Of a stretch of 64,000 bases of DNA, positions 1-64,000 are shown in pieces. The position numbers were made by a program, and so were the translations under genes. The notes under the pieces were generated by a model. That model saw only the letters and a program-made list of their open reading frames with translations. It had not been told where the DNA came from and made no database searches. Positions within the stretch are counted from its first letter, which is position 1; each line of letters opens with the position of its first letter. Source of the stretch: Sphingomonas parva (ex Maeng et al. 2020) (GTDB taxonomy: Bacteria > Pseudomonadota > Alphaproteobacteria > Sphingomonadales > Sphingomonadaceae); the NCBI RefSeq assembly GCF_004564275.1, contig NZ_SPDV01000007.1, forward strand, positions 1 to 64,000, in the 5' to 3' direction.

Positions 1-1
1 A

Positions 2-51
2 CTCTCCCGACACCTCGAACCGTCACGAAGCGCAGCGCCGCCCTCTTCCGC
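2..51 (-). promoter_or_regulatory. Leader repeat, left copy
   Basis: Read on the minus strand, this stretch repeats the leader found upstream of the DUF932 gene at 1330-1377. Both copies contain GGAAGAGGGCGGCG followed, a few bases later, by CGTGACGGTTCGAG and TGTCGGGAGAG. It lies just downstream of the DUF932 stop codon and is oriented to precede another leftward gene outside the window. I infer a shared promoter or 5' untranslated element used by consecutive genes of the island. Confidence 0.5.
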
Positions 52-96
52 TGAAGAAGGCGACGCCGCGCACCGACATAGCGATGACAGGCAGGG

Positions 97-1296
97 CTAT
101 GCCGCCACCCGGTCGAACAGCTTCTTGGCACGACCCTCCAGATCGAGACGCGCATCCTGCTGGGACTTGCTCCGGGCGAAAGCGGTGATGCCCTGGACGA
201 AGTCGAACACAGACTCGGGCGGGCGGGCCTCTTCGGCCAGCACGGTGTCGATGATCTTGGCGGTCTCGGCCTTGCCGAACCCGCGCTTTCGTAGGAAATC
301 GGTGCGGTCCTCGTCGGAGCGCGCGACGATGCGCTCGCGCGCCTGCCGGATGCCGTTGACGAACGGGAGCGGCGAGGAATCGGCGAACCGGGTCAGCGCC
401 GGTGCCGCCTCATGTGCAAAGCGGTTGGCGGCGTACTTGCTGTGCCGGATGCTGATCTCCTCGAAATCTTCAACGCCCCAAAGGTTGCGGTTCTGGCAGA
501 CGGCGCGGAGGTAGAAGCTGGCGATGCCGAGCGTCTTGGCGCCCACCTCACTATTCCAGCAGTAGAAGCCGCGGAAATAGAGGTCGGGCGATCCATCGGG
601 CAATTTGCCCGCTTCGATCGGGTTGAGATCGTCAACCAGGAACAGGAAAATGTCGCGGTCGCTGGCATAGAGCGTGGTCGTATCGACGCTGATATCGACC
701 ATAGGATTGTAGATGCCGGTCGACCAATCGAGTACGCCGGGCACTTTCCAGCGCGTATCGCCTGTGCCGTTGCCGGCGATGCGCTGGACGGCGGCAACCA
801 GTTCATGGTCATAGATGCGGCCATAGTCAGGGCCAGTGACGGCGCGCAATTCCATCCTGCCGTCCTCGGTCTCCAGCGTCTTGACCTGCTCGGCGCGGTG
901 GTTGGTGAGGCCATATTGCAGGTTGATGCCGGCGAGGGGTGCCGGAAGCTGACGCAGGTACGCCGCTGGCGCACCGACCAGCGCCGCCAGCTGGCCGAAG
1001 CTCCAATGGGTCGGAGCAATCGGCTGCTCGGCGCCGGGCAGGATCAGATCGAGCCGTTCGGCATTGTCGCGGCTGGCTTCGACCCGGACGGCGGCGCTCT
1101 CTACCGTCCGCGTTCGGCTGCGCTCGGCCCGGCCTTTCACCGATGCCATTAGCGCATCGAGCGACAGATAGCGTTCATCGGCCGGACGGCTGAACCATTC
1201 CGACGATACCCGCCCGATCCGCTGGCCGCGACCGACATCGACCTTGTAGCCACCGCTCCGGTCGGGGCTCGCATCGAGAACTTGAACTTGCGTCAT
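97..1296 (-). CDS. DUF932 family protein
   Basis: 399-residue protein of the DUF932 type, common on plasmids, phages and integrative elements; its biochemical role is unknown to me. The central part, with stretches such as AVTGPDYGRIYDHELV and FYCWNSEVGAKTLGIASFYLRAVCQNR, is characteristic of the family. The open frame extends 19 codons further upstream, but the ATG at 1296 has GGAG eight bases before it, and the extra codons lie in a leader repeated elsewhere in the window, so I chose the inner start. It is the leftmost complete gene of the accessory region. The family is often found near antirestriction and partition genes, which fits this context but does not prove a function. Confidence 0.8.
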   Translation of the reverse strand: MTQVQVLDASPDRSGGYKVDVGRGQRIGRVSSEWFSRPADERYLSLDALMASVKGRAERSRTRTVESAAVRVEASRDNAERLDLILPGAEQPIAPTHWSFGQLAALVGAPAAYLRQLPAPLAGINLQYGLTNHRAEQVKTLETEDGRMELRAVTGPDYGRIYDHELVAAVQRIAGNGTGDTRWKVPGVLDWSTGIYNPMVDISVDTTTLYASDRDIFLFLVDDLNPIEAGKLPDGSPDLYFRGFYCWNSEVGAKTLGIASFYLRAVCQNRNLWGVEDFEEISIRHSKYAANRFAHEAAPALTRFADSSPLPFVNGIRQARERIVARSDEDRTDFLRKRGFGKAETAKIIDTVLAEEARPPESVFDFVQGITAFARSKSQQDARLDLEGRAKKLFDRVAA

Positions 1297-1329
1297 GACT
1301 TGTCTCCGCGACGGCCCGGCCGGAAGCCT

Positions 1330-1377
1330 CTCTCCCGACACTCGAACCGTCACGGCGACAGCCGCCGCCCTCTTCCT
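1330..1377 (-). promoter_or_regulatory. Leader repeat upstream of DUF932 gene
   Basis: On the minus strand this 48-base stretch contains GGAAGAGGGCGGCGG, then CGTGACGGTTCGAG and TGTCGGGAGAG, and ends about 35 bases before the DUF932 start codon. Nearly the same sequence occurs at 2-51. If read as coding it would begin VTVRVSGE, which is why automatic start calls can extend into it. A conserved leader shared by neighbouring genes suggests coordinated control by one factor; that is inference. Confidence 0.5.
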
Positions 1378-1440
1378 CTCATAACGCCAGGTCCTAAGGT
1401 TAAGCGCTGCGGCAAAGTCGGTGAACTCTGCCGAAGTACT

Positions 1441-1902
1441 TTATTGTAAGCCGATGAGTTTGCGATAGACCGCCTTGACCCAGTCAAGTGTGCGTTGGGC
1501 CAAACCAATTCTAGACGGCGGCGCGGGCGTGGGTGCTGGCATTGAGGAAGGCACCGGGATTGATGCTGGAGGTCGCTTCAGCCTACGATCCCGCTCTCGT
1601 CCCGCCTCGATCGCAAACCGAGACATCCTGTCTGCCCAGAGGATTTCGCCCTGCTTGATCACATAATGTGAAGCACAAGCGAAGTCGTGATTGCCGATCG
1701 AGGGCCAGATCGATGCTGCACCCCCTTCCATCGTCAGTCGATATTCGGTGCGCACGAGAGGCGTGGACACTTCTTCCCCGCACCCACATGCGCAATTATG
1801 CAGGGCGACGTAGCATTCCTCCGAGACATACAGAATACCGTCTTCGAGGATCTCGGGTATCGCATCCACGAAAACGGTTTTGAGCCTATCGACCCGGGCC
1901 AT
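1441..1902 (-). CDS. DUF6527 family protein of the multi-ubiquitin operon
   Basis: 153 residues. The recognisable core is a cysteine cluster CACGCGEE (residues 37-44) followed by WPSIGNHDFACASHYVI (66-82), so Cys37, Cys39, Cys41, Cys76 and His79 could form a metal site. This pattern is that of DUF6527 proteins, which I know as regular partners of prokaryotic multi-ubiquitin and ThiF genes. A Pro-rich linker (about 111-128) leads to a short amphipathic C-terminal helix. The ATG directly abuts the E1 stop codon with no spacer, indicating translational coupling. A protease, deubiquitinase-like or ligase-like role in Ubl processing is possible but cannot be read from the sequence. Confidence 0.75.
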   Translation of the reverse strand: MARVDRLKTVFVDAIPEILEDGILYVSEECYVALHNCACGCGEEVSTPLVRTEYRLTMEGGAASIWPSIGNHDFACASHYVIKQGEILWADRMSRFAIEAGRERDRRLKRPPASIPVPSSMPAPTPAPPSRIGLAQRTLDWVKAVYRKLIGLQ

Positions 1903-3087
1903 TTACGCGGCCCTGTTCGAGATGTTGTTGCCTTCGATCATGTAAACCGAGTTCACCTCGTTCCGCTCGTCGCGAAAATAGTTCGACCATCGCTTCCATC
2001 GCATGATCGCCATGATGGCGTTGAGCGAATTGACGGCCGCGATCTGAATATCCGTGCGATAAAGGTCGTCCTCCTCCTTATCATCGCCGAATGGCAGTAA
2101 CCGTTCGACTTCGGACCAAGCCATGCCGGGGCGGATGAAGGTTGCTCGGGCGCAACCATCAAGACAATCCTCTTCCAGGCCTACTCCGATCCCTGTGTCG
2201 ACGAAGGGGACCTCCAACCGAAGCAACCCATTGGCTATCTCACGACGTGAAGACCCCTTATCCACGCAGACGAACACGAAATCGAAGCCTGCCAGCTCGT
2301 CCACATTGGCCTCCGTCACCCGAACAGGATGTGGGGTGATGCCGGTATGCATCCGGGCATAGACCTGCGCGTAATAGGCTACCTTGTACGGGAAATCCTT
2401 GAGCAGTTCCGGCTCCGGCGAGCCAGGGGACCGGAATAGATTGTGGTTCAAGAGTTGGTCGCCATCATAAAGATGGATTTCGGTGACCCAGGTCTTCGCC
2501 AAGAGATCGAGCAGAAAAGATCCGGTTCCTCCCAGACCAATGATCGCGACCCGCCCTTTCAGTTTGCGGTTCACGCCGCCGATCCGATAGCGGGCCGAGG
2601 CAGAATCGGGAATGGCGAACGGGCTATCGTCATTGGCGATCATCGCCTTGGCATGAGTCCGGGCGTTGGCCGTCAGATCGAGAGACCGGGCGGCACCGCC
2701 GATCAGGCGTTCATAGGCGACCACCTTGTCATAGATATTCTCGTACCGGTGGGTGACCTCGGGCTTGGACGAGAGATAATGATCCACGTCCAATTCGCCG
2801 CAGCGCTGTTTCTGGGAATTGTTGATGATGTTTGCCATTGGGGCGCCATTGCGATGGCACGGCGTCCCGCCAGCGAAATACATCGTGTGATCGCCCTGCG
2901 GCGTTGCAGTGAGGCCAGTCCCGTCGAGCGACAGGGCGCAGGTGAGGACGCCCCTTGCCAAATTCCCGTCAACCGTGACGTGCGGAACGCTCCGCACGAT
3001 CAAATGGCTGTTGCACACCTCGATCTCAAAGCCCTCGTCAGAGAGGCGCTTGAGATGGGGATCACGACTTATCAGAGCGGCGGACAT
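1903..3087 (-). CDS. ThiF/E1-like adenylyltransferase with extra N-terminal domain
   Basis: 394 residues. The C-terminal half is an E1/ThiF fold: nucleotide loop IIGLGGTGSF (182-191), acidic strand end LYDGD (206-210), NHNLFR (214-219) in the place of the arginine finger, Lys235, and the Asp of FVCVDKGS (272-279). Cys308 and Cys312, in DCLDGCARA, are candidate thioester cysteines. Residues 1-165 form a separate domain (DUF6791 type by my reading) with GDHTMYF and Cys77 in GGTPCHRNG; it could stand in for the E2, as no separate E2 gene is present. It should adenylate the C terminus of the multi-ubiquitin protein, whose gene overlaps its start by 26 bases. Transferring the Ubl to a target is inference. 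Confidence 0.8.
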   Translation of the reverse strand: MSAALISRDPHLKRLSDEGFEIEVCNSHLIVRSVPHVTVDGNLARGVLTCALSLDGTGLTATPQGDHTMYFAGGTPCHRNGAPMANIINNSQKQRCGELDVDHYLSSKPEVTHRYENIYDKVVAYERLIGGAARSLDLTANARTHAKAMIANDDSPFAIPDSASARYRIGGVNRKLKGRVAIIGLGGTGSFLLDLLAKTWVTEIHLYDGDQLLNHNLFRSPGSPEPELLKDFPYKVAYYAQVYARMHTGITPHPVRVTEANVDELAGFDFVFVCVDKGSSRREIANGLLRLEVPFVDTGIGVGLEEDCLDGCARATFIRPGMAWSEVERLLPFGDDKEEDDLYRTDIQIAAVNSLNAIMAIMRWKRWSNYFRDERNEVNSVYMIEGNNISNRAA

Positions 3088-3721
3088 TGAAGACCATCCC
3101 TTTCTTCACCTGAATGGTCTCGCCTTCGACGAGATCGCCCTCGGCGCCATCGACGCCGTAGAGATAGGTGATCGTGTAGTTGAAGTTCTCAAAGTCGGGG
3201 TTGGGGTATGCGATCGCCGCGATCTCCCGGTAGCTGTGCGGGCGCTTTTCCACGGACCTGGGGCGTCCATTGACCTTGATGGTTACCAACTTGGGTTCAC
3301 GACTGCGGATCCGTTCGACCCCGGCGCCATCCAGCGTCACCTCACCATCGCTGGAGATGACGGCATCGCCAGCGCTGTCGAGGATGAGCTCAAGCTCTTC
3401 GTCGATCTCGCCATAGCGATAGAGGTCGGCGGCGAGGATCGTCGGGGAACCCCATTCCCAGCCCCGCTCATTGACGGTGAAGTTGTAGGTGCGGTCGCTG
3501 GCGAAAGAGAGAAAGGCCGCGATCTCGCCGTTGGCGAACTTGACCTCCTCCTCGATGCTGATCGAGCGGGCGAGCCCTGCGGCAATCTGGATCAGAACGA
3601 AATCGCTGGCGGGTGACAGTCCCGCAATCTCGCGAATCTGGCTACCATCCAAGACTTTATCGTTGGTGCCATGAAGAGCACCGTTGACGGTAAACTGAAA
3701 TTTTTCGCGGCCTTTGGCCAT
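3062..3721 (-). CDS. Multi-ubiquitin domain protein (three Ubl repeats)
   Basis: 219 residues made of three beta-grasp ubiquitin-like repeats, each opening with a similar strand: FQFTVNG (8-14), YNFTVNE (79-85) and VTIKVNG (146-152). The third repeat is the best conserved, with HSYREIAAIAYPNPDFENFNY in the helix region. This is the prokaryotic multi-ubiquitin family, the substrate of the adjacent E1. The chain ends NVRRSDKS, without the terminal Gly-Gly used by eukaryotic ubiquitin, so activation would need trimming or different chemistry. I took the ATG at 3721 (GGAG eight bases upstream) over an ATG at 3763, which would eat into the shared operator region. It is the first gene of the three-gene leftward operon. 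Confidence 0.85.
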   Translation of the reverse strand: MAKGREKFQFTVNGALHGTNDKVLDGSQIREIAGLSPASDFVLIQIAAGLARSISIEEEVKFANGEIAAFLSFASDRTYNFTVNERGWEWGSPTILAADLYRYGEIDEELELILDSAGDAVISSDGEVTLDGAGVERIRSREPKLVTIKVNGRPRSVEKRPHSYREIAAIAYPNPDFENFNYTITYLYGVDGAEGDLVEGETIQVKKGMVFNVRRSDKS

Positions 3722-3764
3722 AACGGTGCTCCATCTTCTGGCGACTCTTGATCCCAACTCCACC

Positions 3765-3835
3765 TTGGACTAGGATTGCCATCGAGTCCCGATGTGGACC
3801 ATCTATATCGGGACTTTTTGGCGTTTCAAGTCCAA
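3765..3835. promoter_or_regulatory. Large concentric dyad between two divergent operons
   Basis: Two inverted repeats share one centre at 3800: outer arms TTGGACT (3765-3771) and AGTCCAA (3829-3835), inner arms AGTCCCGAT (3785-3793) and ATCGGGACT (3807-3815). Aligning the two 29-base arms end to end gives 22 matching positions. It fills most of the 139-base gap between the leftward multi-ubiquitin operon and the rightward antitoxin-toxin pair. An operator bound by the Xre-type antitoxin, controlling both directions, is the simplest reading. Confidence 0.65.
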
Positions 3836-3860
3836 ATTTGGATGAGAGGGAGAATTATGC

Positions 3861-4250
3861 GTGGCTAAGCTCGAACCCACCGCCCAACCGGGCGAGGGTC
3901 GATCTGCGATTCCAGCGGCAATGGAGGCATTCCAGGGGCTGGCGGAATTGTGGCAGCTGTCGACCGAGGACCAGTTACTACTTCTAGGGTCACCCGGCCG
4001 ATCGACCTTTTTCAAATGGAAGAAGGATGGCGGATCGCTCCCGCGCGACACGGTCGAACGCGTTTCCCACCTGCTGGCGATTCATAAAGCGCTTGAGATT
4101 CTTTTGCCCGACGCTCGCGCTGCCGATGGTTGGATTCGCCGTCCCAATGCCCAGTTCAACGGGCAAAGCGCCCTTGATGTCATGCGCTGCGGTCAGGTGA
4201 TGGATATCTATCGCGTGAGACAATATGTGGATGCGCAACGTGGCGGATGA
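3861..4250 (+). CDS. Xre/MbcA/ParS-type antitoxin (DUF2384)
   Basis: 129 residues. Residues 20-80 form a helix-turn-helix-like region (LAELWQLSTEDQLLLLG, then FFKWKKDGGSLPRDTVERVSHLL). The C terminus WIRRPNAQFNGQSALDVM is the hallmark of the DUF2384 toxin-binding domain of MbcA/ParS antitoxins. The start is a GTG with GAGAGGGAG eight bases upstream; an out-of-frame ATG four bases before it gives only three codons. The gene overlaps the RES toxin gene by 26 bases, the usual arrangement of these pairs. Antitoxins of this class usually repress their own promoter, and the dyad just upstream is a good candidate site. Confidence 0.85.
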   Translation: MAKLEPTAQPGEGRSAIPAAMEAFQGLAELWQLSTEDQLLLLGSPGRSTFFKWKKDGGSLPRDTVERVSHLLAIHKALEILLPDARAADGWIRRPNAQFNGQSALDVMRCGQVMDIYRVRQYVDAQRGG

Positions 4251-4947
4251 ATTCATCGCGGAAGATATAGAGCAGCCCTTTTTCACGCTCATTCCATCGC
4301 GTTTCCCTACCATCGACGTTTTCGCCCGTGTGGCGAATGATCGCAGCGAAGCGCTGGCCGAGATTGAATCGCTGACCAATCCGCGCTTGCGCGAACGGAA
4401 CCGTCTGATGACCGGGGCGAAAGTCGTGGATGGCAATGGTCCCCTTCTGCAAAACTGGAACCACGCGCCATTCACCTACCCGAACCCGGACGGCACGCGT
4501 TTCTTCGACGCGGATCGCCCCGCGCTCGAGTTGGCTGCGGATATGCAGACGGCACTGGCCATCTCGATCCGAAAGCGCGAGACGTTCCTCAGCAAGACTG
4601 GTGAAGCACCGATCGGCCTGGAAATGCGCGAACTCTCGCGGCAGGTTAAGGGACGATTTGTCGATGGGCGCGACTGGGATCCGGAGCTTGATCTTGCGGA
4701 ACGGCGCCGTCGCGGTCGGCAGATCGCAGAAGCGGGCTTCGATGGACTTCTTTTCCGGCCCGCAGAGCGACCGTCAGGCCTTTGCGTGAGTGTGCTTAGG
4801 GGCGAGGTGCTGGAGCGCGCCGTTCAACGCGATCATTTCAAGTTCGTTTGGGATGGCAGCCGTGTATGCACCGTTTACTCATTCGGCTCTAGCGTCCAAT
4901 ATTCCCGGGACGACTTGTGCGGGATCGACCAAGTTCTTGCTGCCTAG
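4225..4947 (+). CDS. RES-domain toxin
   Basis: 240 residues (238 if the second ATG at 4231 is used). The central and C-terminal part fits the RES fold: Arg in GTRFFDADRPALEL, Glu in SIRKRETFL, and FDGLLFRPAERPSGLCVSVL near the end. RES toxins of the RES-Xre (ParT/MbcT-like) class act on NAD+ or transfer ADP-ribose, which stops growth; the exact activity of this one is not visible. The preceding DUF2384 antitoxin overlaps its start. The N-terminal 70 residues are longer than in minimal RES proteins, and the Ser position is less certain than in typical members, so substrate specificity may differ. Confidence 0.75.
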   Translation: MWMRNVADEFIAEDIEQPFFTLIPSRFPTIDVFARVANDRSEALAEIESLTNPRLRERNRLMTGAKVVDGNGPLLQNWNHAPFTYPNPDGTRFFDADRPALELAADMQTALAISIRKRETFLSKTGEAPIGLEMRELSRQVKGRFVDGRDWDPELDLAERRRRGRQIAEAGFDGLLFRPAERPSGLCVSVLRGEVLERAVQRDHFKFVWDGSRVCTVYSFGSSVQYSRDDLCGIDQVLAA

Positions 4948-5308
4948 CGGGGTGTCGACGGGTTCATTGGGCCTAGCTGAAATCCCAAGCCTTGAAAGTA
5001 CGTCCAGCGAGAACAACGGATCGAACAAATTTTGGAGCTGACTGAAGCCGACTTGCGTTCATCCCGGGCGCTAGACCGTCGACCAATTCGACAGTCTGAC
5101 GGCAGGTAAACACATCTTGCCTGTTAGCATTGCCGGCCCAAGGTCTGCCTCGTCCAAATGGCGGCTTCCTACAGTGCTAGGTCTTAAACAGATAGCGCAT
5201 GGAAGAGTGCGCTTACCTAATGTGATCAAGTCGAAAAGCTTTCAGTCGGCTATAAGGTATGCCGATTTGTTGGCGTGTAGGCGTTTATTTTGAAGTCGGC
5301 GCCTGGTT
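4948..5308. other. Gene-free gap between RES toxin and HipA-like gene
   Basis: 361 bases with no convincing reading frame. Short dyads are present, for example AGCGCA (5194-5199) with TGCGCT (5208-5213), and TCGGC/GCCGA around 5246-5266, but none is followed by a T-run or matches a known element. The two flanking genes converge on this gap, so it must terminate both transcripts. Confidence 0.5.
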
Positions 5309-7159
5309 TTATCGCGCGGCCGCCAGCGCAGTGCAGCGGTCTGCAATGATCGATGCCATCTGATCCTGGATAACCCGCGCGCCATCGATCTCGGCCGCGA
5401 ATGCGGGAAGGCGCAAGTGCGGTGTCGCCGCTTGGACTTGTTCGACGAGTTCGGTCAGTGCTGCGTTGGCCTCGCCCTCGGTAAGCCCGATGGTGCGCGC
5501 CGCAGCGAGAAAGTCTCCGCACGACAGCCGATCATCTTTGCCATTGAGTTTGAGAGCCATCCGATCACTGCCGAGGCCTGGAAAGACCCGGGTGGTGACA
5601 GCATCATAGAGCGGCGCAAAGCGAACCGATGTGAAGACTTTCGCATCGGGCTCGGCGATTTTGAGGAGAGCCAAGTTCTTGAGATGCATGTCGCCATCGG
5701 CGATCAGCCAGGCAAAGATCGCACGGCGAAACAGAATAGCGAGGTCGGCGGCTGGATCCGTCGAGAGCGATCGCAATCCGCGTGCCATGCGCTCGATTGT
5801 GCCATCATATTTGGCTGACGACGGAAGATCGAGGACCGAGCAAAAGTCTTCCAGCGCAAGTCGGCGCCGGTCATCGTTTCTAAGACGAATATCGAACCGC
5901 TCGACGAGGAGCGCTGGGGACATTCCATCCGGCATCGGGGTCAGCGCGATATCGGGTGTTACGAAACCGGCAGCGCGGCCCAGTTCCAGACAGAGCCACT
6001 CGACGATCGGCAGCATTTCGAAACCCGCTGTCCCGGCAGGCTTCAAGATATGGGTGAATGGCAGGTCGATGGCCGGAGAGAGCGCGCCGTCGGCTGCGAG
6101 ATGCATCGGGGCCTTGATCTGAACGCCGGAGAGGCGCGGCGTCTCCGCACGCGCGAAGATCTGCGCGAGGTTCTTCTCGAAACCCCCCTCGATCGCGCCA
6201 CGCGTCGGCCCGTGGTAGCGGCCAATGAACTGCCCGGCCTCTACGAAGCCGTCCAATCTCGTTGTCAGGACATCCGATGGCAGGGCCGTCAGCTGATCGC
6301 GAGCCTCGACTATGTTGACATTGGACATGTAGCGTCTGCCACGCTTGAGCGCTTCACGATCATCGCGCTCATGAAGCACCCGTGCCAACCAGCCTTCTGG
6401 CAACAGTGATTCGACGAACGCCGGAAGTTTTCCCGGTTTGGTCTCGCGAACCAGCGGTGGCGCGGATCTTCTCGCTGGCTTCCAGCGCCATTCGAAACCA
6501 TCATGGGTCAGGTGCCCGAGCGGTTCGCCATGCCAGGCCACGACCAGATCAAGCGCCGCCTTGTTGGCGGGTGCCTTTGCCGCTCCGATCTGCGCCAGCA
6601 GATAGCGCGCAGCGCCTTCGCCCTCGCGATACCAGCCATTCTCGCGTGCCAGCGCCCACACCGCATCTGCCGCCTCCTCAGGCGTGCCATGCTCCTCCAC
6701 GAGCCGCGCGGCCATTTGCGCCCGCATCTCGGCTGTAATCCCGCTGGCATGTTCGCTGCGCAGCCGGAAAGCTTCGAGGAAACGCTGCCGCGGTGAGGAG
6801 ACGTCGATGCGCAATTCGCCTAAGTCGTCGCCGACCACCGCTGCGGCGGTCGAAGGATGGGGCGGCGCCTCGTTCTGAACGATCTCTAGGCTGCGCAACC
6901 GGGTGCGTTGATTGCGGCGACCGCTGATGAACAGCCGTCCATCCGGTGTTGACGCAAGCAGCGCCGCACTGGCTGAGGAGAGATAGGCGTTGGGATAGAG
7001 GTAATGCGCAATGCGCACTGCATGGCTGAGGATGGCGGCATCGACATCGACGCCCTGCTCGACATAGATGCCCCGCATGAGCTGGACAAGTTCGCCCGAC
7101 TGCGCGCGTTGATGCGCGCTCTTTGCATCGATCGTCTCGCCTACCAGATGCATTGCCAT
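5309..7159 (-). CDS. HipA-like kinase fused to an AbiEi-like N-terminal domain
   Basis: 616 residues. Residues 1-60 (SAHQRAQSGELVQLMRGIYV) resemble the winged-helix start of AbiEi-type antitoxins; residues about 200-310 correspond to the HipA N-terminal subdomain; 344-570 carry the kinase core with SGVQIKAPM (344-352), THILKPAG (369-376), catalytic loop ADGDMHLKN (487-495) and the Asp of LYDAVTT (517-523). HipA kinases phosphorylate translation factors such as aminoacyl-tRNA synthetases and cause dormancy; here no separate HipB gene is adjacent. I infer that the fused N-terminal domain does the DNA binding, because two near-identical dyads lie directly upstream, one overlapping the start codon. 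An ATG two codons later is an alternative start. Confidence 0.8.
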   Translation of the reverse strand: MAMHLVGETIDAKSAHQRAQSGELVQLMRGIYVEQGVDVDAAILSHAVRIAHYLYPNAYLSSASAALLASTPDGRLFISGRRNQRTRLRSLEIVQNEAPPHPSTAAAVVGDDLGELRIDVSSPRQRFLEAFRLRSEHASGITAEMRAQMAARLVEEHGTPEEAADAVWALARENGWYREGEGAARYLLAQIGAAKAPANKAALDLVVAWHGEPLGHLTHDGFEWRWKPARRSAPPLVRETKPGKLPAFVESLLPEGWLARVLHERDDREALKRGRRYMSNVNIVEARDQLTALPSDVLTTRLDGFVEAGQFIGRYHGPTRGAIEGGFEKNLAQIFARAETPRLSGVQIKAPMHLAADGALSPAIDLPFTHILKPAGTAGFEMLPIVEWLCLELGRAAGFVTPDIALTPMPDGMSPALLVERFDIRLRNDDRRRLALEDFCSVLDLPSSAKYDGTIERMARGLRSLSTDPAADLAILFRRAIFAWLIADGDMHLKNLALLKIAEPDAKVFTSVRFAPLYDAVTTRVFPGLGSDRMALKLNGKDDRLSCGDFLAAARTIGLTEGEANAALTELVEQVQAATPHLRLPAFAAEIDGARVIQDQMASIIADRCTALAAAR

Positions 7160-7197
7160 AGAATTATCTCGCCTCTCAGATGCGTGATAATTCTATG
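7157..7197 (-). promoter_or_regulatory. Operator O1 of the HipA-like gene, overlapping the start codon
   Basis: Perfect 12-base inverted repeat: CATAGAATTATC (7157-7168) and GATAATTCTATG (7186-7197). The left arm contains the start codon itself (complement of 7157-7159). The inner bases CTCGC and GATGCG also recur in O2. A protein bound here would block initiation or elongation of this gene directly. Confidence 0.7.
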
Positions 7198-7212
7198 GTC
7201 GATCAAAAGGCA

Positions 7213-7247
7213 AGGATTATCTCGCATCTCACATGCGCGATAATCCT
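7213..7247 (-). promoter_or_regulatory. Operator O2 of the HipA-like gene
   Basis: Inverted repeat AGGATTATC (7213-7221) and GATAATCCT (7239-7247). Its core matches O1 across ATTATCTCGC, TCTCA and ATGCG, differing at only a few central bases. The O1 and O2 centres lie at about 7177 and 7230, 53 bases or five helical turns apart, so both would face the same side of the helix and could be bound cooperatively. Confidence 0.7.
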
Positions 7248-7260
7248 AAGTAGAAAGAGT

Positions 7261-7297
7261 GGAGCGCGCCGACCGCCGCCTCGGATCGGCGCGCTCC
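7261..7297. terminator. Strong hairpin, possible terminator
   Basis: GGAGCGCGCCG (7261-7271) pairs perfectly with CGGCGCGCTCC (7287-7297). There is no T-run on the right; on the left the plus-strand bases AAAGAG would give a weak U-stretch only for leftward transcription. It lies in the 219 bases between the HipA-like operators and the end of the partition-like operon; a second small hairpin (GCCAGCC/GGCTGGC) follows near 7330-7350. Confidence 0.4.
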
Positions 7298-7466
7298 TTG
7301 GACCATCATGCCGAAAGCACGGCATGCAGCCAGCCCTATGACGGCTGGCCTAGCGGGCTCCGAACGGGTTCGCCGCCATCCCCGCCACCGTCCTTGATCC
7401 GCCCGACACGACGGCTTCTCCGACGGTCCCGGCGCTTTTGGGTCCCGGTCCCCACATCTTGAGGTG

Positions 7467-8357
7467 TCAGGTCGATATCGATTGATCTAGCGATGTCGCC
7501 TGCACGATAGACCGGAAATTCTCCAGAAACTCAGGATGGCGGCGCGCCAGAAAGCCCTCAATCTCGGGTTTGGAAAGGAGCCGCTCGATAAAACCCGAAG
7601 CGACTACGAGGACAAGCATGTCGTCGCCATAGGAGGCTTCGAGTTCCTTATAGTCTTCGCTCACCGCCGCCATCTCGCGCTCAAGCCGAGCCATCTGCTC
7701 GGCAGATAGTCCGGTCGCCTTTTTCAACTCATCCGGCTTATGGAGATCCGCCGGCTTCGATGTGGCGAGCAGCGCCTTGGCATAGCTCACCGTGTAATTG
7801 TTCGCCGAAACCATCAGTTCTGCTACCTCGAGCTGGCGGATCGGCTTCATCTTGCGCAGCTTCTGAAAGGCATGATGCCCGACTGGCTTGTCCTTGAGCA
7901 GCTCCGCGACATCCGGGCAAATCCCGGCCAACAAGTGGCGGCGCTGCCGGATCACCTTCACATCGACATTGAGCGCGCGCGCAAGCTTCTCCTCGGGCAC
8001 GCCTCGATCAAGCGCGCGTACGATCATATAATGCTCCTGGATCGTGGCGAGGCGATTCACCCGCTTGTTGTATGTGAACGACTCATCGTCATCGGCCACA
8101 ACACAAGGTGCCTCGGCAGTACCCAGCGATCGCAGGGCGTCGAGGCGCATATGGCCGTCGAGAAGCAGATAGCTCCCATTCTTCTGCCGGGCGATCGACA
8201 AGGGTTCAATCAGGCCCACCTCAGCCACAGAGGCCGCAATCCGACGGTATTTGACCGTCTCGCGGACGCCGGCCGGTAGTGCCTTGGTCGGTAGCAGCTC
8301 GGTGATCGGCAAGATCAGGACCTTTTGTTCGAAGGCGATCTTCACAAGTTCAGACAT
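7467..8357 (-). CDS. ParB N-terminal / RepB-like partition protein
   Basis: 296 residues. The N-terminal third is a ParB/Srx-type domain with YLLLDGHMRLDALRSLG (63-79), the place where partition ParB has its GxRR motif. It is followed by a helical DNA-binding region and a C-terminal part resembling plasmid RepB. It is the last gene of a three-gene leftward operon, seven bases after the paralogous ParB-like gene. No ParA is present, so classical plasmid partition is unlikely; the constant company of a serine recombinase suggests a role in excision, maintenance or control of the element. That role is inference. Confidence 0.75.
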   Translation of the reverse strand: MSELVKIAFEQKVLILPITELLPTKALPAGVRETVKYRRIAASVAEVGLIEPLSIARQKNGSYLLLDGHMRLDALRSLGTAEAPCVVADDDESFTYNKRVNRLATIQEHYMIVRALDRGVPEEKLARALNVDVKVIRQRRHLLAGICPDVAELLKDKPVGHHAFQKLRKMKPIRQLEVAELMVSANNYTVSYAKALLATSKPADLHKPDELKKATGLSAEQMARLEREMAAVSEDYKELEASYGDDMLVLVVASGFIERLLSKPEIEGFLARRHPEFLENFRSIVQATSLDQSIST

Positions 8358-8364
8358 GCTGCAC

Positions 8365-9243
8365 CTATGCCGGCTCGATGCGCTCGGCGAGCGCGCGCGG
8401 AAGCGTGCTGAGGCCTTCGGCGCGCAGCAGCGTCACGAAATGCTCGTCTGCGAGGAGGCGGCGCATCGCATTGGCAACGAACAACAGGCGGCTTCGCGCC
8501 AGCGAAGCGCGTTTGATGAGGAGCTTCTGCCTTTCGGTCTCACGCTGATAGGCGCGTATCAAGTTCTCCGAGGTGACTGGCCTTGCGACACGGCCCACCC
8601 TTGACCCTTGCTTATGAAGCTGTTTGCCACTGGTGTTACGCTGGTCGATGATCTTTCGGATGGCGAGCACCTGATTGCCTGGGATCGTCTTTTCCTCATA
8701 GGCTTGTGCAAGCGCGCGCTGGACCTCGCCATCCTTGGCCCGGGCTATCTCCATGGCGATTGTGTGCGGTATCACCCCTCGCTCGACCGCAGCGATCAGC
8801 TTCTCTTCTCCATTGTCGAGCAGCAGACAGATGGCGCTTACATACTCAACCGAGAAATCCACCTTCGCGGCGATCTCAGCGTAAGAATAGCCACGCGCAT
8901 GGAGCGCGCCAATGGAATGGACCAGCTCGAGCGGGCTGTGCTGACGCCGCGCGAGGTTCTCGACGAGGCTCATCACGAAACAGTCTTCTTCAACCGCATT
9001 GACCACGATCGCCGGAATTTCTGTCTGACCAAGAGCGATGAACGCCTCAAGGCGGCCTTGGCCGCAAACCAGATCGTATCGTGCCTTCCCCGGGCGTTGG
9101 CTCACGGTAATCGGCTTCTTGAGCCCAAGATGAGCGATGCTGTTCACGAGTTCCTGAAAAATGCGTTTGTTGCGCACCCGAGGATTGAGGATCGTGATTA
9201 GATCGATCGGGACTGACCGAATTTCTGGGGTAACCTCGGTCAT
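8365..9243 (-). CDS. ParB N-terminal domain / RepB-like protein
   Basis: 292 residues, related in architecture to its downstream neighbour. It has DLVCGQGRLEAFIALG (57-72), then SLVENLARRQHSPLELV and a helix-turn-helix stretch RGYSYAEIAAKVDFSVEYV, as in ParB and RepB proteins. Its ATG overlaps the recombinase stop codon (ATGA at 9240-9243), so the two are translationally coupled. Two different ParB-like proteins made together could form a heteromeric DNA-binding complex; this is inference. Confidence 0.78.
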   Translation of the reverse strand: MTEVTPEIRSVPIDLITILNPRVRNKRIFQELVNSIAHLGLKKPITVSQRPGKARYDLVCGQGRLEAFIALGQTEIPAIVVNAVEEDCFVMSLVENLARRQHSPLELVHSIGALHARGYSYAEIAAKVDFSVEYVSAICLLLDNGEEKLIAAVERGVIPHTIAMEIARAKDGEVQRALAQAYEEKTIPGNQVLAIRKIIDQRNTSGKQLHKQGSRVGRVARPVTSENLIRAYQRETERQKLLIKRASLARSRLLFVANAMRRLLADEHFVTLLRAEGLSTLPRALAERIEPA

Positions 9244-10808
9244 GCCGCAACCTTGAGCGGCACCCGCCGAGACAGTTCAAACAGCGCGTCGAGTGTGTCG
9301 AACCGATAGGCATCGAGGAGAGTGCCGTTTTCTGGGGCGAGCCGCAGATTGGCGGATGAGCCGAAATCCAGCCAGGGCAGGAGGTAGAAGTCGCGGATTG
9401 CGCGATTATCTTCGTCCATCCGCGCAACGATCGTGATGCTGGGGCGCAGCCCGCCGTCGAACCGCACTTTCCAACGCGAACCGCCGGCACCGGTCATGTT
9501 GCAACGAGCAATCACCAGCGAAGCGCTGAACTCCTCGTTGATGTAGAGAAGATCGGTGGCTGGGTCGCGACGCACCGATCCACCGGCCGCAACAATATCC
9601 TCAACCACTTGAGCGACGACATCCGGATGAAGCGCCCGAAGCGCCCGGTTCGTCTCAATGTAGCGATAATCTCGCGACGGGGTGTAGCCGACCAGTTGGT
9701 AGGCCCGAACGAGGCTTCCGAAGCGATGTCGAAAAGTTGAACTCGACGGCATATCCTCGATCTCGTCGATGACGAGCCCGGATAGCCAACCCTTGTCGGC
9801 AAGTAGGGCCGACAAACGGCTCAATAACTCTTCATCTGTGAAGCGCCGGCTGCGCTCCTGGATAATGCGTTGGGCCGCTTCGAAAAAATCGCGCTCCACG
9901 ATTGCTTCGAACGCTCCGTCACTGCGGACCCACATATCGGGGGTGTTCACAACACGCTTGGCCTTCAGCTTGAATGAGGCACGGTTATAGACGTTGTTCC
10001 CGATATACTTCTCGTTGGTCAGCACTTGATGGACGGTCCCTCGTGTCCAAGGGCGGCCCAGATCGGTGAGGATGCCTTCCTCATTCAGCACCTTGGCGAT
10101 CTCGGTTTCGGTGCGCCGCTGCACCACGAACATCCGATATAGCCGCCGCACCACTTCCACCTCTTCGGGCGGCCCAGGCTTTAGGATCACGCGGTCGGTT
10201 TGTAGGCTTTTCTGCTCGCCATGATTGAGTACGGCCTTGGTTTGGCGATGCTCATCTACGAGGTAGCGCCGCAATCCAAACCCCGCAGCGCCGCCCTGCC
10301 GAAAACCAAGGCGGATCAGACGGCATTGGCCAGTAAAAACCTTTACCGACAGTTCGCGGCTGTATTCGCCCGCCATCGCTCGTTTCATGCTTTTGATGAT
10401 TGTGGCGCTCAGGCTGCCATCATTTTCGAACTGTTCGGCACAGTAGTGGACTGCGATCCCAACCTCCCGGCAAATGAACTCATAGTAGGCGCTCTCGTCG
10501 GCATCCTGAAAGCGACCCCAGCGGCTGACATCGTAGACGAGTATAGCCTTGAAGTCGGTCTCGCCGCTTCGCACGTCAGCGATCAATTGCTGAAGTGAAA
10601 GACGCCCGTCCAGGCGTAGGCCGCTCTTGCCCGAATCTTCATATGTTTTGACGATCTTGAATCCGCGGCGCGCGGCATATTGGGCGATGACTTCAGCCTG
10701 ATTCTCGGTTGAGTACTTCTGATGCTCGGTCGACATGCGGACATATTGTGCGGCGCGGATCGGTTCGCGCGGCACAGAGTCAGCAGAGGTCGGTTCCGGC
10801 AAATTCAT
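9240..10808 (-). CDS. Large serine recombinase
   Basis: About 522 residues from the ATG at 10808; the frame continues to a TTG at 10835, but neither start has a strong ribosome binding site. The resolvase domain opens with AAQYVRMSTEHQ, giving Ser26 as the nucleophile, and continues with VYDVSRWGR. Then comes the Recombinase domain with TETEIAKVLNEEGI and TRGTVHQVLTNEKYIGN. No CxxC pairs are seen, so the zinc ribbon usual in large serine integrases seems absent and the last 200 residues are a different C-terminal region. Likely the integrase or invertase of the island; first gene of the operon with two ParB-like genes, divergent from an HTH gene. Confidence 0.85.
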   Translation of the reverse strand: MNLPEPTSADSVPREPIRAAQYVRMSTEHQKYSTENQAEVIAQYAARRGFKIVKTYEDSGKSGLRLDGRLSLQQLIADVRSGETDFKAILVYDVSRWGRFQDADESAYYEFICREVGIAVHYCAEQFENDGSLSATIIKSMKRAMAGEYSRELSVKVFTGQCRLIRLGFRQGGAAGFGLRRYLVDEHRQTKAVLNHGEQKSLQTDRVILKPGPPEEVEVVRRLYRMFVVQRRTETEIAKVLNEEGILTDLGRPWTRGTVHQVLTNEKYIGNNVYNRASFKLKAKRVVNTPDMWVRSDGAFEAIVERDFFEAAQRIIQERSRRFTDEELLSRLSALLADKGWLSGLVIDEIEDMPSSSTFRHRFGSLVRAYQLVGYTPSRDYRYIETNRALRALHPDVVAQVVEDIVAAGGSVRRDPATDLLYINEEFSASLVIARCNMTGAGGSRWKVRFDGGLRPSITIVARMDEDNRAIRDFYLLPWLDFGSSANLRLAPENGTLLDAYRFDTLDALFELSRRVPLKVAA

Positions 10809-10881
10809 TACGCATGCTGCTTTCGTTGACCTCAAGCGGACTGGTTCGAATTCCCGCCAATCTTATTGGGAGTGCGAGCGA

Positions 10882-11298
10882 ATGTCGTTTTCCAAAAAAG
10901 ACCGAAAACTTCAGCCCAAAACCGGAAAAACTTTTCCTTCGTCGATCAAGGACGAGCCGTTGGCGATCGCCATCGCGGCAGCGCTCAGGGAGGAGTTTGG
11001 CGATACGCCGTCCGCCCTCAAAACGATTGCACGCCTGACCCGGTCGAATGAGCGTGCTGTGCGTAACTGGTTTGAGGGCAAAAACAGCCCCAGCGCAGCG
11101 AACCTCGTCATTCTGATGCGCAATTCCGATCGCATTTTGCGGACGGTTCTTACGCTTGCTGACCGGCACGATCTTGTCGTGGCGGCAGGCTTGGCGGGGC
11201 TCAGGAGGCAACTCTTGGATGCCGTCGCGGCGATCGATGGGTTGCCGGTCGGCGGGTTCAGCAGCGGTTCGCACAATGCGGAATCCGATACGACCTAA
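10882..11298 (+). CDS. HTH DNA-binding protein divergent from the recombinase
   Basis: 138 residues. The start is the ATG at 10882, with GGGAG nine bases upstream; the frame remains open upstream but overlaps the recombinase 5' end. Residues 30-85 contain a helix-turn-helix-like region (TPSALKTIARLTRSNERAVRNWFEGKNSPSAANL) written here only in part, with RAVRNWFEG as the recognition-helix candidate. It probably regulates the recombinase operon through the shared 73-base gap. It is the last gene before the base composition changes to that of the core chromosome. Confidence 0.7.
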   Translation: MSFSKKDRKLQPKTGKTFPSSIKDEPLAIAIAAALREEFGDTPSALKTIARLTRSNERAVRNWFEGKNSPSAANLVILMRNSDRILRTVLTLADRHDLVVAAGLAGLRRQLLDAVAAIDGLPVGGFSSGSHNAESDTT

Positions 11299-11582
11299 GG
11301 AAATTGGAAGTTTGCTATAAGCAAGATGATCTTTGCAGCAGTCTCATGGTGCAGCGCGACAGCCGTCCCCGCTGGACAAGCGCATGCGAACTCATATGTT
11401 CACAGATACGACATAGGCCGCCATCTGCGCGAAAAACGGTGATTACCCGGTGCTTACTTCAGCAAAATCTACTGATGCAATGTCGAAGTTTTTTCACATA
11501 ATATCAAATATATATGCCGAATTCGTAACCAAGGTATGGTATTTCCGCTACCGCAGAGCGTGAGACGCGAAAGGGCCGTGAG

Positions 11583-12071
11583 ATGCGAAAGGCAATCGCC
11601 GGACTGCTGCTGATCCTCGCCGCCGAGGGGACGGCGCTCGCCTGCTCCTGCCTGCGGCCCGGGACCCCGGAGCAATCGCGCAGCCATGCCCGCGAGGCGG
11701 TGAAGCGGGCGGTCGCGATCGTCCAAGCCGAGGTGCTGAGCGAGTATCGCCCAGGCGGCCCCGGCGAGCGGGTGCGGGTCGACAAGGTGCTGTGGGGCGA
11801 GTCGCCGGCCGAGCTGCGCATCGCGCGCGGCGAGTTCGCCAGCGGCGCATCGTGCGACCTGCTGCTCGGCGCGGGCCAGCGCAAGGTGCTGATCCTCTAC
11901 GATCCCGGCGACGCGCCGCACCGGCTTGACGACCGGCGTGCCCCGGCGGGCAGCTACGCGATCCAGAGTTCCTGCTCCGACTATCTGGTCAGCGAAGACG
12001 AGTTCCTCGCGGTGACGCTCGACGAGGCGCGGCGGCGAGAAGCTTTGCCGGTCACGGGCGAGCGGGGCTAG
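11583..12071 (+). CDS. Secreted CSC-motif protein (TIMP/NTR-like)
   Basis: 162 residues. Residues 1-20 form a clear signal peptide (AGLLLILAAEGTALA), and the mature protein begins CSCLRPGTPEQ. An N-terminal Cys-x-Cys directly after the signal peptidase site is the layout of bacterial proteins related to the netrin/TIMP fold. Further Cys residues in GASCDLLL and QSSCSDYL could form disulfides with it, as in that fold. The molecular target is unknown. It is the first gene with core-genome composition after the accessory region, and it converges on the sugar dehydrogenase gene across a perfect hairpin. Confidence 0.65.
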   Translation: MRKAIAGLLLILAAEGTALACSCLRPGTPEQSRSHAREAVKRAVAIVQAEVLSEYRPGGPGERVRVDKVLWGESPAELRIARGEFASGASCDLLLGAGQRKVLILYDPGDAPHRLDDRRAPAGSYAIQSSCSDYLVSEDEFLAVTLDEARRREALPVTGERG

Positions 12072-12076
12072 ACGCG

Positions 12077-12107
12077 CTTCATCCTCCCCTTGCAGGGGAG
12101 GATGAAG
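12077..12107. terminator. Perfect 14-bp hairpin between convergent genes
   Basis: CTTCATCCTCCCCT (12077-12090) pairs with AGGGGAGGATGAAG (12094-12107) across a three-base loop. It lies between the two convergent genes, five bases after one stop codon and just before the other, so it can end both transcripts. The core CTCCCC...GGGGAG belongs to a palindromic repeat family seen several times in this window. Confidence 0.65.
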
Positions 12108-12109
12108 CT

Positions 12110-13261
12110 CTACCGTGCCGGAACCAGCCTCAGCAACCGGGCCCCGTCGCCGTCCTCGAGCAAATAGACGGAGCCGTCCTGGCCCTGCTCGACCTCGCGG
12201 ATGCGCTTGCCCATCGGGAAGCGCTCGGCCTCGCGGGCAGAGTCGCCGCTGAAGCTCACCCGGATCAGCGCCTCGCTGGACAGGCCGCCGATCAGGGCGC
12301 TGCCGCGCCACGCCGGGAAGCGATTGCCGGTGTAGAAGATCATGCTGGAGGGCGAGATCACCGGCGTCCACCACGCTTCCGGCGCGTTGAATTCGGGCCG
12401 GGTCGGGTGGTCCGGAATGTCCTTGCCGTCGTAATGATCGCCGTTCGAAACGATCGGATAACCGTAGTTCGAGCCGCGCTCGATCCGATTGAGCTCGTCG
12501 CCGCCCTTCGGCCCCATCTCGTTGGTCCAGAGCCGACCGTCGGGTGCGAAGGCGATGCCGAGCAGGTTGCGGTGGCCGAGCGTCCAGACCTGGGCCGCGA
12601 CCCCGCCCTGAGCCGCGAACGGATTGTCGGCGGGCACCGAGCCGTCGTCGTTGAGGCGGATCACCTTGCCGAGGTTCTGGTTCATGTCCTGGGCCGGGGT
12701 GAACTTCTGCCGCTCGCCGCTGGTAATGAAGAGCTTGCCGTCCGGGGCGAAGGCGATGCGATGCGAGAAATGGCCGCGCCCTTCTACCTTGGGCGACTGC
12801 CGCCAGATCACCTGTAACCCGTCGAGCCGCGCCGCACCGCCGTCGCGGACCAGCCGGGCGCGGCCGACCACGGCGCCGCGGGTGTCGCCGTCGCCCGCCT
12901 CGACCCAGCTCAGATAGACGAGGTTGTTGGTGGCGAAATTCGGGTGGAGCACGACGTCGCCGAAGCCGCCCTGGCCGCCGTAATCGACCCGCGGCACGCC
13001 GGCGACCTCGATTCGCGACGCGCCGTTCGGCGCCAGCAGGATCAGCTTGCCGGCTTTCTCGGTGACCAAGGCGTGGCCGCCGGGCAGGAAGGTCATCGCC
13101 CACGGCTCTTCGAAGCGAGCGACCTCCTCGATGGCGAACGGGCGCTCTCCGGTCGCCGCCGGAGCGGCGCCGTTGCCGCTGGCCAAGCCGTCGCCCTGGG
13201 CGTTGCATGCCGCCGCGCCGAAGGCGAGGACGGGAAGGGCGAAGAAGCTGAACGCGCGCAT
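12110..13261 (-). CDS. PQQ-dependent sugar dehydrogenase-like lipoprotein
   Basis: 383 residues. The start is the ATG at 13261 with GGAGG upstream; the longer open frame upstream is not coding in style. Residues 1-19 are a lipoprotein signal ending GAAAC. The rest is a six-bladed beta-propeller of the soluble glucose/sorbosone dehydrogenase family: [17 protein letters not shown] near the N terminus, [44 protein letters not shown] and GSNYGYP. Such proteins oxidise aldose sugars using PQQ and calcium in the periplasm, though many homologues have unknown substrates. It converges with the CSC-motif gene and is divergent from rimP. Confidence 0.85.
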
Positions 13262-13491
13262 CGGGGCCTCCTGTAAGTGTCGTCCCGAGCCCTGCGCACC
13301 GGGCGCGGATGCGTCAAGCGGCCTTTGTAAGGGGGCGGGCCGAGTTGCTCCGCAGCGGAGCTTTGGCGGCTTGTGGTCTCCTGCGTTCACGCCTATATGG
13401 CCTCCACCTTCCTCGACATCGTTAAAGTGTTGAGGCTGGTCCCGGGGGTTCGGGGCCGGCGCGGGGAAGCATTGTTTTTGGGAAAGACCGG

Positions 13492-14019
13492 ATGGCGGAT
13501 CTCGCCGCATTGCAGGAACTGATCGAGCCCGCGGCGCGCTCTGAGGGGCTGGCGCTGGTGCGCGTCAAGATGATCGGCGGCACCTCCGATCCGACGCTGC
13601 AGGTGATGGCCGAGCGCCCCGATACGCGCCAGCTGACGCTCGAGGATTGCGAGCGGCTGTCGCGCCGGATTTCCGATATTCTCGACGAGACGGACCCGAT
13701 CGAGCACGCCTACCGGCTCGAGGTCAGCTCCCCGGGCATCGACCGGCCGCTCACCCGGCTCCAGGACTTCGCGGACTGGAAGGGCCATCAGGCCCGGGTG
13801 ACGCTGAAGGAGCCGCTCGCCGGCCGCAAGCAGTTCACCGGAGACCTGATCGGCACCGAGGGCGAGACCGTGCTGATCGAGGTTCCGGGCATGGGTCCGA
13901 CCGGCCTGCCCTTCGCCGGCCTCCATTCCGCCAAGCTCGTCATGACCGACAGGCTCATCGCCGCGACCGCCCCGCTGTCCGCCGAGGGCGCCGATCGAAT
14001 TCAAGTAGAGGAAGACTGA
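13492..14019 (+). CDS. rimP: Ribosome maturation factor RimP
   Basis: 175 residues, close to the family length. RimP binds the 30S subunit during its assembly. Family features are [19 protein letters not shown] and [14 protein letters not shown] (the conserved E-V-S-S-P-G-x-D-R-P-L signature). The ATG at 13492 has GGGAAAG upstream. It opens the classic rimP-nusA-ylxR-infB-rbfA block, and nusA starts two bases after its stop codon. The 230-base gap upstream, shared with the divergent dehydrogenase gene, should hold the operon promoter; I do not see an unambiguous -35/-10 pair there. Confidence 0.95.
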
Positions 14020-14021
14020 CC

Positions 14022-15620
14022 ATGGCCACCGCCGTTTCCGCCAACAAGGCCGAGCTGATCGCGATCGCCGACGCCGTCGCCCGCGAGAAGCTGATCGACC
14101 GCGGCATCGTCATCGAGGCGATGGAGGACGCGATCCAGCGCGCCGCCCGCGCCCGCTACGGCGCCGAGAACGACATCCGGGCAAAGCTCGACCCGCAGTC
14201 CGGCGACCTGCGCCTGTGGCGCGTCGTCGAGGTGGTCGAGGAGGTCGAGGACCATTTCAAGCAGGTCAGCCTGAAGGACGCGCAGAAGCTGCAGAAGGGC
14301 GCCGATCTCGGCGACTTCATCGTCGATCCGCTGCCGCCGATCGAGTTCGGCCGCATCGCCGCCCAGGCCGCCAAGCAGGTGATCTTCCAGAAGGTTCGCG
14401 ACGCCGAGCGCGAGCGCCAGTACGAAGAGTTCAAGGACCGCGTCGGCGAGATCATCACCGGCGTCGTCAAGCGCGTCGAGTTCGGCCATGTCGTCGTCGA
14501 TCTCGGTCGGGCCGAGGGCGTCATCCGCCGCGACCAGCAGATCCCGCGCGAGGTGGTTCGCGTCGGCGACCGCGTGCGCTCGCTGATCATGTCGGTGCGC
14601 CGCGAGAACCGCGGGCCGCAGATCTTCCTCTCCCGCGCCCATCCGGACTTCATGAAGAAGCTGTTCGCGCAGGAAGTGCCCGAGATTTACGACAACATCA
14701 TCGAGATCAAGGCGGCGGCGCGCGACCCGGGGAGCCGCGCCAAGATCGGCGTGATCAGCCACGACAGCTCGATTGACCCGGTCGGCGCCTGCGTCGGCAT
14801 GAAGGGCAGCCGAGTCCAGGCCGTCGTGCAGGAGCTGCAGGGCGAGAAGATCGACATCATCCCCTGGTCCGAGGACCTCGCGACCTTCGTCGTCAACGCG
14901 CTGCAGCCGGCGACGGTCAGCCGCGTCGTGATCGACGAGGAAGAGAGCCGGATCGAGGTGGTGGTGCCCGACGACCAGCTGAGCCTGGCGATCGGCCGCC
15001 GCGGCCAGAACGTGCGCCTCGCCTCGCAGCTGACCGGATCGGCGATCGACATCATGACCGAGGCCGACGCCAGCGAGAAGCGCCAGCGCGAGTTCGTCGA
15101 GCGCTCGCAGATGTTCCAGGAAGAGCTGGACGTCGACGAGACCCTCGCCCAGCTGCTGGTCGCCGAAGGCTTCGGCGCGCTCGAGGAAGTCGCTTATGTC
15201 GAGCTCGACGAGCTCGCCTCGATCGAGGGCTTCGACGACGAACTGGCCAGCGAGCTGCAGAGCCGCGCCGCCGAAGCGCTCGAGCGCCGCGAGGAAGCCT
15301 CGCGCGAGGAGCGCCGCGCGCTGGGCGTCGAAGACGCGCTCGCCGAGATGCCCTACCTCACCGAGGCAATGCTGGTGACGCTCGGCAAGGCCGGCATCAA
15401 GACGCTCGACGACCTCGCTGATCTCGCCACCGACGAGCTGGTGCAGAAGAAGCGGCCCGAGCAGCGCCGCCAGCGCGAGAGCAACCGTCCCGAGGACAAG
15501 GGCGGGATCCTCGCCGAATACGGCCTCTCGGACGAGCAGGGCAACGAGATCATCATGGCTGCCCGCGCGCACTGGTTCGAGGACGAAGGGGAGGACGCGG
15601 TTGCGGACACCTCCCAATGA
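14022..15620 (+). CDS. nusA: Transcription termination/antitermination factor NusA
   Basis: 532 residues. NusA binds RNA polymerase and nascent RNA and modulates pausing, termination and antitermination. Domains in order: N-terminal polymerase-binding domain (about 1-125), S1 domain with GVVKRVEFGHVVVDLG, two KH domains containing IGVISHDSSIDPVGACVG and SLAIGRRGQNVRLAS, then two C-terminal helix-hairpin repeats (around 360-480) and an acidic tail. The ATG at 14022 has AGAGGAAG upstream. The C-terminal repeats are kept, as usual in alphaproteobacteria. The stop codon lies within the start of ylxR, which begins 20 bases earlier. Confidence 0.95.
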   Translation: MATAVSANKAELIAIADAVAREKLIDRGIVIEAMEDAIQRAARARYGAENDIRAKLDPQSGDLRLWRVVEVVEEVEDHFKQVSLKDAQKLQKGADLGDFIVDPLPPIEFGRIAAQAAKQVIFQKVRDAERERQYEEFKDRVGEIITGVVKRVEFGHVVVDLGRAEGVIRRDQQIPREVVRVGDRVRSLIMSVRRENRGPQIFLSRAHPDFMKKLFAQEVPEIYDNIIEIKAAARDPGSRAKIGVISHDSSIDPVGACVGMKGSRVQAVVQELQGEKIDIIPWSEDLATFVVNALQPATVSRVVIDEEESRIEVVVPDDQLSLAIGRRGQNVRLASQLTGSAIDIMTEADASEKRQREFVERSQMFQEELDVDETLAQLLVAEGFGALEEVAYVELDELASIEGFDDELASELQSRAAEALERREEASREERRALGVEDALAEMPYLTEAMLVTLGKAGIKTLDDLADLATDELVQKKRPEQRRQRESNRPEDKGGILAEYGLSDEQGNEIIMAARAHWFEDEGEDAVADTSQ

Positions 15621-16344
15621 GAGCCTAGGACCCGACACCTCCTCCCGTCCGCGGGAGGGGAGCCACGTGCCCGAGCGCAAGTGCATCCTCTCCGGGGAGC
15701 ATGAGCCGCGCGCCGATCTCATCCGCCTCGCTCTGGGACCAGACGGCCAGGTGGCGCCCGACGTGCGCGCCAAGGCTCCCGGCCGCGGCGCCTGGATCGG
15801 TGTGGACCGGGCGACGCTCGAGCAGGCGCAGGCCAACGGCAAATTGCGCGGCGCGCTCGCCCGCGCCTTCAAGGGACCGGTCGCCGCGCCGGCCGATCTC
15901 GGCGCGCGGATCGAGGCGGCGCTCCGCCAGGCCGTGCTCGACCGACTCGGCCTGGAAGCGCGCGCCGGCACGCTGATCACGGGCAGCGAGAGAATCGAGG
16001 TCGCCGCGCGCAAAGGCGACGTCCACCTGCTCCTCCACGCGGCCGATGCCGGCGAGGACGGCAACCGCAAGCTCGAACAGGCGCTGCGCGTCGGCGGCCA
16101 GGACGAGGACGGCAACCAGATTCGCGAGGCCCAAGGGCTGGTTTTTCCAGCGGATAGGACCATATTGTCGTTGGCCCTGGGGCGGCAGAATGTGGTACAT
16201 CTCGCGATGATCGATCGCGCTGCCGCTCAGCGCGTACGCCATGCGCTCCAGCGCTGGCGCGATTTTATTGGGCAAGAGGTCGGGGCAAGCGCCGCATCGG
16301 CGGGTACGCCGGGTGCGTCGGCTATGGATGTGAACGAAGGATAG
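15601..16344 (+). CDS. ylxR: YlxR/DUF448 RNA-binding protein with L7Ae-like C-terminal domain
   Basis: 247 residues. The N-terminal YlxR fold has [26 protein letters not shown] and GRGAWI; the C-terminal half (about 100-210) is the L7Ae-like extension typical of alphaproteobacterial members. YlxR proteins bind RNA and have been linked to RNase P and transcription. The TTG start at 15601 has GGGGAGG seven bases upstream and overlaps the nusA end. A GTG at 15667 with an even stronger Shine-Dalgarno match is an alternative, but the stretch before it encodes MRTPPNE, which I recall as conserved in related species. A palindromic repeat (about 15645-15663) lies between the two candidate starts, inside the frame. 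Confidence 0.85.
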
Positions 16345-16346
16345 TA

Positions 16347-18905
<2,559 letters not shown>

Positions 18906-18924
18906 GGCGTCCGCCGGCATCAAG

Positions 18925-19064
18925 CTCTCTCCCCTTCAGGGGAGAGGGTTGGAGAGGGGCAGTCTCCAATTTCTCAGTGGTCGGCGAGACTCCCCTCTCC
19001 CGGCCTCTCCCGCAGGTTCCATCAAAGTAATACTTTGATGAGGTCCCTTGTTGGGGAGAGGGGA
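18925..19064. repeat. Composite palindromic repeat between infB and rbfA
   Basis: This gap is almost wholly built of inverted GC-rich repeats. CTCTCCCC (18927-18934) pairs with GGGGAGAG (18939-18946). Further on, CCCCTCTCCC near 18992 faces GGGGAGAGGGG near 19053, and those outer arms enclose the AT-rich palindrome at 19020-19040. The right-hand arm GGGGAGAGGGGAAG also provides the rbfA ribosome binding site. Confidence 0.6.
19020..19040. repeat. 21-base AT-rich palindrome
   Basis: CATCAAAGTA (19020-19029) and TACTTTGATG (19031-19040) are perfect inverted repeats around one central base. It interrupts the GC-rich repeat between infB and rbfA, so it looks inserted. It could be an operator or the target or core of a small mobile palindrome. 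Confidence 0.55.
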
Positions 19065-19066
19065 AG

Positions 19067-19480
19067 ATGAAACGCAACGAGAGCCCCGAGGGACGTTCGG
19101 TCCGCCTGCTTCGCGTCGGCGAGCAGGTGCGCCATGCCCTCTCCGACATATTGATGCGGGGCGACGTCCATGACGCCGTCCTCGCCAGCCACCTCGTCTC
19201 GGTGACCGAGGTGCGCATGTCGCCGGACCTGCGCCACGCGACCGTGTTCGTGAAGCCGCTGCTCGGCCAGGACGAGGCGACCGTCCTGAAGGCGCTGAGG
19301 ACCAACACCGCCTATCTGCAGCGCACCGTCGCGCAGCGGGTGAACACCAAATATGCCGCGAAGCTGAAGTTCATCGTCGACGAGAGCTTCGACGAGGGCA
19401 GCCACATCGACCGCATCCTGCGGTCCCCGGTGGTGGCGCGCGACCTCGGCGAGCAAGACGAACCCGCAGGGGAAGAGTGA
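19067..19480 (+). CDS. rbfA: Ribosome-binding factor A
   Basis: 137 residues, a KH-like factor for late 30S maturation and cold adaptation. Family features: [34 protein letters not shown] and [19 protein letters not shown]. It starts at an ATG with GGGGAGAGGGGAAG upstream; that ribosome binding site is part of a palindromic repeat. The stop codon overlaps the GTG of the next gene, so the acetyltransferase is cotranslated with it. Confidence 0.95.
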
Positions 19481-20022
19481 CGCTCGGCGATGTCATGCAG
19501 GACGGCCTGCTCCGACTGGAGCCCCTGGCCGAGCATCATCGCGCCGCGCTGAAGGCTGCCTGCGCTGAGGATCGCGAGATCTGGGCGATCTACGCGACAT
19601 CCTACGATCCAGAGCATTTCGACGCGAGCTTCGACAGGATTCGCGCGCGGCCCGACTGGCGCTGCTTCGCGATATTCTCCTACGAGCGACTGATCGGGAT
19701 GAGCTGCTTCCTCGGGATCGACGAGGAACGCCGCGTGCTCGAGATCGGCAACACCTATTATGTGCCGGACGTGCGCGGCACCGGCCTCAACCGCAGGATC
19801 AAGGATCTGATGCTCGGCCGGGCTTTCGGCTGCGGTTTCCGCCGGGTCGAGTTCCGGGTCGACGCGCGCAATCGCCGCTCGCAGGCGGCGATGACGAAGA
19901 TCGGCGGCGTGCGCGAAGGCGTGATCCGTCAGGACCGCATCACCTGGACCGGTCATGTCCGCGACACCGTGCTGTTCTCGATCCTCGCCGACGAATATGA
20001 AGATCGCCGTGCAGAGCGATAA
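19477..20022 (+). CDS. GNAT family N-acetyltransferase
   Basis: 181 residues of the RimJ/RimL-like GNAT branch. The acetyl-CoA-binding part contains [18 protein letters not shown], and it is followed by [23 protein letters not shown], the usual pattern of N-terminal-residue or small-molecule acetyltransferases. The GTG start overlaps the rbfA stop (GTGA). Its own 3' end overlaps the start of the M50 protease gene by 26 bases. The substrate is unknown. Confidence 0.85.
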
Positions 20023-20689
20023 CATCGTCTTCCGGATCGCGACCTGGCTGGTGCCGCTGGTCATCGCGATCGTGCTCCACGAGATCTCGCACGGCTGGGT
20101 GGCGAATGCGTTCGGCGATCCGACCGCCAAGGAGCGCGGCCGGCTCAGTCCCAATCCGATCCGTCACGTCGATCCGCTGGGCACGGTCATCCTGCCGCTG
20201 GCGCTCGCCGTCGTGGGCGCGCCGGTGTTCGGCTGGGCGAAGCCGGTTCCGGTGGTGGCCAAGCGCCTGCGCAACCCCCGCGTCCACATGATGATCGTCG
20301 CTTTGGCCGGGCCGGCCATGAACCTTGCCCTGGCCCTGCTCGCGGCGCTCGGCCTCGCCGCCGTGGTGCCGGCGGCGGAGCAGGGTTCGACGGCGATGGC
20401 GTTCGTCGCGGCGAACCTCGCCAATTTCCTGATGATCAACCTGTTCCTCGCGATCTTCAACCTGCTGCCGATCCCGCCGTTCGACGGCAGCCATGTCGTG
20501 GAGGGCCTGCTGCCCCGCTCCGCCGCGAGGCGCTATCGCCGGCTCGGCCGCTTCGGCTTTCCGCTGCTGCTGTTCCTGCTGGTGATCCTGCCGACCATCG
20601 CGCCCGATGCGAACGTCGTCGCCCGCCTGGTCGTGCCGCCGGTCCGCGCGATCGCCGGCTTCCTGTTCGGCCTCGTCGGGCTCGCCTGA
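19997..20689 (+). CDS. Site-2 protease family (M50) membrane metalloprotease
   Basis: 230 residues, a multi-spanning membrane protein. The zinc motif HEISH is at residues 28-32 in the first helix. The third ligand motif NLLPIPPFDG lies in a later helix, and GPAMNLALALL is also conserved. The start is the ATG at 19997; the frame begins further upstream but inside the acetyltransferase gene. It lacks PDZ and CBS domains, as in the short M50 branch. Such proteases cleave within the membrane, often to release regulators, but no substrate is suggested by the neighbours. Confidence 0.88.
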   Translation: MKIAVQSDNIVFRIATWLVPLVIAIVLHEISHGWVANAFGDPTAKERGRLSPNPIRHVDPLGTVILPLALAVVGAPVFGWAKPVPVVAKRLRNPRVHMMIVALAGPAMNLALALLAALGLAAVVPAAEQGSTAMAFVAANLANFLMINLFLAIFNLLPIPPFDGSHVVEGLLPRSAARRYRRLGRFGFPLLLFLLVILPTIAPDANVVARLVVPPVRAIAGFLFGLVGLA

Positions 20690-20734
20690 TCTTCCTGGCT
20701 TCCGGCGCGGCCACCAGCCGCTAAAGAGAGAGGC

Positions 20735-21361
20735 ATGGCAAAGCTCTATTTCTATTATGCGTCGATGAACGCGGGGAAGTCGACGATCCTGCTCCAGACC
20801 GACTTCAACTATCGCGAGCGCGGCATGGAGACGATGCTCTACACCGCCGGAATCCACGACCGATCCGGTTTCGGCATCATCGACTCCCGCATCGGCATCA
20901 CCGCCAGGGCCAATACCTTCGATCCGAAGACCAACATCCGGGCGGAAATCGAGGCCGAGCTGGCGAAGCGGCCGCTGCATTGCGTGCTGATCGACGAATC
21001 CCAGTTCCTCAGCCGCGAGCAGGTGCTGCAGCTTGCCTCGGTCTGCGACGAGCTCGACGTTCCGGTGCTCGCCTACGGTCTCCGCACCGATTTTCAGGGC
21101 AATCTGTTCGAGGGCAGCGCCACTTTGCTCGCCCTGGCCGACAAGCTCGTCGAGCTGAAGGCGATCTGCGAATGCGGCCGCAAGGCGACGATGAACCTGC
21201 GCGTCGACGCCGAAGGCCGCGCGGTGCGGAGCGGTGCCCAGACCGAGATCGGCGGCAACGACCGCTATATCGCCATGTGCCGCCGCCACTTCCATGAGCG
21301 GCTGCGTGAGGCGGAGGCCCGGCAATTGCCGCTGCAGCTGGCCCAGACCGGACGCGCCTGA
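20735..21361 (+). CDS. tdk: Thymidine kinase (type II)
   Basis: 208 residues. It phosphorylates thymidine to dTMP with ATP. P-loop YYASMNAGKSTILLQ (8-22), the Walker B-like VLIDESQFLSREQV, and the zinc-binding CECGRKATMN with a later MCRRHFHE are all present. The ATG at 20735 follows AAAGAGAGAGGC. Length and motifs are those of the bacterial type II enzyme. It lies between an M50 protease gene and truB, and truB begins two bases after its stop codon. Confidence 0.95.
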   Translation: MAKLYFYYASMNAGKSTILLQTDFNYRERGMETMLYTAGIHDRSGFGIIDSRIGITARANTFDPKTNIRAEIEAELAKRPLHCVLIDESQFLSREQVLQLASVCDELDVPVLAYGLRTDFQGNLFEGSATLLALADKLVELKAICECGRKATMNLRVDAEGRAVRSGAQTEIGGNDRYIAMCRRHFHERLREAEARQLPLQLAQTGRA

Positions 21362-21362
21362 C

Positions 21363-22274
21363 GTGCACGGCTGGCTGGTGATCGACAAGCCGGTGGGCCC
21401 CGGCTCGACCGACGTCGTCTCGCGCGTGAAGAGGGCGTTGCGTGAGGGCGGCTATCCGAAGACGAAGGTCGGCCACGGCGGCACGCTCGACCCGCTCGCC
21501 AGCGGCGTGCTGCCGGTCGCGCTCGGCGAGGCGACCAAGCTCAGCGGGCGGATGCTCGATGCCGACAAGATCTACGACTTCACAATTGTGTTCGGCGTGG
21601 AGACCGACACGCTGGATGCCGAAGGCCGCGAGGTCGCCGCCTCGGACGTGCGGCCGACGCGCGCCGCCGTCGAGGCGGTGCTCGGCCGTTTCACTGGCGA
21701 GATCGACCAGGTGCCGCCGGTCTATTCCGCGCTGAAGGTGGACGGGAAAAGAGCCTACGATCTGGCCCGCGCCGGCGCCGAAGTGGAGATGAAGACGCGG
21801 CGGGTGACGGTGCACGAGCTGCATATCCTCCCTGCAGGCGGGGAGGATCGAAAGGAACTGGAGGAGGTCACCCTCTCCGCCCGCGTCTCCAAGGGCACCT
21901 ACATCCGCAGCCTCGCACGGGACATCGCGCATGCTCTTGATAGCGTCGGCCACGTCACCATGTTGCGCAGGACCAAGGCGGGCCCGTTCGTGCTCGATCA
22001 GGCGATTTCTCTGGACAAATTGGGCGAAGTCGCTAAGGCCCGCCAGCTTGAACAGACACTCTTGCCGTTGACGGCGGGGCTGGACGACATCCCGGCTCTA
22101 CCCGTCACCCCCGATCAGGCAAGGCTGCTCCGCCAGGGGCGGGTTTTGATCGGGATCGCCGCACAACAAGGCCTCCATCTTGCGACCGACCAGTCTGTTC
22201 CGGTTGCGCTCGTGGAAGCCGGCGGAGACCCTCTCCGCCCCGAGATCCGGGTGGTGCGCGGCTTCAACCTCTAG
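21363..22274 (+). CDS. truB: tRNA pseudouridine(55) synthase TruB
   Basis: 303 residues. It makes pseudouridine 55 in the T-loop of tRNAs. The catalytic motif GHGGTLDPLASGVLPVALG contains the nucleophile Asp; also seen are KIYDFTIVFG, QVPPVYSALKVDGKRAYDLAR and SKGTYIRSLARDIA. The GTG start at 21363 gives VHGWLVIDKPVG, the usual N terminus. Between VHELHIL and the SARVSKGTY motif, the coding sequence contains a palindrome of the CTCCC/GGGAG family that occurs in intergenic gaps, producing the local peptide PAGGED. rpsO follows after 16 bases. Confidence 0.95.
   Translation: MHGWLVIDKPVGPGSTDVVSRVKRALREGGYPKTKVGHGGTLDPLASGVLPVALGEATKLSGRMLDADKIYDFTIVFGVETDTLDAEGREVAASDVRPTRAAVEAVLGRFTGEIDQVPPVYSALKVDGKRAYDLARAGAEVEMKTRRVTVHELHILPAGGEDRKELEEVTLSARVSKGTYIRSLARDIAHALDSVGHVTMLRRTKAGPFVLDQAISLDKLGEVAKARQLEQTLLPLTAGLDDIPALPVTPDQARLLRQGRVLIGIAAQQGLHLATDQSVPVALVEAGGDPLRPEIRVVRGFNL
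21825..21848. repeat. Intragenic palindromic repeat within truB
   Basis: ATCCTCCC (21825-21832) pairs with GGGAGGAT (21841-21848) around TGCAGGCG. The intergenic hairpin at 12077-12107 contains nearly the same string: ATCCTCCCC, a TGC-type centre, then GGGGAGGAT. It keeps the truB frame open and lies in a poorly conserved surface loop region. Confidence 0.55.
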
Positions 22275-22290
22275 TTTGAAAGGATAGACG

Positions 22291-22560
22291 ATGTCGGTTA
22301 CCGCCGAGCGCAAGCAGGAAATCATCAGCGACAACGCCCGTGGCACCACGGACACCGGTTCTCCCGAGGTCCAGGTCGCGATCCTGACCGAGCGCATCAC
22401 CAATCTCACCGAGCACTTCAAGACCCACGCCAAGGATAACCACAGCCGTCGCGGTCTGTTGATGCTCGTCAACAAGCGCCGCTCACTCCTCGACTATCTC
22501 CGTCGCAAGGACGAAGCGCGCTACCAGGCACTGATCACGAAGCTCGGTCTTCGCAAGTAA
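22291..22560 (+). CDS. rpsO: 30S ribosomal protein S15
   Basis: 89 residues, the standard size. S15 binds the central domain of 16S rRNA early in 30S assembly. [15 protein letters not shown] and [24 protein letters not shown] are the family signature. The ribosome binding site is GAAAGGAT. It is followed directly by a strong hairpin and then by pnp, the common rpsO-pnp order. Confidence 0.97.
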
Positions 22561-22562
22561 CA

Positions 22563-22588
22563 CAAAGCGGCCCCACGGGGCCGCTTTG
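22563..22588 (+). terminator. Hairpin after rpsO
   Basis: CAAAGCGGCCCC (22563-22574) pairs with GGGGCCGCTTTG (22577-22588), beginning three bases after the rpsO stop. There is only a short T-run (TTT) within the arm, so it may attenuate and stabilise the rpsO end rather than fully terminate. A second hairpin, ATCGGGCGC (22592-22600) with GCGCCCGAT (22614-22622), follows in the pnp leader. Confidence 0.7.
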
Positions 22589-22732
22589 CATATCGGGCGC
22601 CTGCAATCCGGCAGCGCCCGATCGGGCCATCGAGGTCCATCAAGACGGGCGATAGCGCCCGCATGGCTCCGGCGGACAAGCCGAGCCGCACAGGCCCCGG
22701 CCGCATAGGGCGGCCGGACGGAAGGAAACCAC

Positions 22733-25102
22733 ATGTTCGACACGAAGAAAGTAGAAATCGAGCTGGGCGGAAAGACCCTCACGCTCGAAACGGGGCGCGT
22801 TGCCCGCCAGGCCGACGGCGCGGTGATCGCGACCATCGGCGAGACCGTCGTCCTCTGCGCAGTGACGGCCGCGAAATCGGTGAAGCCGGGGCAGGACTTC
22901 TTCCCGCTGACCGTCCACTATCAGGAAAAGTTCGCCTCCGCCGGCCGCATCCCGGGCGGCTTCTTCAAGCGCGAGCGCGGCGCGACCGAGAAGGAGACGC
23001 TGACCAGCCGTCTCATCGATCGCCCGATCCGCCCGCTCTTCCCGGAAGGCTTCTACAACGAGATCAACGTCATCGCCCAGGTGCTGAGCTATGACGGCGA
23101 GAACGAGCCGGACATCGTCGCGATGATCGCCGCCTCCGCCGCCCTCACCATCTCCGGCGTTCCGTTCATGGGCCCGATCGGCGCCGCGCGCGTCGGCTAC
23201 AAGGACGGCGAGTATCAGCTGAACCCGAGCCTGGAGCAGACCAAGGAAGGCGAGCTCGACCTGGTCGTCGCCGCCACCCACGAGGCCGTGATGATGGTCG
23301 AATCCGAAGCCAAGGAGCTTTCGGAAGAGGTCATGCTCGGCGCCGTGATGTTCGCGCACGAGGCGAGCCGCAAGGTCGTCGAGGCGATCATCCGCCTCGC
23401 CGAGCAGGCCGCGAAGGAGCCCTGGGAGCTCGAGCAGGGTCCCGACCAGTCGGCGCTCAAGAAGAAGCTCAAGGACCTCGTCGGCGACGATATCGCCGCC
23501 GCCTATCGCACGACCAGCAAGTCCGAGCGTTCGGGTCTGCTCAACGCCGCGCGCGACAAGGCGAAGGCCGCCTTTGCCGATGCCGAGCCGCAGGAGCAGC
23601 TCGTCGCCCAGAAGCTCGTCAAGAAGCTCGAGGCGGAGATCGTCCGCGGTGCCATCCTGAAGGAAGGCCGCCGCATCGACGGCCGCGACACCAAGACGGT
23701 TCGTCCGATCGAGGCGATCGTCGGCTTCCTGCCGCGCACCCACGGCTCGTCGCTGTTCACCCGCGGCGAGACCCAGGCGATCTGCACGACCACGCTCGGC
23801 ACCAAGGACGCAGAGCAGATGATCGACGGCCTGGAGGGCCTCTCCTACCAGCGCTTCATGCTGCACTATAACTTCCCGCCCTATTCGGTCGGCGAAGTCG
23901 GCCGCTTCGGCGCTCCGGGCCGCCGCGAAGTCGGCCACGGCAAGCTCGCCTGGCGCGCGCTGCACCCGGTGCTGCCGAGCCATGAGGAGTTCCCGTACAC
24001 GATCCGCGTCACCTCCGACATCACCGAGTCCAACGGCTCCTCGTCCATGGCCTCGGTTTGCGGCGGTTCGCTGTCGATGATGGACGCCGGCGTTCCGCTC
24101 AAGCGGGCGGTGTCGGGCATCGCGATGGGCCTGATCCTCGAGGGCAAGGACTTTGCCGTCCTCTCCGACATTCTCGGCGACGAGGATCATCTCGGCGACA
24201 TGGACTTTAAGGTGGCCGGCACCTCCGAGGGCATCACCAGCCTCCAGATGGACATCAAGATCGCCGGCATCACGCAGGAGATCATGAAGGTGGCGCTCGA
24301 GCAGGCCAATGCCGGCCGCGCGCACATCCTCGCGGAGATGGCGAAGGCGCTGGGCGAGACCCGCACCGAGCTTTCGGCGCACGCCCCGCGCATCGAGACG
24401 ATGACGATCGACAAGTCGAAGATCCGCGACGTCATCGGCACCGGCGGCAAGGTGATCCGCGAGATCGTCGCCACCACCGGCGCCAAGGTCGACATCGACG
24501 ACGAGGGCGTGATCAAGATCAGCTCGTCCGACCTGTCGCAGATCGAGGCGGCGCGGAAGTGGATCCAGGGCATCGTCGAGGAGGCGGAAGTCGGCAAGAT
24601 CTACACCGGCAAGGTCGTGAACCTCGTCGATTTCGGCGCTTTCGTGAACTTCATGGGCGGCAAGGACGGTCTCGTCCACGTCTCGGAGATCAAGAACGAG
24701 CGCGTCGAGAAGGTCGCCGACGTTCTCTCCGAAGGCCAGGAAGTGAAGGTCAAGGTCCTCGAGATCGATCCGCGCGGCAAGGTCCGCCTGTCGATGCGCG
24801 TCGTCGACCAGGAGACCGGCGAGGAGCTGGAGGACACCCGTCCACCCCGCGAGGAGCGGCCGCGCGGCGAGCGCGGTGACCGCGGCGATCGTGGCGACCG
24901 CGGCCGTGGCCCGCGCCGTGACGGCGAAGGCCGCGGCGGACGTGACCGCGGTGACCGCGGTGATCGCGGCGGCCGCGAGCGCGGAGATCGCGGGGACCGC
25001 GGTGACCGCGGCGATCGCGGGCCCCGTCGTGAGCGCGAAGGCGGCAACGAGGGCGGCGATCCCGAGTTCGCCCCCGCCTTCCTGACCCGCAACGACGACT
25101 GA
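22733..25102 (+). CDS. pnp: Polyribonucleotide nucleotidyltransferase (PNPase)
   Basis: 789 residues. It degrades RNA 3' to 5' by phosphorolysis and is a degradosome partner. Two RNase PH domains (about 10-230 and 325-545) are joined by the helical domain; the second has [15 protein letters not shown] and [26 protein letters not shown], quoted here in part as landmarks. Then come KH ([17 protein letters not shown]) and S1 ([20 protein letters not shown]). The last 90 residues are an unusually long tail of repeated GDRGDR and RGGRER units. The 172-base leader with two hairpins could support autoregulation, as known for pnp in other bacteria. A good terminator follows. Confidence 0.96.
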
Positions 25103-25125
25103 TCCTCGGATCTGCGAAAGCAAGA

Positions 25126-25157
25126 AGGGCTGCCGGAGCGATCCGGCAGCCCTTTTT
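25126..25157 (+). terminator. Rho-independent terminator after pnp
   Basis: AGGGCTGCCGGA (25126-25137) pairs with TCCGGCAGCCCT (25142-25153) around a four-base loop and runs into TTTTT. It closes the rimP-to-pnp block and also faces the end of the leftward histidine kinase gene. Confidence 0.9.
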
Positions 25158-25194
25158 CGTGCCCCGGATGGAGCACGGAAACGCGAGCGTTCCG

Positions 25195-26367
25195 TTATTC
25201 CGGCGTCGGGAAGGGGATCACGATGCGCGAGGTCCAGCCGCCTTCGGGCCGCTGCTCCGTCTCGAGCCGCGCCGCTTCGCCATATTGCATGGCGAGGCGT
25301 TCGCGGGTGTTGGTCAGGCCGATGCCCATCCCGGTCACATTGGAGGGGCGATCCTCGGCTCGTGCTCGCCCGTCGTCGGAGATCTCCAGAACGGCATTCT
25401 GCCCCGCGACGCGCGCGGAAATCGTCAGCGACACGGGACCGGGGGTGGGGGCGACCGCATATTTGATCGCGTTCTCGACCAGCGGCTGAAGCACGAAGTT
25501 CGGGAGCCTGAGCTGGTCGGCGAGCGAGGGATCGATCTCATAGCCGACGTTCAGCCGCTCGCCGAAGCGCACCATCTGCATGCCGAGATAGGTCTCGATC
25601 GTCGCCAGCTCGTCGTCGAGCGTCACCAGCGTGTCGTCGCTGGTCTCGAGCGAGCCGCGCAGGAAGTCCGACAGCAGATCGATCATCTCGTCGGCCTCGC
25701 GGTGGCGGCCGACCGTGATCAGGCTCGAGATCGAATTGAGGGCGTTGAACAGGAAATGCGGATTGAGCTGTAGCCGCAAGGCGCCGAGCCGCTCCCGATC
25801 CGCCGCGGCCCGCGCCTCGGCCAGGGCGACCGCGCCGTCCGCGGAACGCCGCACCTGGACGATGAAGGCGATCAGCGCGACGTTGGCGAAGGTGATGTAC
25901 AGGTGCCCCTGGAAATTGCGCGAGAAGCGCTGCCGGATCAGGTCGAAATGGTCCGCGCTCAGCGCCGGGATGACGCCCAGGATCCGGTTTTCGAACATGT
26001 TGACGACGCTCTGGGCAAAGGAGATCAGGAGGCAGGCCACGCCGAGCACCGCCCAGCGCTCGACGGACGTGCGCCGTCCCAGCGCCAGAACCAGAGGATA
26101 AGCCGGCAGCACCAGGGACGCGACGATCAGAACGGCGACGAAATCGATCGGGAAATCGGCGAGGAACCCGTAACGCCCGGCGATCAGCTCACCGACGCCG
26201 TACGCGAACAGGACGAGCAGCCAGAGGCTGAACGTCATCCAGGCCGACTGACGGAAATCACGATCCTGCCAGAGCAATGCATCCCCCCAAGACACCGGCC
26301 CCCGCCGGCATGCGACATCCTGATCGCGTCCCCGGCCGCCCCCCGGCGCCGGGCTGCCGATCGCCAT
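25195..26367 (-). CDS. LytS/AlgZ-type membrane histidine kinase
   Basis: Up to 390 residues. Four or more hydrophobic segments occupy about residues 42-185 (for example TFSLWLLVLFAYGVG and FVAVLIVASLVLPAYPLVL). The His_kinase domain has LRLQLNPHFLFNALNSISS with the phospho-accepting His, and the ATP-binding part has NFVLQPLVENAIKYAV and GMGIGLTNTRERL. Such kinases normally pair with a LytTR response regulator, but none is adjacent, so the partner must be encoded elsewhere. The start is uncertain: the ATG at 26367 has no ribosome binding site, while a TTG near 26277 has GGGGGG just upstream. Confidence 0.85.
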   Translation of the reverse strand: MAIGSPAPGGGRGRDQDVACRRGPVSWGDALLWQDRDFRQSAWMTFSLWLLVLFAYGVGELIAGRYGFLADFPIDFVAVLIVASLVLPAYPLVLALGRRTSVERWAVLGVACLLISFAQSVVNMFENRILGVIPALSADHFDLIRQRFSRNFQGHLYITFANVALIAFIVQVRRSADGAVALAEARAAADRERLGALRLQLNPHFLFNALNSISSLITVGRHREADEMIDLLSDFLRGSLETSDDTLVTLDDELATIETYLGMQMVRFGERLNVGYEIDPSLADQLRLPNFVLQPLVENAIKYAVAPTPGPVSLTISARVAGQNAVLEISDDGRARAEDRPSNVTGMGIGLTNTRERLAMQYGEAARLETEQRPEGGWTSRIVIPFPTPE

Positions 26368-26506
26368 CAGTCTGCGCCGCGAAGATGCGGAAGGACTGGC
26401 GGACGCGGCCGTGTTCGTGCCTTTGCACGCGGCACCGCCGCAAGATCAAGCCGGAGAAGAGCAGCGGCCTGCTGCAGTACCCTTCACGGGATCGGGAACG
26501 CCGGGC

Positions 26507-26761
26507 CTATTGCGCCGCGTTTCCGGTCATATTGCCGGCGTCCTCGGCAACATTGCCGGCCTGACTGAGGAGGGCATTGGCCTGGCTGTCGAGCGGCGCC
26601 ACCGCGGCGTCGACATCATTGGCCGCCTCCGCCTCCAGCACCTGCGCCTTGTTCTCGAGGCTGCGCGACAGATTGTCGGCCTTGGTCTGGATGTTCTCGG
26701 GCTCCTCGCTGCAGGCCGCGAGCGCGCCGAGGATCAGCAAGGGAAAGAGTGCGCGCATCAT
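26507..26761 (-). CDS. Small lipoprotein
   Basis: 84 residues. A lipoprotein signal (ALFPLLILGALAAC) is followed by an Asp/Glu/Asn/Ala-rich helical region with SLENKAQVLEAEAANDVDAA, likely a short coiled coil in the periplasm. GGAG lies upstream of a double ATG. No function is known to me. It sits alone between the histidine kinase and the Gre-like gene. Confidence 0.65.
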   Translation of the reverse strand: MMRALFPLLILGALAACSEEPENIQTKADNLSRSLENKAQVLEAEAANDVDAAVAPLDSQANALLSQAGNVAEDAGNMTGNAAQ

Positions 26762-26818
26762 CAGGAGCTCCGTGGTCGTTCACGGGCGATCAAAGCATGA
26801 CGGCGCGAAGGAACGCAA

Positions 26819-27286
26819 TCAGGCGCCGCGCGGCCCGACCTCAAGCAATTCGATCGCATCGGCTTTGCCGGCGAAATCGGCCGTGTCGCCGGGCGCCGCG
26901 CCGAGCAGCGCCCGGGCGAGCGGCGCCGAAAAGGCGATCACGCCGTTATGCGGATCGGCCTCGTCGTCGCCGACGATCTCGACCGTCTTTACCTGCCCAT
27001 TGAGGCGGAAGGTAACACGGGCACCGAAAGCCGCCTCCTCGCCGTCCGGCTCGGGCATCAGCTGGGCGGTAGCTTGGCGGGTGCGCCAGTAGCGCAGTTC
27101 GCGTTGGGCGGCGGCAAGCGCGTCCTCGTCGAGCGGCTGCTGGACCCGCGCCTCGAGCTCGGCAACCCTGGTCTCGATCGCGGCGAGGCCGCGAGCGGTG
27201 ACGAGATTCGGGCCGGGCGGGAGCGGAAGCTCGAAACGGGGCTCCTTATGCTCTTCGTCGCTCTCGCGGCGGAAGGCTACGCTCAC
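26819..27286 (-). CDS. GreA/GreB-family transcription elongation factor
   Basis: 155 residues. The N-terminal coiled coil (TARGLAAIETRVAELEARVQ) is shorter than in GreA. The C-terminal FKBP-like domain has VTFRLNGQVKTVEIVGDDEADPHNGVIAFSAPLARALLGA, with family landmarks VGDDEAD and SPLARALLG-like spacing. Gre factors rescue backtracked RNA polymerase; divergent homologues like this may instead modulate polymerase in other ways. The GTG start has GGAGAG seven bases upstream. It is probably an extra paralogue rather than the main greA. Confidence 0.8.
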   Translation of the reverse strand: MSVAFRRESDEEHKEPRFELPLPPGPNLVTARGLAAIETRVAELEARVQQPLDEDALAAAQRELRYWRTRQATAQLMPEPDGEEAAFGARVTFRLNGQVKTVEIVGDDEADPHNGVIAFSAPLARALLGAAPGDTADFAGKADAIELLEVGPRGA

Positions 27287-27374
27287 TTCGTCTCTCCTGA
27301 CATCGTTCAGCGCCGAGGATACGCCCGCACGGCTCCGGCGACAAATCGCCGGGGGTGCAATTGCGACGTCGCGG

Positions 27375-27740
27375 GAAGAAGTGGGGAGCTTCTGTTGCTC
27401 GGTGCTCCCCGTACCGCCGGAATCCGCTTCTGTTGCCCGGTGCGGCCCGAACCGCGCTTTTGTCCTTAGTAACTCAGTCCGTGAGGACCAGGTTACGCGG
27501 CAATCGCGAGCGCCTCGTTATCGTTGGCACTTGTGGTTTTGAGCCTTTTACGGGTTACTCAGCCCGGGCAAAAACAGCGCGTTTCAACACACGTCGATCC
27601 TAGTTCGGCCCCATCAGCTGAGCCGCTCGGCCGGCACGCTTGCGTGCTGGTCGGCGGATCAAGTGGTGGAGCCGCCGGGTACCGCCCCCGGGTCCGCTGC
27701 GCCTATTAAACGCTGCACTTTATCGCCATAGCCGGCCGAA
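27375..27740 (-). ncRNA. ssrA: tmRNA, circularly permuted two-piece form
   Basis: On the minus strand the acceptor piece comes first and ends GGCGGCTCCACCA, with CCA at 27666-27664. After an intervening segment of about 51 bases containing its own hairpin, the coding piece begins GGGGCCGAAC at 27612. GGGGCCG pairs with CGGCTCC to form the seven-base acceptor stem (one G-U). The tag frame, 27528-27493, reads ANDNEALAIAA then stop, the alphaproteobacterial type. The 3' end is approximate: a GGGGAGC/GCTCCCC helix at 27383-27410 probably belongs to the last pseudoknot. tmRNA rescues stalled ribosomes and tags their products for proteolysis. The 5' end near 27740 is estimated from the promoter. 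Confidence 0.93.
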
Positions 27741-27752
27741 GCCGGCACGACC

Positions 27753-27781
27753 CATATAGGCCATTCGCGCGGATTTTAAAG
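27753..27781 (-). promoter_or_regulatory. Candidate ssrA promoter
   Basis: On the minus strand CTTTAA (27781-27776) and TATATG (27758-27753) are 17 bases apart, upstream of the tmRNA acceptor piece. The -35 match is poor, so only the -10 is convincing. A dyad, GCCGGC with GCCGGC, lies just downstream near 27731-27746. Confidence 0.4.
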
Positions 27782-27846
27782 GGCGCTCCCGTTGCGGAGG
27801 CGGATCGAAGCCCCTACGTCCGCAGCCAAGATAAAGGGGAGAGCCG

Positions 27847-28452
27847 ATGAAGAAGTCCCTGATGAGCGCCTTCCTGCTGCCCGTTGCCGGCGTGTCGCTG
27901 GCCGGTTGCGGCGTGAATTCGGTGCCCACGGCGGAGGAAGAGGCGAAGGCCCGCTGGGCCGACGTCCAGGCCGCCTATCAGCGCCGCGCCAGCCTGATCC
28001 CGAACCTCGTCGCCACCACCAAGGGCGCTGCCGCTTCCGAGCAGCAGATCCTGACCAATGTCACCGAGGCACGGGCCAAGGCAGGGTCGATCCAGATCAC
28101 CACCGACGATCTGTCGGATCCTGCCAAGCTGCGCCAGTTCAGCGAGTCGCAGAATCAGCTCACCCAGGCGCTCGGCCAACTGCGCACCGTCGTCGAGGCC
28201 TATCCGGACCTCAAGAGCCAGCAGAATTTCCAGAGCCTGATGCAGCAGCTGGAGGGCACGGAGAATCGGATCAACATCGCGATCCGCGACTACAATTCGG
28301 CGGTGCAGGCCTATAACACGCGCATCCGCACCTTCCCCGACGTGATCGGCGCCAAGGTCTTCTACGGCGCCGAGCCGATGGCGACCTTCCAGGCGACCAC
28401 GCCCAATGCGGACCAGGCGCCGACGGTCGACTTCGGCAACTCGGGCGGCTGA
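27847..28452 (+). CDS. LemA family lipoprotein
   Basis: 201 residues. The lipoprotein signal ends SLAGC. The rest is a long helical bundle typical of LemA: WADVQAAYQRRASLIPNLVATTKG, SQNQLTQALGQLRTVVEAYPDLKSQQNF in parts, and YNTRIRTFPDVIGAKVFYGA near the end. The role of LemA is unclear. It opens an operon with two TPM-domain proteins, an association seen in many bacteria. It is divergent from the tmRNA gene. Confidence 0.9.
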   Translation: MKKSLMSAFLLPVAGVSLAGCGVNSVPTAEEEAKARWADVQAAYQRRASLIPNLVATTKGAAASEQQILTNVTEARAKAGSIQITTDDLSDPAKLRQFSESQNQLTQALGQLRTVVEAYPDLKSQQNFQSLMQQLEGTENRINIAIRDYNSAVQAYNTRIRTFPDVIGAKVFYGAEPMATFQATTPNADQAPTVDFGNSGG

Positions 28453-28461
28453 CCGGCTCGC

Positions 28462-29256
28462 GTGCCGAGAGTCCTCCTCCTTTCGCTCCTGCTGCTCTTT
28501 GCGGCGCCCGCCGCCGCGCAGGACTTTCCGCCGCTCAGCGGCCGCGTCGTCGACCAAGCCGGCATCATCCCCGATGCCGAGGAGGCGCAGCTGACGCAGA
28601 AGCTGGAGGCGCTGCAGAATGCCAGCAGCCGCCAGCTGGTCGTGGCGACGATCAAGGATCTCCAGGGCTATCCGATCGAGGATTACGGCTACCAGCTCGG
28701 CCGCCACTGGGGCATCGGACAGAAAGGGGCGAACAACGGCGTGATCCTGCTCGTCGCCCCGAATGACAGGCGGGTGCGGATCGAGGTCGGCTACGGACTG
28801 GAGCCGATCATCACCGACGCGCTGTCGAGCACGATCATCAATCAGCAGATGCTGCCGGCCTTCAAGGACGGCGACTTTCCACGCGGAATCAGCGCCGGCG
28901 CCGACGCGCTGATCCAGCAATTGGGCGCGCCGCCCGAGGAGGCCGAGAAGCGCGCGCTCGAGGCGCAGCAGCAGCAACAGGCGCGCGCGGCGGAGGAGAG
29001 CGACGGCGGGTCGATCGTCCCTCTGCTCTTCTGGGTCTTCATCCTGTTCTTCGTGATCATCCCGATGCTTCGCGGCCGGCGCGGGCGGCGCTATCGCCGC
29101 CGCCGCGGCGGCGGCGTCTTCATCTGGGGACCGGGCCTTGGCGGCTGGGGCGGTGGCGGCGGCGGCTGGGGCGGTGGCGGCGGCTGGGGCGGCGGCGGCG
29201 GCTTCTCCGGCGGCGGCGGCTCGTTCGGGGGCGGCGGCGCTTCGGGGGGATGGTGA
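28462..29256 (+). CDS. TPM-domain membrane protein with glycine-rich tail
   Basis: 264 residues. A signal peptide (LLLSLLLLFAAPAAAQ) is followed by a TPM domain (about 25-160: GRVVDQAGIIPDAEEAQL, ANNGVILLVAPNDRRVRIEVG). A transmembrane helix (LLFWVFILFFVIIPML) and a tail of GGWGGGGG units follow. TPM domains of this YgcG/LemA-linked type are proposed to be periplasmic, with possible phosphatase or complex-assembly roles. The GTG start lies nine bases after the lemA stop. The glycine-rich end is normal for this family and overlaps the next gene's start. Confidence 0.88.
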   Translation: MPRVLLLSLLLLFAAPAAAQDFPPLSGRVVDQAGIIPDAEEAQLTQKLEALQNASSRQLVVATIKDLQGYPIEDYGYQLGRHWGIGQKGANNGVILLVAPNDRRVRIEVGYGLEPIITDALSSTIINQQMLPAFKDGDFPRGISAGADALIQQLGAPPEEAEKRALEAQQQQQARAAEESDGGSIVPLLFWVFILFFVIIPMLRGRRGRRYRRRRGGGVFIWGPGLGGWGGGGGGWGGGGGWGGGGGFSGGGGSFGGGGASGGW

Positions 29257-29930
29257 CCATGCCACTGAGCGAGGCCGAGCATCAGGCGGTGAGCGCCGCG
29301 GTGGCGCGCGCCGAGCAGGCGAGCGACGGCGAGATCGTCACCATCGTGGCGCCGCGCTCCGACGCCTATCACGACGTCGGCCTTCACTATGCCGTGCTGG
29401 CGATGCTGCTCGTGCCCTGCGCCCTCGCCGTGCTGCCGCAAGCCTGGATCGACTGGGGCCTCGGCCTGGTGTTCGGCTGGAACGCGGCGCCCGGCCGGGC
29501 GGCGCTGATGGTGCTGCTGTTCGTGCTGATGACGGTCAAGTTCCTGGCGGTGCGCTTCCTGCTCGCCTGGATGCCGCTGCGCATGGCGCTGACGCCGGCG
29601 ATCACCAAGACCCGCCGGGTGCGGCGGCGCGCGATCGAGCTGTTCCGCGCCTCGGCCGAGCAGCGCACCGCCGGCCGCACCGGCATCCTCCTCTACCTCT
29701 CGCAACTCGAGCATCGCGCCGAGATCGTCGCCGACCAGGCGATCCACAGCCGGGTCGATGCCGATGCCTGGGGCGAGGCGATGACGGAGCTGATCGAGCA
29801 GGTGAAAGCGGGGCAGACCGGCGCCGGCATGGCCCTCGCTGTCGAGAAGATCGGCGCGGTGCTGGCCGAGCACCTTCCCGCCTCCCACGAAAATCCTAAC
29901 GAGATACCGGACAGGCTGATCGAATTGTGA
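29250..29930 (+). CDS. TPM-domain membrane protein, second copy
   Basis: 226 residues (223 if the ATG at 29259 is used). A short N-terminal segment (HQAVSAAVARAEQASDGEIVTIV) matches the start of a TPM domain. Two or three membrane helices follow (LHYAVLAMLLVPCALAVL, AALMVLLFVLMTVKFLAV), then TGILLYLSQLEHRAEIVAD and a C-terminal helical part. This is the membrane-embedded companion usually found next to the secreted TPM protein. It overlaps both neighbours by a few bases, so the four genes from lemA to the NUDIX hydrolase form one operon. Confidence 0.85.
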   Translation: MVTMPLSEAEHQAVSAAVARAEQASDGEIVTIVAPRSDAYHDVGLHYAVLAMLLVPCALAVLPQAWIDWGLGLVFGWNAAPGRAALMVLLFVLMTVKFLAVRFLLAWMPLRMALTPAITKTRRVRRRAIELFRASAEQRTAGRTGILLYLSQLEHRAEIVADQAIHSRVDADAWGEAMTELIEQVKAGQTGAGMALAVEKIGAVLAEHLPASHENPNEIPDRLIEL

Positions 29931-30475
29931 GCGACAAGACAAAGGGCGAAGGCGAGATCGTCTGGCAGGGGCGGTTCATTGCCGCCAAGAAGCTGGGCAC
30001 CTGGGAATATGTATCGCGAACCCGCGACGTCACCGCCGCGGTGATCCTGGCGGTCCACGACGGCGAGGTGATCCTGGTCGAACAGCACCGGGTGCCGGTC
30101 GGCGGGCCCTGCCTCGAGCTTCCTGCGGGCCTGGTCGGCGACGAGCAGGAAGGCGAAGAGCTCGAGATCGCCGCGGCGCGGGAGCTCGAGGAGGAGACCG
30201 GCTATCGTCCCGAGCGCATCGTCCGTCTCGGCAAGTTCTACGCCTCGCCGGGCATGTCGGCGGAATATTTCTGGCTGGTTCGGGCGGAGGGCCTCACCCG
30301 GGTGAGCGAAGGCGGCGGCGTCGAGGGGGAGGACATCATCGTCCACCACGTCCCTCTCGCCGAGGTGCCCGCCTTCGTCGAGCGCAAGCGGGCCGAAGGC
30401 TATGAGATGGACGTCAAGCTGCTGCTATTGCTCGGCGCCGTCCTTCTTCAGCCAGGGAGCGCTGCGGGCGACTGA
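29927..30475 (+). CDS. NUDIX hydrolase, ADP-ribose pyrophosphatase-like
   Basis: 182 residues. The complete Nudix box is present: G(DEQEG)E, then seven residues, then RELEEETGY. Before it, LELPAGLVGDE, and after it GKFYASPGMSAEYFWLV, are typical of the ADP-ribose/GDP-mannose pyrophosphatase branch. It would hydrolyse nucleotide-sugar pyrophosphates to AMP and a sugar phosphate using magnesium. The GTG start overlaps the preceding stop. The last 51 bases overlap, on the opposite strand, the end of a small secreted-protein gene. Confidence 0.88.
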   Translation: MSDKTKGEGEIVWQGRFIAAKKLGTWEYVSRTRDVTAAVILAVHDGEVILVEQHRVPVGGPCLELPAGLVGDEQEGEELEIAAARELEEETGYRPERIVRLGKFYASPGMSAEYFWLVRAEGLTRVSEGGGVEGEDIIVHHVPLAEVPAFVERKRAEGYEMDVKLLLLLGAVLLQPGSAAGD

Positions 30476-30799
30476 TTCGACGGTGAACTCCGGTTCCTCG
30501 TCCTGCATCGCGTGAGACCAGCTGCGGCCGCTCAGTTTCTCCGCGAGACAGCGCTGCTCGGTGATACGGTGGCCCGCGCCTTCCGCCCGGACCATATGGA
30601 TGCGAACGTCGCCGGCGGCGACCTCATAGGGTCCTTCGACCGCATCAAAGGCTTCGCCGCGTGCCGCCGCGACCATGGTCACGAGGCGGGCGCGGCAGGC
30701 GGCCGAATCGGCGAAGCTCTCGCCGCTCGCCTCGAACGGCACCTCATCTTCGGCACAGACAAGCAGGAGGAATGGAAGCGGGAGAAGCGCGCGGATCAT
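30425..30799 (-). CDS. Small secreted protein of unknown function
   Basis: 124 residues. It begins with a short hydrophobic signal (ALLPLPFLLLVCA) and has Cys residues in SAACRARLV and EQRCLAEKL that could pair. I recognise no domain. Its 3' end overlaps the convergent NUDIX gene by 51 bases. The signal peptide and coding-like composition argue that it is real, but it could be shorter at its end by a later frameshift in relatives. Confidence 0.5.
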   Translation of the reverse strand: MIRALLPLPFLLLVCAEDEVPFEASGESFADSAACRARLVTMVAAARGEAFDAVEGPYEVAAGDVRIHMVRAEGAGHRITEQRCLAEKLSGRSWSHAMQDEEPEFTVESVARSAPWLKKDGAEQ

Positions 30800-30864
30800 T
30801 GTGAGAGGGTGCGCGTGGCCCCGTGAATGGGCTGTGAACTTCGTCCTTCGGCCAATCCCCAGCC

Positions 30865-30968
30865 CGTCATCCCGGTGAAAACCGGGATCTCAGCGAGGCC
30901 TCACGCCGGCGGTTGGGGCAGGCGCTGAGCGAAGCCTCCCTGAGGTCCCGGCGTTCGCCGGGACGACG
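30865..30968. repeat. Long imperfect inverted repeat (intergenic element)
   Basis: The left arm CGTCATCCCGGTGAAAACCG continues GGATCTCAGCGAGGC (30865-30899). The right arm (30934-30968) is its imperfect reverse complement, ending TTCGCCGGGACGACG. Each arm also forms its own small hairpin (CCCGG...CCGGG). It fills the gap between two leftward genes and looks like a non-coding repeat of the type dispersed in sphingomonad genomes. Confidence 0.6.
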
Positions 30969-30999
30969 AGTTTGCCACGAACGCGCTGCGCCGTTGCAC

Positions 31000-31278
31000 C
31001 TATTTGAAATTGTCGGCGTAGCTCTGGATCTTGAGCGTGCGCTGGGTCGGCGGGACGAGGTGGTAGGGGATGGCGTTGCGCTCGGCATAGGCCTTGGCGG
31101 CGTCCATCGTCGGGAAGCGCAAGGTGACCTGCGACTGGGTGTCGCCGCCGCCCGACCAGCCGGTCAGCGGATCGGGCGTGTGGGGCCGCTTCGATTCGAA
31201 CTGCAGGATCCACTCGTCGGCCGTCGCCTTGCCCGACTGCATGGCGTTCTTGGACCGCTGGAAAATGCGCGCTGCCAT
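31000..31278 (-). CDS. NDUFS4-like complex I accessory subunit
   Basis: 92 residues from the ATG at 31278, which has GGAG upstream; the longer frame would run into hrpB. AARIFQRSKNAMQSGKA at the start and WILQFESKRPHTPDPLTGW, SGGDTQSQVTLRFPT and AYAERNAIPYHLV later match the conserved region of the 18-kDa NDUFS4-type subunit that alphaproteobacteria share with mitochondria. It helps assemble or stabilise the NADH-binding arm of complex I. The nuo operon itself is elsewhere. Confidence 0.88.
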   Translation of the reverse strand: MAARIFQRSKNAMQSGKATADEWILQFESKRPHTPDPLTGWSGGGDTQSQVTLRFPTMDAAKAYAERNAIPYHLVPPTQRTLKIQSYADNFK

Positions 31279-31331
31279 CTGATTCTCGCTCCTGAACTTG
31301 GCTAGGCGCCTGCAATAGCTTGGCCAAGGAA

Positions 31332-33869
31332 TCAACCGCTGCGGTGGCGGGTGGTTGCCTTCTTGGTCCTCAGCGTCGGATCGGCCGCAGCCGGGTCCTC
31401 GGGCCAGGGATGCCTCGGATAGCGGCCGCGCATCTCCTTTGCCACCTCGGCCCAGCTTCCCGCCCAGAAACCGGGAAGGTCGCGCGTCGTCTGGATCGGC
31501 CGTGCCGCGGGCGAGGTCAGCGACAGCACCAGCGGCACGCGCCCGCCGCCGATCGAAGGGTGGGTCGAGAGGCCGAAGAAGGCCTGGACCCGGGCGGTGA
31601 CCGTCGGCCCGGCCTCCGCCTCATAGTCGATCGCGTGGCTGCTGCCGGCCGGAGTCTCGAAGCTGTGCGGCGCGAGCCGATCGAGCGACTTGCGGCCATC
31701 CCAGCCGAGCAGGGCATCGAGCACGCCGGAGAGGGCCGAGGAATCGACCTCGGACAGCCGGCGCCGACCGGCGACGAGCAGCGGCAGCCACTGGTCGAGG
31801 CTGGCGAGCAGCGCCTCGTCGGAGAGATCGGGCAGCGACGGATCGTGCGTCCGGGCAAAGACGGCACGCTTGCGCAACGCCTTTGCGCCCTCGCTCCACG
31901 GCAGGAGATCGAGGCCATGGGTGCGGACGCCATCGACCAGCGCCGCGGCCACTTCCTCGGGAGAGGCCTTCATGTCCTGTCCCTGGCTCAGGGTGATCGC
32001 GCCCAACCGGCGGCCGCGGCGCGCCAGAACGTTTCCGGTCGCGGGATCGAATCGAACCTGCGCTCCGGTCTCGATTCGATCGGCAAACAGTCCGAGCACC
32101 GCCTCCTCTGCGATCGCCGCGGCGGAGAGGATCCGCGCGCCGGCGGCGCTGCCGCTGACCTCGGCGACCGCCAGCCAGGCCTCGCGGGCGAGCGGCGAAT
32201 GAGGATCGAGCCGGAAGCCCCGGCCGCCGACCGAGATCCAATCCTCGCCGGAGGCGGAGCGACGTTTGGCGACGCGATCGGGGTAAGCAAGGGCGACGCA
32301 CAGGGCGGTCGCCTCGTGAAACTCGGTCGATGATGCCGAGGGGGCGGCCCCTTGACCGCGAACCAGCTGGTGCCATCTTCGCGCCAGGCCGCGCGAGGCC
32401 TCGGCCCGCTTGCCGCGATCGGAGCGCCAGCGGCGCAGGCGAAGCTCGAGGTCCGCGTCGCTGCCCCCGAGGCCGCGCTCGGAGAGCAGGACGGCAATCT
32501 CGGCGGCAGTGCGGCCGTGGCCCCGCGCCTCCGCCTCGATCAGCATGTGCGCCAACCTCGGCGGCAACGGCAGAGCGGCAATCGCCTTGCCGTGCGGCGT
32601 CGGCCGTCCATCGGTGCCGAGCGCGCCGAGCGACGTCAGACGCCTTCGCGCCTCGTCCACCGCCGCCGGGGGCGGCGGATCGAGCCAGGCGAGCTCGCGC
32701 GGATCGGCGACGCCCCAGAGCGCGCAGTCGAGCAGCAAGGCCGAGAGATCGGCTTCGAGGATCTCCGGCGGATCGAAGCGCGGCAGGGCGGCGGTCGCCG
32801 CCTCCTCCCAGAGACGGTAGACGGTGCCGGGCGCCTGCCGGCCGGCGCGGCCGGCGCGCTGGGTGACCGCCGCCTGGCTCGCCCGCTCGGTCACCAGCCG
32901 CGTGATGCCGGCGGCACGATCATAGCGCGGGCGGCGGGCGAGGCCGCTGTCGACGACGATTTGGACCCCGTCGAGGGTGAGGCTGGTCTCGGCGATCGAG
33001 GTCGCCAGCACGACCTTGCGGCGTCCCGGAGGCGCTGCGGCAATCGCAGCGCGTTGGGCGCCCGGCTCGAGGCTGCCGTGCAGCCGGTGGAGATCGACGC
33101 CGGCCGGCAGCGTGCCCTCCAGTCGCTCGGCAGTCCGCTCGATCTCGGCCACGCCGGGGAGGAAGGCGAGCAGGCTGCCCTCGGCCTCGGCCAGCGCGCG
33201 GCGGATCGCCGCGGCCATCTCGTCCTCGATCCTCTTCTCGGACGCGCGGCCGAGGTGGCGAAGGTCGATCGGATGGCTGCGCCCCGCGCTCTCGATCACC
33301 GGTGCAGCCTGACCCGCACCGGCCATCAGCGCGGCGAAGCGTTCCCCGTCGAGCGTTGCCGACATGGCAAGGATGCGGAGGTCCGGCCGCAACGCGCCCT
33401 GCGCGTCCAGCGCCAGAGCGAGGCCGAAATCACTGTCGAGGCTGCGCTCGTGGACCTCGTCGAACAGCACCGCGGAGACGCCGGCGAGCTCCGGATCAGC
33501 CTGGATGCGATTGCGGAAGATCCCTTCGGTGACCACGGTGATGCGGGTCCGCGCCGAGCGCTTGCTGTCGAGCCGCGTCGCATAGCCGATCGTCTCGCCC
33601 GGACGTTCGCCGGCGAGCTCGGCCATACGTTCGGCGGCCGCGCGGGCAGCAAGCCGGCGCGGCGAGAGCAAGAGGATCTCGCCGACGCACCAGGGCTCGG
33701 CGAGCAGGGCCGGCGCCACCGCGGTCGTCTTGCCCGCCCCCGGCGGTGCAACCAGCACGGCGCACGAGCCGCCCCGCAGGGCGGCGAGAAGGTCGGGCAG
33801 GACGGCGTGGATCGGCAGCGACACGCGAGGCTTCAGCCAGAAGACCGAACCGAGGGGAAGCCTTTTCAT
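31332..33869 (-). CDS. hrpB: ATP-dependent helicase HrpB
   Basis: 845 residues. DExH-box helicase with Walker A VAPPGAGKTTAVAPALL, DEVH in VLFDEVHERSLDSDFGLAL, motif III MSATLDG, and motif VI VTQRAGRAGRQAPGTVYRL; the HrpB-specific C-terminal region follows (PDRVAKRRS, then a large C-terminal domain ending near GRYPRHPWPEDP, the family's usual end). Its function in cells is poorly known; the family is linked to RNA metabolism. The ATG at 33869 has AGGA unusually close, so the true start may be downstream. Full length for the family. Confidence 0.92.
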   Translation of the reverse strand: MKRLPLGSVFWLKPRVSLPIHAVLPDLLAALRGGSCAVLVAPPGAGKTTAVAPALLAEPWCVGEILLLSPRRLAARAAAERMAELAGERPGETIGYATRLDSKRSARTRITVVTEGIFRNRIQADPELAGVSAVLFDEVHERSLDSDFGLALALDAQGALRPDLRILAMSATLDGERFAALMAGAGQAAPVIESAGRSHPIDLRHLGRASEKRIEDEMAAAIRRALAEAEGSLLAFLPGVAEIERTAERLEGTLPAGVDLHRLHGSLEPGAQRAAIAAAPPGRRKVVLATSIAETSLTLDGVQIVVDSGLARRPRYDRAAGITRLVTERASQAAVTQRAGRAGRQAPGTVYRLWEEAATAALPRFDPPEILEADLSALLLDCALWGVADPRELAWLDPPPPAAVDEARRRLTSLGALGTDGRPTPHGKAIAALPLPPRLAHMLIEAEARGHGRTAAEIAVLLSERGLGGSDADLELRLRRWRSDRGKRAEASRGLARRWHQLVRGQGAAPSASSTEFHEATALCVALAYPDRVAKRRSASGEDWISVGGRGFRLDPHSPLAREAWLAVAEVSGSAAGARILSAAAIAEEAVLGLFADRIETGAQVRFDPATGNVLARRGRRLGAITLSQGQDMKASPEEVAAALVDGVRTHGLDLLPWSEGAKALRKRAVFARTHDPSLPDLSDEALLASLDQWLPLLVAGRRRLSEVDSSALSGVLDALLGWDGRKSLDRLAPHSFETPAGSSHAIDYEAEAGPTVTARVQAFFGLSTHPSIGGGRVPLVLSLTSPAARPIQTTRDLPGFWAGSWAEVAKEMRGRYPRHPWPEDPAAADPTLRTKKATTRHRSG

Positions 33870-33937
33870 TCCTTCCGGCTCGGGAGGAATCGGGACGGCG
33901 TCTCGTGGACAGGCTTACAACCCGCTAGAATGAATGG

Positions 33938-34249
33938 ATGATCGTGATCGCTGCCCTGCTCGCCTTTGCCGTCCCGGCCGCGCCGCTGCGTGTCTCGGAC
34001 CTCGAATCGACGTTCGAAGTGACGGTCGCCCCCGGCAGATCGGGCTGCACCATCGCGTTCGACCGTCGCCGCTTCGACCGGCAGGGCTACGAGGAGGAGC
34101 TGGCGCGCTTCGTCAGGAAGCGGGGCGCAACGCGTGCGGTAGTCCGGTCCGACCGTCGGACACCGCTTCTTTGCCTGCAGGATGTCGTGGAGGCGCTGAC
34201 CCGCGCCGGCGTTCGCGACGTCAGCGGAGTCGAGGACGAGCCCCGCTAG
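33938..34249 (+). CDS. Small secreted protein, possibly ExbD-like periplasmic fold
   Basis: 103 residues with an N-terminal signal or anchor (VIAALLAFAVPAAPLRV). The second half, ARFVRKRGATRAVVRSDRRTP then DVVEALTRAGVRDVSGV, resembles the periplasmic domain of ExbD/TolR-type proteins (pattern D-x-x-P...vv...l...aG). There is no ExbB partner nearby, so function is open. It converges on the next leftward gene. Confidence 0.5.
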   Translation: MIVIAALLAFAVPAAPLRVSDLESTFEVTVAPGRSGCTIAFDRRRFDRQGYEEELARFVRKRGATRAVVRSDRRTPLLCLQDVVEALTRAGVRDVSGVEDEPR

Positions 34250-34255
34250 GTGAGA

Positions 34256-34537
34256 TCAGCTCCGGCGCTGGACCGGGCTGTTCCGCGTATCGATAATGCC
34301 GCCGTCGGGCAGCTTCACCTCGCCGCTGCGCAGCTGCGGTGTCTTGCCGCCGGCGGCGACGCACTGGGCGACCACGACCGGATAGTCGACGTCCGACTGC
34401 GACGGCAGCACGGCCTCGGTGGCGGCGGTGCAGGCCGCCTGGCTCTCGTAGCGCGCGTCGAGAGTACGCACCTGCGTGCAGGAAGTGTCGCCTTCGCCGC
34501 AGCCAAGGATTGCGATGATGAAGATGCCCGGTCCCAT
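34256..34537 (-). CDS. Small secreted or lipoprotein of unknown function
   Basis: 93 residues from the ATG at 34537 (a GTG at 34582 would add 15). GPGIFIIAILGCGEGD looks like a lipoprotein signal. The mature part has Cys in DTSCTQV, QAACTAATEA and AQCVAAGG, which could form disulfides. I recognise no family. It ends seven bases from the stop of the convergent small gene. Confidence 0.5.
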   Translation of the reverse strand: MGPGIFIIAILGCGEGDTSCTQVRTLDARYESQAACTAATEAVLPSQSDVDYPVVVAQCVAAGGKTPQLRSGEVKLPDGGIIDTRNSPVQRRS

Positions 34538-34639
34538 GATCTGCCAAACCCTTGGGACAAAAGGCCGTTCCAATAGTTTCACCGGCGTACCGGTGGATGT
34601 TCTTGGTTCGGCCGGGCAGTCTCACTACCTTAGGAAGAC

Positions 34640-36454
34640 ATGCGTCCACTCGAGAATTCCGACACCTCGCCCAAGGCCGGCTGGTCGGCCCTGCGCCGCT
34701 TCCTGCCCTATCTCTGGCCCGCCGGAGAGCCGGCGCTGCGCGCGCGGGTCCTGATCGCCGTTCTCCTGGTGTTCGTCGCCAAGGGCGCGACGCTGATCAT
34801 GCCCTTCGCCTACAAGGCCGCGATCGACCGCATGTCGGCGGGCGCGGAGGCCGGAGTGGGCCTCGCGATGGCGCTTGTCATGGCCTATGCCGGGGCGCGG
34901 TTCGGCGGCGTGCTGTTCGACAATCTGAGGAACGCAATCTTCGAGCGGGTCGGCCAGGACGCGGCGCGCCGGCTGGCCGAGACGGTGTTCCGCCACGTCC
35001 ACCGCCTGTCCCTCCGCTTCCATCTCGAGCGACGCACCGGCGCGCTCACCAAGATCGTCGAACGCGGCACCAAGAGCATCGACATGATGCTCTATTTCCT
35101 GCTGTTCAACATCGCCCCGACGATCATCGAGCTCACCGCCGTCTGCATCATCTTCGGCGTGAAGTTCGGCCCCGGCCTGGTGGTCGCGACGCTGGTGATG
35201 GTGGTCGCCTATATCGTCTTCACCCGGGTGGTGACCGAATGGCGCAGCAAGCTGCAGCGCCAGATGAACGAGGTCGACAACCAGGCGATCGCCCGCGCCG
35301 TCGATTCGCTCCTCAACTACGAGACGGTGAAATATTTCGGCGCGGAGGAGCGCGAGGCGCGGCGCTACGGCGATGCGATGCGGACCTTCGCCGGCGCGGC
35401 AGTCAAGAACGAGACGTCGCTCGCCTGGCTCAACATCGGCCAGTCGCTGATCACCAACCTGATGATGGCCGGCGCGATGGCCTATACGGTCTGGGGGTGG
35501 AGCCGCGGCGCCTTCACCACCGGCGACGTCGTCTTCGTCAACACCTTCCTCGCCCAGCTCTTCCGGCCGCTCGACATGCTCGGCTGGGTCTATCGGACGA
35601 TTCGCCAGGGGCTGATCGACATGGAAGCGATGTTCGGCATCGTCGATACGCCCCAGGAGGTGCGGGACGCTCCGGACGCGCCCGATCTCCAGGTCTCGGC
35701 CGGCCACATCCGCTTCGAGGACGTCCGCTTCGGCTACGAGCCGGAGCGCGAGATATTGAAGGGCATCGACCTGGAGGTGAAGCCCGGGACGATGGTGGCG
35801 GTGGTGGGGCCGTCGGGCGCCGGCAAGTCCACCCTGTCGCGCCTCCTGTTCCGCTTCTACGAGCCGACCGGCGGCCGCATCCTGATCGACGGCCAGGACA
35901 TCAGCGAGGTCAGCCAGGCGAGCTTGCGCCAGGCGCTCGGCATCGTCCCGCAGGACAGCGTGCTGTTCAACGACACGATCGGCTACAACATCGGCTATGG
36001 CCGGGACGGCGCAAGCCAGGACGAGATCGAGGGCGCGGCCCGCGGCGCGGCGATCCACGACTTCATCGCCGCCCTGCCGCAGGGCTACGCTAGCCAGGTC
36101 GGTGAGCGCGGACTCAAGCTCTCCGGCGGCGAGAAGCAGCGGGTGGCGATCGCCCGCACCCTGCTCAAGAACCCGCCGATCCTGATCTTCGACGAGGCGA
36201 CCAGCGCGCTCGACAGCCGCACCGAAGCGGCGATCCAGGAGACCCTGCGGTCGGTGGCGGCGCGCAAGACCTCGGTGGTGATCGCGCACCGGCTCTCGAC
36301 CGTGGTCGATGCCGACCAGATCGTCGTGCTGCACGAGGGCCAGGTGGCCGAGCGCGGCACCCATGCGCAATTGCTGCGCAGGAACGGCCTCTATGCCGAG
36401 ATGTGGAACCGGCAGCAGAGCGAGCGCGACGAAGAGGCCGAAGCGGCCGAATAG
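34640..36454 (+). CDS. atm1: Atm1/ABCB7-type ABC exporter
   Basis: 604 residues: an ABC transporter half with six membrane helices (about 35-330) and an ATPase domain with Walker A VGPSGAGKST, signature LSGGEKQRVAIARTL, and Walker B ILIFDEATSALDSRTE. Sequence stretches such as RFLPYLWPA, GGVLFDNLRNAIFERVGQDA, SLRFHLERRTG and TKSIDMMLYFLLFNIAPT closely match, from memory, the structurally characterised Novosphingobium aromaticivorans Atm1. That family exports glutathione-linked or persulfide compounds related to iron-sulfur metabolism and metal tolerance. It probably works as a homodimer. It is followed 40 bases later by recQ. Confidence 0.92.
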   Translation: MRPLENSDTSPKAGWSALRRFLPYLWPAGEPALRARVLIAVLLVFVAKGATLIMPFAYKAAIDRMSAGAEAGVGLAMALVMAYAGARFGGVLFDNLRNAIFERVGQDAARRLAETVFRHVHRLSLRFHLERRTGALTKIVERGTKSIDMMLYFLLFNIAPTIIELTAVCIIFGVKFGPGLVVATLVMVVAYIVFTRVVTEWRSKLQRQMNEVDNQAIARAVDSLLNYETVKYFGAEEREARRYGDAMRTFAGAAVKNETSLAWLNIGQSLITNLMMAGAMAYTVWGWSRGAFTTGDVVFVNTFLAQLFRPLDMLGWVYRTIRQGLIDMEAMFGIVDTPQEVRDAPDAPDLQVSAGHIRFEDVRFGYEPEREILKGIDLEVKPGTMVAVVGPSGAGKSTLSRLLFRFYEPTGGRILIDGQDISEVSQASLRQALGIVPQDSVLFNDTIGYNIGYGRDGASQDEIEGAARGAAIHDFIAALPQGYASQVGERGLKLSGGEKQRVAIARTLLKNPPILIFDEATSALDSRTEAAIQETLRSVAARKTSVVIAHRLSTVVDADQIVVLHEGQVAERGTHAQLLRRNGLYAEMWNRQQSERDEEAEAAE

Positions 36455-36494
36455 CCGTCTCGACCGCCTCCCTCCCGTCGGTTAGGGCAATTTC

Positions 36495-38282
36495 GTGGTC
36501 TCCCCCCTCGACATCCTGCACGACACGTTCGGTTTCCCCGCGTTCCGCGGCGTTCAGGAGGACGTGATCGGCCGGGTGATGGACGGCTGCCACACGCTCG
36601 CCGTGATGCCGACCGGTGCGGGCAAGTCGCTCTGCTATCAGGTGCCGGCGCTCGCCCGCGAAGGGACGGCGATCGTCATCTCGCCGCTGATCGCGCTCAT
36701 GCACGATCAGATCCGCTCGGCCGATGCGTTCGGTATCCGTGCCGCTTCGCTGACCTCGGCCGACAGCGATGCCGACCGCCAGCAGACGCTGCAAAGGCTG
36801 AAGGCGGGCGAGCTCGACCTGCTCTATGTCGCGCCGGAGCGGGCGAGCAGCGGCCATTTCCGCGAGCTGGCGAGCCGGATCAAGCTGTCGCTGGTGGCCG
36901 TCGACGAGGCGCATTGCGTGTCCGAATGGGGCCACGATTTCCGGCCCGACTATCGGCTGCTTCGGCCGCTGCTCGACAGCTTCGGCAACGTGCCGCGATT
37001 GGCGCTGACCGCCACCGCCGACCGGCAGACCCGCGCCGACATCCTCGTCCAGCTCGGCATCCCCGAGGACGGGCTGATCGTTGCCGGTTTCGACCGGCCC
37101 AACATCCGTTACCACATCCGCCCGCGCGACGGAGTCAGCACCCAGCTCAAGGGGCTGCTTGCAGAGCAGGAAGGCGCCGGCATCGTCTATGTGCCCAGCC
37201 GCGACAAAGCCGAAAGGCTCGCCGAGCAGCTCGGCCAGAACGGGCGGCGGCGCGTTCTTCCCTATCATGCCGGCCTCGATCCGCAGGTCCGCGTCCGCAA
37301 CCAGGCCGCCTTCGTGAAGAGCGAGGACATGGTGATGGTGGCGACGATCGCGTTCGGCATGGGCATCGACAAGCCGGACGTGCGCTTCGTCGCCCATGCC
37401 GGCCTCCCCAAGTCGATCGAGGCTTATTACCAGGAGACCGGCCGCGCCGGGCGGGACGGCGACCCCGCCGAGGCCTGGCTGTTCTGGGGCGCCGAGGACT
37501 TTTCGCGCGCGCGGCGCCGCATCGAGACCGAGGTGCCCGACGATCGCCGCGGCGGCGAGCGCCAGCGGCTGAATTCGCTCGCCGCCCTGGTCGAGACCGC
37601 CGACTGCCGCCGCGCGATCCTTCTCCACCATTTCGGCGAGGACCCGCCGGCGCGCTGCGGCAATTGCGACAATTGCCTCGCGCCGCCCTCCACGGTCGAT
37701 GGCACCGAGACGGCGCGCAAATTGCTCTCGGCGGCCTTCCGCACCGAGATGCGCTTCGGCCTCGGCCATCTCACCGACGTGCTTGCCGGCCGCGACACCG
37801 ACAAGGTGCTGAACTTCGGCCACAACCGCCTCTCCGTCTTCGGGATCGCGACCGAGGACGAGCTGGCTCTGGTCAAGCCGGTGGCGCGGGCGCTGATGGC
37901 GCGCGACGCGCTGCGCGCCGACGATTTCGGCGGCCTCTCCTTCGGGCCGGGCGCGCGGCCGGTGCTGAAGGGCGAGGAGGAGGTGCGGATCGTCCTGGCG
38001 CCGAAGAAGAGCGGGCGGCGCCGGCGCGGCGGCGATGCCGCCGACCATCCGCACGATCCCCTATTCGAGGCGCTGCGCGCGCGCCGGCGCGAGCTCGCCG
38101 CCGAGGCAGGCGTGCCGCCCTATGTGATCTTCCACGATTCGACGCTGCGCGAGATGGCCGGCCTTCGGCCGACGACGCTCCACGGCCTCTCGCAAGTCGC
38201 GGGCGTAGGCGTCGCCAAGCTCGAGCGCTATGGCGAGGCGTTCGTCGAGACCATCCGCAACTTCGAGGAGAGCCCCGCATGA
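36495..38282 (+). CDS. recQ: ATP-dependent DNA helicase RecQ
   Basis: 595 residues. Helicase motifs: Walker A MPTGAGKSLCYQVPAL, DEAH in VDEAHCVSEWGHDFRPDY, and motif VI QETGRAGRDG. The RQC zinc cluster is CRRAILLHHFGE...CGNCDNC, and a C-terminal HRDC domain has FEALRARRRELAAEAGVPPY and IFHDSTLREMA. It unwinds recombination intermediates and stalled forks. The GTG start gives VVSPLDILHDTFGFPAFRGVQ, the normal RecQ opening. Its stop overlaps the ATG of the downstream gene. Confidence 0.95.
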   Translation: MVSPLDILHDTFGFPAFRGVQEDVIGRVMDGCHTLAVMPTGAGKSLCYQVPALAREGTAIVISPLIALMHDQIRSADAFGIRAASLTSADSDADRQQTLQRLKAGELDLLYVAPERASSGHFRELASRIKLSLVAVDEAHCVSEWGHDFRPDYRLLRPLLDSFGNVPRLALTATADRQTRADILVQLGIPEDGLIVAGFDRPNIRYHIRPRDGVSTQLKGLLAEQEGAGIVYVPSRDKAERLAEQLGQNGRRRVLPYHAGLDPQVRVRNQAAFVKSEDMVMVATIAFGMGIDKPDVRFVAHAGLPKSIEAYYQETGRAGRDGDPAEAWLFWGAEDFSRARRRIETEVPDDRRGGERQRLNSLAALVETADCRRAILLHHFGEDPPARCGNCDNCLAPPSTVDGTETARKLLSAAFRTEMRFGLGHLTDVLAGRDTDKVLNFGHNRLSVFGIATEDELALVKPVARALMARDALRADDFGGLSFGPGARPVLKGEEEVRIVLAPKKSGRRRRGGDAADHPHDPLFEALRARRRELAAEAGVPPYVIFHDSTLREMAGLRPTTLHGLSQVAGVGVAKLERYGEAFVETIRNFEESPA

Positions 38283-38674
38283 TCCGGCAGCTGGATGAAG
38301 GAATGATGGTGGGCGGGCAGCTCTATCCGGAGCGGATCGCCGGGCTCGACGTGAAGATGATCGTCAACAATCGCCCCGACGGCGAGGAGCCCGGCCAGCC
38401 GACGTCCGAGGAGATCGCGGCGGCGGCGAAAGCGGCGGGGATCGCCTACCGACACATTCCGGTCGCCGGCCTGTCGCAGCCGCTGGTGGCGGAGATGGAG
38501 GAAGCACTGGCCGCGGCGGAGGGGCCGGTGCTCGCTTTCTGCAAGTCCGGCACGCGCTCGGCCTTCCTCTGGGCGCTGGCCCGGGCGCGGATGGGCGACG
38601 ATCCCGACGCGCTCGCAGAGAAGGCGGCGGCGGCGGGCTACGATCTTACGCCGATCAGGGCCTATCTGGGCTGA
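38279..38674 (+). CDS. DUF442/TIGR01244-type phosphatase-like protein
   Basis: 131 residues of the sulfur transferase or phosphatase-like family (beta-lactamase-hydrolase-like N-terminal domain). It has VKMIVNNRPDGEEPGQPT, YRHIPVAGLS and the catalytic-loop pattern CKSGTRSAFLW, a Cys-x5-Arg as in dual-specificity phosphatases. The ATG overlaps the recQ stop (ATGA), so it is coupled to recQ. In related organisms this domain is linked to hydrogen sulfide detoxification; here there is no sulfide gene beside it. Confidence 0.83.
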   Translation: MIRQLDEGMMVGGQLYPERIAGLDVKMIVNNRPDGEEPGQPTSEEIAAAAKAAGIAYRHIPVAGLSQPLVAEMEEALAAAEGPVLAFCKSGTRSAFLWALARARMGDDPDALAEKAAAAGYDLTPIRAYLG

Positions 38675-38702
38675 ATTCGATTGGGCGCCGCCCGCGGCCG
38701 GC

Positions 38703-38903
38703 CTAGATACCGGCGGCGAGCACCCTCTTCGCCTGGGCGAGATCCTCGTCGAGGACCATCAGGCGGATCGGGATCAGCCCGCCCATGCCTTCCCATGTCA
38801 TCTCGGTGTCGAACAGCACGGCACCGATGCCTTCCGCCTCCAGCGTCGAACGCGCAAGGCCGGCCTCGAGGCTGTTCGAGAAGCGAGCGGCCTCGAGCAG
38901 CAT
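38703..38903 (-). CDS. DUF2007 family small protein
   Basis: 66 residues. LARSTLEAEGIGAVLFD followed by PIRLMVLDEDLAQAKRVL fits the DUF2007 ferredoxin-like putative signal-transducing family. Last gene of the leftward operon metalloprotease-tldD-DUF924-DUF2007, seven bases after the DUF924 stop. Confidence 0.75.
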   Translation of the reverse strand: MLLEAARFSNSLEAGLARSTLEAEGIGAVLFDTEMTWEGMGGLIPIRLMVLDEDLAQAKRVLAAGI

Positions 38904-38910
38904 CAGCGGG

Positions 38911-39453
38911 TCACCAGGGGACGACCTCGCCGGCGGCGAGCTCCTCAGGACGGGGTGCCCTTCCGAGAATGGCGTTGCGATGGGGGAAGCGACCGAAGCG
39001 CTCGATCACGTCGTGGTGGAGACGGGCGAAGCGCAACTGCTCCGGATCTCCCAGCGCGGTGAACAGCAGGACCGATCTCTGCTGGTCGACGAGCTCCTCG
39101 CTGTGCTGGAACGGCATGTAGAGGAAGCCGCGCTCCTGCGGGGTCAGCGCCTCGTCATAGCCGCGCTCGATCGCCTCCTTGGCGACGGCGAGGGCGAGCG
39201 TGTCGGTGGAGAATTGGTCGGCGTGCGCGCGAAACATGTGGCGCGGGAATTGATCGAACAGGAGCACCGCGGCGAGGGCCTCCTGCGCCGAGCCGAGGAA
39301 AGCCTGCGGCGGGAGCGGCCGTTTCTCCTTCCAGAGCCCGCCGAAGCGTTCGGCGATTTCTCCGTCGAGGCTGCTGTCGCGCCACCATTGCTCCGGGCGG
39401 AGCGAGAACCAGTAGCGCCGGACCGCGTCGGCCCAGTCCTCCGCCGCCACCAT
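38911..39453 (-). CDS. DUF924 family protein
   Basis: 180 residues. VRRYWFSLRPEQWW at the N terminus, then LLFDQFPRHMFR, ERGFLYMPFQHSE and RFGRFPHRNAILGR are the DUF924 signature. The family is helical, TPR-like, and of unknown function. Its ATG overlaps the tldD stop codon (ATGA), so it is coupled to tldD. Confidence 0.88.
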   Translation of the reverse strand: MVAAEDWADAVRRYWFSLRPEQWWRDSSLDGEIAERFGGLWKEKRPLPPQAFLGSAQEALAAVLLFDQFPRHMFRAHADQFSTDTLALAVAKEAIERGYDEALTPQERGFLYMPFQHSEELVDQQRSVLLFTALGDPEQLRFARLHHDVIERFGRFPHRNAILGRAPRPEELAAGEVVPW

Positions 39454-40883
39454 CAGGCGGCGGTGCCGCCGACGGTCAGGCCCTCGACCAGCAGGGTCGG
39501 CTGGCCGACGCCGGCCGGGACCGACTGGCCACCCTTGCCGCAGATGCCGATGCCCTCGTCGAGCGCCATGTCGTTGCCGATCGCCGCGACCTTGGTCAGC
39601 ACCGTCGGGCCGTCCCCGATCAGGGTCGCGCCCTTGATCGGCGCGCCGAGACGGCCGTTCTCGATCCTGTACGCTTCGGTGCAGGAGAAGACGAACTTGC
39701 CGGACGTAATGTCAACCTGGCCGCCGCCGAAGCTCTTGGCGTAAATACCATTCTTCGCCCGCGCGAGGATCTCGCCCGGATCGTCCTTGCCGCCGAGCAT
39801 GAAGGTGTTGGTCATCCGCGGCATCGGCGCGTGGGCGAAGCTCTCGCGGCGGCCGTTGCCGGTCGGCGCGACGCCCATCAGCCGTGCGTTCAGCCGGTCC
39901 TGGATATAGCCCTTGAGGATGCCGTCCTCGATGAGGGTGGTGCATTGGGTCGGCGTGCCCTCGTCGTCGATGCTGAGCGAGCCGCGGCGATCGGCGATCG
40001 AGCCGTCGTCGACCACGGTGACGCCCGGCGCGGCGACGCGGTCGCCGATCCGGCCGGAGAAGGCCGACGTGCCCTTGCGGTTGAAATCGCCCTCCAGACC
40101 GTGGCCGATCGCCTCGTGGAGGAGCACGCCGGGCCAGCCGGGGCCGAGCACGACCGTCATCTCGCCCGCGGGGGCGGCGACGGAATCGAGGTTCACCAGC
40201 GCCTGGGCGAGGGCGATGTCGATCGCGCGATTCCAGGTCCCCGGATCGAACAGGCCGTCGTAGAGATAGCGGCCGCCGACGCCGTGGAAGCCGGTCTCGC
40301 GGCGGCCGTTCTGCTCGACGACGATCTGGACGTTGAGGCGAACGAGCGGCCGCACGTCATGAGCGACGAAGCCGTCGGCGCGGACGATTTCGATCACCGA
40401 CCAGGAGCCGGAGAGGGAGGCCGAGACCTGGACGACGCGCGGATCGCGGGCGCGGGCAGCGGCGTCGATCTGCTGGCAGAGGGCGACCTTCTTCGCGAAC
40501 GGCACCAGGCTCAGCGGATCGGAATCGGTGTAGAGCGTCGCGTTGGTGCGGCGCGGCGGGGCGGCGCGGCCCGCTCTGGACGGATCGAGTACCGACATCG
40601 TCTCCGCGGCCCGACGGATCGCCGCTTCCGAGAGCTCGTTGGCATGGGCGAAGGCGGTGGTCTCGCCCGAGACTCCGCGCAGGCCGAAGCCCGCCTGGGT
40701 GTTGAAATCCGCCGTCTTTAGCCGGCCGTCATCGAAGCCGAAGCTCTCCGAGGCGGTGTACTGGAGGTAGAGCTCCCCGTCGTCGCAGCTGTTCAGCGCC
40801 TCCGCGGTGAGGCGGAGGGCGGAGTCCGGGGTGAGGGCATCGCTCCGGTAGAGGAAGCGGCGGGGATCGGCGGTGAAGGTCAT
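39453..40883 (-). CDS. tldD: Metalloprotease TldD
   Basis: 476 residues, the normal TldD length. The zinc motif is in LLHEAIGHGLEGDFNRKG (HExxxH), with the third ligand Cys in FVFSCTEAYRIENG. Also GTPTQCTTLIEDGILKGY and GNDMALDEGIGICGKGGQ are typical. TldD acts with TldE/PmbA as a heterodimer that degrades unfolded peptides and processes modified peptides; the partner is not in this window. It overlaps the genes on both sides by four bases, within an operon with a secreted metalloprotease-like gene and DUF924. Confidence 0.94.
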   Translation of the reverse strand: MTFTADPRRFLYRSDALTPDSALRLTAEALNSCDDGELYLQYTASESFGFDDGRLKTADFNTQAGFGLRGVSGETTAFAHANELSEAAIRRAAETMSVLDPSRAGRAAPPRRTNATLYTDSDPLSLVPFAKKVALCQQIDAAARARDPRVVQVSASLSGSWSVIEIVRADGFVAHDVRPLVRLNVQIVVEQNGRRETGFHGVGGRYLYDGLFDPGTWNRAIDIALAQALVNLDSVAAPAGEMTVVLGPGWPGVLLHEAIGHGLEGDFNRKGTSAFSGRIGDRVAAPGVTVVDDGSIADRRGSLSIDDEGTPTQCTTLIEDGILKGYIQDRLNARLMGVAPTGNGRRESFAHAPMPRMTNTFMLGGKDDPGEILARAKNGIYAKSFGGGQVDITSGKFVFSCTEAYRIENGRLGAPIKGATLIGDGPTVLTKVAAIGNDMALDEGIGICGKGGQSVPAGVGQPTLLVEGLTVGGTAA

Positions 40884-41494
40884 GGCCTCGATATAGGCGG
40901 CCCGGGAGCAATGTCTAAGGGCCTGTCGCTCGCATCGCCGCGCGTGCGGAGCGCCCTGAGCCGCGCCTGGCGCTGGTCGCGGGTGAGGGCGAGCGCCCAG
41001 GTCCAGGCCGCCTCATAATCCTCCGGCCCGGGGATCCGCCGCTCGATCGCCACCATGCGATCGGCGAAGTCGCGGCCGTAGAGGTCGGTCCAAACGTCGT
41101 AGAGGAAAAGGTAGAGCAGGCGATGGTCGTCAAGGCCGCCGCGGGACGGCAAGGTGAGCGCCAGCCGATGGCCGAGCTCGTGGACCAGCGTGGCCTTCTT
41201 GTAGGCAGGGGAATAGCCGGCGCGCAGGCGGATCGTGCGGCCGTCGAACGTCGTCATCGGGCTGCCCTCCGAGACGATCACGTCGATTCGCGCCGCCGGG
41301 AAGGTCAGGCCGCTGGTCTCCTCCAGCAGGGTAGCGATGCGCGATCCGTCGGCGCGCCAGAGCGCCTCATACTCCGCCGAGGCGGCGGCGAAGCGGGAAT
41401 CGACCGGCGCGAACGAGACCGGTGGCGCCGCCGCGCACAGCAGCATGGCCGCGAAGGTCACCGGCAGCGCAGCGAGCCAGCCTTTCATGCGCAT
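40880..41494 (-). CDS. Secreted HExxH zinc-protease-like protein
   Basis: 204 residues from the ATG at 41494, with GGAGG eight bases upstream; the longer frame includes non-coding sequence. A signal peptide (LAALPVTFAAMLLCAAAPP) is followed by SRFAAASAEYEALWRADG and the zinc-binding candidate ATLVHELGHRLAL, a short gluzincin-like motif. The later LYLFLYDVWTDLYG may contain the further ligand. The substrate is unknown. Its stop overlaps the tldD start (ATGA). Confidence 0.75.
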   Translation of the reverse strand: MRMKGWLAALPVTFAAMLLCAAAPPVSFAPVDSRFAAASAEYEALWRADGSRIATLLEETSGLTFPAARIDVIVSEGSPMTTFDGRTIRLRAGYSPAYKKATLVHELGHRLALTLPSRGGLDDHRLLYLFLYDVWTDLYGRDFADRMVAIERRIPGPEDYEAAWTWALALTRDQRQARLRALRTRGDASDRPLDIAPGPPISRP

Positions 41495-41586
41495 GCGCCG
41501 ATCCTCCGTTCGCAGAATGGCGAGCGGCTCCGGCGCCGGCAATCGAAGAGTGGATAGAACCTCGGCCGTGACGACCGGGCAAGCGG

Positions 41587-41793
41587 TCAGACCTGGCTGC
41601 CGCCCTGGTCGGCCGGGCCGCCCTTCAGCACGAAGCGCTTGTCGCAATAGCCGCAGTCGACATAGCCCTTCTCGTCGATCTGCAGGTAGACGCGCGGATG
41701 GCCGAGCGCGGGATGGGTCTCGCTCGCTCCGTCGCAGGCGACGCGCGGCGTCGTGACGTAGCTGATTTCCGGCGTGAAGCGATCGGTCTGCAT
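41587..41793 (-). CDS. CHCC zinc-finger protein (NDUFS6-like)
   Basis: 67 residues from the ATG at 41793. [21 protein letters not shown] then [14 protein letters not shown] gives the Cys-His-Cys-Cys pattern of the zf-CHCC family, the bacterial counterpart of complex I subunit NDUFS6. It probably aids complex I assembly, like the NDUFS4-like protein encoded at 31000-31278. It lies between the SIMPL lipoprotein and the metalloprotease gene, all on the same strand. Confidence 0.88.
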
Positions 41794-41836
41794 GGCGCCG
41801 CCCTTAGCAACGGCGGCGGCGGGCGGCAACGGCCAC

Positions 41837-42565
41837 CTATCTGGGCGCCAGGGCGAAATCGACGCGGATATTGACCTCGCTCTCGTTCATGCCGGCGCGG
41901 ACGATAGGGCCGGTGGCGACCGGCGGCGGCGCCGCCTGCTCCGCGGCGACGGCATCGCCGACGGCATAGGGAAAGGGACGCGGAATGCCGCCCTCCTGCG
42001 CGTCGCGAATGACCAGCACCCGCGCGACCTTGAGACCGGCGGCGGCCGCATAGGCCTCGGCGCGAGCGCGCGCCGCTCTATAGGCCTGGGCGTAGGCCGA
42101 GCGGTTGCCGGCCTCCTGATCGGAGACCACCAGATCGGGGCCGCTCAGCACGTCGGCGCCGGCCTCGGTGGTGCGGCCGATCGCTTCGCCGGCACGTTCG
42201 ACGTCCCGCATGCGGATTTCGATCATGTTGTTGGCCTGAAAGCGGCCGCGATTGGGGCCGTAGCCGATCCGCGAAAGGCTGACGTTGCGGGTCTGGACGT
42301 CGTCCTTGCGCACGCCGAGCGGCTCGAGCGACGCCAGAACCTTGTTGATCACCTCGCTGTTGCGGCGGCTCGCCTCGCCCGAACTCGCGGCGATCGTCTC
42401 CACGCCGGCGACGAAACGGGCCTGGTCCGGCCGGGTGTCGGCGCGGCCGCTGGCGACGATCTGGACGAGAACCTCGTCGTGGGCGACACCCCGCGGATCG
42501 CGGTCCCGGTGCCCGCACGCGGCAAGCGCCAGGCATGTCGCCAGCAGGAAGCGCTTATGGTGCAT
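41837..42565 (-). CDS. SIMPL (DUF541) domain lipoprotein
   Basis: 242 residues from the ATG at 42565, which has GGGGAGAGG just upstream. The lipoprotein signal is [12 protein letters not shown]. The SIMPL domain follows: [47 protein letters not shown] and [20 protein letters not shown] mark its usual segments. The family is periplasmic or outer-membrane linked, with proposed roles in stress resistance. It is divergent from the secreted protein gene at 42690. Confidence 0.85.
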
Positions 42566-42660
42566 GGCCTCTCCCCTTCCCGGCCATCCTAACCCTCGTC
42601 CGCGCTGCAGGACAATCGGCTGCGAGGCGGCGCTTGAACGACTCCGCCGGCCATGATCAA

Positions 42661-42682
42661 CTCCCCCAAAACGAGGGGGGAG
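42661..42682 (+). promoter_or_regulatory. Hairpin covering a ribosome binding site
   Basis: CTCCCCC (42661-42667) can pair with GGGGGAG (42676-42682), the Shine-Dalgarno region of the gene starting at 42690. If folded in mRNA, it would hide the ribosome binding site. Equally it may be one more copy of the GC-rich palindromic repeat. Confidence 0.4.
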
Positions 42683-42689
42683 ACTGATC

Positions 42690-43256
42690 ATGAAGGGACG
42701 TGCTTTTGCCTTTTGCCTGCTCCTGGCGACGCCGCTCGCGGCCACTGCGGTCCTGGCCCAGGACGCCGAGACCGACGCGCTGCTGAAGCAGATCATCAAC
42801 GTCCCCTCGCCCAAGGCCTTCAGCGTCCAGGGCATGAAGCCGGCGCCGAAGGTGCGCAAGGACGGGACGGTGCAGGGCGGAGAGGCGCTTCGCATCTCGG
42901 TGCCCGGCAAGGGCGCCAACGCCTGGGACATCGCCGTCTCCGATCCGATCCAGAAGCCGGTCAAGGCCGGAGACCGGCTCGTGCTCGCCTTCTGGGCGAG
43001 ACTGGAGAAGGGCGCGGACGGGGCGACGACCGCCACGCTTCCCTACAACGGCATCCAGCTTTCCAGCCCGCCTTACAGCGCGCTGCTCAGCGCGCCGGTG
43101 GAGATCGGGCCGGAGTGGAAGATGCACGAGATCCGCGGCGTCGCCGACAAGGATTATGCCGCCGGCGCGCTCGGCGTTACCATCCACCTCGCCACGGCGA
43201 AGCAGGTCGTCGACATCGGCCCGATCTTCGTCCTGGACCAGGGGCCGAAGCCCTGA
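42690..43256 (+). CDS. Secreted protein with carbohydrate-binding-like domain
   Basis: 188 residues. A signal peptide (AFCLLLATPLAATAVLAQ) is followed by a single beta-sandwich-like domain: ALRISVPGKGANAWDIAVSDPI, GDRLVLAFWARLEKG and WKMHEIRGVADKDYAAG resemble the carbohydrate-binding CBM4/9 or galactose-binding fold. There is no catalytic domain. Function is unknown. A GC-rich hairpin overlaps its strong ribosome binding site. Confidence 0.6.
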   Translation: MKGRAFAFCLLLATPLAATAVLAQDAETDALLKQIINVPSPKAFSVQGMKPAPKVRKDGTVQGGEALRISVPGKGANAWDIAVSDPIQKPVKAGDRLVLAFWARLEKGADGATTATLPYNGIQLSSPPYSALLSAPVEIGPEWKMHEIRGVADKDYAAGALGVTIHLATAKQVVDIGPIFVLDQGPKP

Positions 43257-43261
43257 CCGCT

Positions 43262-43804
43262 TCAATCGCGGGTCGGCAGTTCCGGCGTGCCGCGCCCCGG
43301 CACGTCCTTGTCGGGCCCTGCCGCAAGGATCGTCTCGCGCGCCGCGACCAGCTCGCGCATCGCGGAGGCCGTGGCGGCGCCCCAGACGATGTGAACGCCG
43401 ATCATCAGGAAGTTGCGCCGCTTCGGGTGCTGCGTCGCTGGCTCGAGCACGTTGAGCGCCGGAATCCAGCCCATGTAGCTGGCCAGCCAGACGGCCGTGC
43501 CGGCGAGCGCCCCGCTCTTCTTCGACGGCGTCGGGTTCATCACCGAGATCAGGGCGCCCATCGCGGCGCCGTAGGCGAAGTGGCCGATCGTCGTCAGATC
43601 CTTGGCAGTTTCGTCGGGCAGATCGACCTCGGCCGCGTCCGCGACCGAGTCGACGATCTCGCGCGGCGTGAGCGGATAGCGCTCCTCCTCCGGCAGGCGG
43701 CGGTGGAGCCGCTGCATCGCCGAGGTCATCGCCATCGTGCCGACGAAGCCGGCGATGCCGCCGATCAGCAGCCTGGTGCCGAGCTTCAGTCTCTCGTCTT
43801 TCAA
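43262..43804 (-). CDS. YagU/DUF1440-like membrane protein
   Basis: 180 residues. The TTG start at 43804 overlaps the stop of the upstream gene (TTGA) and has GGAG ten bases upstream; the longer frame is out of phase with real coding. Helices: LLIGGIAGFVGTMAMTSAMQ, FAYGAAMGALISVM, AGTAVWLASYMGWIPAL and FLMIGVHIVWGAATASAM. The pattern resembles the YagU-type inner-membrane family. It is the last gene of a three-gene operon with a DUF2269-like protein and an SDR/DoxX-like fusion. Confidence 0.65.
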   Translation of the reverse strand: MKDERLKLGTRLLIGGIAGFVGTMAMTSAMQRLHRRLPEEERYPLTPREIVDSVADAAEVDLPDETAKDLTTIGHFAYGAAMGALISVMNPTPSKKSGALAGTAVWLASYMGWIPALNVLEPATQHPKRRNFLMIGVHIVWGAATASAMRELVAARETILAAGPDKDVPGRGTPELPTRD

Positions 43805-44277
43805 AAATGGATCTCCGGTCGGGTGATCATCAGCCAGAAGATGGCGAGCACCGCTGTAAAGGCCGGGAAGCCGAATGCGAACCACCATCGGAACAGCCGG
43901 TGATATTCGGCCGGCAGCGGCGTGCCGCCGGCGGCCGCGGCGGCGGCGAGATTGCGCATCCGCGCCTGCATCCAGACCACCGGCAGCCAGAAGGCACCGG
44001 TCAGCAGGTAGAGCGCGATCGACGCGACGATCCATCCCTCAGCCAGCGAATAGCCGGTGGTGCGGGCGAGCAGCACGCCGGTGATCGGCTGGGCGACGAC
44101 GGCAGTGGCGGTGAAGACCCAATCGGCGATGACCACGATCCGCGCGACGCCGGCGATCACGCGGACCTCGCCGGTGCGGTGCGCCATCAGCATGAAGAAG
44201 GCGATTCCGGCGCCGGTGCCGAGCAGCACGGTCGATCCGATGACGTGGAGCCATTTGAGGAAGAAATAGGTCATCAT
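43801..44277 (-). CDS. DUF2269-like membrane protein
   Basis: 158 residues, four predicted helices: FLKWLHVIGSTVLLGTGAGI, VVIADWVFTATAVVAQPITG, GWIVASIALYLLTGAFWLPV and WWFAFGFPAFTAVLAIFWLM. This pattern is that of the DUF2269 integral membrane family. It overlaps the stop of the upstream SDR gene (ATGA) and the start of the downstream YagU-like gene, so the three are translated together. Function unknown. Confidence 0.78.
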   Translation of the reverse strand: MMTYFFLKWLHVIGSTVLLGTGAGIAFFMLMAHRTGEVRVIAGVARIVVIADWVFTATAVVAQPITGVLLARTTGYSLAEGWIVASIALYLLTGAFWLPVVWMQARMRNLAAAAAAGGTPLPAEYHRLFRWWFAFGFPAFTAVLAIFWLMITRPEIHF

Positions 44278-45560
44278 CTTTCGTCCAATATGGCCAGGCA
44301 CAGGAAGTTCAGGGCGAGGATCGGCCAGACCTTCATCATCGGCCCGAGCGGATCGCGCCAGAGCTCGGGGAGCAGGATCGATCCGGCGATGATGTAGAAG
44401 ACCGAAAGCAGGACCGCCGCCCAGAGGCCGAGCCGGGTGGTCGGCCGCCACACGATCGCGCAGAAGACGCCGATGTCCGCCAGCGCCCCGGCGACGACGC
44501 TCGGCGCGCTCAGCGGCCCCGCCCCGGCACGCATCATATAGGCCTTGGCGAGCTCGTAGCCGGGTCCGAGCGAGATCAGGCCGGTCATCAGCCAGAACAA
44601 GGCGAAGGTGACGAACGCGAGCGGCTTCAGGAAATAGAGCCTGGCGAACCATCGTTCCTGGACTCCGGCCGGGCGGGCGGCGAGCGCCTCGGTGAGGCCC
44701 TGCGGCGCGAGGCCGGTCGCCGCGCGCCAGGGGGCCGCGTCACCCGTCGCGCCGCGGACGATCTCGCGCCGGCCGGTGGTGCGGATCGCCGGCCGCCAGC
44801 CGAGCCAGGCGACGGCGTCACCCGCCCGATAGGCGAGCCCCATCAGCCAGGCGGGGAGCGAGACCAGCCGCGCCGGGCGCCAGCCGAGCCAGCGGCGATA
44901 GGCGGCAATCACCTCGTCGAAGCCGAGCCGTTCCGGGCCCGGGAGATCGAGTGCGATACGGCCCGGCGAGCCGGGGCGCAGCAGCCGCACCACCGTCTCC
45001 GCGACGTCGGAAAGCTGGACGACATCGACCGCGCCCGCGTCCGGCATGCGCGGCAGCAACGGCAGCGCGGCGAGGCCGCGGAACAAGGCGCTGCCGCCGT
45101 ACGCCGCGTCGCCGACAACGATGGAAGGGCGGAGGATGACGTAATCGAGGCCGCTGGCCTCCAGCGCGGCATCTCCCTCGGCCTTGGTCTCCGAGAAGCG
45201 CGACAGGGCGCCGCGATCGACTCCCATCGCCGAGAAATGGATCACCCGGCGGACCCGCGCATCGCCGCAGGCCTGCCAGAGCGCGGCGGGCGCGTCGCGA
45301 TGCACGCGCGCGGTGGAATCGCGGACATTGTCCTGCAGGGTGCCCGCGCAATTCACCACCGCATCGATGCCGGCGAGATGTGGCGCCCAGATGTCCGGAG
45401 AGGTGGCGCGGCGAAGGTCGATGGTTACCCATTCATCGGCCGCCACTCGTCCGGGAGCGGGGCTGCGCGCCACGGCGACGACATGATGCCCCTCCCCCTT
45501 CAGACGTGCGGCGACTGCCGATCCAATCAGGCCCGTCGCTCCGAGCAGCAATATCCGCAA
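44274..45560 (-). CDS. NAD(P)-binding SDR protein fused to DoxX-like membrane domain
   Basis: 428 residues. Residues 1-270 form an atypical SDR/NmrA-like Rossmann domain with LLLGATGLIGSAVAARL, VVNCAGTLQDN, HFSAMGVDRG and YVILRPSIVVGD. Residues about 305-428 contain four helices (FLKPLAFVTFALFWLMTGLI to WPILALNFLCLAIL) of the DoxX type. The fusion is known in proteobacteria; a membrane-tethered oxidoreductase acting on quinone or sugar-like substrates is plausible but unproven. First gene of the operon with the DUF2269-like and YagU-like proteins. Confidence 0.83.
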   Translation of the reverse strand: MRILLLGATGLIGSAVAARLKGEGHHVVAVARSPAPGRVAADEWVTIDLRRATSPDIWAPHLAGIDAVVNCAGTLQDNVRDSTARVHRDAPAALWQACGDARVRRVIHFSAMGVDRGALSRFSETKAEGDAALEASGLDYVILRPSIVVGDAAYGGSALFRGLAALPLLPRMPDAGAVDVVQLSDVAETVVRLLRPGSPGRIALDLPGPERLGFDEVIAAYRRWLGWRPARLVSLPAWLMGLAYRAGDAVAWLGWRPAIRTTGRREIVRGATGDAAPWRAATGLAPQGLTEALAARPAGVQERWFARLYFLKPLAFVTFALFWLMTGLISLGPGYELAKAYMMRAGAGPLSAPSVVAGALADIGVFCAIVWRPTTRLGLWAAVLLSVFYIIAGSILLPELWRDPLGPMMKVWPILALNFLCLAILDER

Positions 45561-45614
45561 TCCGCGCTCCCTTCCCCGCTTGAACAGAGCGGGAAAGGGA
45601 GCGTTCCGCCAGCC

Positions 45615-48131
45615 CTATTCGTAGCGCAGGGCGTGGATTGGGTTGGCGCGGGCGACCTTCAGAGCGTGGCTGGCGATCGTGCCGAGGGCGATCACCAGGG
45701 CCAGCATCCCCGCCAGCAGGAACGGCGTCGGCCCGAGCGCGATCCGGCTGTCGAAGCCGTTCAGCCAATCGCGCATCACCCACCAGGCGACCGGCCAGGC
45801 GATGAGGTTCGCAACGATCACCGGTTTCGAGAATTGCCAGGCGAGAAGGCGGACGATGTCCCGCGAGCGGGCGCCGAGCACCTTGCGGATGCCGATCTCC
45901 TTCGTCCGGCGCTCGGCCGTGAAGGCGGCGAGGCCGAACAGGCCGAGGCAGCCGATCACCACCGCGAGGATCGCGAAGGCGCCGAACAATTGTCCGCGCG
46001 CCTCCTCACGCTCGTAAAGCTCGCGCAGGCGATCGTCGACGAACTCTGCATTGAACGGGACATCGGGGACCAGCCGCTTCCAGATGGTCTCGATGTCGGT
46101 CAGCACCTTCTTCGGCTGGTTGCCGACGTAGCGGACCATCAGCGCATTGTGGAAGTTGCGGGCGTAATAGAACATGATCGGCTGCAGCGGATCCCGGACC
46201 GAGCGGAAGCGCGCGTCCTTCACCACCCCGACGATCGTGGTCGGAACCATGCCGAACTCGGGATAGGTGAGGCCCGAGTTGACCTGCTTTCCGATCGCTT
46301 CCTGCGGCGTGTAGCCGAGCCGCTCGACCGCGCTGCGGCTCATCACCACGTTGATGCCGCGCTTGACGATCGCGCGCTCCGCATCCGGATTGACCGGGAA
46401 CGGAGTGGTCGCATCGTCCATGGCCACCGCCACATCGAAGTTGCGTCCGGCGAGGAGCTCCATCCCCATGGTCGAGAAGAAGTCCGGATCGACGCCGTAG
46501 GTGCCAAGGTCGATCGACTTGGGGTTGCCCGGCAGATAGACGCTGGTCACGGAATTGTTGCCCGGATTGACGCCGATGCCGGTGCGGGCGACGGCCTGGA
46601 CGCCATCGACCTTGCCGATCTCGCGCTTCAGCGTCTCCATGATCGGCTCGATCTCGCGCGCGCCGACGTTCTGGATCTGGAGCAGGCCCTCGCGCTTGTA
46701 GCCGGCGTCGGCGGTGCGGGCGTAGAGCGTCTGCGCATAGATCACGCCGGTGCAGATGATCAGGCCGATCGACACTGCGAATTGCGAGACGACGAGGATG
46801 TTGCGCAGGCTGCCGGTGCCCTGCGCCTCGGCGGCCGACTTGTTCGCCTTCAGCACTCGCGCCGGCTGGAAACGCGACAGATAGAAGGCCGGGTAGAGCC
46901 CGCCGACTCCGCCGACGATCAGCACCAGCAGCACGATCGGCAGGAGGAGGCCGCCGCTGCCCACATAGGTGACCGCGATGTCCGCATCGAGGAAGTTGTT
47001 GAACACGGGCAGGGCCAGCTCGACCATCGCCAGCGCGAGCAGCATCGCGATCGCCACGACCAGGACGGATTCGCCGAGGAACTGAACGATCAGCTGCTTG
47101 CGGTTGGCGCCGAGCACCTTGCGCAAGGCGACCTCGCGGGCCCGCTGCGAGGCACGGGCGGTGGCGAGATTGGTGAAGTTGACCACGGCCATGCCGAGGA
47201 TGAGCAGGGCGATGACCGAGAAGGTGACGATCGTCCGCCGATCGTTCCCCGGGGTCATCGAGGCACGCTGCCCTTCGCCCATGTGGATGTCGCGAACGTT
47301 GACGAGACGCCAATCCTGGGTTTCGCCGGGGTTCGTCACTTCGCCGCCGGCCGCGGCACCCTGGGTGTCGTCGGGGATGTTGCGCTTCTCCCAGGCGGGG
47401 AGCTGGCGGTTGATCTCCGCGACGTCCGCGCCGGGGCGGAGCTTCGCATAGACCCAGCCGCCCTGACTGTTCCAGCTCGACAGGAAATACGGATTGTCGG
47501 CGAAGAAGGTCTTCGGGTCGAAGCGGGCGACCACGCCGAGATCGAGATGGCTGTTCTTCGGCAGGTCCTTGATGACGCCGGTGACCTTGTAGTCCCAGCT
47601 CTTGCCCTGCGCCATCAGGGTCAGGGTCTTGCCCATCGGATCGGCCGAGCCGAAGCGCTTGGTCGCTTCCTCCTCGGTCAGCACGAGCGAGCTCGTGTCG
47701 GCGAGGGCGGTCTTCGGATCGCCCTTGACGAACGGCAGCTGGAGGATCTCGAATATGTTGCCGTCGACGAAGTTGAACCGGTCGGCGAAGCTCGCCTTGC
47801 CGTCCTGCTTGATGACGGCGCCGCAGGAGCAGACGTAGACCGCCTTCTCGACCTGCGGGAAGTCCTTCAGCAGGGCGTCGCGCGAGACGAACTCCGTCAT
47901 CTGGAGCTTCATCTCCTCACCGCCGCTTTCGGACGGCTTGTACCAGGCCTGGAACTGATAGGCCCGGTCGGCCTCCGGCATCCAGCTGTCGTAGCTCATC
48001 TCGTACCGGACGTAGAGCAGGATCAGCAGGCACGCGGCGAGGCCGAGCGCGAGGCCGAAGATGTTGATGAAAGCGTAGGTCTTGTTCTTGGCGAGCGCCC
48101 TGAGACCAACGGTGACGTAGTTCCTCCACAT
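45615..48131 (-). CDS. MacB/FtsX-type ABC transporter permease, copy 4
   Basis: 838 residues. The N terminus MWRNYVTVGLRALAKNKTYA opens an FtsX-type protein with one helix, a large periplasmic MacB-like domain, a first trio of helices (IVTFSVIALLILGMAVVNFT), a second periplasmic domain (about 460-680) and a final trio. The end TAERRTKEIGIRKVLGARSRDI and ANPIHALRYE is the FtsX signature. Having two MacB_PCD-FtsX halves makes each copy a complete permease. It is the last of four paralogues, starting ten bases after the stop of copy 3. Periplasmic Cys residues (VCSCGA) are particular to this copy. Confidence 0.9.
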   Translation of the reverse strand: MWRNYVTVGLRALAKNKTYAFINIFGLALGLAACLLILLYVRYEMSYDSWMPEADRAYQFQAWYKPSESGGEEMKLQMTEFVSRDALLKDFPQVEKAVYVCSCGAVIKQDGKASFADRFNFVDGNIFEILQLPFVKGDPKTALADTSSLVLTEEEATKRFGSADPMGKTLTLMAQGKSWDYKVTGVIKDLPKNSHLDLGVVARFDPKTFFADNPYFLSSWNSQGGWVYAKLRPGADVAEINRQLPAWEKRNIPDDTQGAAAGGEVTNPGETQDWRLVNVRDIHMGEGQRASMTPGNDRRTIVTFSVIALLILGMAVVNFTNLATARASQRAREVALRKVLGANRKQLIVQFLGESVLVVAIAMLLALAMVELALPVFNNFLDADIAVTYVGSGGLLLPIVLLVLIVGGVGGLYPAFYLSRFQPARVLKANKSAAEAQGTGSLRNILVVSQFAVSIGLIICTGVIYAQTLYARTADAGYKREGLLQIQNVGAREIEPIMETLKREIGKVDGVQAVARTGIGVNPGNNSVTSVYLPGNPKSIDLGTYGVDPDFFSTMGMELLAGRNFDVAVAMDDATTPFPVNPDAERAIVKRGINVVMSRSAVERLGYTPQEAIGKQVNSGLTYPEFGMVPTTIVGVVKDARFRSVRDPLQPIMFYYARNFHNALMVRYVGNQPKKVLTDIETIWKRLVPDVPFNAEFVDDRLRELYEREEARGQLFGAFAILAVVIGCLGLFGLAAFTAERRTKEIGIRKVLGARSRDIVRLLAWQFSKPVIVANLIAWPVAWWVMRDWLNGFDSRIALGPTPFLLAGMLALVIALGTIASHALKVARANPIHALRYE

Positions 48132-48141
48132 CGGCTGTTTC

Positions 48142-50622
48142 CTACTCGTATCTGAGAGCGTGGATGGGATTGAGACGCGCAACACGTAGAGCGTGGCCGG
48201 CTACGGTGGCGATCGCGATGGCCAGCGCCATCGCTGCGGCGACGACGAACGGACCCGGCGTCAGCGCGATGCGGACGTCGAAGCCGTTCAGCCAGTCCCG
48301 CATCGCCCACCAGGCGACCGGCCAAGCGACGAGATTGGCGAGCACGACCGGCTTGGAGAATTGCCAGGCGAGCAGCCGCACGATGTGGCGGACCTTGGCG
48401 CCCAGCACCTTGCGGATGCCGATCTCCTTGGTCCGCCGCTCCGTGGCGAAGGCGGCGAGGGCGTAGAGGCCGAGGCAGGCGATCACCACGGCGAGCGCGG
48501 AGAAGGCGGCGAACAGCGCGCCCCGTGCGCGATCGGCGGCATAGACTTCCGCCACGATCTCCTCGGCGAAGCGGCCCTGGAAGGGAATCTCCGGCTCGAA
48601 CTTGCGCCAGACGCGGTTGAGCCCGGCCATGACGTCGCTGGGCCTCGCGCCGGCATAGCGAACGACGACCATGTAGGTCCGATCGGGATCGTAGCCGTAG
48701 ATCAGCGGCTCGATCGCGTCGCGCGCGGTGCGGATGCGGGTGTCCTCGACGACCCCGACGATCGTCGAGGGGACGAGATCGCCGCCGTCGATGCCGACGC
48801 GGATCGTCTTACCGATCGCCGCCTGCGGCGTCGCATGGCCGAGGAGCGTCGCGGCGTGGCGGTTCACCACCACGTTGACGCCGCGGGTCGCGAGCCCCGG
48901 ATCGGTGTCACCTTCCTCGGATCGCACGATACGGTCTCCGGCGTACCGGTCGCCGAGCATCCGGCCGGCGAGGAGCCGCGCCTCGATCGTCTGCAGGAAA
49001 TCGGCGTCGATGCCGTAGAAGCCGATCGAGAGCCCTTCCGGCGCCCCCGGCGCTCGAACGGCGAGGATCGTCTTGTTGGTCGCGGCGACGCCGATGCTGG
49101 TGCGGCCGACCCCGACGACGCCGGGCACCTTGAGCAGCTCGCGATGCGCCGCTTCATATTCGTTGCTGTCGCCCGCGAGGCGCCAGGCGGAATCGATCTG
49201 GATGAGACCGTCGCGCCGATAGCCGGGATCGACCGTCTCGACGTGCCGGGTCTGCGAATAGATGACCGACGTGCAGACGATGAGGCCGATCGCAATGGCG
49301 AACTGGACGAGGACGAGCGCGGTGCGCACCCTTCCGCTGCCGGGAGTCTCCGCGCCCGAGCGGTTGGCGCGCAGCACCTGCGCCGGCCGGAAGCGGCTGA
49401 GGAACAGGGCCGGATAGAGCCCGCCGAGCAGCCCCGCCGCGAGCATCAGCGCGGCGGCCGGCAGCAGCACGCCGCCACGCCCGAAATAGCCGACCTCGAG
49501 ATCGGCGCCGATACGCCCGCCGATCCACGGCGCCGCCAGCTCGACCACGCTGAGGGCCAGCAGCATCGCCGCCGCGGCCATGGCCACAGCCTCGCCCAGG
49601 AGCTGAACGACGATCTGCCGGCGGCGCGCGCCGAGCACCTTGCGCAAGGCGATTTCGCGGGCGCGCTGGGTGGCGCGGGCGGTGGTGAGATTGACGAAAT
49701 TGATCACCGCCATGCCGAGGGTCAGCAGGGCGACGACAAGGAAGGTGGCGAGCGCACGCGGATCGCCGCCGGGCGAGAGAGCCCCGGCCTGGGCAGGACC
49801 GAGATGGACGTCGGCGATCGGCACCAGTGCGAGATCGAGAATGTCGGCCTGCGACGAGGATCTCCCGTCGATCACCTGCGGCGCGATCGTGCGCTTCTCC
49901 CAGGCGGGGAGCGCCGCGTTGATCGCGGCGGCGTCGGCACCGGGGCGCAGCTTCACATAATGCTGCTGGTTCATATTGCCCCAGCCGGCATATTCGGGTG
50001 GGGGCGCCTGGGCGGGATCCCGGCGGAAGATGACGGCGAGGCTGAGGCTGGAATTCTTCGGCAGATCCTCGAGCACGCCGCTCACCGCATAATCGCGTTT
50101 CCCCTCCCCCGCGCCGAGGCTCATCGTCCGGCCGAGAACGTCGGCGGTGCCGAACTGGCGGACGGCCTCCTCCCGGGTGAGCACGATCGAGTTGGTGTTG
50201 GGCAGCGCCCGCGCCGCGCTGCCGTGAAGGAACGGGAGCTGAAAGACGTCGAAGAAGCTCGCATCGACCGTTGCCGCATCGAGGAAAATCGCCTGGCCGT
50301 CGCGCATCGTCACGGTCCGGCCGCTGTCGAGCACGGTCAGCGCCTCGATCTGCGGAAAGCCGCCGGGAAAGCTCTCCCGGACCGGATAGGGGCTGGACTG
50401 TGAGCGCGTGACGGGCTGGCCCGGTTCATGCCAGGTCGACTGGACCTGATAGATGCGGCCGCTGTCCGGCAGCCAGCCGTCGTAGGAGGATTCGTAGCGG
50501 ACGTAGAGGAGGATCAGCAGGCAGGCAGCGAAGCCGAGCGCGAGCCCGCCGATGTTGATCGCCGCATAGCTCTTGCTCTTGCCGAGAGCCCGGAAACCGA
50601 CGGTGACATAGTTTCTCCACAT
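48142..50622 (-). CDS. MacB/FtsX-type ABC transporter permease, copy 3
   Basis: 826 residues, same layout as its neighbours: MWRNYVTVGFRALGKSKSYA, AINIGGLALGFAACLLILLY, two periplasmic domains, ATQRAREIALRKVLGARRRQI in the middle and ATERRTKEIGIRKVLGAKVRH, quoted in part, before ARLNPIHALRYE at the end. The start lies nine bases after the stop of copy 2. The middle and C-terminal FtsX blocks are nearly the same in all four copies, while the periplasmic domains differ most, as expected if each recognises a different partner or substrate. Confidence 0.9.
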   Translation of the reverse strand: MWRNYVTVGFRALGKSKSYAAINIGGLALGFAACLLILLYVRYESSYDGWLPDSGRIYQVQSTWHEPGQPVTRSQSSPYPVRESFPGGFPQIEALTVLDSGRTVTMRDGQAIFLDAATVDASFFDVFQLPFLHGSAARALPNTNSIVLTREEAVRQFGTADVLGRTMSLGAGEGKRDYAVSGVLEDLPKNSSLSLAVIFRRDPAQAPPPEYAGWGNMNQQHYVKLRPGADAAAINAALPAWEKRTIAPQVIDGRSSSQADILDLALVPIADVHLGPAQAGALSPGGDPRALATFLVVALLTLGMAVINFVNLTTARATQRAREIALRKVLGARRRQIVVQLLGEAVAMAAAAMLLALSVVELAAPWIGGRIGADLEVGYFGRGGVLLPAAALMLAAGLLGGLYPALFLSRFRPAQVLRANRSGAETPGSGRVRTALVLVQFAIAIGLIVCTSVIYSQTRHVETVDPGYRRDGLIQIDSAWRLAGDSNEYEAAHRELLKVPGVVGVGRTSIGVAATNKTILAVRAPGAPEGLSIGFYGIDADFLQTIEARLLAGRMLGDRYAGDRIVRSEEGDTDPGLATRGVNVVVNRHAATLLGHATPQAAIGKTIRVGIDGGDLVPSTIVGVVEDTRIRTARDAIEPLIYGYDPDRTYMVVVRYAGARPSDVMAGLNRVWRKFEPEIPFQGRFAEEIVAEVYAADRARGALFAAFSALAVVIACLGLYALAAFATERRTKEIGIRKVLGAKVRHIVRLLAWQFSKPVVLANLVAWPVAWWAMRDWLNGFDVRIALTPGPFVVAAAMALAIAIATVAGHALRVARLNPIHALRYE

Positions 50623-50631
50623 CGGCCGTTC

Positions 50632-53133
50632 CTATTCGTACCTGAGGGCGTTGATCGGGTTCGACCGCGCGACGCGGAAGGCGTGGCCGGCAATCGTGCC
50701 GAGCGCGATCGCGAGGGCGGCGCCGCCTGCGAGAAGGAAGGGCGTCGGCCCGAGATCGATCCGGCTGTCGAAATGGTTGAGCCAGTCGCGCATCACCCAC
50801 CAGGCCGCGGGCCAGGCAATCAGATTGGCGACGATCACCGGCTTGGAGAATTGCCAGGCGAGCAGTCGGACGATGTCGTGGGTACGGGCGCCGAGCACCT
50901 TGCGGATGCCGATCTCCTTGGTGCGCCGCTCGGCAGTGAAGGCGGCGAGCCCGAACAGGCCCAGGCACGCGACGATCACCGCCAGCAGTGCGAAGCCGGC
51001 GAAGCTCGCCGCCCGCGCCTGCTCCGCCTGGTAGAGTTCGGCGACGATCTCCTCGCTGAACTGGGCGTCGAACGGCACGTCGGGCGCCAGGCGCTTCCAC
51101 ACCGCCTCCACGCGATCGCGCACCGCGGCGGGATCATGCGAATCGTAGCGGACGACCAGGGCGTTGAAGCCGCGCTCGGAGAGGCGGAAGACGAGCGGCT
51201 CGATCGGTTCGCGGATGGAGCGAAGGCGGCTGTCCTTGACGACGCCGACCACGGTCATCGGGACGAGCCCGGCCTCCTCGGCCGCAATCGAGATGCCGAA
51301 CTGCGCGCCGATCGCATCGGCGGGCGTGCGATAGCCGAGGCGCCGTGCCGCGAGCTCGTTCACCACCACGTTGACGCCGCGGGCGACCAGCGCGCGATCG
51401 TCTTCGAGCGTGGGCTGCCAGGGCCGCGGATCGACGTCCAGCTGCCGACCGTGATCGAGGCCGCGGCCAGCGACGATCTTCATTCCCATCGTCCGGAAGA
51501 AGCCGTCGTCGATCGTATAGCTGCCGAGGTTGATAGGCTCCTGGCGCCCCGGAATGCGTGCGCCGTTGTTGTTCTGGCTGCGGGTGGCGATTCCGATCGC
51601 GGTCCGGCCGACGCCGGTGACGCCCTCCAGCCGCGCGACCTCGCGCGCCAGCGTCTCGCTGCCTCCGGGCACGGGGCGCGCGCCGATATCGACCTGGAGC
51701 AGACCCTGGCGCGCATAGCCGGGATCCGCGGTGCGCGCATGGACGGTCTGCCCATAGACCACCGCCGTGCAGATGATCAGGGCGATCGAGACGGCGAACT
51801 GGCCGACGACGAGCACGCTGCGCAGCCGGCCCGAGCCCTCGGCCTCCGCGGTCGACTTGTTGGCCTTGAGGACCTGCGCCGGCTGGAAGCGCGAGAGATA
51901 GAAGGCCGGATAGACGCCGCCGGCCGCCCCCACGAGCAGGACCAGCAGCAGGATCGGGAGCAGCATTCCGTCGGCGCCGAAATAACGCATGGTCAGATCG
52001 GCATCGAGGAAGTGGGCGAGCAGGGGCAGCAGCAGCTCGACCAGGGTCAGCGAGAGCAGCATCGCGAGTCCGGCGACGAGCACCGATTCGGCGATGAACT
52101 GGCTGATCAGCTGGCGGCGGGTGGCGCCGAGCACCTTGCGAAGCGCCACCTCGCGTGCGCGCTGGCTGGCGCGTGCCGTAGCGAGGTTGGTGAAGTTCAC
52201 GCAGGCCATGGCCAGGATCAGCACGGCGACCACCGCGAAGGTGGCGATGCTGCGGTGATCGTTTCCGGCCGTCATCGCCCCGCCCTGCGCGCGGCCGAGA
52301 TGGACGTCTCGGACCGGCACCAGATCCCAGTCGCCGACATCGCCCTGGTTGACGGTGCGATCGCCGAACCTCTGGTCGGGAATGTTGCGCTTCTCCCATT
52401 GCGGCAGCGCGGCGCGGATCGCATCGACATCGGCGCCGTCGCGCAGCACCACATAGTTCCAGCCTCCCATCGTGCCCCACTGGCTGAGGAAGCCGGGGTT
52501 GGTCGCGAAGGCCGTCTGGGGATCGAACCGCGCGACGAGCGTGAACCGCAAATGCGAGTTGCGGGGCAGATCGCGCATGATGCCGGTGACGCGATGATCG
52601 GCCTTGTCGCTGCCGTTGACGAGGGTGAGCGTGCGGCCGATCGGGTCTTCCGCCCCGAACAACCTGCGCGCCTCGCTCTCGCTCAGCACGACCGATCCGA
52701 CGTTGCGCAGCGCCGTCTTCGGATCGCCCTTGACCAGCGGCAGCGGCAGAACGTCGAAGAAGAGGTTGTCGACCTGGATCGCATCCTCGATCGGGATCGC
52801 CTGTCCGCCGCGAAGCACCACGGGGGAAGCCCCGAGCGCGTAGACCTGGCGCGCGATCTGCGGGAAATCCTTCGTCAGCGTCCTGCCGGTGACGTAGGGC
52901 GACATCTGCAGATCGTCCCGCTCGCCCGTGTCCGGATCGCGGAACGTGGTCTGCACCTGGTAGACCTGCTCCGCATTGGGCAGCCACGCATCGTAACTGC
53001 GCTCGTAGCGCACAGAGAGAAGGATCATCAGGCAGGCGGCCATGCCGATGGCCAGACCGATGATGTTGATGAACGCGTAGGTCCTGTTCTTCGACAGGGC
53101 GCGAACACCGACCGTGAGATAGTTACGCCACAT
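50632..53133 (-). CDS. MacB/FtsX-type ABC transporter permease, copy 2
   Basis: 833 residues from the ATG at 53133; the frame runs further upstream into copy 1 but that is out of its phase. It opens MWRNYLTVGVRALSKNRTYA and ends ARSNPINALRYE. The FtsX blocks SQRAREVALRKVLGATRRQL and TAERRTKEIGIRKVLGARTH are conserved. The start is 14 bases after the stop of copy 1. It should work with the ATPase encoded upstream in the operon, taking mechanical force to the periplasm as MacB does, or helping lipoprotein or peptide release. Confidence 0.9.
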   Translation of the reverse strand: MWRNYLTVGVRALSKNRTYAFINIIGLAIGMAACLMILLSVRYERSYDAWLPNAEQVYQVQTTFRDPDTGERDDLQMSPYVTGRTLTKDFPQIARQVYALGASPVVLRGGQAIPIEDAIQVDNLFFDVLPLPLVKGDPKTALRNVGSVVLSESEARRLFGAEDPIGRTLTLVNGSDKADHRVTGIMRDLPRNSHLRFTLVARFDPQTAFATNPGFLSQWGTMGGWNYVVLRDGADVDAIRAALPQWEKRNIPDQRFGDRTVNQGDVGDWDLVPVRDVHLGRAQGGAMTAGNDHRSIATFAVVAVLILAMACVNFTNLATARASQRAREVALRKVLGATRRQLISQFIAESVLVAGLAMLLSLTLVELLLPLLAHFLDADLTMRYFGADGMLLPILLLVLLVGAAGGVYPAFYLSRFQPAQVLKANKSTAEAEGSGRLRSVLVVGQFAVSIALIICTAVVYGQTVHARTADPGYARQGLLQVDIGARPVPGGSETLAREVARLEGVTGVGRTAIGIATRSQNNNGARIPGRQEPINLGSYTIDDGFFRTMGMKIVAGRGLDHGRQLDVDPRPWQPTLEDDRALVARGVNVVVNELAARRLGYRTPADAIGAQFGISIAAEEAGLVPMTVVGVVKDSRLRSIREPIEPLVFRLSERGFNALVVRYDSHDPAAVRDRVEAVWKRLAPDVPFDAQFSEEIVAELYQAEQARAASFAGFALLAVIVACLGLFGLAAFTAERRTKEIGIRKVLGARTHDIVRLLAWQFSKPVIVANLIAWPAAWWVMRDWLNHFDSRIDLGPTPFLLAGGAALAIALGTIAGHAFRVARSNPINALRYE

Positions 53134-53147
53134 GGCCCGTGGACTTC

Positions 53148-55634
53148 CTATTCGTAGCGAAGGGCATGGATGGGGTTCAGCCGGGCGACGCGGATCGCAT
53201 GGCCGGAGACGGTGCCGAGCGCGATCGCGAGCGCGATCAGACCGGCGAGAAGAAAAGGCCCGGGACCGAGCGGAATGCGCGCGTCGAATCCGTTCAGCCA
53301 GTCGCGCATCGCCCACCAGGCAATCGGCCAGGCGACGATGTTGGCGAGCATCACCGGCTTGGAGAATTGCCAGGCGAGCAGCCGCACGATGTCGCGCACC
53401 CGGGCGCCGAACACCTTGCGGATGCCGATCTCCTTGGTGCGCCGTTCGGCGGTGAAGGCGGCGAGCCCGAACAGGCCGAGGCAGGCGATCAGCGCTGCGA
53501 ACAAGGCGAAGCCGCCGAAGGCCTGAGCCCGCGCCTCGTCGGCGCCGTAGAGCGCGGCGAGCTCTTCCTCGGCGAAGCCGGCATCGAACGGCAGGGTGGG
53601 CAGGAGGCGGCGCCAGATTCCCTCGATCGCATTCCGCACGGCGGCGGGATCGGCTCGCTCGAAGCGCACGGCGATGTAGCGGTAGACCCCGTTATCGTAG
53701 TAGATCGCGGGCGCGACCGGATCGCGGACCGAGCGGAAACGCGCGTCCCTGACGACGCCGACGATGGTCGCGGTGGCGTTGCCATAGTCCTCGCCGAAGA
53801 TCGGAATACCGATGTGCTTGCCGACCGCGGCAGCGGGTGCGCCGAAGCCGAGCTGGCGCGCCGCGCTCTCGTTGACGACGACGTTGAGGCCGCGGGCGAC
53901 GATCGCGCGCGCTGCGGCTTCGGCCGCATTCTCGTCCAGTTTCTGGTCGATGGCGATGCTGTCGGCGGCATGCGTGCGCGACAGGATGCGTCCGGCGACC
54001 CGATCGATCTTCATCGTGTCGAAGAAGGCCGGATCGACGCTGTACCAGCCGAGCTCGACCGGCGCCGAGCGGCCGGGCACCACGACGCTGTTGAAGAAGG
54101 TCGGACCCTCGGCGGGAACCAGCCGCGTCGCCGACGCCGCGGTGACGCCGGGCACCTTGGCGATCTCGCGCAGCAACGTCTCCTGCACCGCCTGCGCCTC
54201 CGGATTGCGCAGGCCGCGGACGGTGAGCAGGCCGTCGCGCTGGTAGCCGGGATCGACCGTGCGGGCGAAGACCGTCTGGTGATAGACGATCGCCGTGCAG
54301 GCGATCAGGCCGATAGAGACGGCGAACTGGCCGATCACCAGCAGGTTGCGTAGGCGCGCGCTCCCCGGCGCGTCGGTCGACGACTTGTTCGCCTTGAGCA
54401 CCGCGCCGGGCTGGTAGCGGGAAAGCTGGAAGGCGGGGTAGAGGCCCCCCAGCAGGCCGACGAGCAGGGTGAAGCCGACGATCGGAAGCAGCAGGCCGCT
54501 GCCGCCGAGATAGGCGAGATCGAGATCGGCATCGAGGAAGCGGGAGAAGGCCGGCAGGGTGATCTCGACCAGCGCCAGCGCGATGGTCATGGCGATCGCC
54601 ACGACGAGCAGGGATTCGCCGAGGAACTGGCCGACGAGCTGGCGCCGCTTGGCGCCGAGCACCTTGCGCACCGCCACCTCGCGAGCGCGCTGACCGGCCC
54701 GGGCCGTGGCGAGATTGACGAAGTTGATCACCGCCATGCTGAGGATCAACAGAGCGACGATGGTGAAGGTCACGATGGTGCGCATGTCATTGCCGGGACG
54801 ATCGCCGCCCTGGGCGGGTCCGAGGTGGATGTCGCGAACGTTGGTCAGACGCCAGTCGGTGGTGGCGGCGATGTCGCGGCCGCCGATGTCGCGTGCCGGC
54901 ACATTGCTCTTCTCCCAGGCCGGCATGCGGGCGTTGATGCTCGCCGCGTCGGCGCCGGGCTTCAGCTTCGCGTACGCCATGCCGTTGACACAGCCCCAGG
55001 GGCAATCCTCCTCCTCGGCCGAGTTGAAGCGGCGCACCATGGTGAGGTCGAGATGGGTGTTGCGGGGAAGATCCTCGAACACGCCGGTGACGCGCAGATC
55101 GAACTTCTCGCCGCCTCGCGCGGTGGTGAGCGTCCGGCCGACGACATCGGTCGTGCCGAACAGCCGCATCGCCTCGGCGCGGCTGAGGGCGACGCTGTCG
55201 GTGTCGCGAAGCGCGCCCCGCCGGTCGCCGGCGATGAACGGCAATTGGATGATGTCGAAGAAGCTGGCATCGGCCGCCGCCGATTTCTCGACGCCGATCG
55301 CGTTGCCGCCCTGGAGCACGACCGCCGGATCGGTCTCGAGCTTGGCGATCGATTCGATCTCGGCGAAATCGCCGGCCAGCGCGTCTCCGATCGGGCGGGT
55401 GACCGCCTGCATCGCGATGTTCTGGCCGGTTTCCGGATCGGTTCCGAACGTCTGGATCTGGTAGACGCGGTCCGCTTCCGGCAGCCAGGCGTCATAGCTG
55501 GTCTCGTAGCGCACGTAGAGGAGCAGGATGAGGCAGGCGGCGAGGCCGATCGCCAGGCCGACGATGTTGATCGCCGCATAGGTGCGGTTCTTGGTCAGCG
55601 CCCGATAGCCGACGGTCAGGTAATTGCGCCACAT
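53148..55634 (-). CDS. MacB/FtsX-type ABC transporter permease, copy 1
   Basis: 828 residues from the ATG at 55634. It opens MWRNYLTVGYRALTKNRTYA and AINIVGLAIGLAACLILLLY, with a central TARAGQRAREVAVRKVLGAK and terminal TAERRTKEIGIRKVFGARV before ARLNPIHALRYE. It is the first permease of the four and follows the DUF2807 gene after 112 bases with no terminator-like hairpin, so it remains in the same operon. The periplasmic domain has a Cys pair (EEEDCPWGCVNG) not seen in the other copies. Confidence 0.9.
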   Translation of the reverse strand: MWRNYLTVGYRALTKNRTYAAINIVGLAIGLAACLILLLYVRYETSYDAWLPEADRVYQIQTFGTDPETGQNIAMQAVTRPIGDALAGDFAEIESIAKLETDPAVVLQGGNAIGVEKSAAADASFFDIIQLPFIAGDRRGALRDTDSVALSRAEAMRLFGTTDVVGRTLTTARGGEKFDLRVTGVFEDLPRNTHLDLTMVRRFNSAEEEDCPWGCVNGMAYAKLKPGADAASINARMPAWEKSNVPARDIGGRDIAATTDWRLTNVRDIHLGPAQGGDRPGNDMRTIVTFTIVALLILSMAVINFVNLATARAGQRAREVAVRKVLGAKRRQLVGQFLGESLLVVAIAMTIALALVEITLPAFSRFLDADLDLAYLGGSGLLLPIVGFTLLVGLLGGLYPAFQLSRYQPGAVLKANKSSTDAPGSARLRNLLVIGQFAVSIGLIACTAIVYHQTVFARTVDPGYQRDGLLTVRGLRNPEAQAVQETLLREIAKVPGVTAASATRLVPAEGPTFFNSVVVPGRSAPVELGWYSVDPAFFDTMKIDRVAGRILSRTHAADSIAIDQKLDENAAEAAARAIVARGLNVVVNESAARQLGFGAPAAAVGKHIGIPIFGEDYGNATATIVGVVRDARFRSVRDPVAPAIYYDNGVYRYIAVRFERADPAAVRNAIEGIWRRLLPTLPFDAGFAEEELAALYGADEARAQAFGGFALFAALIACLGLFGLAAFTAERRTKEIGIRKVFGARVRDIVRLLAWQFSKPVMLANIVAWPIAWWAMRDWLNGFDARIPLGPGPFLLAGLIALAIALGTVSGHAIRVARLNPIHALRYE

Positions 55635-55746
55635 CTCGACCATTCCCCTTCGTCCTTGCCCCACAGGCCTCCCCCTGCCGCTCGCGCGGTTCCCCGCCGC
55701 GGCGCCAAAGGGATGAGCAAGGCAGCCGCGGCGAGGATGGGTAAGC

Positions 55747-56304
55747 TCAATCGGCGCGCGTCACTTCGCCGCCGCCGTCGACGACGACCGTCTTGTGCGG
55801 ATCGCCCCGGTAGACGACGTTGCCGCCGCCCTTGATCGCCGCCGCCAGCGACTGCTGCGGGTTCGTCCTGATCACGCCGCCGCCCTTGATCGAGGCGGCG
55901 ACCGCCTGTGTCCGCATCGCATCGGCGTCGATCACGCCGCCGCCGGTGATGCTGGCGGCGAGCGCCTTGCGGGCCGGGAACGCGCCTTCCGCGACGATCG
56001 AGCCGCCGCCGGTGATGGCGAGCGCGTGGACGTCGGGAGTCACGATCTCGACGACCAGATCATAGTCGCGGCACGTTCTGGTGCAGGCGCGGATCTCAAG
56101 GCCGCCATTGCGGACGGTGAAGCGGCTCGTCTCGAGGTTCCCGCGCAGCAAGGTGACTTTCTGCGCCGCGCCGTGACGGATGCGCACCTCGCCGCCGCCG
56201 GTCAGCGCGACGGCGTCGAACCTGGCGACCGGTACGACCGTTTCGGCCGAGGCGGGCACTGCGACGGACAGGAACAGCAGGGCTGCGGCGGGCCGGATGC
56301 GCAT
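55747..56304 (-). CDS. DUF2807 (GIN-type) secreted beta-helix protein
   Basis: 185 residues. The signal peptide AAALLFLSVAVPASAE is followed by a repetitive domain: FDAVALTGGGEVRIRHG, LAITGGGSIVAEG, SITGGGVIDADA, SIKGGGVIRTN, AIKGGGNVVYRG, VVDGGGEVTRAD. The repeated GGG turns are typical of DUF2807, a small beta-helix. It lies between the ABC ATPase and the four permeases, 21 bases after the ATPase stop region, suggesting a periplasmic partner of the transporter. Its function is unknown. Confidence 0.8.
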   Translation of the reverse strand: MRIRPAAALLFLSVAVPASAETVVPVARFDAVALTGGGEVRIRHGAAQKVTLLRGNLETSRFTVRNGGLEIRACTRTCRDYDLVVEIVTPDVHALAITGGGSIVAEGAFPARKALAASITGGGVIDADAMRTQAVAASIKGGGVIRTNPQQSLAAAIKGGGNVVYRGDPHKTVVVDGGGEVTRAD

Positions 56305-56325
56305 CGTCTTCCTCCCTGGACCCGA

Positions 56326-57006
56326 TCAGGCCGCGCGGCGCCGCTCGATCAGGATCTTCCCGTCGAGCATGTTGACGACGCGGCCGGCGTAATCGGCGTG
56401 CGACGGCGAATGGGTGACCATGACGATGGTCGAGCCCTCGCGGTTGAGCTGCTGCAGCATCTTCATGACCTCCTCGCCATGCTGGGTGTCGAGGTTGCCG
56501 GTCGGCTCGTCGGCGAGGATCAGCTTGGGGTTGCCGACCAACGCGCGGGCGACGGCGACGCGCTGCTGCTGGCCGCCCGAGAGCTGGCTCGGCCGGTGCC
56601 GTGCGCGGTGGGCGATGCCGACCTTGTCCATCACTTCCTCGACGCGGCGGCGGCGCTCGGCCGAGGCGACGTCGTGATAGAGAAGGGCGAGCTCGATGTT
56701 CTCGCGCACCGAGAGCTCGTCGACCAGATTGAAGCTCTGGAAGATGAAGCCGATGTTCTGCTTGCGGACGTCGGCGAGCTTCGCCTCCGGGAGGCCGGCA
56801 ACCTCCTGGCCGTCGAACACGTAGGAGCCGCTGGACGGGCTATCGAGCATGCCGACGATGTTCAGCAGGGTCGATTTGCCGCAGCCCGAGGGGCCCATGA
56901 TCGCGACGAACTCGCCGTCTGCGATCTCGAGGTTGATCGAATCGAGCGCCGTCGTCTCGACGGTGTCGGTGCGGTAGACCCGCGACAGTTCCCGCATGGT
57001 CAGCAT
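56326..57006 (-). CDS. ABC transporter ATPase, MacB/LolD type
   Basis: 226 residues. Walker [15 protein letters not shown]-loop region [19 protein letters not shown], signature [17 protein letters not shown], Walker [17 protein letters not shown], and H-loop [12 protein letters not shown]. This is the MacB/LolD/FtsE branch that drives FtsX-type permeases. It is likely shared by all four permeases, as no other ATPase is in the operon. It begins 17 bases after the adaptor gene stop. Confidence 0.93.
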
Positions 57007-57023
57007 AGCAAGTGGCTCCTCTC

Positions 57024-58334
57024 TTAGCTGTCGAGGTCCAGCCGATCGCGATCGGCGAAACCGGTGTAGGGCGAGGTGATGACGCGTTCTCCGGCGTCCA
57101 GGCCTTCGAGCACCTCGATGTAATCGGCATTGCGGCGGCCGAGGCGGACGTTGCGCTTGACCGCGCTGCCGCCGCCCGGGGCGACCACAAACACCCAGGC
57201 GCCGCCGGTCTCGTTGTAGAAGGCGCCGTTGGGGATCAGCAGGGCGGGCGTCGGATCGCCGAGCGTCAGTCGCACCTGCAGCGTCTGTCCGCGCTGCAGC
57301 TCCGGCGGCTCCTGACCGATGAAGTGAAGGTCAACCTCGAACGCGCCGTTGCGCACCTGCGGGTAGATCTTGGCGACCTTCGCCCTGTAGCTCTTGCCGC
57401 CGGTATCGACCGTCGCTGTCTGCCCCGCCTCGACCCGGCCGAGATAGAATTCGTCGACGCTGGCGACGAGCTTGTTGCGGCCGGCGCTGTCGATCTGGCC
57501 TAGGCGCTCGCCGCGGTTGAGCGACTGGCCGACCTGGATCGAGAAAGCGGTTAGCTGGCCGGAGACCGGCGCGCGCAGATTGAGCGCGTCGAGCGTGGCA
57601 CGGGCGATATCGAGGCTGCCGCTCAACGAGGCGTTGGAGGCGCGCAGCTGGGCGAGCTGGCTGCCCTGCAGCCGCTGGTTGATGCCCTGCGCCCGGCGCA
57701 GCGCGTCGACCCGACGCTGGTTCGAGACATATTCGTCGCGGCTGTCCTGGAAGGTCTTGGCCGGGATGAAGCCTTTCTCCATCAGCGGCTTCTGCAGCTC
57801 GTACTGCCGGCGCGCCTTGTCGGCGGCGAGCTGCGCCTCGATGACCGCGCGTTCGTCCTGGATCTGGGTCTGGGCGAGCGCGAGCTCCTGGCTGCGCATC
57901 GAGTTGACCTCGCGAGACACGTCCGACTGGCGGGCGAGCAGGTTCAGCTGAAGATCGGAATTGGAGAGGACGGCGAGCAGCTGGCCCTGCTGGACCATGG
58001 CGCCGTCCTCGACCAGCACCTTCTCGACCCGGCCGCCTTCGACCGCGTCGAGATAGACGGTGAGCAGCGGCGTCACGCGGGCGCGGAGCGGCAGGAAGTC
58101 GTCGAAGCGGCCCTTCTCAACGGTCGAGACGGTCAGTCTGTCCGAGGCGACGTTCTGCGTGTTGGCGCTCGGGGCGAAGACGTAGAAGAGGATCGCCGCG
58201 AGCAGCACGGCAGCGGCTGCGATCGCGATCTTAGCGTTCTTCGGCAGGCCCTTGCGGACCACCACTTTGTCCATCGCACCCCCGGTCGGAGGACCGGCTG
58301 GCTTGTCGGTCGACTGCATCGATACCACGCTCAT
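57024..58334 (-). CDS. HlyD/MacA-type periplasmic adaptor protein
   Basis: 436 residues from the ATG at 58334 (GAGG seven bases upstream). One N-terminal membrane helix (AIAAAAVLLAAILFYVFAP) is followed by barrel-sandwich and lipoyl parts: VTPLLTVYLDAVEGGRVEKVLVEDGAMVQQGQLL is the first half, seen in pieces here, and LNLRAPVSGQLTAFSIQVGQSL the second, with a long coiled coil between (about 120-260). The C-terminal beta-barrel contains GRVEAGQTATVDTGGKSYRAKV. It should link the ABC transporter to the periplasm or an outer-membrane channel, as MacA does. First gene after a strong sigma-54 promoter match. Confidence 0.9.
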   Translation of the reverse strand: MSVVSMQSTDKPAGPPTGGAMDKVVVRKGLPKNAKIAIAAAAVLLAAILFYVFAPSANTQNVASDRLTVSTVEKGRFDDFLPLRARVTPLLTVYLDAVEGGRVEKVLVEDGAMVQQGQLLAVLSNSDLQLNLLARQSDVSREVNSMRSQELALAQTQIQDERAVIEAQLAADKARRQYELQKPLMEKGFIPAKTFQDSRDEYVSNQRRVDALRRAQGINQRLQGSQLAQLRASNASLSGSLDIARATLDALNLRAPVSGQLTAFSIQVGQSLNRGERLGQIDSAGRNKLVASVDEFYLGRVEAGQTATVDTGGKSYRAKVAKIYPQVRNGAFEVDLHFIGQEPPELQRGQTLQVRLTLGDPTPALLIPNGAFYNETGGAWVFVVAPGGGSAVKRNVRLGRRNADYIEVLEGLDAGERVITSPYTGFADRDRLDLDS

Positions 58335-58357
58335 CTTCACCTCACGCTCCCGGCGCA

Positions 58358-58372
58358 GCAATCATCGTGCCA
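58358..58372 (-). promoter_or_regulatory. Sigma-54 promoter P2 for the adaptor/ABC operon
   Basis: On the minus strand TTTGGCACGATGATTGCTG matches the sigma-54 consensus YTGGCACGRNNNTTGCW at every fixed position. The -24 GG and -12 GC are correctly spaced. Transcription would start near 58347, about 13 bases before the adaptor ATG and just upstream of its ribosome binding site. Confidence 0.88.
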
Positions 58373-58420
58373 AAAGCCGACACCCGCCGGCGCGAGCCGC
58401 AGAATGGCGCCGGCGCCCTT

Positions 58421-58461
58421 CTCTGTCCGGAAACGGACAGAGACTGTACGGCGCCGGACAG
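58421..58461. promoter_or_regulatory. Tandem dyads, likely enhancer sites of the NtrC-type regulator
   Basis: Site 1: CTGTCCG (58423-58429), GAAA, CGGACAG (58434-58440), extended by CT/AG to nine-base perfect arms. Site 2: CTGTACG (58444-58450), GCGC, CGGACAG (58455-58461). Their centres are 21 bases apart, two helical turns. They lie about 75-115 bases upstream of the P2 start site, the normal position of enhancers for NtrC-family activators, which bind such dyads through a Fis-type HTH. Confidence 0.78.
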
Positions 58462-58469
58462 GCTGCAGC

Positions 58470-58652
58470 TCACAGGCTGCTCGTCTCACAGAGCAGGGAC
58501 ACGCTGGCGGCGTCGTTCGCGCAGGCGGCGGTCGCCGCCTGGGCGAGGCGGTCTTGAGCGTGGAGCTCCACCGGCTCGAGAGCGGCGAACATCATCGTCA
58601 CCGAAATCGCCATCCACACGGCGCTCCCCAAGATGGTCTCGAACTTCTGCAT
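58470..58652 (-). CDS. 60-residue membrane or secreted micro-protein
   Basis: 60 residues. MQKFETILGSAVWMAISVTM is followed by MFAALEPVELHAQ, so there is one membrane helix or an uncleaved signal, then a helical part with two Cys residues (AACANDAA, LLCETSS). AGGGAG lies eight bases before the ATG, and a good sigma-54 -24 element is further upstream. It lies between the divergent regulator and the transporter operon. No family is recognised; position and signals suggest a small component or sensor of the transporter system. Confidence 0.6.
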   Translation of the reverse strand: MQKFETILGSAVWMAISVTMMFAALEPVELHAQDRLAQAATAACANDAASVSLLCETSSL

Positions 58653-58697
58653 TGTCAGTCTCCCTGAAAGACCAATCCCCTGTCGAAGGGAGACGGA

Positions 58698-58712
58698 GCA
58701 GGAGGCGTGCCA
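58698..58712 (-). promoter_or_regulatory. Sigma-54 promoter P3 for the 60-residue ORF
   Basis: On the minus strand TTGGCACGCCTCCTGCT matches the consensus YTGGCACGRNNNTTGCW at the whole -24 box and at the -12 GC, with C for T at one position. The predicted start near 58687 is about 35 bases before the ATG of the micro-protein. Confidence 0.7.
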
Positions 58713-58827
58713 AGCGGCAGAAATGGCGGATTTCCGCCGTTCCCGCAGACGATGCGAGTGACCGATTGTTCGTTATCGCACAGAAATGACCGCCCGCGGA
58801 CGCTTCGTGTTCGCCGACGGACGCAAG

Positions 58828-58844
58828 TGGCACGATTATTGTTT
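58828..58844 (+). promoter_or_regulatory. Sigma-54 promoter P1 for the regulator/kinase operon
   Basis: TGGCACGATTATTGTTT matches the sigma-54 consensus except T for C in the -12 GC. The predicted start near 58853 is about 25 bases before the GTG of the response regulator gene. It implies that the regulator may activate its own expression. A weaker dyad TTGTCCG-ATTT-CGTTCAG overlaps it at 58843-58860. Confidence 0.7.
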
Positions 58845-58877
58845 GTCCGATTTCGTTCAGAGGATAGGAGTCGGAAC

Positions 58878-60278
58878 GTGGTACGGGAGGGGAAGCCATT
58901 CGCGCGGTGCGTCGTGATCGACGACGATCCGGACATCCTGTTGTCCGCACGGCTGCTGCTGCGCGATCTTTTCCATGAGGTCGCGACCTTTCAGAGTCCA
59001 GAAGAGGCGTTGCCCTCGATCGACGGCGAGGGCGCCGACGCGATCCTGCTCGACGCCAATTTCGGCCGCGGCGCGACCAATGCGGCGGAAGGGTTCCACT
59101 GGCTGGGCGAGATCCTGAAGAAGGACCCCCAGGCGGTGGTGGTGATGATCACCGCCCATGGGGGCGTGAACATTGCCGTGGAGGCGATGAAGCGGGGCGC
59201 GACGGACTTCGTCTCCAAACCCTGGGCGAACGAGCGGCTGCTCGCCACCGTTCGGACGGCGGCGTCGCTGCGCAGCTCCCGGCAGGCCGTCGCGCGGGAG
59301 CGCAAGCGTGCCGTCGCCATCGCCGCGCCTGCCGCCGGGGCGGAGACCCCTTTGCTCGGCCACAGCGGCGCGATGCGCCGCGTCTTCTCGTTGATCGAGC
59401 GGGCCGGCCCGACCGAGGCGAACGTGCTGATCCTCGGCGAGAATGGCACCGGCAAGGAGCTCGTCGCGCGCGAGCTCCATCGCCGCTCGCGCCGCGCCGA
59501 CAATGTCATGGTCTCGGTCGATCTCGGCGCGGTGGCCGAGAACCTGTTCGAATCCGAGCTGTTCGGCCATGTGAAGGGCGCCTTCACCGACGCCCGCGGC
59601 GACCGGGTGGGCCGGCTGCAGGCAGCGGACGGCGGCACCTTGTTCCTGGACGAAGTCGGCAACCTGCCGCTTCACCTCCAGCCCAAGCTGCTGACCGCGC
59701 TCGAGCAGCGCCAGGTGGTGCCGGTCGGCGCCAACCGGCCGGTGCCGATCGACGTCAGGGTCATCGCTGCGACCAACCTGCCGCCGGAGCGGCTGGCCGA
59801 CGAGGGCCTGTTCAGGCCCGACCTGCTGTTCCGCCTGAACACGGTCGAGATCGAGCTGCCGCCGCTTCGCGAGCGCCGCGAGGACGTACCGGCGCTGATC
59901 GAGCATTATGTCGCGCTGTTCTCCAGGAAGTACGGCAAGCCGGTGCGGTTGCTTCCGCCCGACGTGATGGCGGCGCTCCAGGCCTATGACTGGCCGGGCA
60001 ACGTCCGCGCGCTCCGCCACGCCGCCGAACGGGCGGTGATCCTGGCCGCCGACGAGGTCTTCACGGTCGAGGATTTCTCGCTTTCCCGCTCGCCGGCGCC
60101 GCGCGCCGCGGTCGCCGCGCCGCCAGCGCTCGGCGCCGACCTCAACCTAGAGCGCGCCGAAAAGCAGATGGTCGAGCAGGCGCTGAAGAAGCACGCCTAC
60201 AACATCTCGCTCGCCGCCGCCGAGCTCGGCCTCACCCGCGCCTCGCTCTATCGCCGCATGGACAAGCATGGGCTGTAG
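58878..60278 (+). CDS. NtrC-family sigma-54-dependent response regulator
   Basis: 466 residues from the GTG at 58878 (AGGAG eight bases upstream). Receiver domain with Asp15/Asp16, phosphorylation site Asp59 in AILLDANFG and Lys114 in VSKPW. AAA+ domain with Walker A GENGTGKE (187-194), the sigma-54 contact loop GAFTDA (234-239, where GAFTGA is usual), and Walker B GGTLFLDE (252-259). C-terminal Fis-type HTH: NISLAAAELGLTRASLYRRM. The three sigma-54 promoter matches and phased dyads next to it mark its likely targets: itself, the micro-protein and the ABC transporter operon. Its kinase gene follows. Confidence 0.92.
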   Translation: MVREGKPFARCVVIDDDPDILLSARLLLRDLFHEVATFQSPEEALPSIDGEGADAILLDANFGRGATNAAEGFHWLGEILKKDPQAVVVMITAHGGVNIAVEAMKRGATDFVSKPWANERLLATVRTAASLRSSRQAVARERKRAVAIAAPAAGAETPLLGHSGAMRRVFSLIERAGPTEANVLILGENGTGKELVARELHRRSRRADNVMVSVDLGAVAENLFESELFGHVKGAFTDARGDRVGRLQAADGGTLFLDEVGNLPLHLQPKLLTALEQRQVVPVGANRPVPIDVRVIAATNLPPERLADEGLFRPDLLFRLNTVEIELPPLRERREDVPALIEHYVALFSRKYGKPVRLLPPDVMAALQAYDWPGNVRALRHAAERAVILAADEVFTVEDFSLSRSPAPRAAVAAPPALGADLNLERAEKQMVEQALKKHAYNISLAAAELGLTRASLYRRMDKHGL

Positions 60279-60355
60279 AGTGGGAGAGAGCCGGCCGCCG
60301 ATGCCCCCTCCCCTCCCCCGTAAAGGCGGAGGGAGTCCCACCGGCATGCGGCGCG

Positions 60356-61696
60356 ATGGCGTTTAAGGCGCGCTTCCTCGCCGGGCTGGCATGGCGGGCC
60401 CTGCTCTTGCTCGCCACGGCCTTCGCCTTCGTGGCGACGATTGCCATGCCCGGATTCGGCGCGGCGCGGCTGCTCGCCGGCGGGCTTTGCGCCTGGGCAT
60501 TGTGGGCGTTGTGGCGCTACATCCAGCGCACCAACCTGGAGCTCGCCCGCTACCTCGAGGCCGTGCGCCTCGGCGACCTTTCGCAGAGCTTTTCCCAGCG
60601 CACCGGCGGCAGCGGCTTCACCGAGGTCGGCGAGGCACTCGAACAGGGTATCCGGCGGCTGCGGGAGGAGAGGCACCGCCATTGGGACGCCAGCCGCTTC
60701 TACGAGGCGGTGCTCGACGATGCCCCCACCGCCCTGCTCACCGTCGATTCCGAAGGCCGGATCGAGCTGGCCAACAAGGCCGCCCGCCGCTTGTTCATCC
60801 GGCACCACGGAGTCCGGCTCGAGGATTTCGCCGCTTATGGCGAGACCTTTGCCCAAGCCCTGATCGACGACGCGATCGGCCGCCCGCGGCTGGTACCGCT
60901 GATGCTCGACGCGATGCCGCAGACCGCGATGCTCAGCGCCGCTCTGGTCCACCGTCTGGGCGGCACCGTACGAGTCATCGCCGTCCAGCCGATCCAGGGG
61001 GAGCTCAACGCCGTCGAGATCGCCGCCCAGTCGGACCTCGTGCGGGTGCTCACCCATGAGATCATGAACTCGATCACCCCCGTGACCTCTCTGGCCCGGA
61101 CGGCCGCCGATCTGATCGCCGAGATCGATACAGGGAGCGATCCCGCGATTTCCGACGCGCGCGCCGCGGTCGAGACGCTGGCGCGCCGGGCCGACGGCGT
61201 GATGCACTTCGTGGAGAGCTACCGGCAGATCAGCCGCACTCCGGAAGTGCGCCGCAGGCTGTTCGCCGCGGCGCCCTGGGCGCGGGAGCTGGAGGCCCTG
61301 TTCCGCGCCGGCGACGTCTCGCAAGGCGTTCGCCTCAGCCTCTCGGTCTCGCCGGAGACGCTCAGCATCGACGTCGATCCGGACCTGATGTGCCAGGTGC
61401 TGATCAACCTGCTGCGCAACGCCGCCGAAGCCGCGCGCGGCCACAGCGACAGCCCGCACGTCGACCTTTCCTTCTCGCTCATCCCGGGCGGGCGGGTGCA
61501 GATCGAAGTCGGCGACAATGGACCGGGTGTCCCCGACAGCCTGGCGCAGGACGTCTTCCTGCCCTTCTTCACCACCAAGGCGAAAGGCACCGGCGTGGGG
61601 CTGAGCCTGGCGCGTCAGGTGGTGCTCGCCCACCGCGGATCGATCGGGCTCGATACCAGCCCGAGCGGCGGGGCGCTGTTCCGGATCATCGTCTGA
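60356..61696 (+). CDS. Membrane histidine kinase of the NtrC-type pair
   Basis: 446 residues. Two N-terminal helices (RALLLLATAFAFVATIAM, RLLAGGLCAWALWALW) with almost no periplasmic loop, then a linker and a PAS-like domain (FYEAVLDDAPTALLTVDSEG). Kinase core: H-box VLTHEIMNSITPVTSLAR, N-box QVLINLLRNAAEAA, GDNGPGVPD and TGVGLSLARQVVLAH. The short loop suggests it senses a signal in the membrane or cytoplasm, such as envelope damage. It lies 77 bases after the response regulator, across a short GC-rich palindromic repeat (60303-60331). Confidence 0.9.
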   Translation: MAFKARFLAGLAWRALLLLATAFAFVATIAMPGFGAARLLAGGLCAWALWALWRYIQRTNLELARYLEAVRLGDLSQSFSQRTGGSGFTEVGEALEQGIRRLREERHRHWDASRFYEAVLDDAPTALLTVDSEGRIELANKAARRLFIRHHGVRLEDFAAYGETFAQALIDDAIGRPRLVPLMLDAMPQTAMLSAALVHRLGGTVRVIAVQPIQGELNAVEIAAQSDLVRVLTHEIMNSITPVTSLARTAADLIAEIDTGSDPAISDARAAVETLARRADGVMHFVESYRQISRTPEVRRRLFAAAPWARELEALFRAGDVSQGVRLSLSVSPETLSIDVDPDLMCQVLINLLRNAAEAARGHSDSPHVDLSFSLIPGGRVQIEVGDNGPGVPDSLAQDVFLPFFTTKAKGTGVGLSLARQVVLAHRGSIGLDTSPSGGALFRIIV

Positions 61697-61705
61697 GCAG
61701 CCGGC

Positions 61706-62182
61706 TCAGCCGGCCTCGCTCGCCATCGAAAGCGTCTCGTCCCGCTGCGCCGGATCGTCGGCGAACTGATCTGCGGGAATGGCGTCGGCAAGGGTGAGCC
61801 CGTCGAGGATCCGCGCCGTCTCGTCGCGGACCATCAGCATCACGCGATGCAGCCGGCATTTGTCCTCGGTCACGCAATTCTTGCACGGTTCATAAGCGAG
61901 GCGGCTGGCGCACGGCAGCAAGCCGAGCGAGCCGCGCGTGAGGCGGACGATTTCGCCATAGCTGATGTCGGAGGCTGGGCGGGCCAGCCAATAGCCGCCT
62001 TCTCGGCCGCGACGGCTGGCGACGAGCCCCTCGCGGATCATCTGCGAGAGCATCACCGTCAGGAACTTCGGCGGAATGTTCTGCGCCTCGGCAATCTCGC
62101 TGAGCTGCACCGGTCCGGCACCGGTCCGGTCTGCCAGGTGAAGCAAAGCGCGAATTGTATACCGCGTCCGTTGAGAAAGCAT
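61706..62182 (-). CDS. Rrf2-family transcriptional regulator, probable Fe-S sensor
   Basis: 158 residues. The Rrf2 winged helix is clear: LSQRTRYTIRALLHLADR, IAEAQNIPPKFLTVMLSQM and GLVASRRGREGGYWLARP. The cluster-binding loop has four Cys: LLPCASRLAYEPCKNCVTEDKC (quoted as C-x8-C-x2-C-x5-C). Three of these could hold an iron-sulfur cluster as in IscR or NsrR, but the spacing differs from both. The regulated gene is not evident; no isc or suf genes are near. It converges with the kinase gene and follows the type I secretion adaptor gene on the same strand. Confidence 0.85.
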   Translation of the reverse strand: MLSQRTRYTIRALLHLADRTGAGPVQLSEIAEAQNIPPKFLTVMLSQMIREGLVASRRGREGGYWLARPASDISYGEIVRLTRGSLGLLPCASRLAYEPCKNCVTEDKCRLHRVMLMVRDETARILDGLTLADAIPADQFADDPAQRDETLSMASEAG

Positions 62183-62273
62183 GAGACCTCATGAACCCTC
62201 ACCGCGCGAATCGCAACCGCGCGGGTGTCCTTCCGGCCTCGCCTCTCTTTCCCTGCAGGCGCCTATCGGCAGC

Positions 62274-63578
62274 CTACTCGCGGAACGCGGTCTCGGTCAG
62301 GCGGGTGATCGGCGTCAGGATGTACTGGAGCACGGTGCGCTTGTCGCCGAGCAGGCTGACGTTCGAGACCATGCCCGTGCCGATCGGCAGCGATCGGCCG
62401 CTGCGATCCTTGAGCGCATTGGCCGTGGTGCGGACCTGGACGGTGTAGAAGGTCTCGCCGGTCCGCTCGTTCAGCACGGCATCGGGCGAGATCGCCACGA
62501 CGACGCCGCTGAGCGACCCGTAAACCGAGGGATCGTAGGCGGTGATGTCCACCTTCGCCTTCTGGCCGATCTTGACGAAGGCGATGTCCTGCGGCCGCAC
62601 GTGCGCCTCGACCAGCAGGCTCTCCTCGGAGGGGACGATCTCGACCAGCGGAGCACCGGGCGCCACGGCGGCGCCGACCGTCGTCACCAGCACGCGGTTG
62701 ACCCGGCCGGGAAGCGGCGCCTTCACCGTGGTCCGCGCGACCCGCTCGGCCAGCGCCGGCAAGGTGGAGCGGCGGGCCGAGAGCTCGGCCTGGGCCGTGG
62801 CGAGCTCGTTGCCGGCGAGGGCGCGCCAATCCTGGCGCTGCTGGTTCAGCGCGGAGACCGCCTCGCTGACCGCGGCACGGGCGCGGGAGATGGTGGCGGC
62901 GGAGGCCGAAGCCTCGCTCTGCGCCACGGCATAATTGCTCTCCGCCTGCATCAGCGACAGGCGCGGCTCGATGCCTCGCTCGACCAGCGGCCGCAGGATG
63001 CGAACCTCACCGGCGCGCGCGTCGCGGGCCGCGACGCGGGCGGCGTAGGTCGCCTCCGCTTCCTGCACGGCACGCTGCGCCTGCTGGATGCGGGCGTTGC
63101 CGGCGTTCACGACGCTCGCCAGCTCCGCCATGCGCGAGGCGTGGAGCGCGCGCTCGATGGTGATCTGGTTCTGGGTGACCGCATCGCGGGCCGGCGGGTA
63201 CGCGGGCTCGCGCCCGGCGACTTCCGCCTGCAGACGGGCGATCTTCACCGCCAGCGCATTGGCCGAGGCTTCGCCGCTGCCGAGTTCCGAGCCGGTCTGG
63301 GTCTGATCGAGGCGGATCAGCTCCTGCCCCGCCTTCACCTGCTGGCCGGTGCGGACGAGGATCGCCTCGACCACGCCGCCCTCCAGGTTCGAGACGGTCT
63401 GGAGCTGGGAAGAGGCGATGACGCGGCCGGAGCCGCGAACGGTGCGATCGAGCTCGGTGAACGCCGCCCAGATCACGAAGATCAGGACGAAGGCGAGGAT
63501 CGCCCAGAGCAGGATGTTCGAGGCGGTACGCGGCCGCAGGCGGTCCGCATAATCCTCGAGGTGGCGCATCTCGTTCAT
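62274..63578 (-). CDS. HlyD-family type I secretion adaptor
   Basis: 434 residues (431 if the second ATG is used). One N-terminal helix (NILLWAILAFVLIFVIWAAF) is followed by VRGSGRVIASSQLQTVSNLEGGVVEAI, the first lipoyl half, then a long coiled coil (about 110-290), the second half TTVKAPLPGRVNRVLV, and a beta-barrel ending GTGMVSNVSLLGDKRTVLQYI and TPITRL. This is the LapC/PrsE-like branch of type I secretion adaptors. With the ABC ATPase whose gene ends directly upstream, it should export a large RTX or adhesin protein, encoded outside the window. Confidence 0.92.
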   Translation of the reverse strand: MNEMRHLEDYADRLRPRTASNILLWAILAFVLIFVIWAAFTELDRTVRGSGRVIASSQLQTVSNLEGGVVEAILVRTGQQVKAGQELIRLDQTQTGSELGSGEASANALAVKIARLQAEVAGREPAYPPARDAVTQNQITIERALHASRMAELASVVNAGNARIQQAQRAVQEAEATYAARVAARDARAGEVRILRPLVERGIEPRLSLMQAESNYAVAQSEASASAATISRARAAVSEAVSALNQQRQDWRALAGNELATAQAELSARRSTLPALAERVARTTVKAPLPGRVNRVLVTTVGAAVAPGAPLVEIVPSEESLLVEAHVRPQDIAFVKIGQKAKVDITAYDPSVYGSLSGVVVAISPDAVLNERTGETFYTVQVRTTANALKDRSGRSLPIGTGMVSNVSLLGDKRTVLQYILTPITRLTETAFRE

Positions 63579-63579
63579 G

Positions 63580-64000
63580 TCAGGCCGCCTTCGGTCGGGT
63601 GATCTGCTTGAGCACGTCGTCGCGCGGTCCGTCCGCCGCCACCCGGCCCTTCTCGATCAGGATGATGCGGCTGACCAGCTGCAGCAGCGGCGGACGGTGC
63701 GTGATCAGCAGCGTCGTCCGCCCGGCGAGCTCGGTCTCGAGGCGCTGGATCAGCGCCGTCTCGGTCTGGGCGTCCATGGCGCTCGACGGCTCGTCGAAGA
63801 CGACGATCGACGGGCGGCCGGCGAGGGCGCGGGCGATGGCGATCGACTGGCGCTGGCCGCCGGACAGCCCCTCGCCGCGATCGGCGAGGCGCAGATCGTA
63901 GCCGTTGGCGATCTGCCCCATGAAGCTGTGGGTGCCGGAGAGCTCCGAGGCGCGGAGCATCTCGGCATCATCGACGCCTTCACGGCCGAGCACGATGTTC
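63580..64000 (-). CDS. Type I secretion ABC transporter, C-terminal part (cut by window edge)
   Basis: The last 139 or so residues of an ABC exporter of the LapB/PrtD type; the gene continues past 64000. The end of the ATPase domain is visible: signature EGLSGGQRQSIAIARALAG, Walker B SIVVFDEPSSAMDAQTE, and H-loop LLITHRPPLLQLVSRIIL. The stop codon is one base before the ATG region of the HlyD-like gene, so the two are in one operon. Membrane helices and any N-terminal peptidase-like domain lie outside the window. Confidence 0.9.
   Translation of the reverse strand, partial: NIVLGREGVDDAEMLRASELSGTHSFMGQIANGYDLRLADRGEGLSGGQRQSIAIARALAGRPSIVVFDEPSSAMDAQTETALIQRLETELAGRTTLLITHRPPLLQLVSRIILIEKGRVAADGPRDDVLKQITRPKAA

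Follow-up and report, generated by a model that had tools for sequence, protein, structure and literature searches.

In the Bce-type modules of Firmicutes, a kinase with a short hairpin in the membrane and without a large sensor domain stands beside permeases of the MacB superfamily, and these modules use an OmpR-type regulator and sigma-70. The locus described here shares with them the short-hairpin kinase beside MacB-superfamily permeases but has an NtrC-type regulator, sigma-54, an adaptor protein and probably TolC. It also resembles the MacAB-TolC and Dar exporters, in that its adaptor and ATPase match the DarC, DarD and MacB models (all below curated cut-offs), but it differs from them in having four permeases, a DUF2807 protein and an ATPase separate from the permeases. 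Sigma-54 promoters were assigned to FtsX-type (COG0577) permeases of the antimicrobial-peptide type in 2025, in what the passages concerned present as first evidence (PMC12316311). Those cases were found with promoter matrices in Gammaproteobacteria, Opitutia and Bacteroidia, whereas the present locus belongs to Sphingomonadales, and the same passages mention no alphaproteobacterial case, regulator operator or divergent kinase unit. Among the open-licence PMC papers that we searched, we found none that recognisably describes this unit in Sphingomonadales.

The features of the locus are collected in Table 1, with positions numbered along the window, by which we mean the whole stretch of 64,000 nucleotides that was analysed.

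Table 1. Regulatory elements and genes at the locus, with positions in the window; dyads are scored out of 12.
Feature	Position	Strand	Remarks
P2, sigma-54 -24/-12 element	58357..58373	-	-12 G at 58359; faces exporter operon
P3, sigma-54 element	58697..58712	-	faces small ORF and exporter operon
P1, sigma-54-like element, -12 altered (TTGTT)	58828..58843	+	faces regulator gene
Dyad 1, CTGTCCG-N4-CGGACAG	58423..58440	.	12/12; presumed P2 enhancer
Dyad 2, CTGTACG-N4-CGGACAG	58444..58461	.	12/12; 21 bp from dyad 1, start to start
Dyad 3	58766..58783	.	11/12; centre ~75 bp upstream of P3 -12 G
Dyad 4	58843..58860	.	10/12, weak alone; starts 2 bp past P1 -12 G
NtrC-type response regulator	58878..60278	+	receiver, sigma-54 AAA+ (GAFTDA loop), Fis HTH; start read as GTG
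Histidine kinase	60356..61696	+	hydrophobic hairpin at N-terminus; PAS, HATPase; lacks a large periplasmic sensor domain
Small ORF, 60 aa	58470..58652	-	hydrophobic N-terminus; no family
Periplasmic adaptor (MFP)	57024..58334	-	best NCBIfam match DarC, below cut-off
ABC ATPase	56326..57006	-	closest NCBIfam model DarD (below cut-off), then MacB
DUF2807 (head GIN domain) protein	55747..56304	-	
Permease 1	53148..55643	-	FtsX + MacB_PCD; ADOP-like, below cut-off
Permease 2	50632..53133	-	FtsX + MacB_PCD
Permease 3	48142..50622	-	FtsX + MacB_PCD
Permease 4	45615..48131	-	FtsX + MacB_PCD

The domain matches bear out the proposal of the initial annotation that an NtrC-family regulator lies with a kinase beside the dyads. 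All three regulator domains (receiver, Sigma54_activat AAA+ and Fis HTH) score above their curated cut-offs, the L1 loop reads GAFTDA, a GAFTGA-type variant as in sigma-54 activators, and the putative target promoters are of the -24/-12 type with dyads upstream, as for NtrC-type activators. In the part that concerns this loop, a study of Desulfovibrio counts GAFTDA among the variants expected to work (PMC4641369). The GAFTDA-loop response regulator VfmH of Dickeya, which we compare by its loop and not by gene context, is described in the section concerned as not recovering sigma-54 in a pull-down (PMC10714721). Matches to PrsR/PrsK of the PEP-CTERM system (335 of 503 bits for TIGR02915 and 59 of 300 for TIGR02916) and to the NtrC, NtrX and AtoC equivalogs (329 of 559, 302 of 600 and 305 of 714 bits) all stayed under the NCBIfam cut-offs. 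The genome that holds the window has one rpoN and six strong matches to the sigma-54 activator AAA+ domain, the regulator at the locus among them.

Hydropathy gives the kinase two transmembrane segments with a very short loop and no periplasmic domain, the arrangement of intramembrane-sensing kinases, although in the window kinase one segment (15-31) is above the threshold and the second was read by eye. By the same measure, 15 of 18 kinase relatives have two hydrophobic segments separated by 2-14 residues, and the frames of the three relatives lacking the hairpin are probably cut. Because of this membrane hairpin and the lack of a large periplasmic sensor, we infer by analogy with Bce modules that the kinase may read the state of the membrane or of the transporter. 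Beyond it, at 61706-62182 and 62274-64000, an Rrf2 regulator and a type I secretion adaptor adjoin the kinase, and an ABC-type frame leaves the window.

On the exporter side, the models for the darobactin exporter DarBCD stayed below their equivalog cut-offs (DarC 173 of 450, DarD 282 of 375 and DarB 37 of 700 bits). The small ORF matched no Pfam or NCBIfam family, UrcA (TIGR04433) included, and a protein search of 149 genomes of the family recovered its own copy alone, so that we rejected it as a conserved protein. A terminator-like hairpin lies ahead of it at 58675-58694 on the minus strand, in the presumed P3 leader. Elsewhere in the window, the first 12,000 nucleotides (1-12000) have a GC content of 58-62%, against 65-73% in the remainder.

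We re-derived the positions of the sigma-54 elements and dyads. The three elements and the dyad pair that the initial annotation had placed here were correct to within one base, its full match for P2 held (TTGGCACGATGATTGCT, with no mismatch to the pattern YTGGCACGRNNNTTGCW), and P3 (TGGCACGCCTCCTGCT) and P1 (TGGCACGATTATTGTT) each depart from TGGCACG-N4-TTGCW at one -12 base, as it had said. P3 reads CTGCT instead of TTGCT, and P1 reads TTGTT, without the -12 C. Against the longer pattern of that annotation both have two mismatches, so a search with it that allows one mismatch returns P2 only. In the whole genome (4.49 Mb), allowing up to one mismatch gives 21 sites for TGGCACG-N4-TTGCW, three of them exact, and 31 for the reversed pattern. 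The sigma-54 motif alone is therefore not enriched, and single sites mean little. Three of the 21 sites nevertheless fall inside 488 bp, for which the Poisson expectation is about 2e-5 per genome.

The dyads are nearly confined to the locus. The pair 21 bases apart that had been claimed is real, both members being perfect, but two further dyads (3 and the weaker 4) accompany it. Measured from the P2 -12 G, the centres of dyads 1 and 2 lie ~73 and ~94 bp upstream, and the distance from dyad 3 to P3 (~75 bp) resembles that from dyad 1 to P2 (~73 bp). The strict form CTGTNCG-N4-CGNACAG occurs twice in the genome, both times at the locus (control 0), and the 16-bp core TGTNCG-N4-CGNACA four times, three of them at the locus (control 2). 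A genome search of this kind had been envisaged in the initial annotation as a way to define the regulon. Within the window, all three instances scoring at least 11 are at the locus, but of the 13 scoring at least 10 nine are elsewhere, so dyad 4 is credible only through its conserved place. The one exact core away from the locus (C2:224030, L254) lies between frames that we read as hydrolase-like and acetyltransferase-like; none of the 21 sigma-54-like sites is near it and the reversed control gives hits as well, and it is probably a chance match. A looser dyad pattern matched 245 of 397 genomes of the family, but its reversed control also gave frequent hits, and the pattern was kept out of all counts as unspecific.

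Relatives of the locus were collected in two ways. Searching proteins with the regulator yielded 80 loci, including many where regulator and kinase genes diverge from neighbouring exporter genes; these range from Sphingomonadales to Bacteroidota, Acidobacteriota and Ignavibacteria. The adaptor, used as a query, matched 102 of the 396 genomes of the order. We compared 98 loci, namely the window, eight from the regulator search, 29 from the adaptor search and 60 further stretches; 13 of the 102 adaptor-positive genomes are outside this set. A divergent regulator adjoins the adaptor in 96 of the 98, the exceptions being L163, at a contig end, and L196, where a permease stands instead. Class A denotes the loci in which the regulator shares at least 50% identity with that of the window (78, counting the window itself), and class B the 18 loci with 32-41% identity.

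A sigma-54 motif on the exporter strand (at least 7 of 9 positions) is present in 78/78 class A loci (mean of 1.45 and maximum of 5 in 20 shuffled sets) and in 0/18 class B loci, counts that do not represent independent events because the loci are related and some are nearly identical. At the stricter threshold of at least 8 of 9, the motif is kept in 65 of the 78 (shuffled mean 0.25). Dyads scoring at least 10 of 12 are found in 76 of the 78 (shuffled mean 0.65), and successive dyads are most often 21 bp apart (41 cases, with 12 at 20 bp and 10 at 24 bp). The regulator loop is of the GAFTGA type in every class A locus (GAFTDA 58, GAFTGA 14, GSFTDA 5, GAFTNA 1); these Sphingomonadales counts come mostly from the adaptor search and, except for eight loci, are free of bias from a GAFTDA query. 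These results support the description in the initial annotation of sigma-54 promoters, dyads, regulator and kinase, small ORF and four-permease exporter as one unit, which is conserved.

In class B, the dyad is kept in 15 of the 18 loci, and one locus (L182) has a 7-of-9 sigma-54 site on the strand that faces the regulator. None of the 18 regulators has a GAFTGA-type loop: 17 are without the whole L1 loop and one is without the AAA+ domain, the regulator beside the exporter in L179/L219 consisting of a receiver and a Fis HTH with the AAA+ domain lost. On the adaptor tree, three class A loci (L010, L204 and L206) fall inside the class B transporter clade and carry loop and promoter together. 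Loop and promoter agree in 58 of 58 rows, and all three independent pairs on this tree are concordant (p 0.25), which falls short of significance because there are only three such pairs. Loss of rpoN was excluded as the cause of the loop-less regulators, since 393 of the 396 genomes of the order have the gene. Some relatives seem, judging from their sequences, to have lost the sigma-54 machinery from this switch. NtrC proteins without GAFTGA that work at sigma-70 promoters are described for Caulobacter and Rhodobacter in the passages concerned of PMC10274813. The 18 class B relatives are similar in having lost the sigma-54 loop, but the described cases belong to nitrogen control, whereas here the loss goes with the absence of a sigma-54 promoter from an exporter divergon.

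The promoter architecture differs among families. Each of the 40 class A loci belonging to other families has a single exporter-facing promoter and no P1, with dyads upstream in nearly all of them, and P3 sits where these families keep their single promoter. The motif WATCAR-N4-TTR, which we take to be the IHF consensus, occurs exactly in 18 of the 40, in each case at one of two fixed positions ahead of the promoter (11 loci at one, 7 at the other; shuffles 0.8), and in 1 of 38 loci of the own-family group. This group comprises 29 loci marked f1, the window and eight loci from the regulator search that we placed there ourselves. By our own reading, 28 of the 38 have a small ORF with a hydrophobic stretch behind P3 (no shuffled control; two doubtful 33-aa frames are left out), and in 22 of these 28 there is a start 37-57 nt past the P3 -12 G. 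UrcA scored above its cut-off in five of seven slot proteins tested, all five from relatives (L008, L010, L141, L164 and L166). The small-ORF slot is conserved; its protein is not.

A P2-like second exporter-facing site, at most 34 bp from the adaptor start, was found in just 11 of the 38 own-family-group loci, window included. Together with the P3 position kept in all families examined, this makes it a possibility of some substance, if not the reading we favour, that the exporter operon is read mainly from P3 through the small ORF, with P2 minor or vestigial. P2, however, is an exact site, and the best dyad pair lies at the canonical distance from it. We therefore prefer the reading that P2 and P3 would both serve the operon.

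P1 is present in 29 of the 78 class A loci (shuffled mean 1.4), all in the own-family group. Its -12 element is TTGAT in 22 of the 29 and TTGTT in three (window included), with the C kept in two. In 18 loci a dyad begins exactly 2 bp beyond the -12 G and in nine one begins at 23 bp, and in several loci a second dyad overlaps GGGAG, which is readable as a ribosome-binding site. In 24 of the 29, the regulator start, as extrapolated from the alignment, follows the P1 -12 G at 32-38 nt, so regulator bound at the dyad should cover the presumed start region of P1. The altered -12 element and the dyad 2 bp past the -12 G suggest autorepression at P1. P2 and P3 stand as annotated, but P1 is not the ordinary third sigma-54 promoter it was first taken for, its -12 C being replaced in 27 of 29 loci.

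Other readings of P1 fare less well. That it is no promoter, but a parking place for sigma-54 polymerase or a part of the regulator's operator, with the gene using another promoter, strikes us as rather unlikely: the altered -12 element and a motif that abuts the dyad at a fixed distance would fit, but the spacing to the regulator start in most loci would not, and a crude scan of 58300-58950 found no sigma-70-type site. We consider it improbable that P1 is a genuine activator-dependent sigma-54 promoter, giving the regulator positive feedback with dyad 3 as the enhancer. The element does combine a TGGCAC-like -24 with TTG at sigma-54 spacing, facing the regulator, far more often than in shuffled sequences, and dyad 3 lies ~67 bp upstream of its -12 G. 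However, a dyad like dyad 3 is found between P3 and P1 in few of the 29 loci, and the replaced -12 C (27/29) and the dyad at 2 bp (18/29) are better accommodated by repression than by activation. Destruction of the fork junction near -12, which keeps sigma-54 polymerase silent, allowed activator bypass in vitro in the experiments concerned (PMC4551910). From this we draw the speculative extension, to which we give little credence, that one set of dyads might activate sigma-54 polymerase at P3 and block, on the other strand, a P1 whose altered -12 element lets it leak without an activator, making the activator its own repressor. The idea that all these motifs are chance matches in GC-rich DNA can be practically dismissed: the sigma-54 motif alone is not enriched genome-wide (21 sites against 31 for the reversed control), but the sites are clustered, the dyads are nearly confined to the locus and the promoter is conserved in 78/78 class A loci versus 0/18 of class B.

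Among the 21 sigma-54-like sites of the genome, dyads scoring at least 10 lie within 250 bp of the three at the locus and of two others. An exact sigma-54 site at C8:16552 (G000; L225:1265-1516) has dyads scoring 11 and 10 and precedes a protein-isoaspartate-methyltransferase-like gene (pcm) followed by a TolC-family gene, although the methyltransferase-like and the partial TolC frames are both below NCBIfam cut-offs. The regulon is therefore probably not self-contained, contrary to what the initial annotation had held. The third exact sigma-54 site of the genome (C19:52745) has no dyad nearby. At C8:119375 (L234), a near-consensus sigma-54 site with a weak dyad lies ~120 bp from the AAA+ match of another activator (C8:119510).

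We surveyed 79 genomes with a methyltransferase-like gene for a sigma-54 site of at least 8 together with a dyad of at least 10 within 700 bp upstream. The combination occurs in 5 of 30 own-family genomes with a class A regulator and in none of the other 49 (0/15 class A of other families, 0/17 class B, 0/17 without an adaptor match). Within the own genus, both elements are present in G000 and G186 and absent from G053 and G129, which have no adaptor match. With 25 of the 30 own-family regulator genomes lacking the combination, the pcm-tolC promoter is not general. The arrangement also varies: the dyads lie 220-250 bp upstream of the sigma-54 site in the own genome (G000), with a tRNA-Cys between and their centres ~220-240 bp from the -12 G; in G081 and G186 the distance from the -12 G up to the dyad centres is 63-87 bp (compare 73 and 94 for P2); and in G392 (L300) and G494 (L267) they are downstream of the site, not upstream. 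The regulator probably raises pcm-tolC in trans in the own genome, G081 and G186, tolC after pcm being established in the own genome alone.

Outside the order, a divergent transporter gene lies within 1.5 kb in 51 of 72 distant loci. TGGCAY-N5-TTG points towards the transporter in 17 of these 51 (shuffles 0.1; N6 spacing 0, N4 spacing 5; other strand 1), and a dyad scoring at least 10 is found in 21 (shuffles 0.17). Given these counts against shuffles, a minority of loci in different phyla still show the promoter type and the operator core. GAFTDA is present in 72/72 of these distant relatives, a figure that is partly built in, as one search peptide contains GAFTDA. Six loci from four further families of the own phylum yielded a single weak sigma-54 site facing the transporter and a single dyad scoring 10 (L252), and the operator was otherwise unrecognisable in them.

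The motifs, their positions, their conservation and their co-variation are plain at the sequence level, and as a whole we think it quite likely that an NtrC-type regulator drives the exporter through sigma-54, limits its own gene and, in some genomes, probably acts on tolC in trans. From these patterns we infer the binding, the sigma-54 dependence, the signal, the substrate, the autorepression and the tolC activation. The kinase would sense the state of the membrane or transporter and phosphorylate the regulator, which would then bind the TGTNCG-N4-CGNACA dyads and remodel sigma-54 RNA polymerase at P2 and P3; these promoters would drive leftward transcription of the small ORF, whose product appears to be an envelope protein, and of the MacAB/Dar-like exporter operon. 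Regulator on dyad 4 would cover the presumed P1 start and so limit its own synthesis, and in some genomes the regulator may raise pcm-tolC, supplying the outer-membrane channel that completes the pump.

If so, a widespread family of putatively sigma-54-controlled envelope exporters would gain an operator and promoters, together with a likely signalling logic and tolC as a target in trans. The joint absence of the sigma-54 loop and the promoter from the same divergon in some relatives is a natural experiment, through which one may study, at one locus, how a sigma-54 regulator is converted into a regulator independent of sigma-54. The conserved P1 with its altered -12 element would likewise make natural activator-independent sigma-54 promoters testable.
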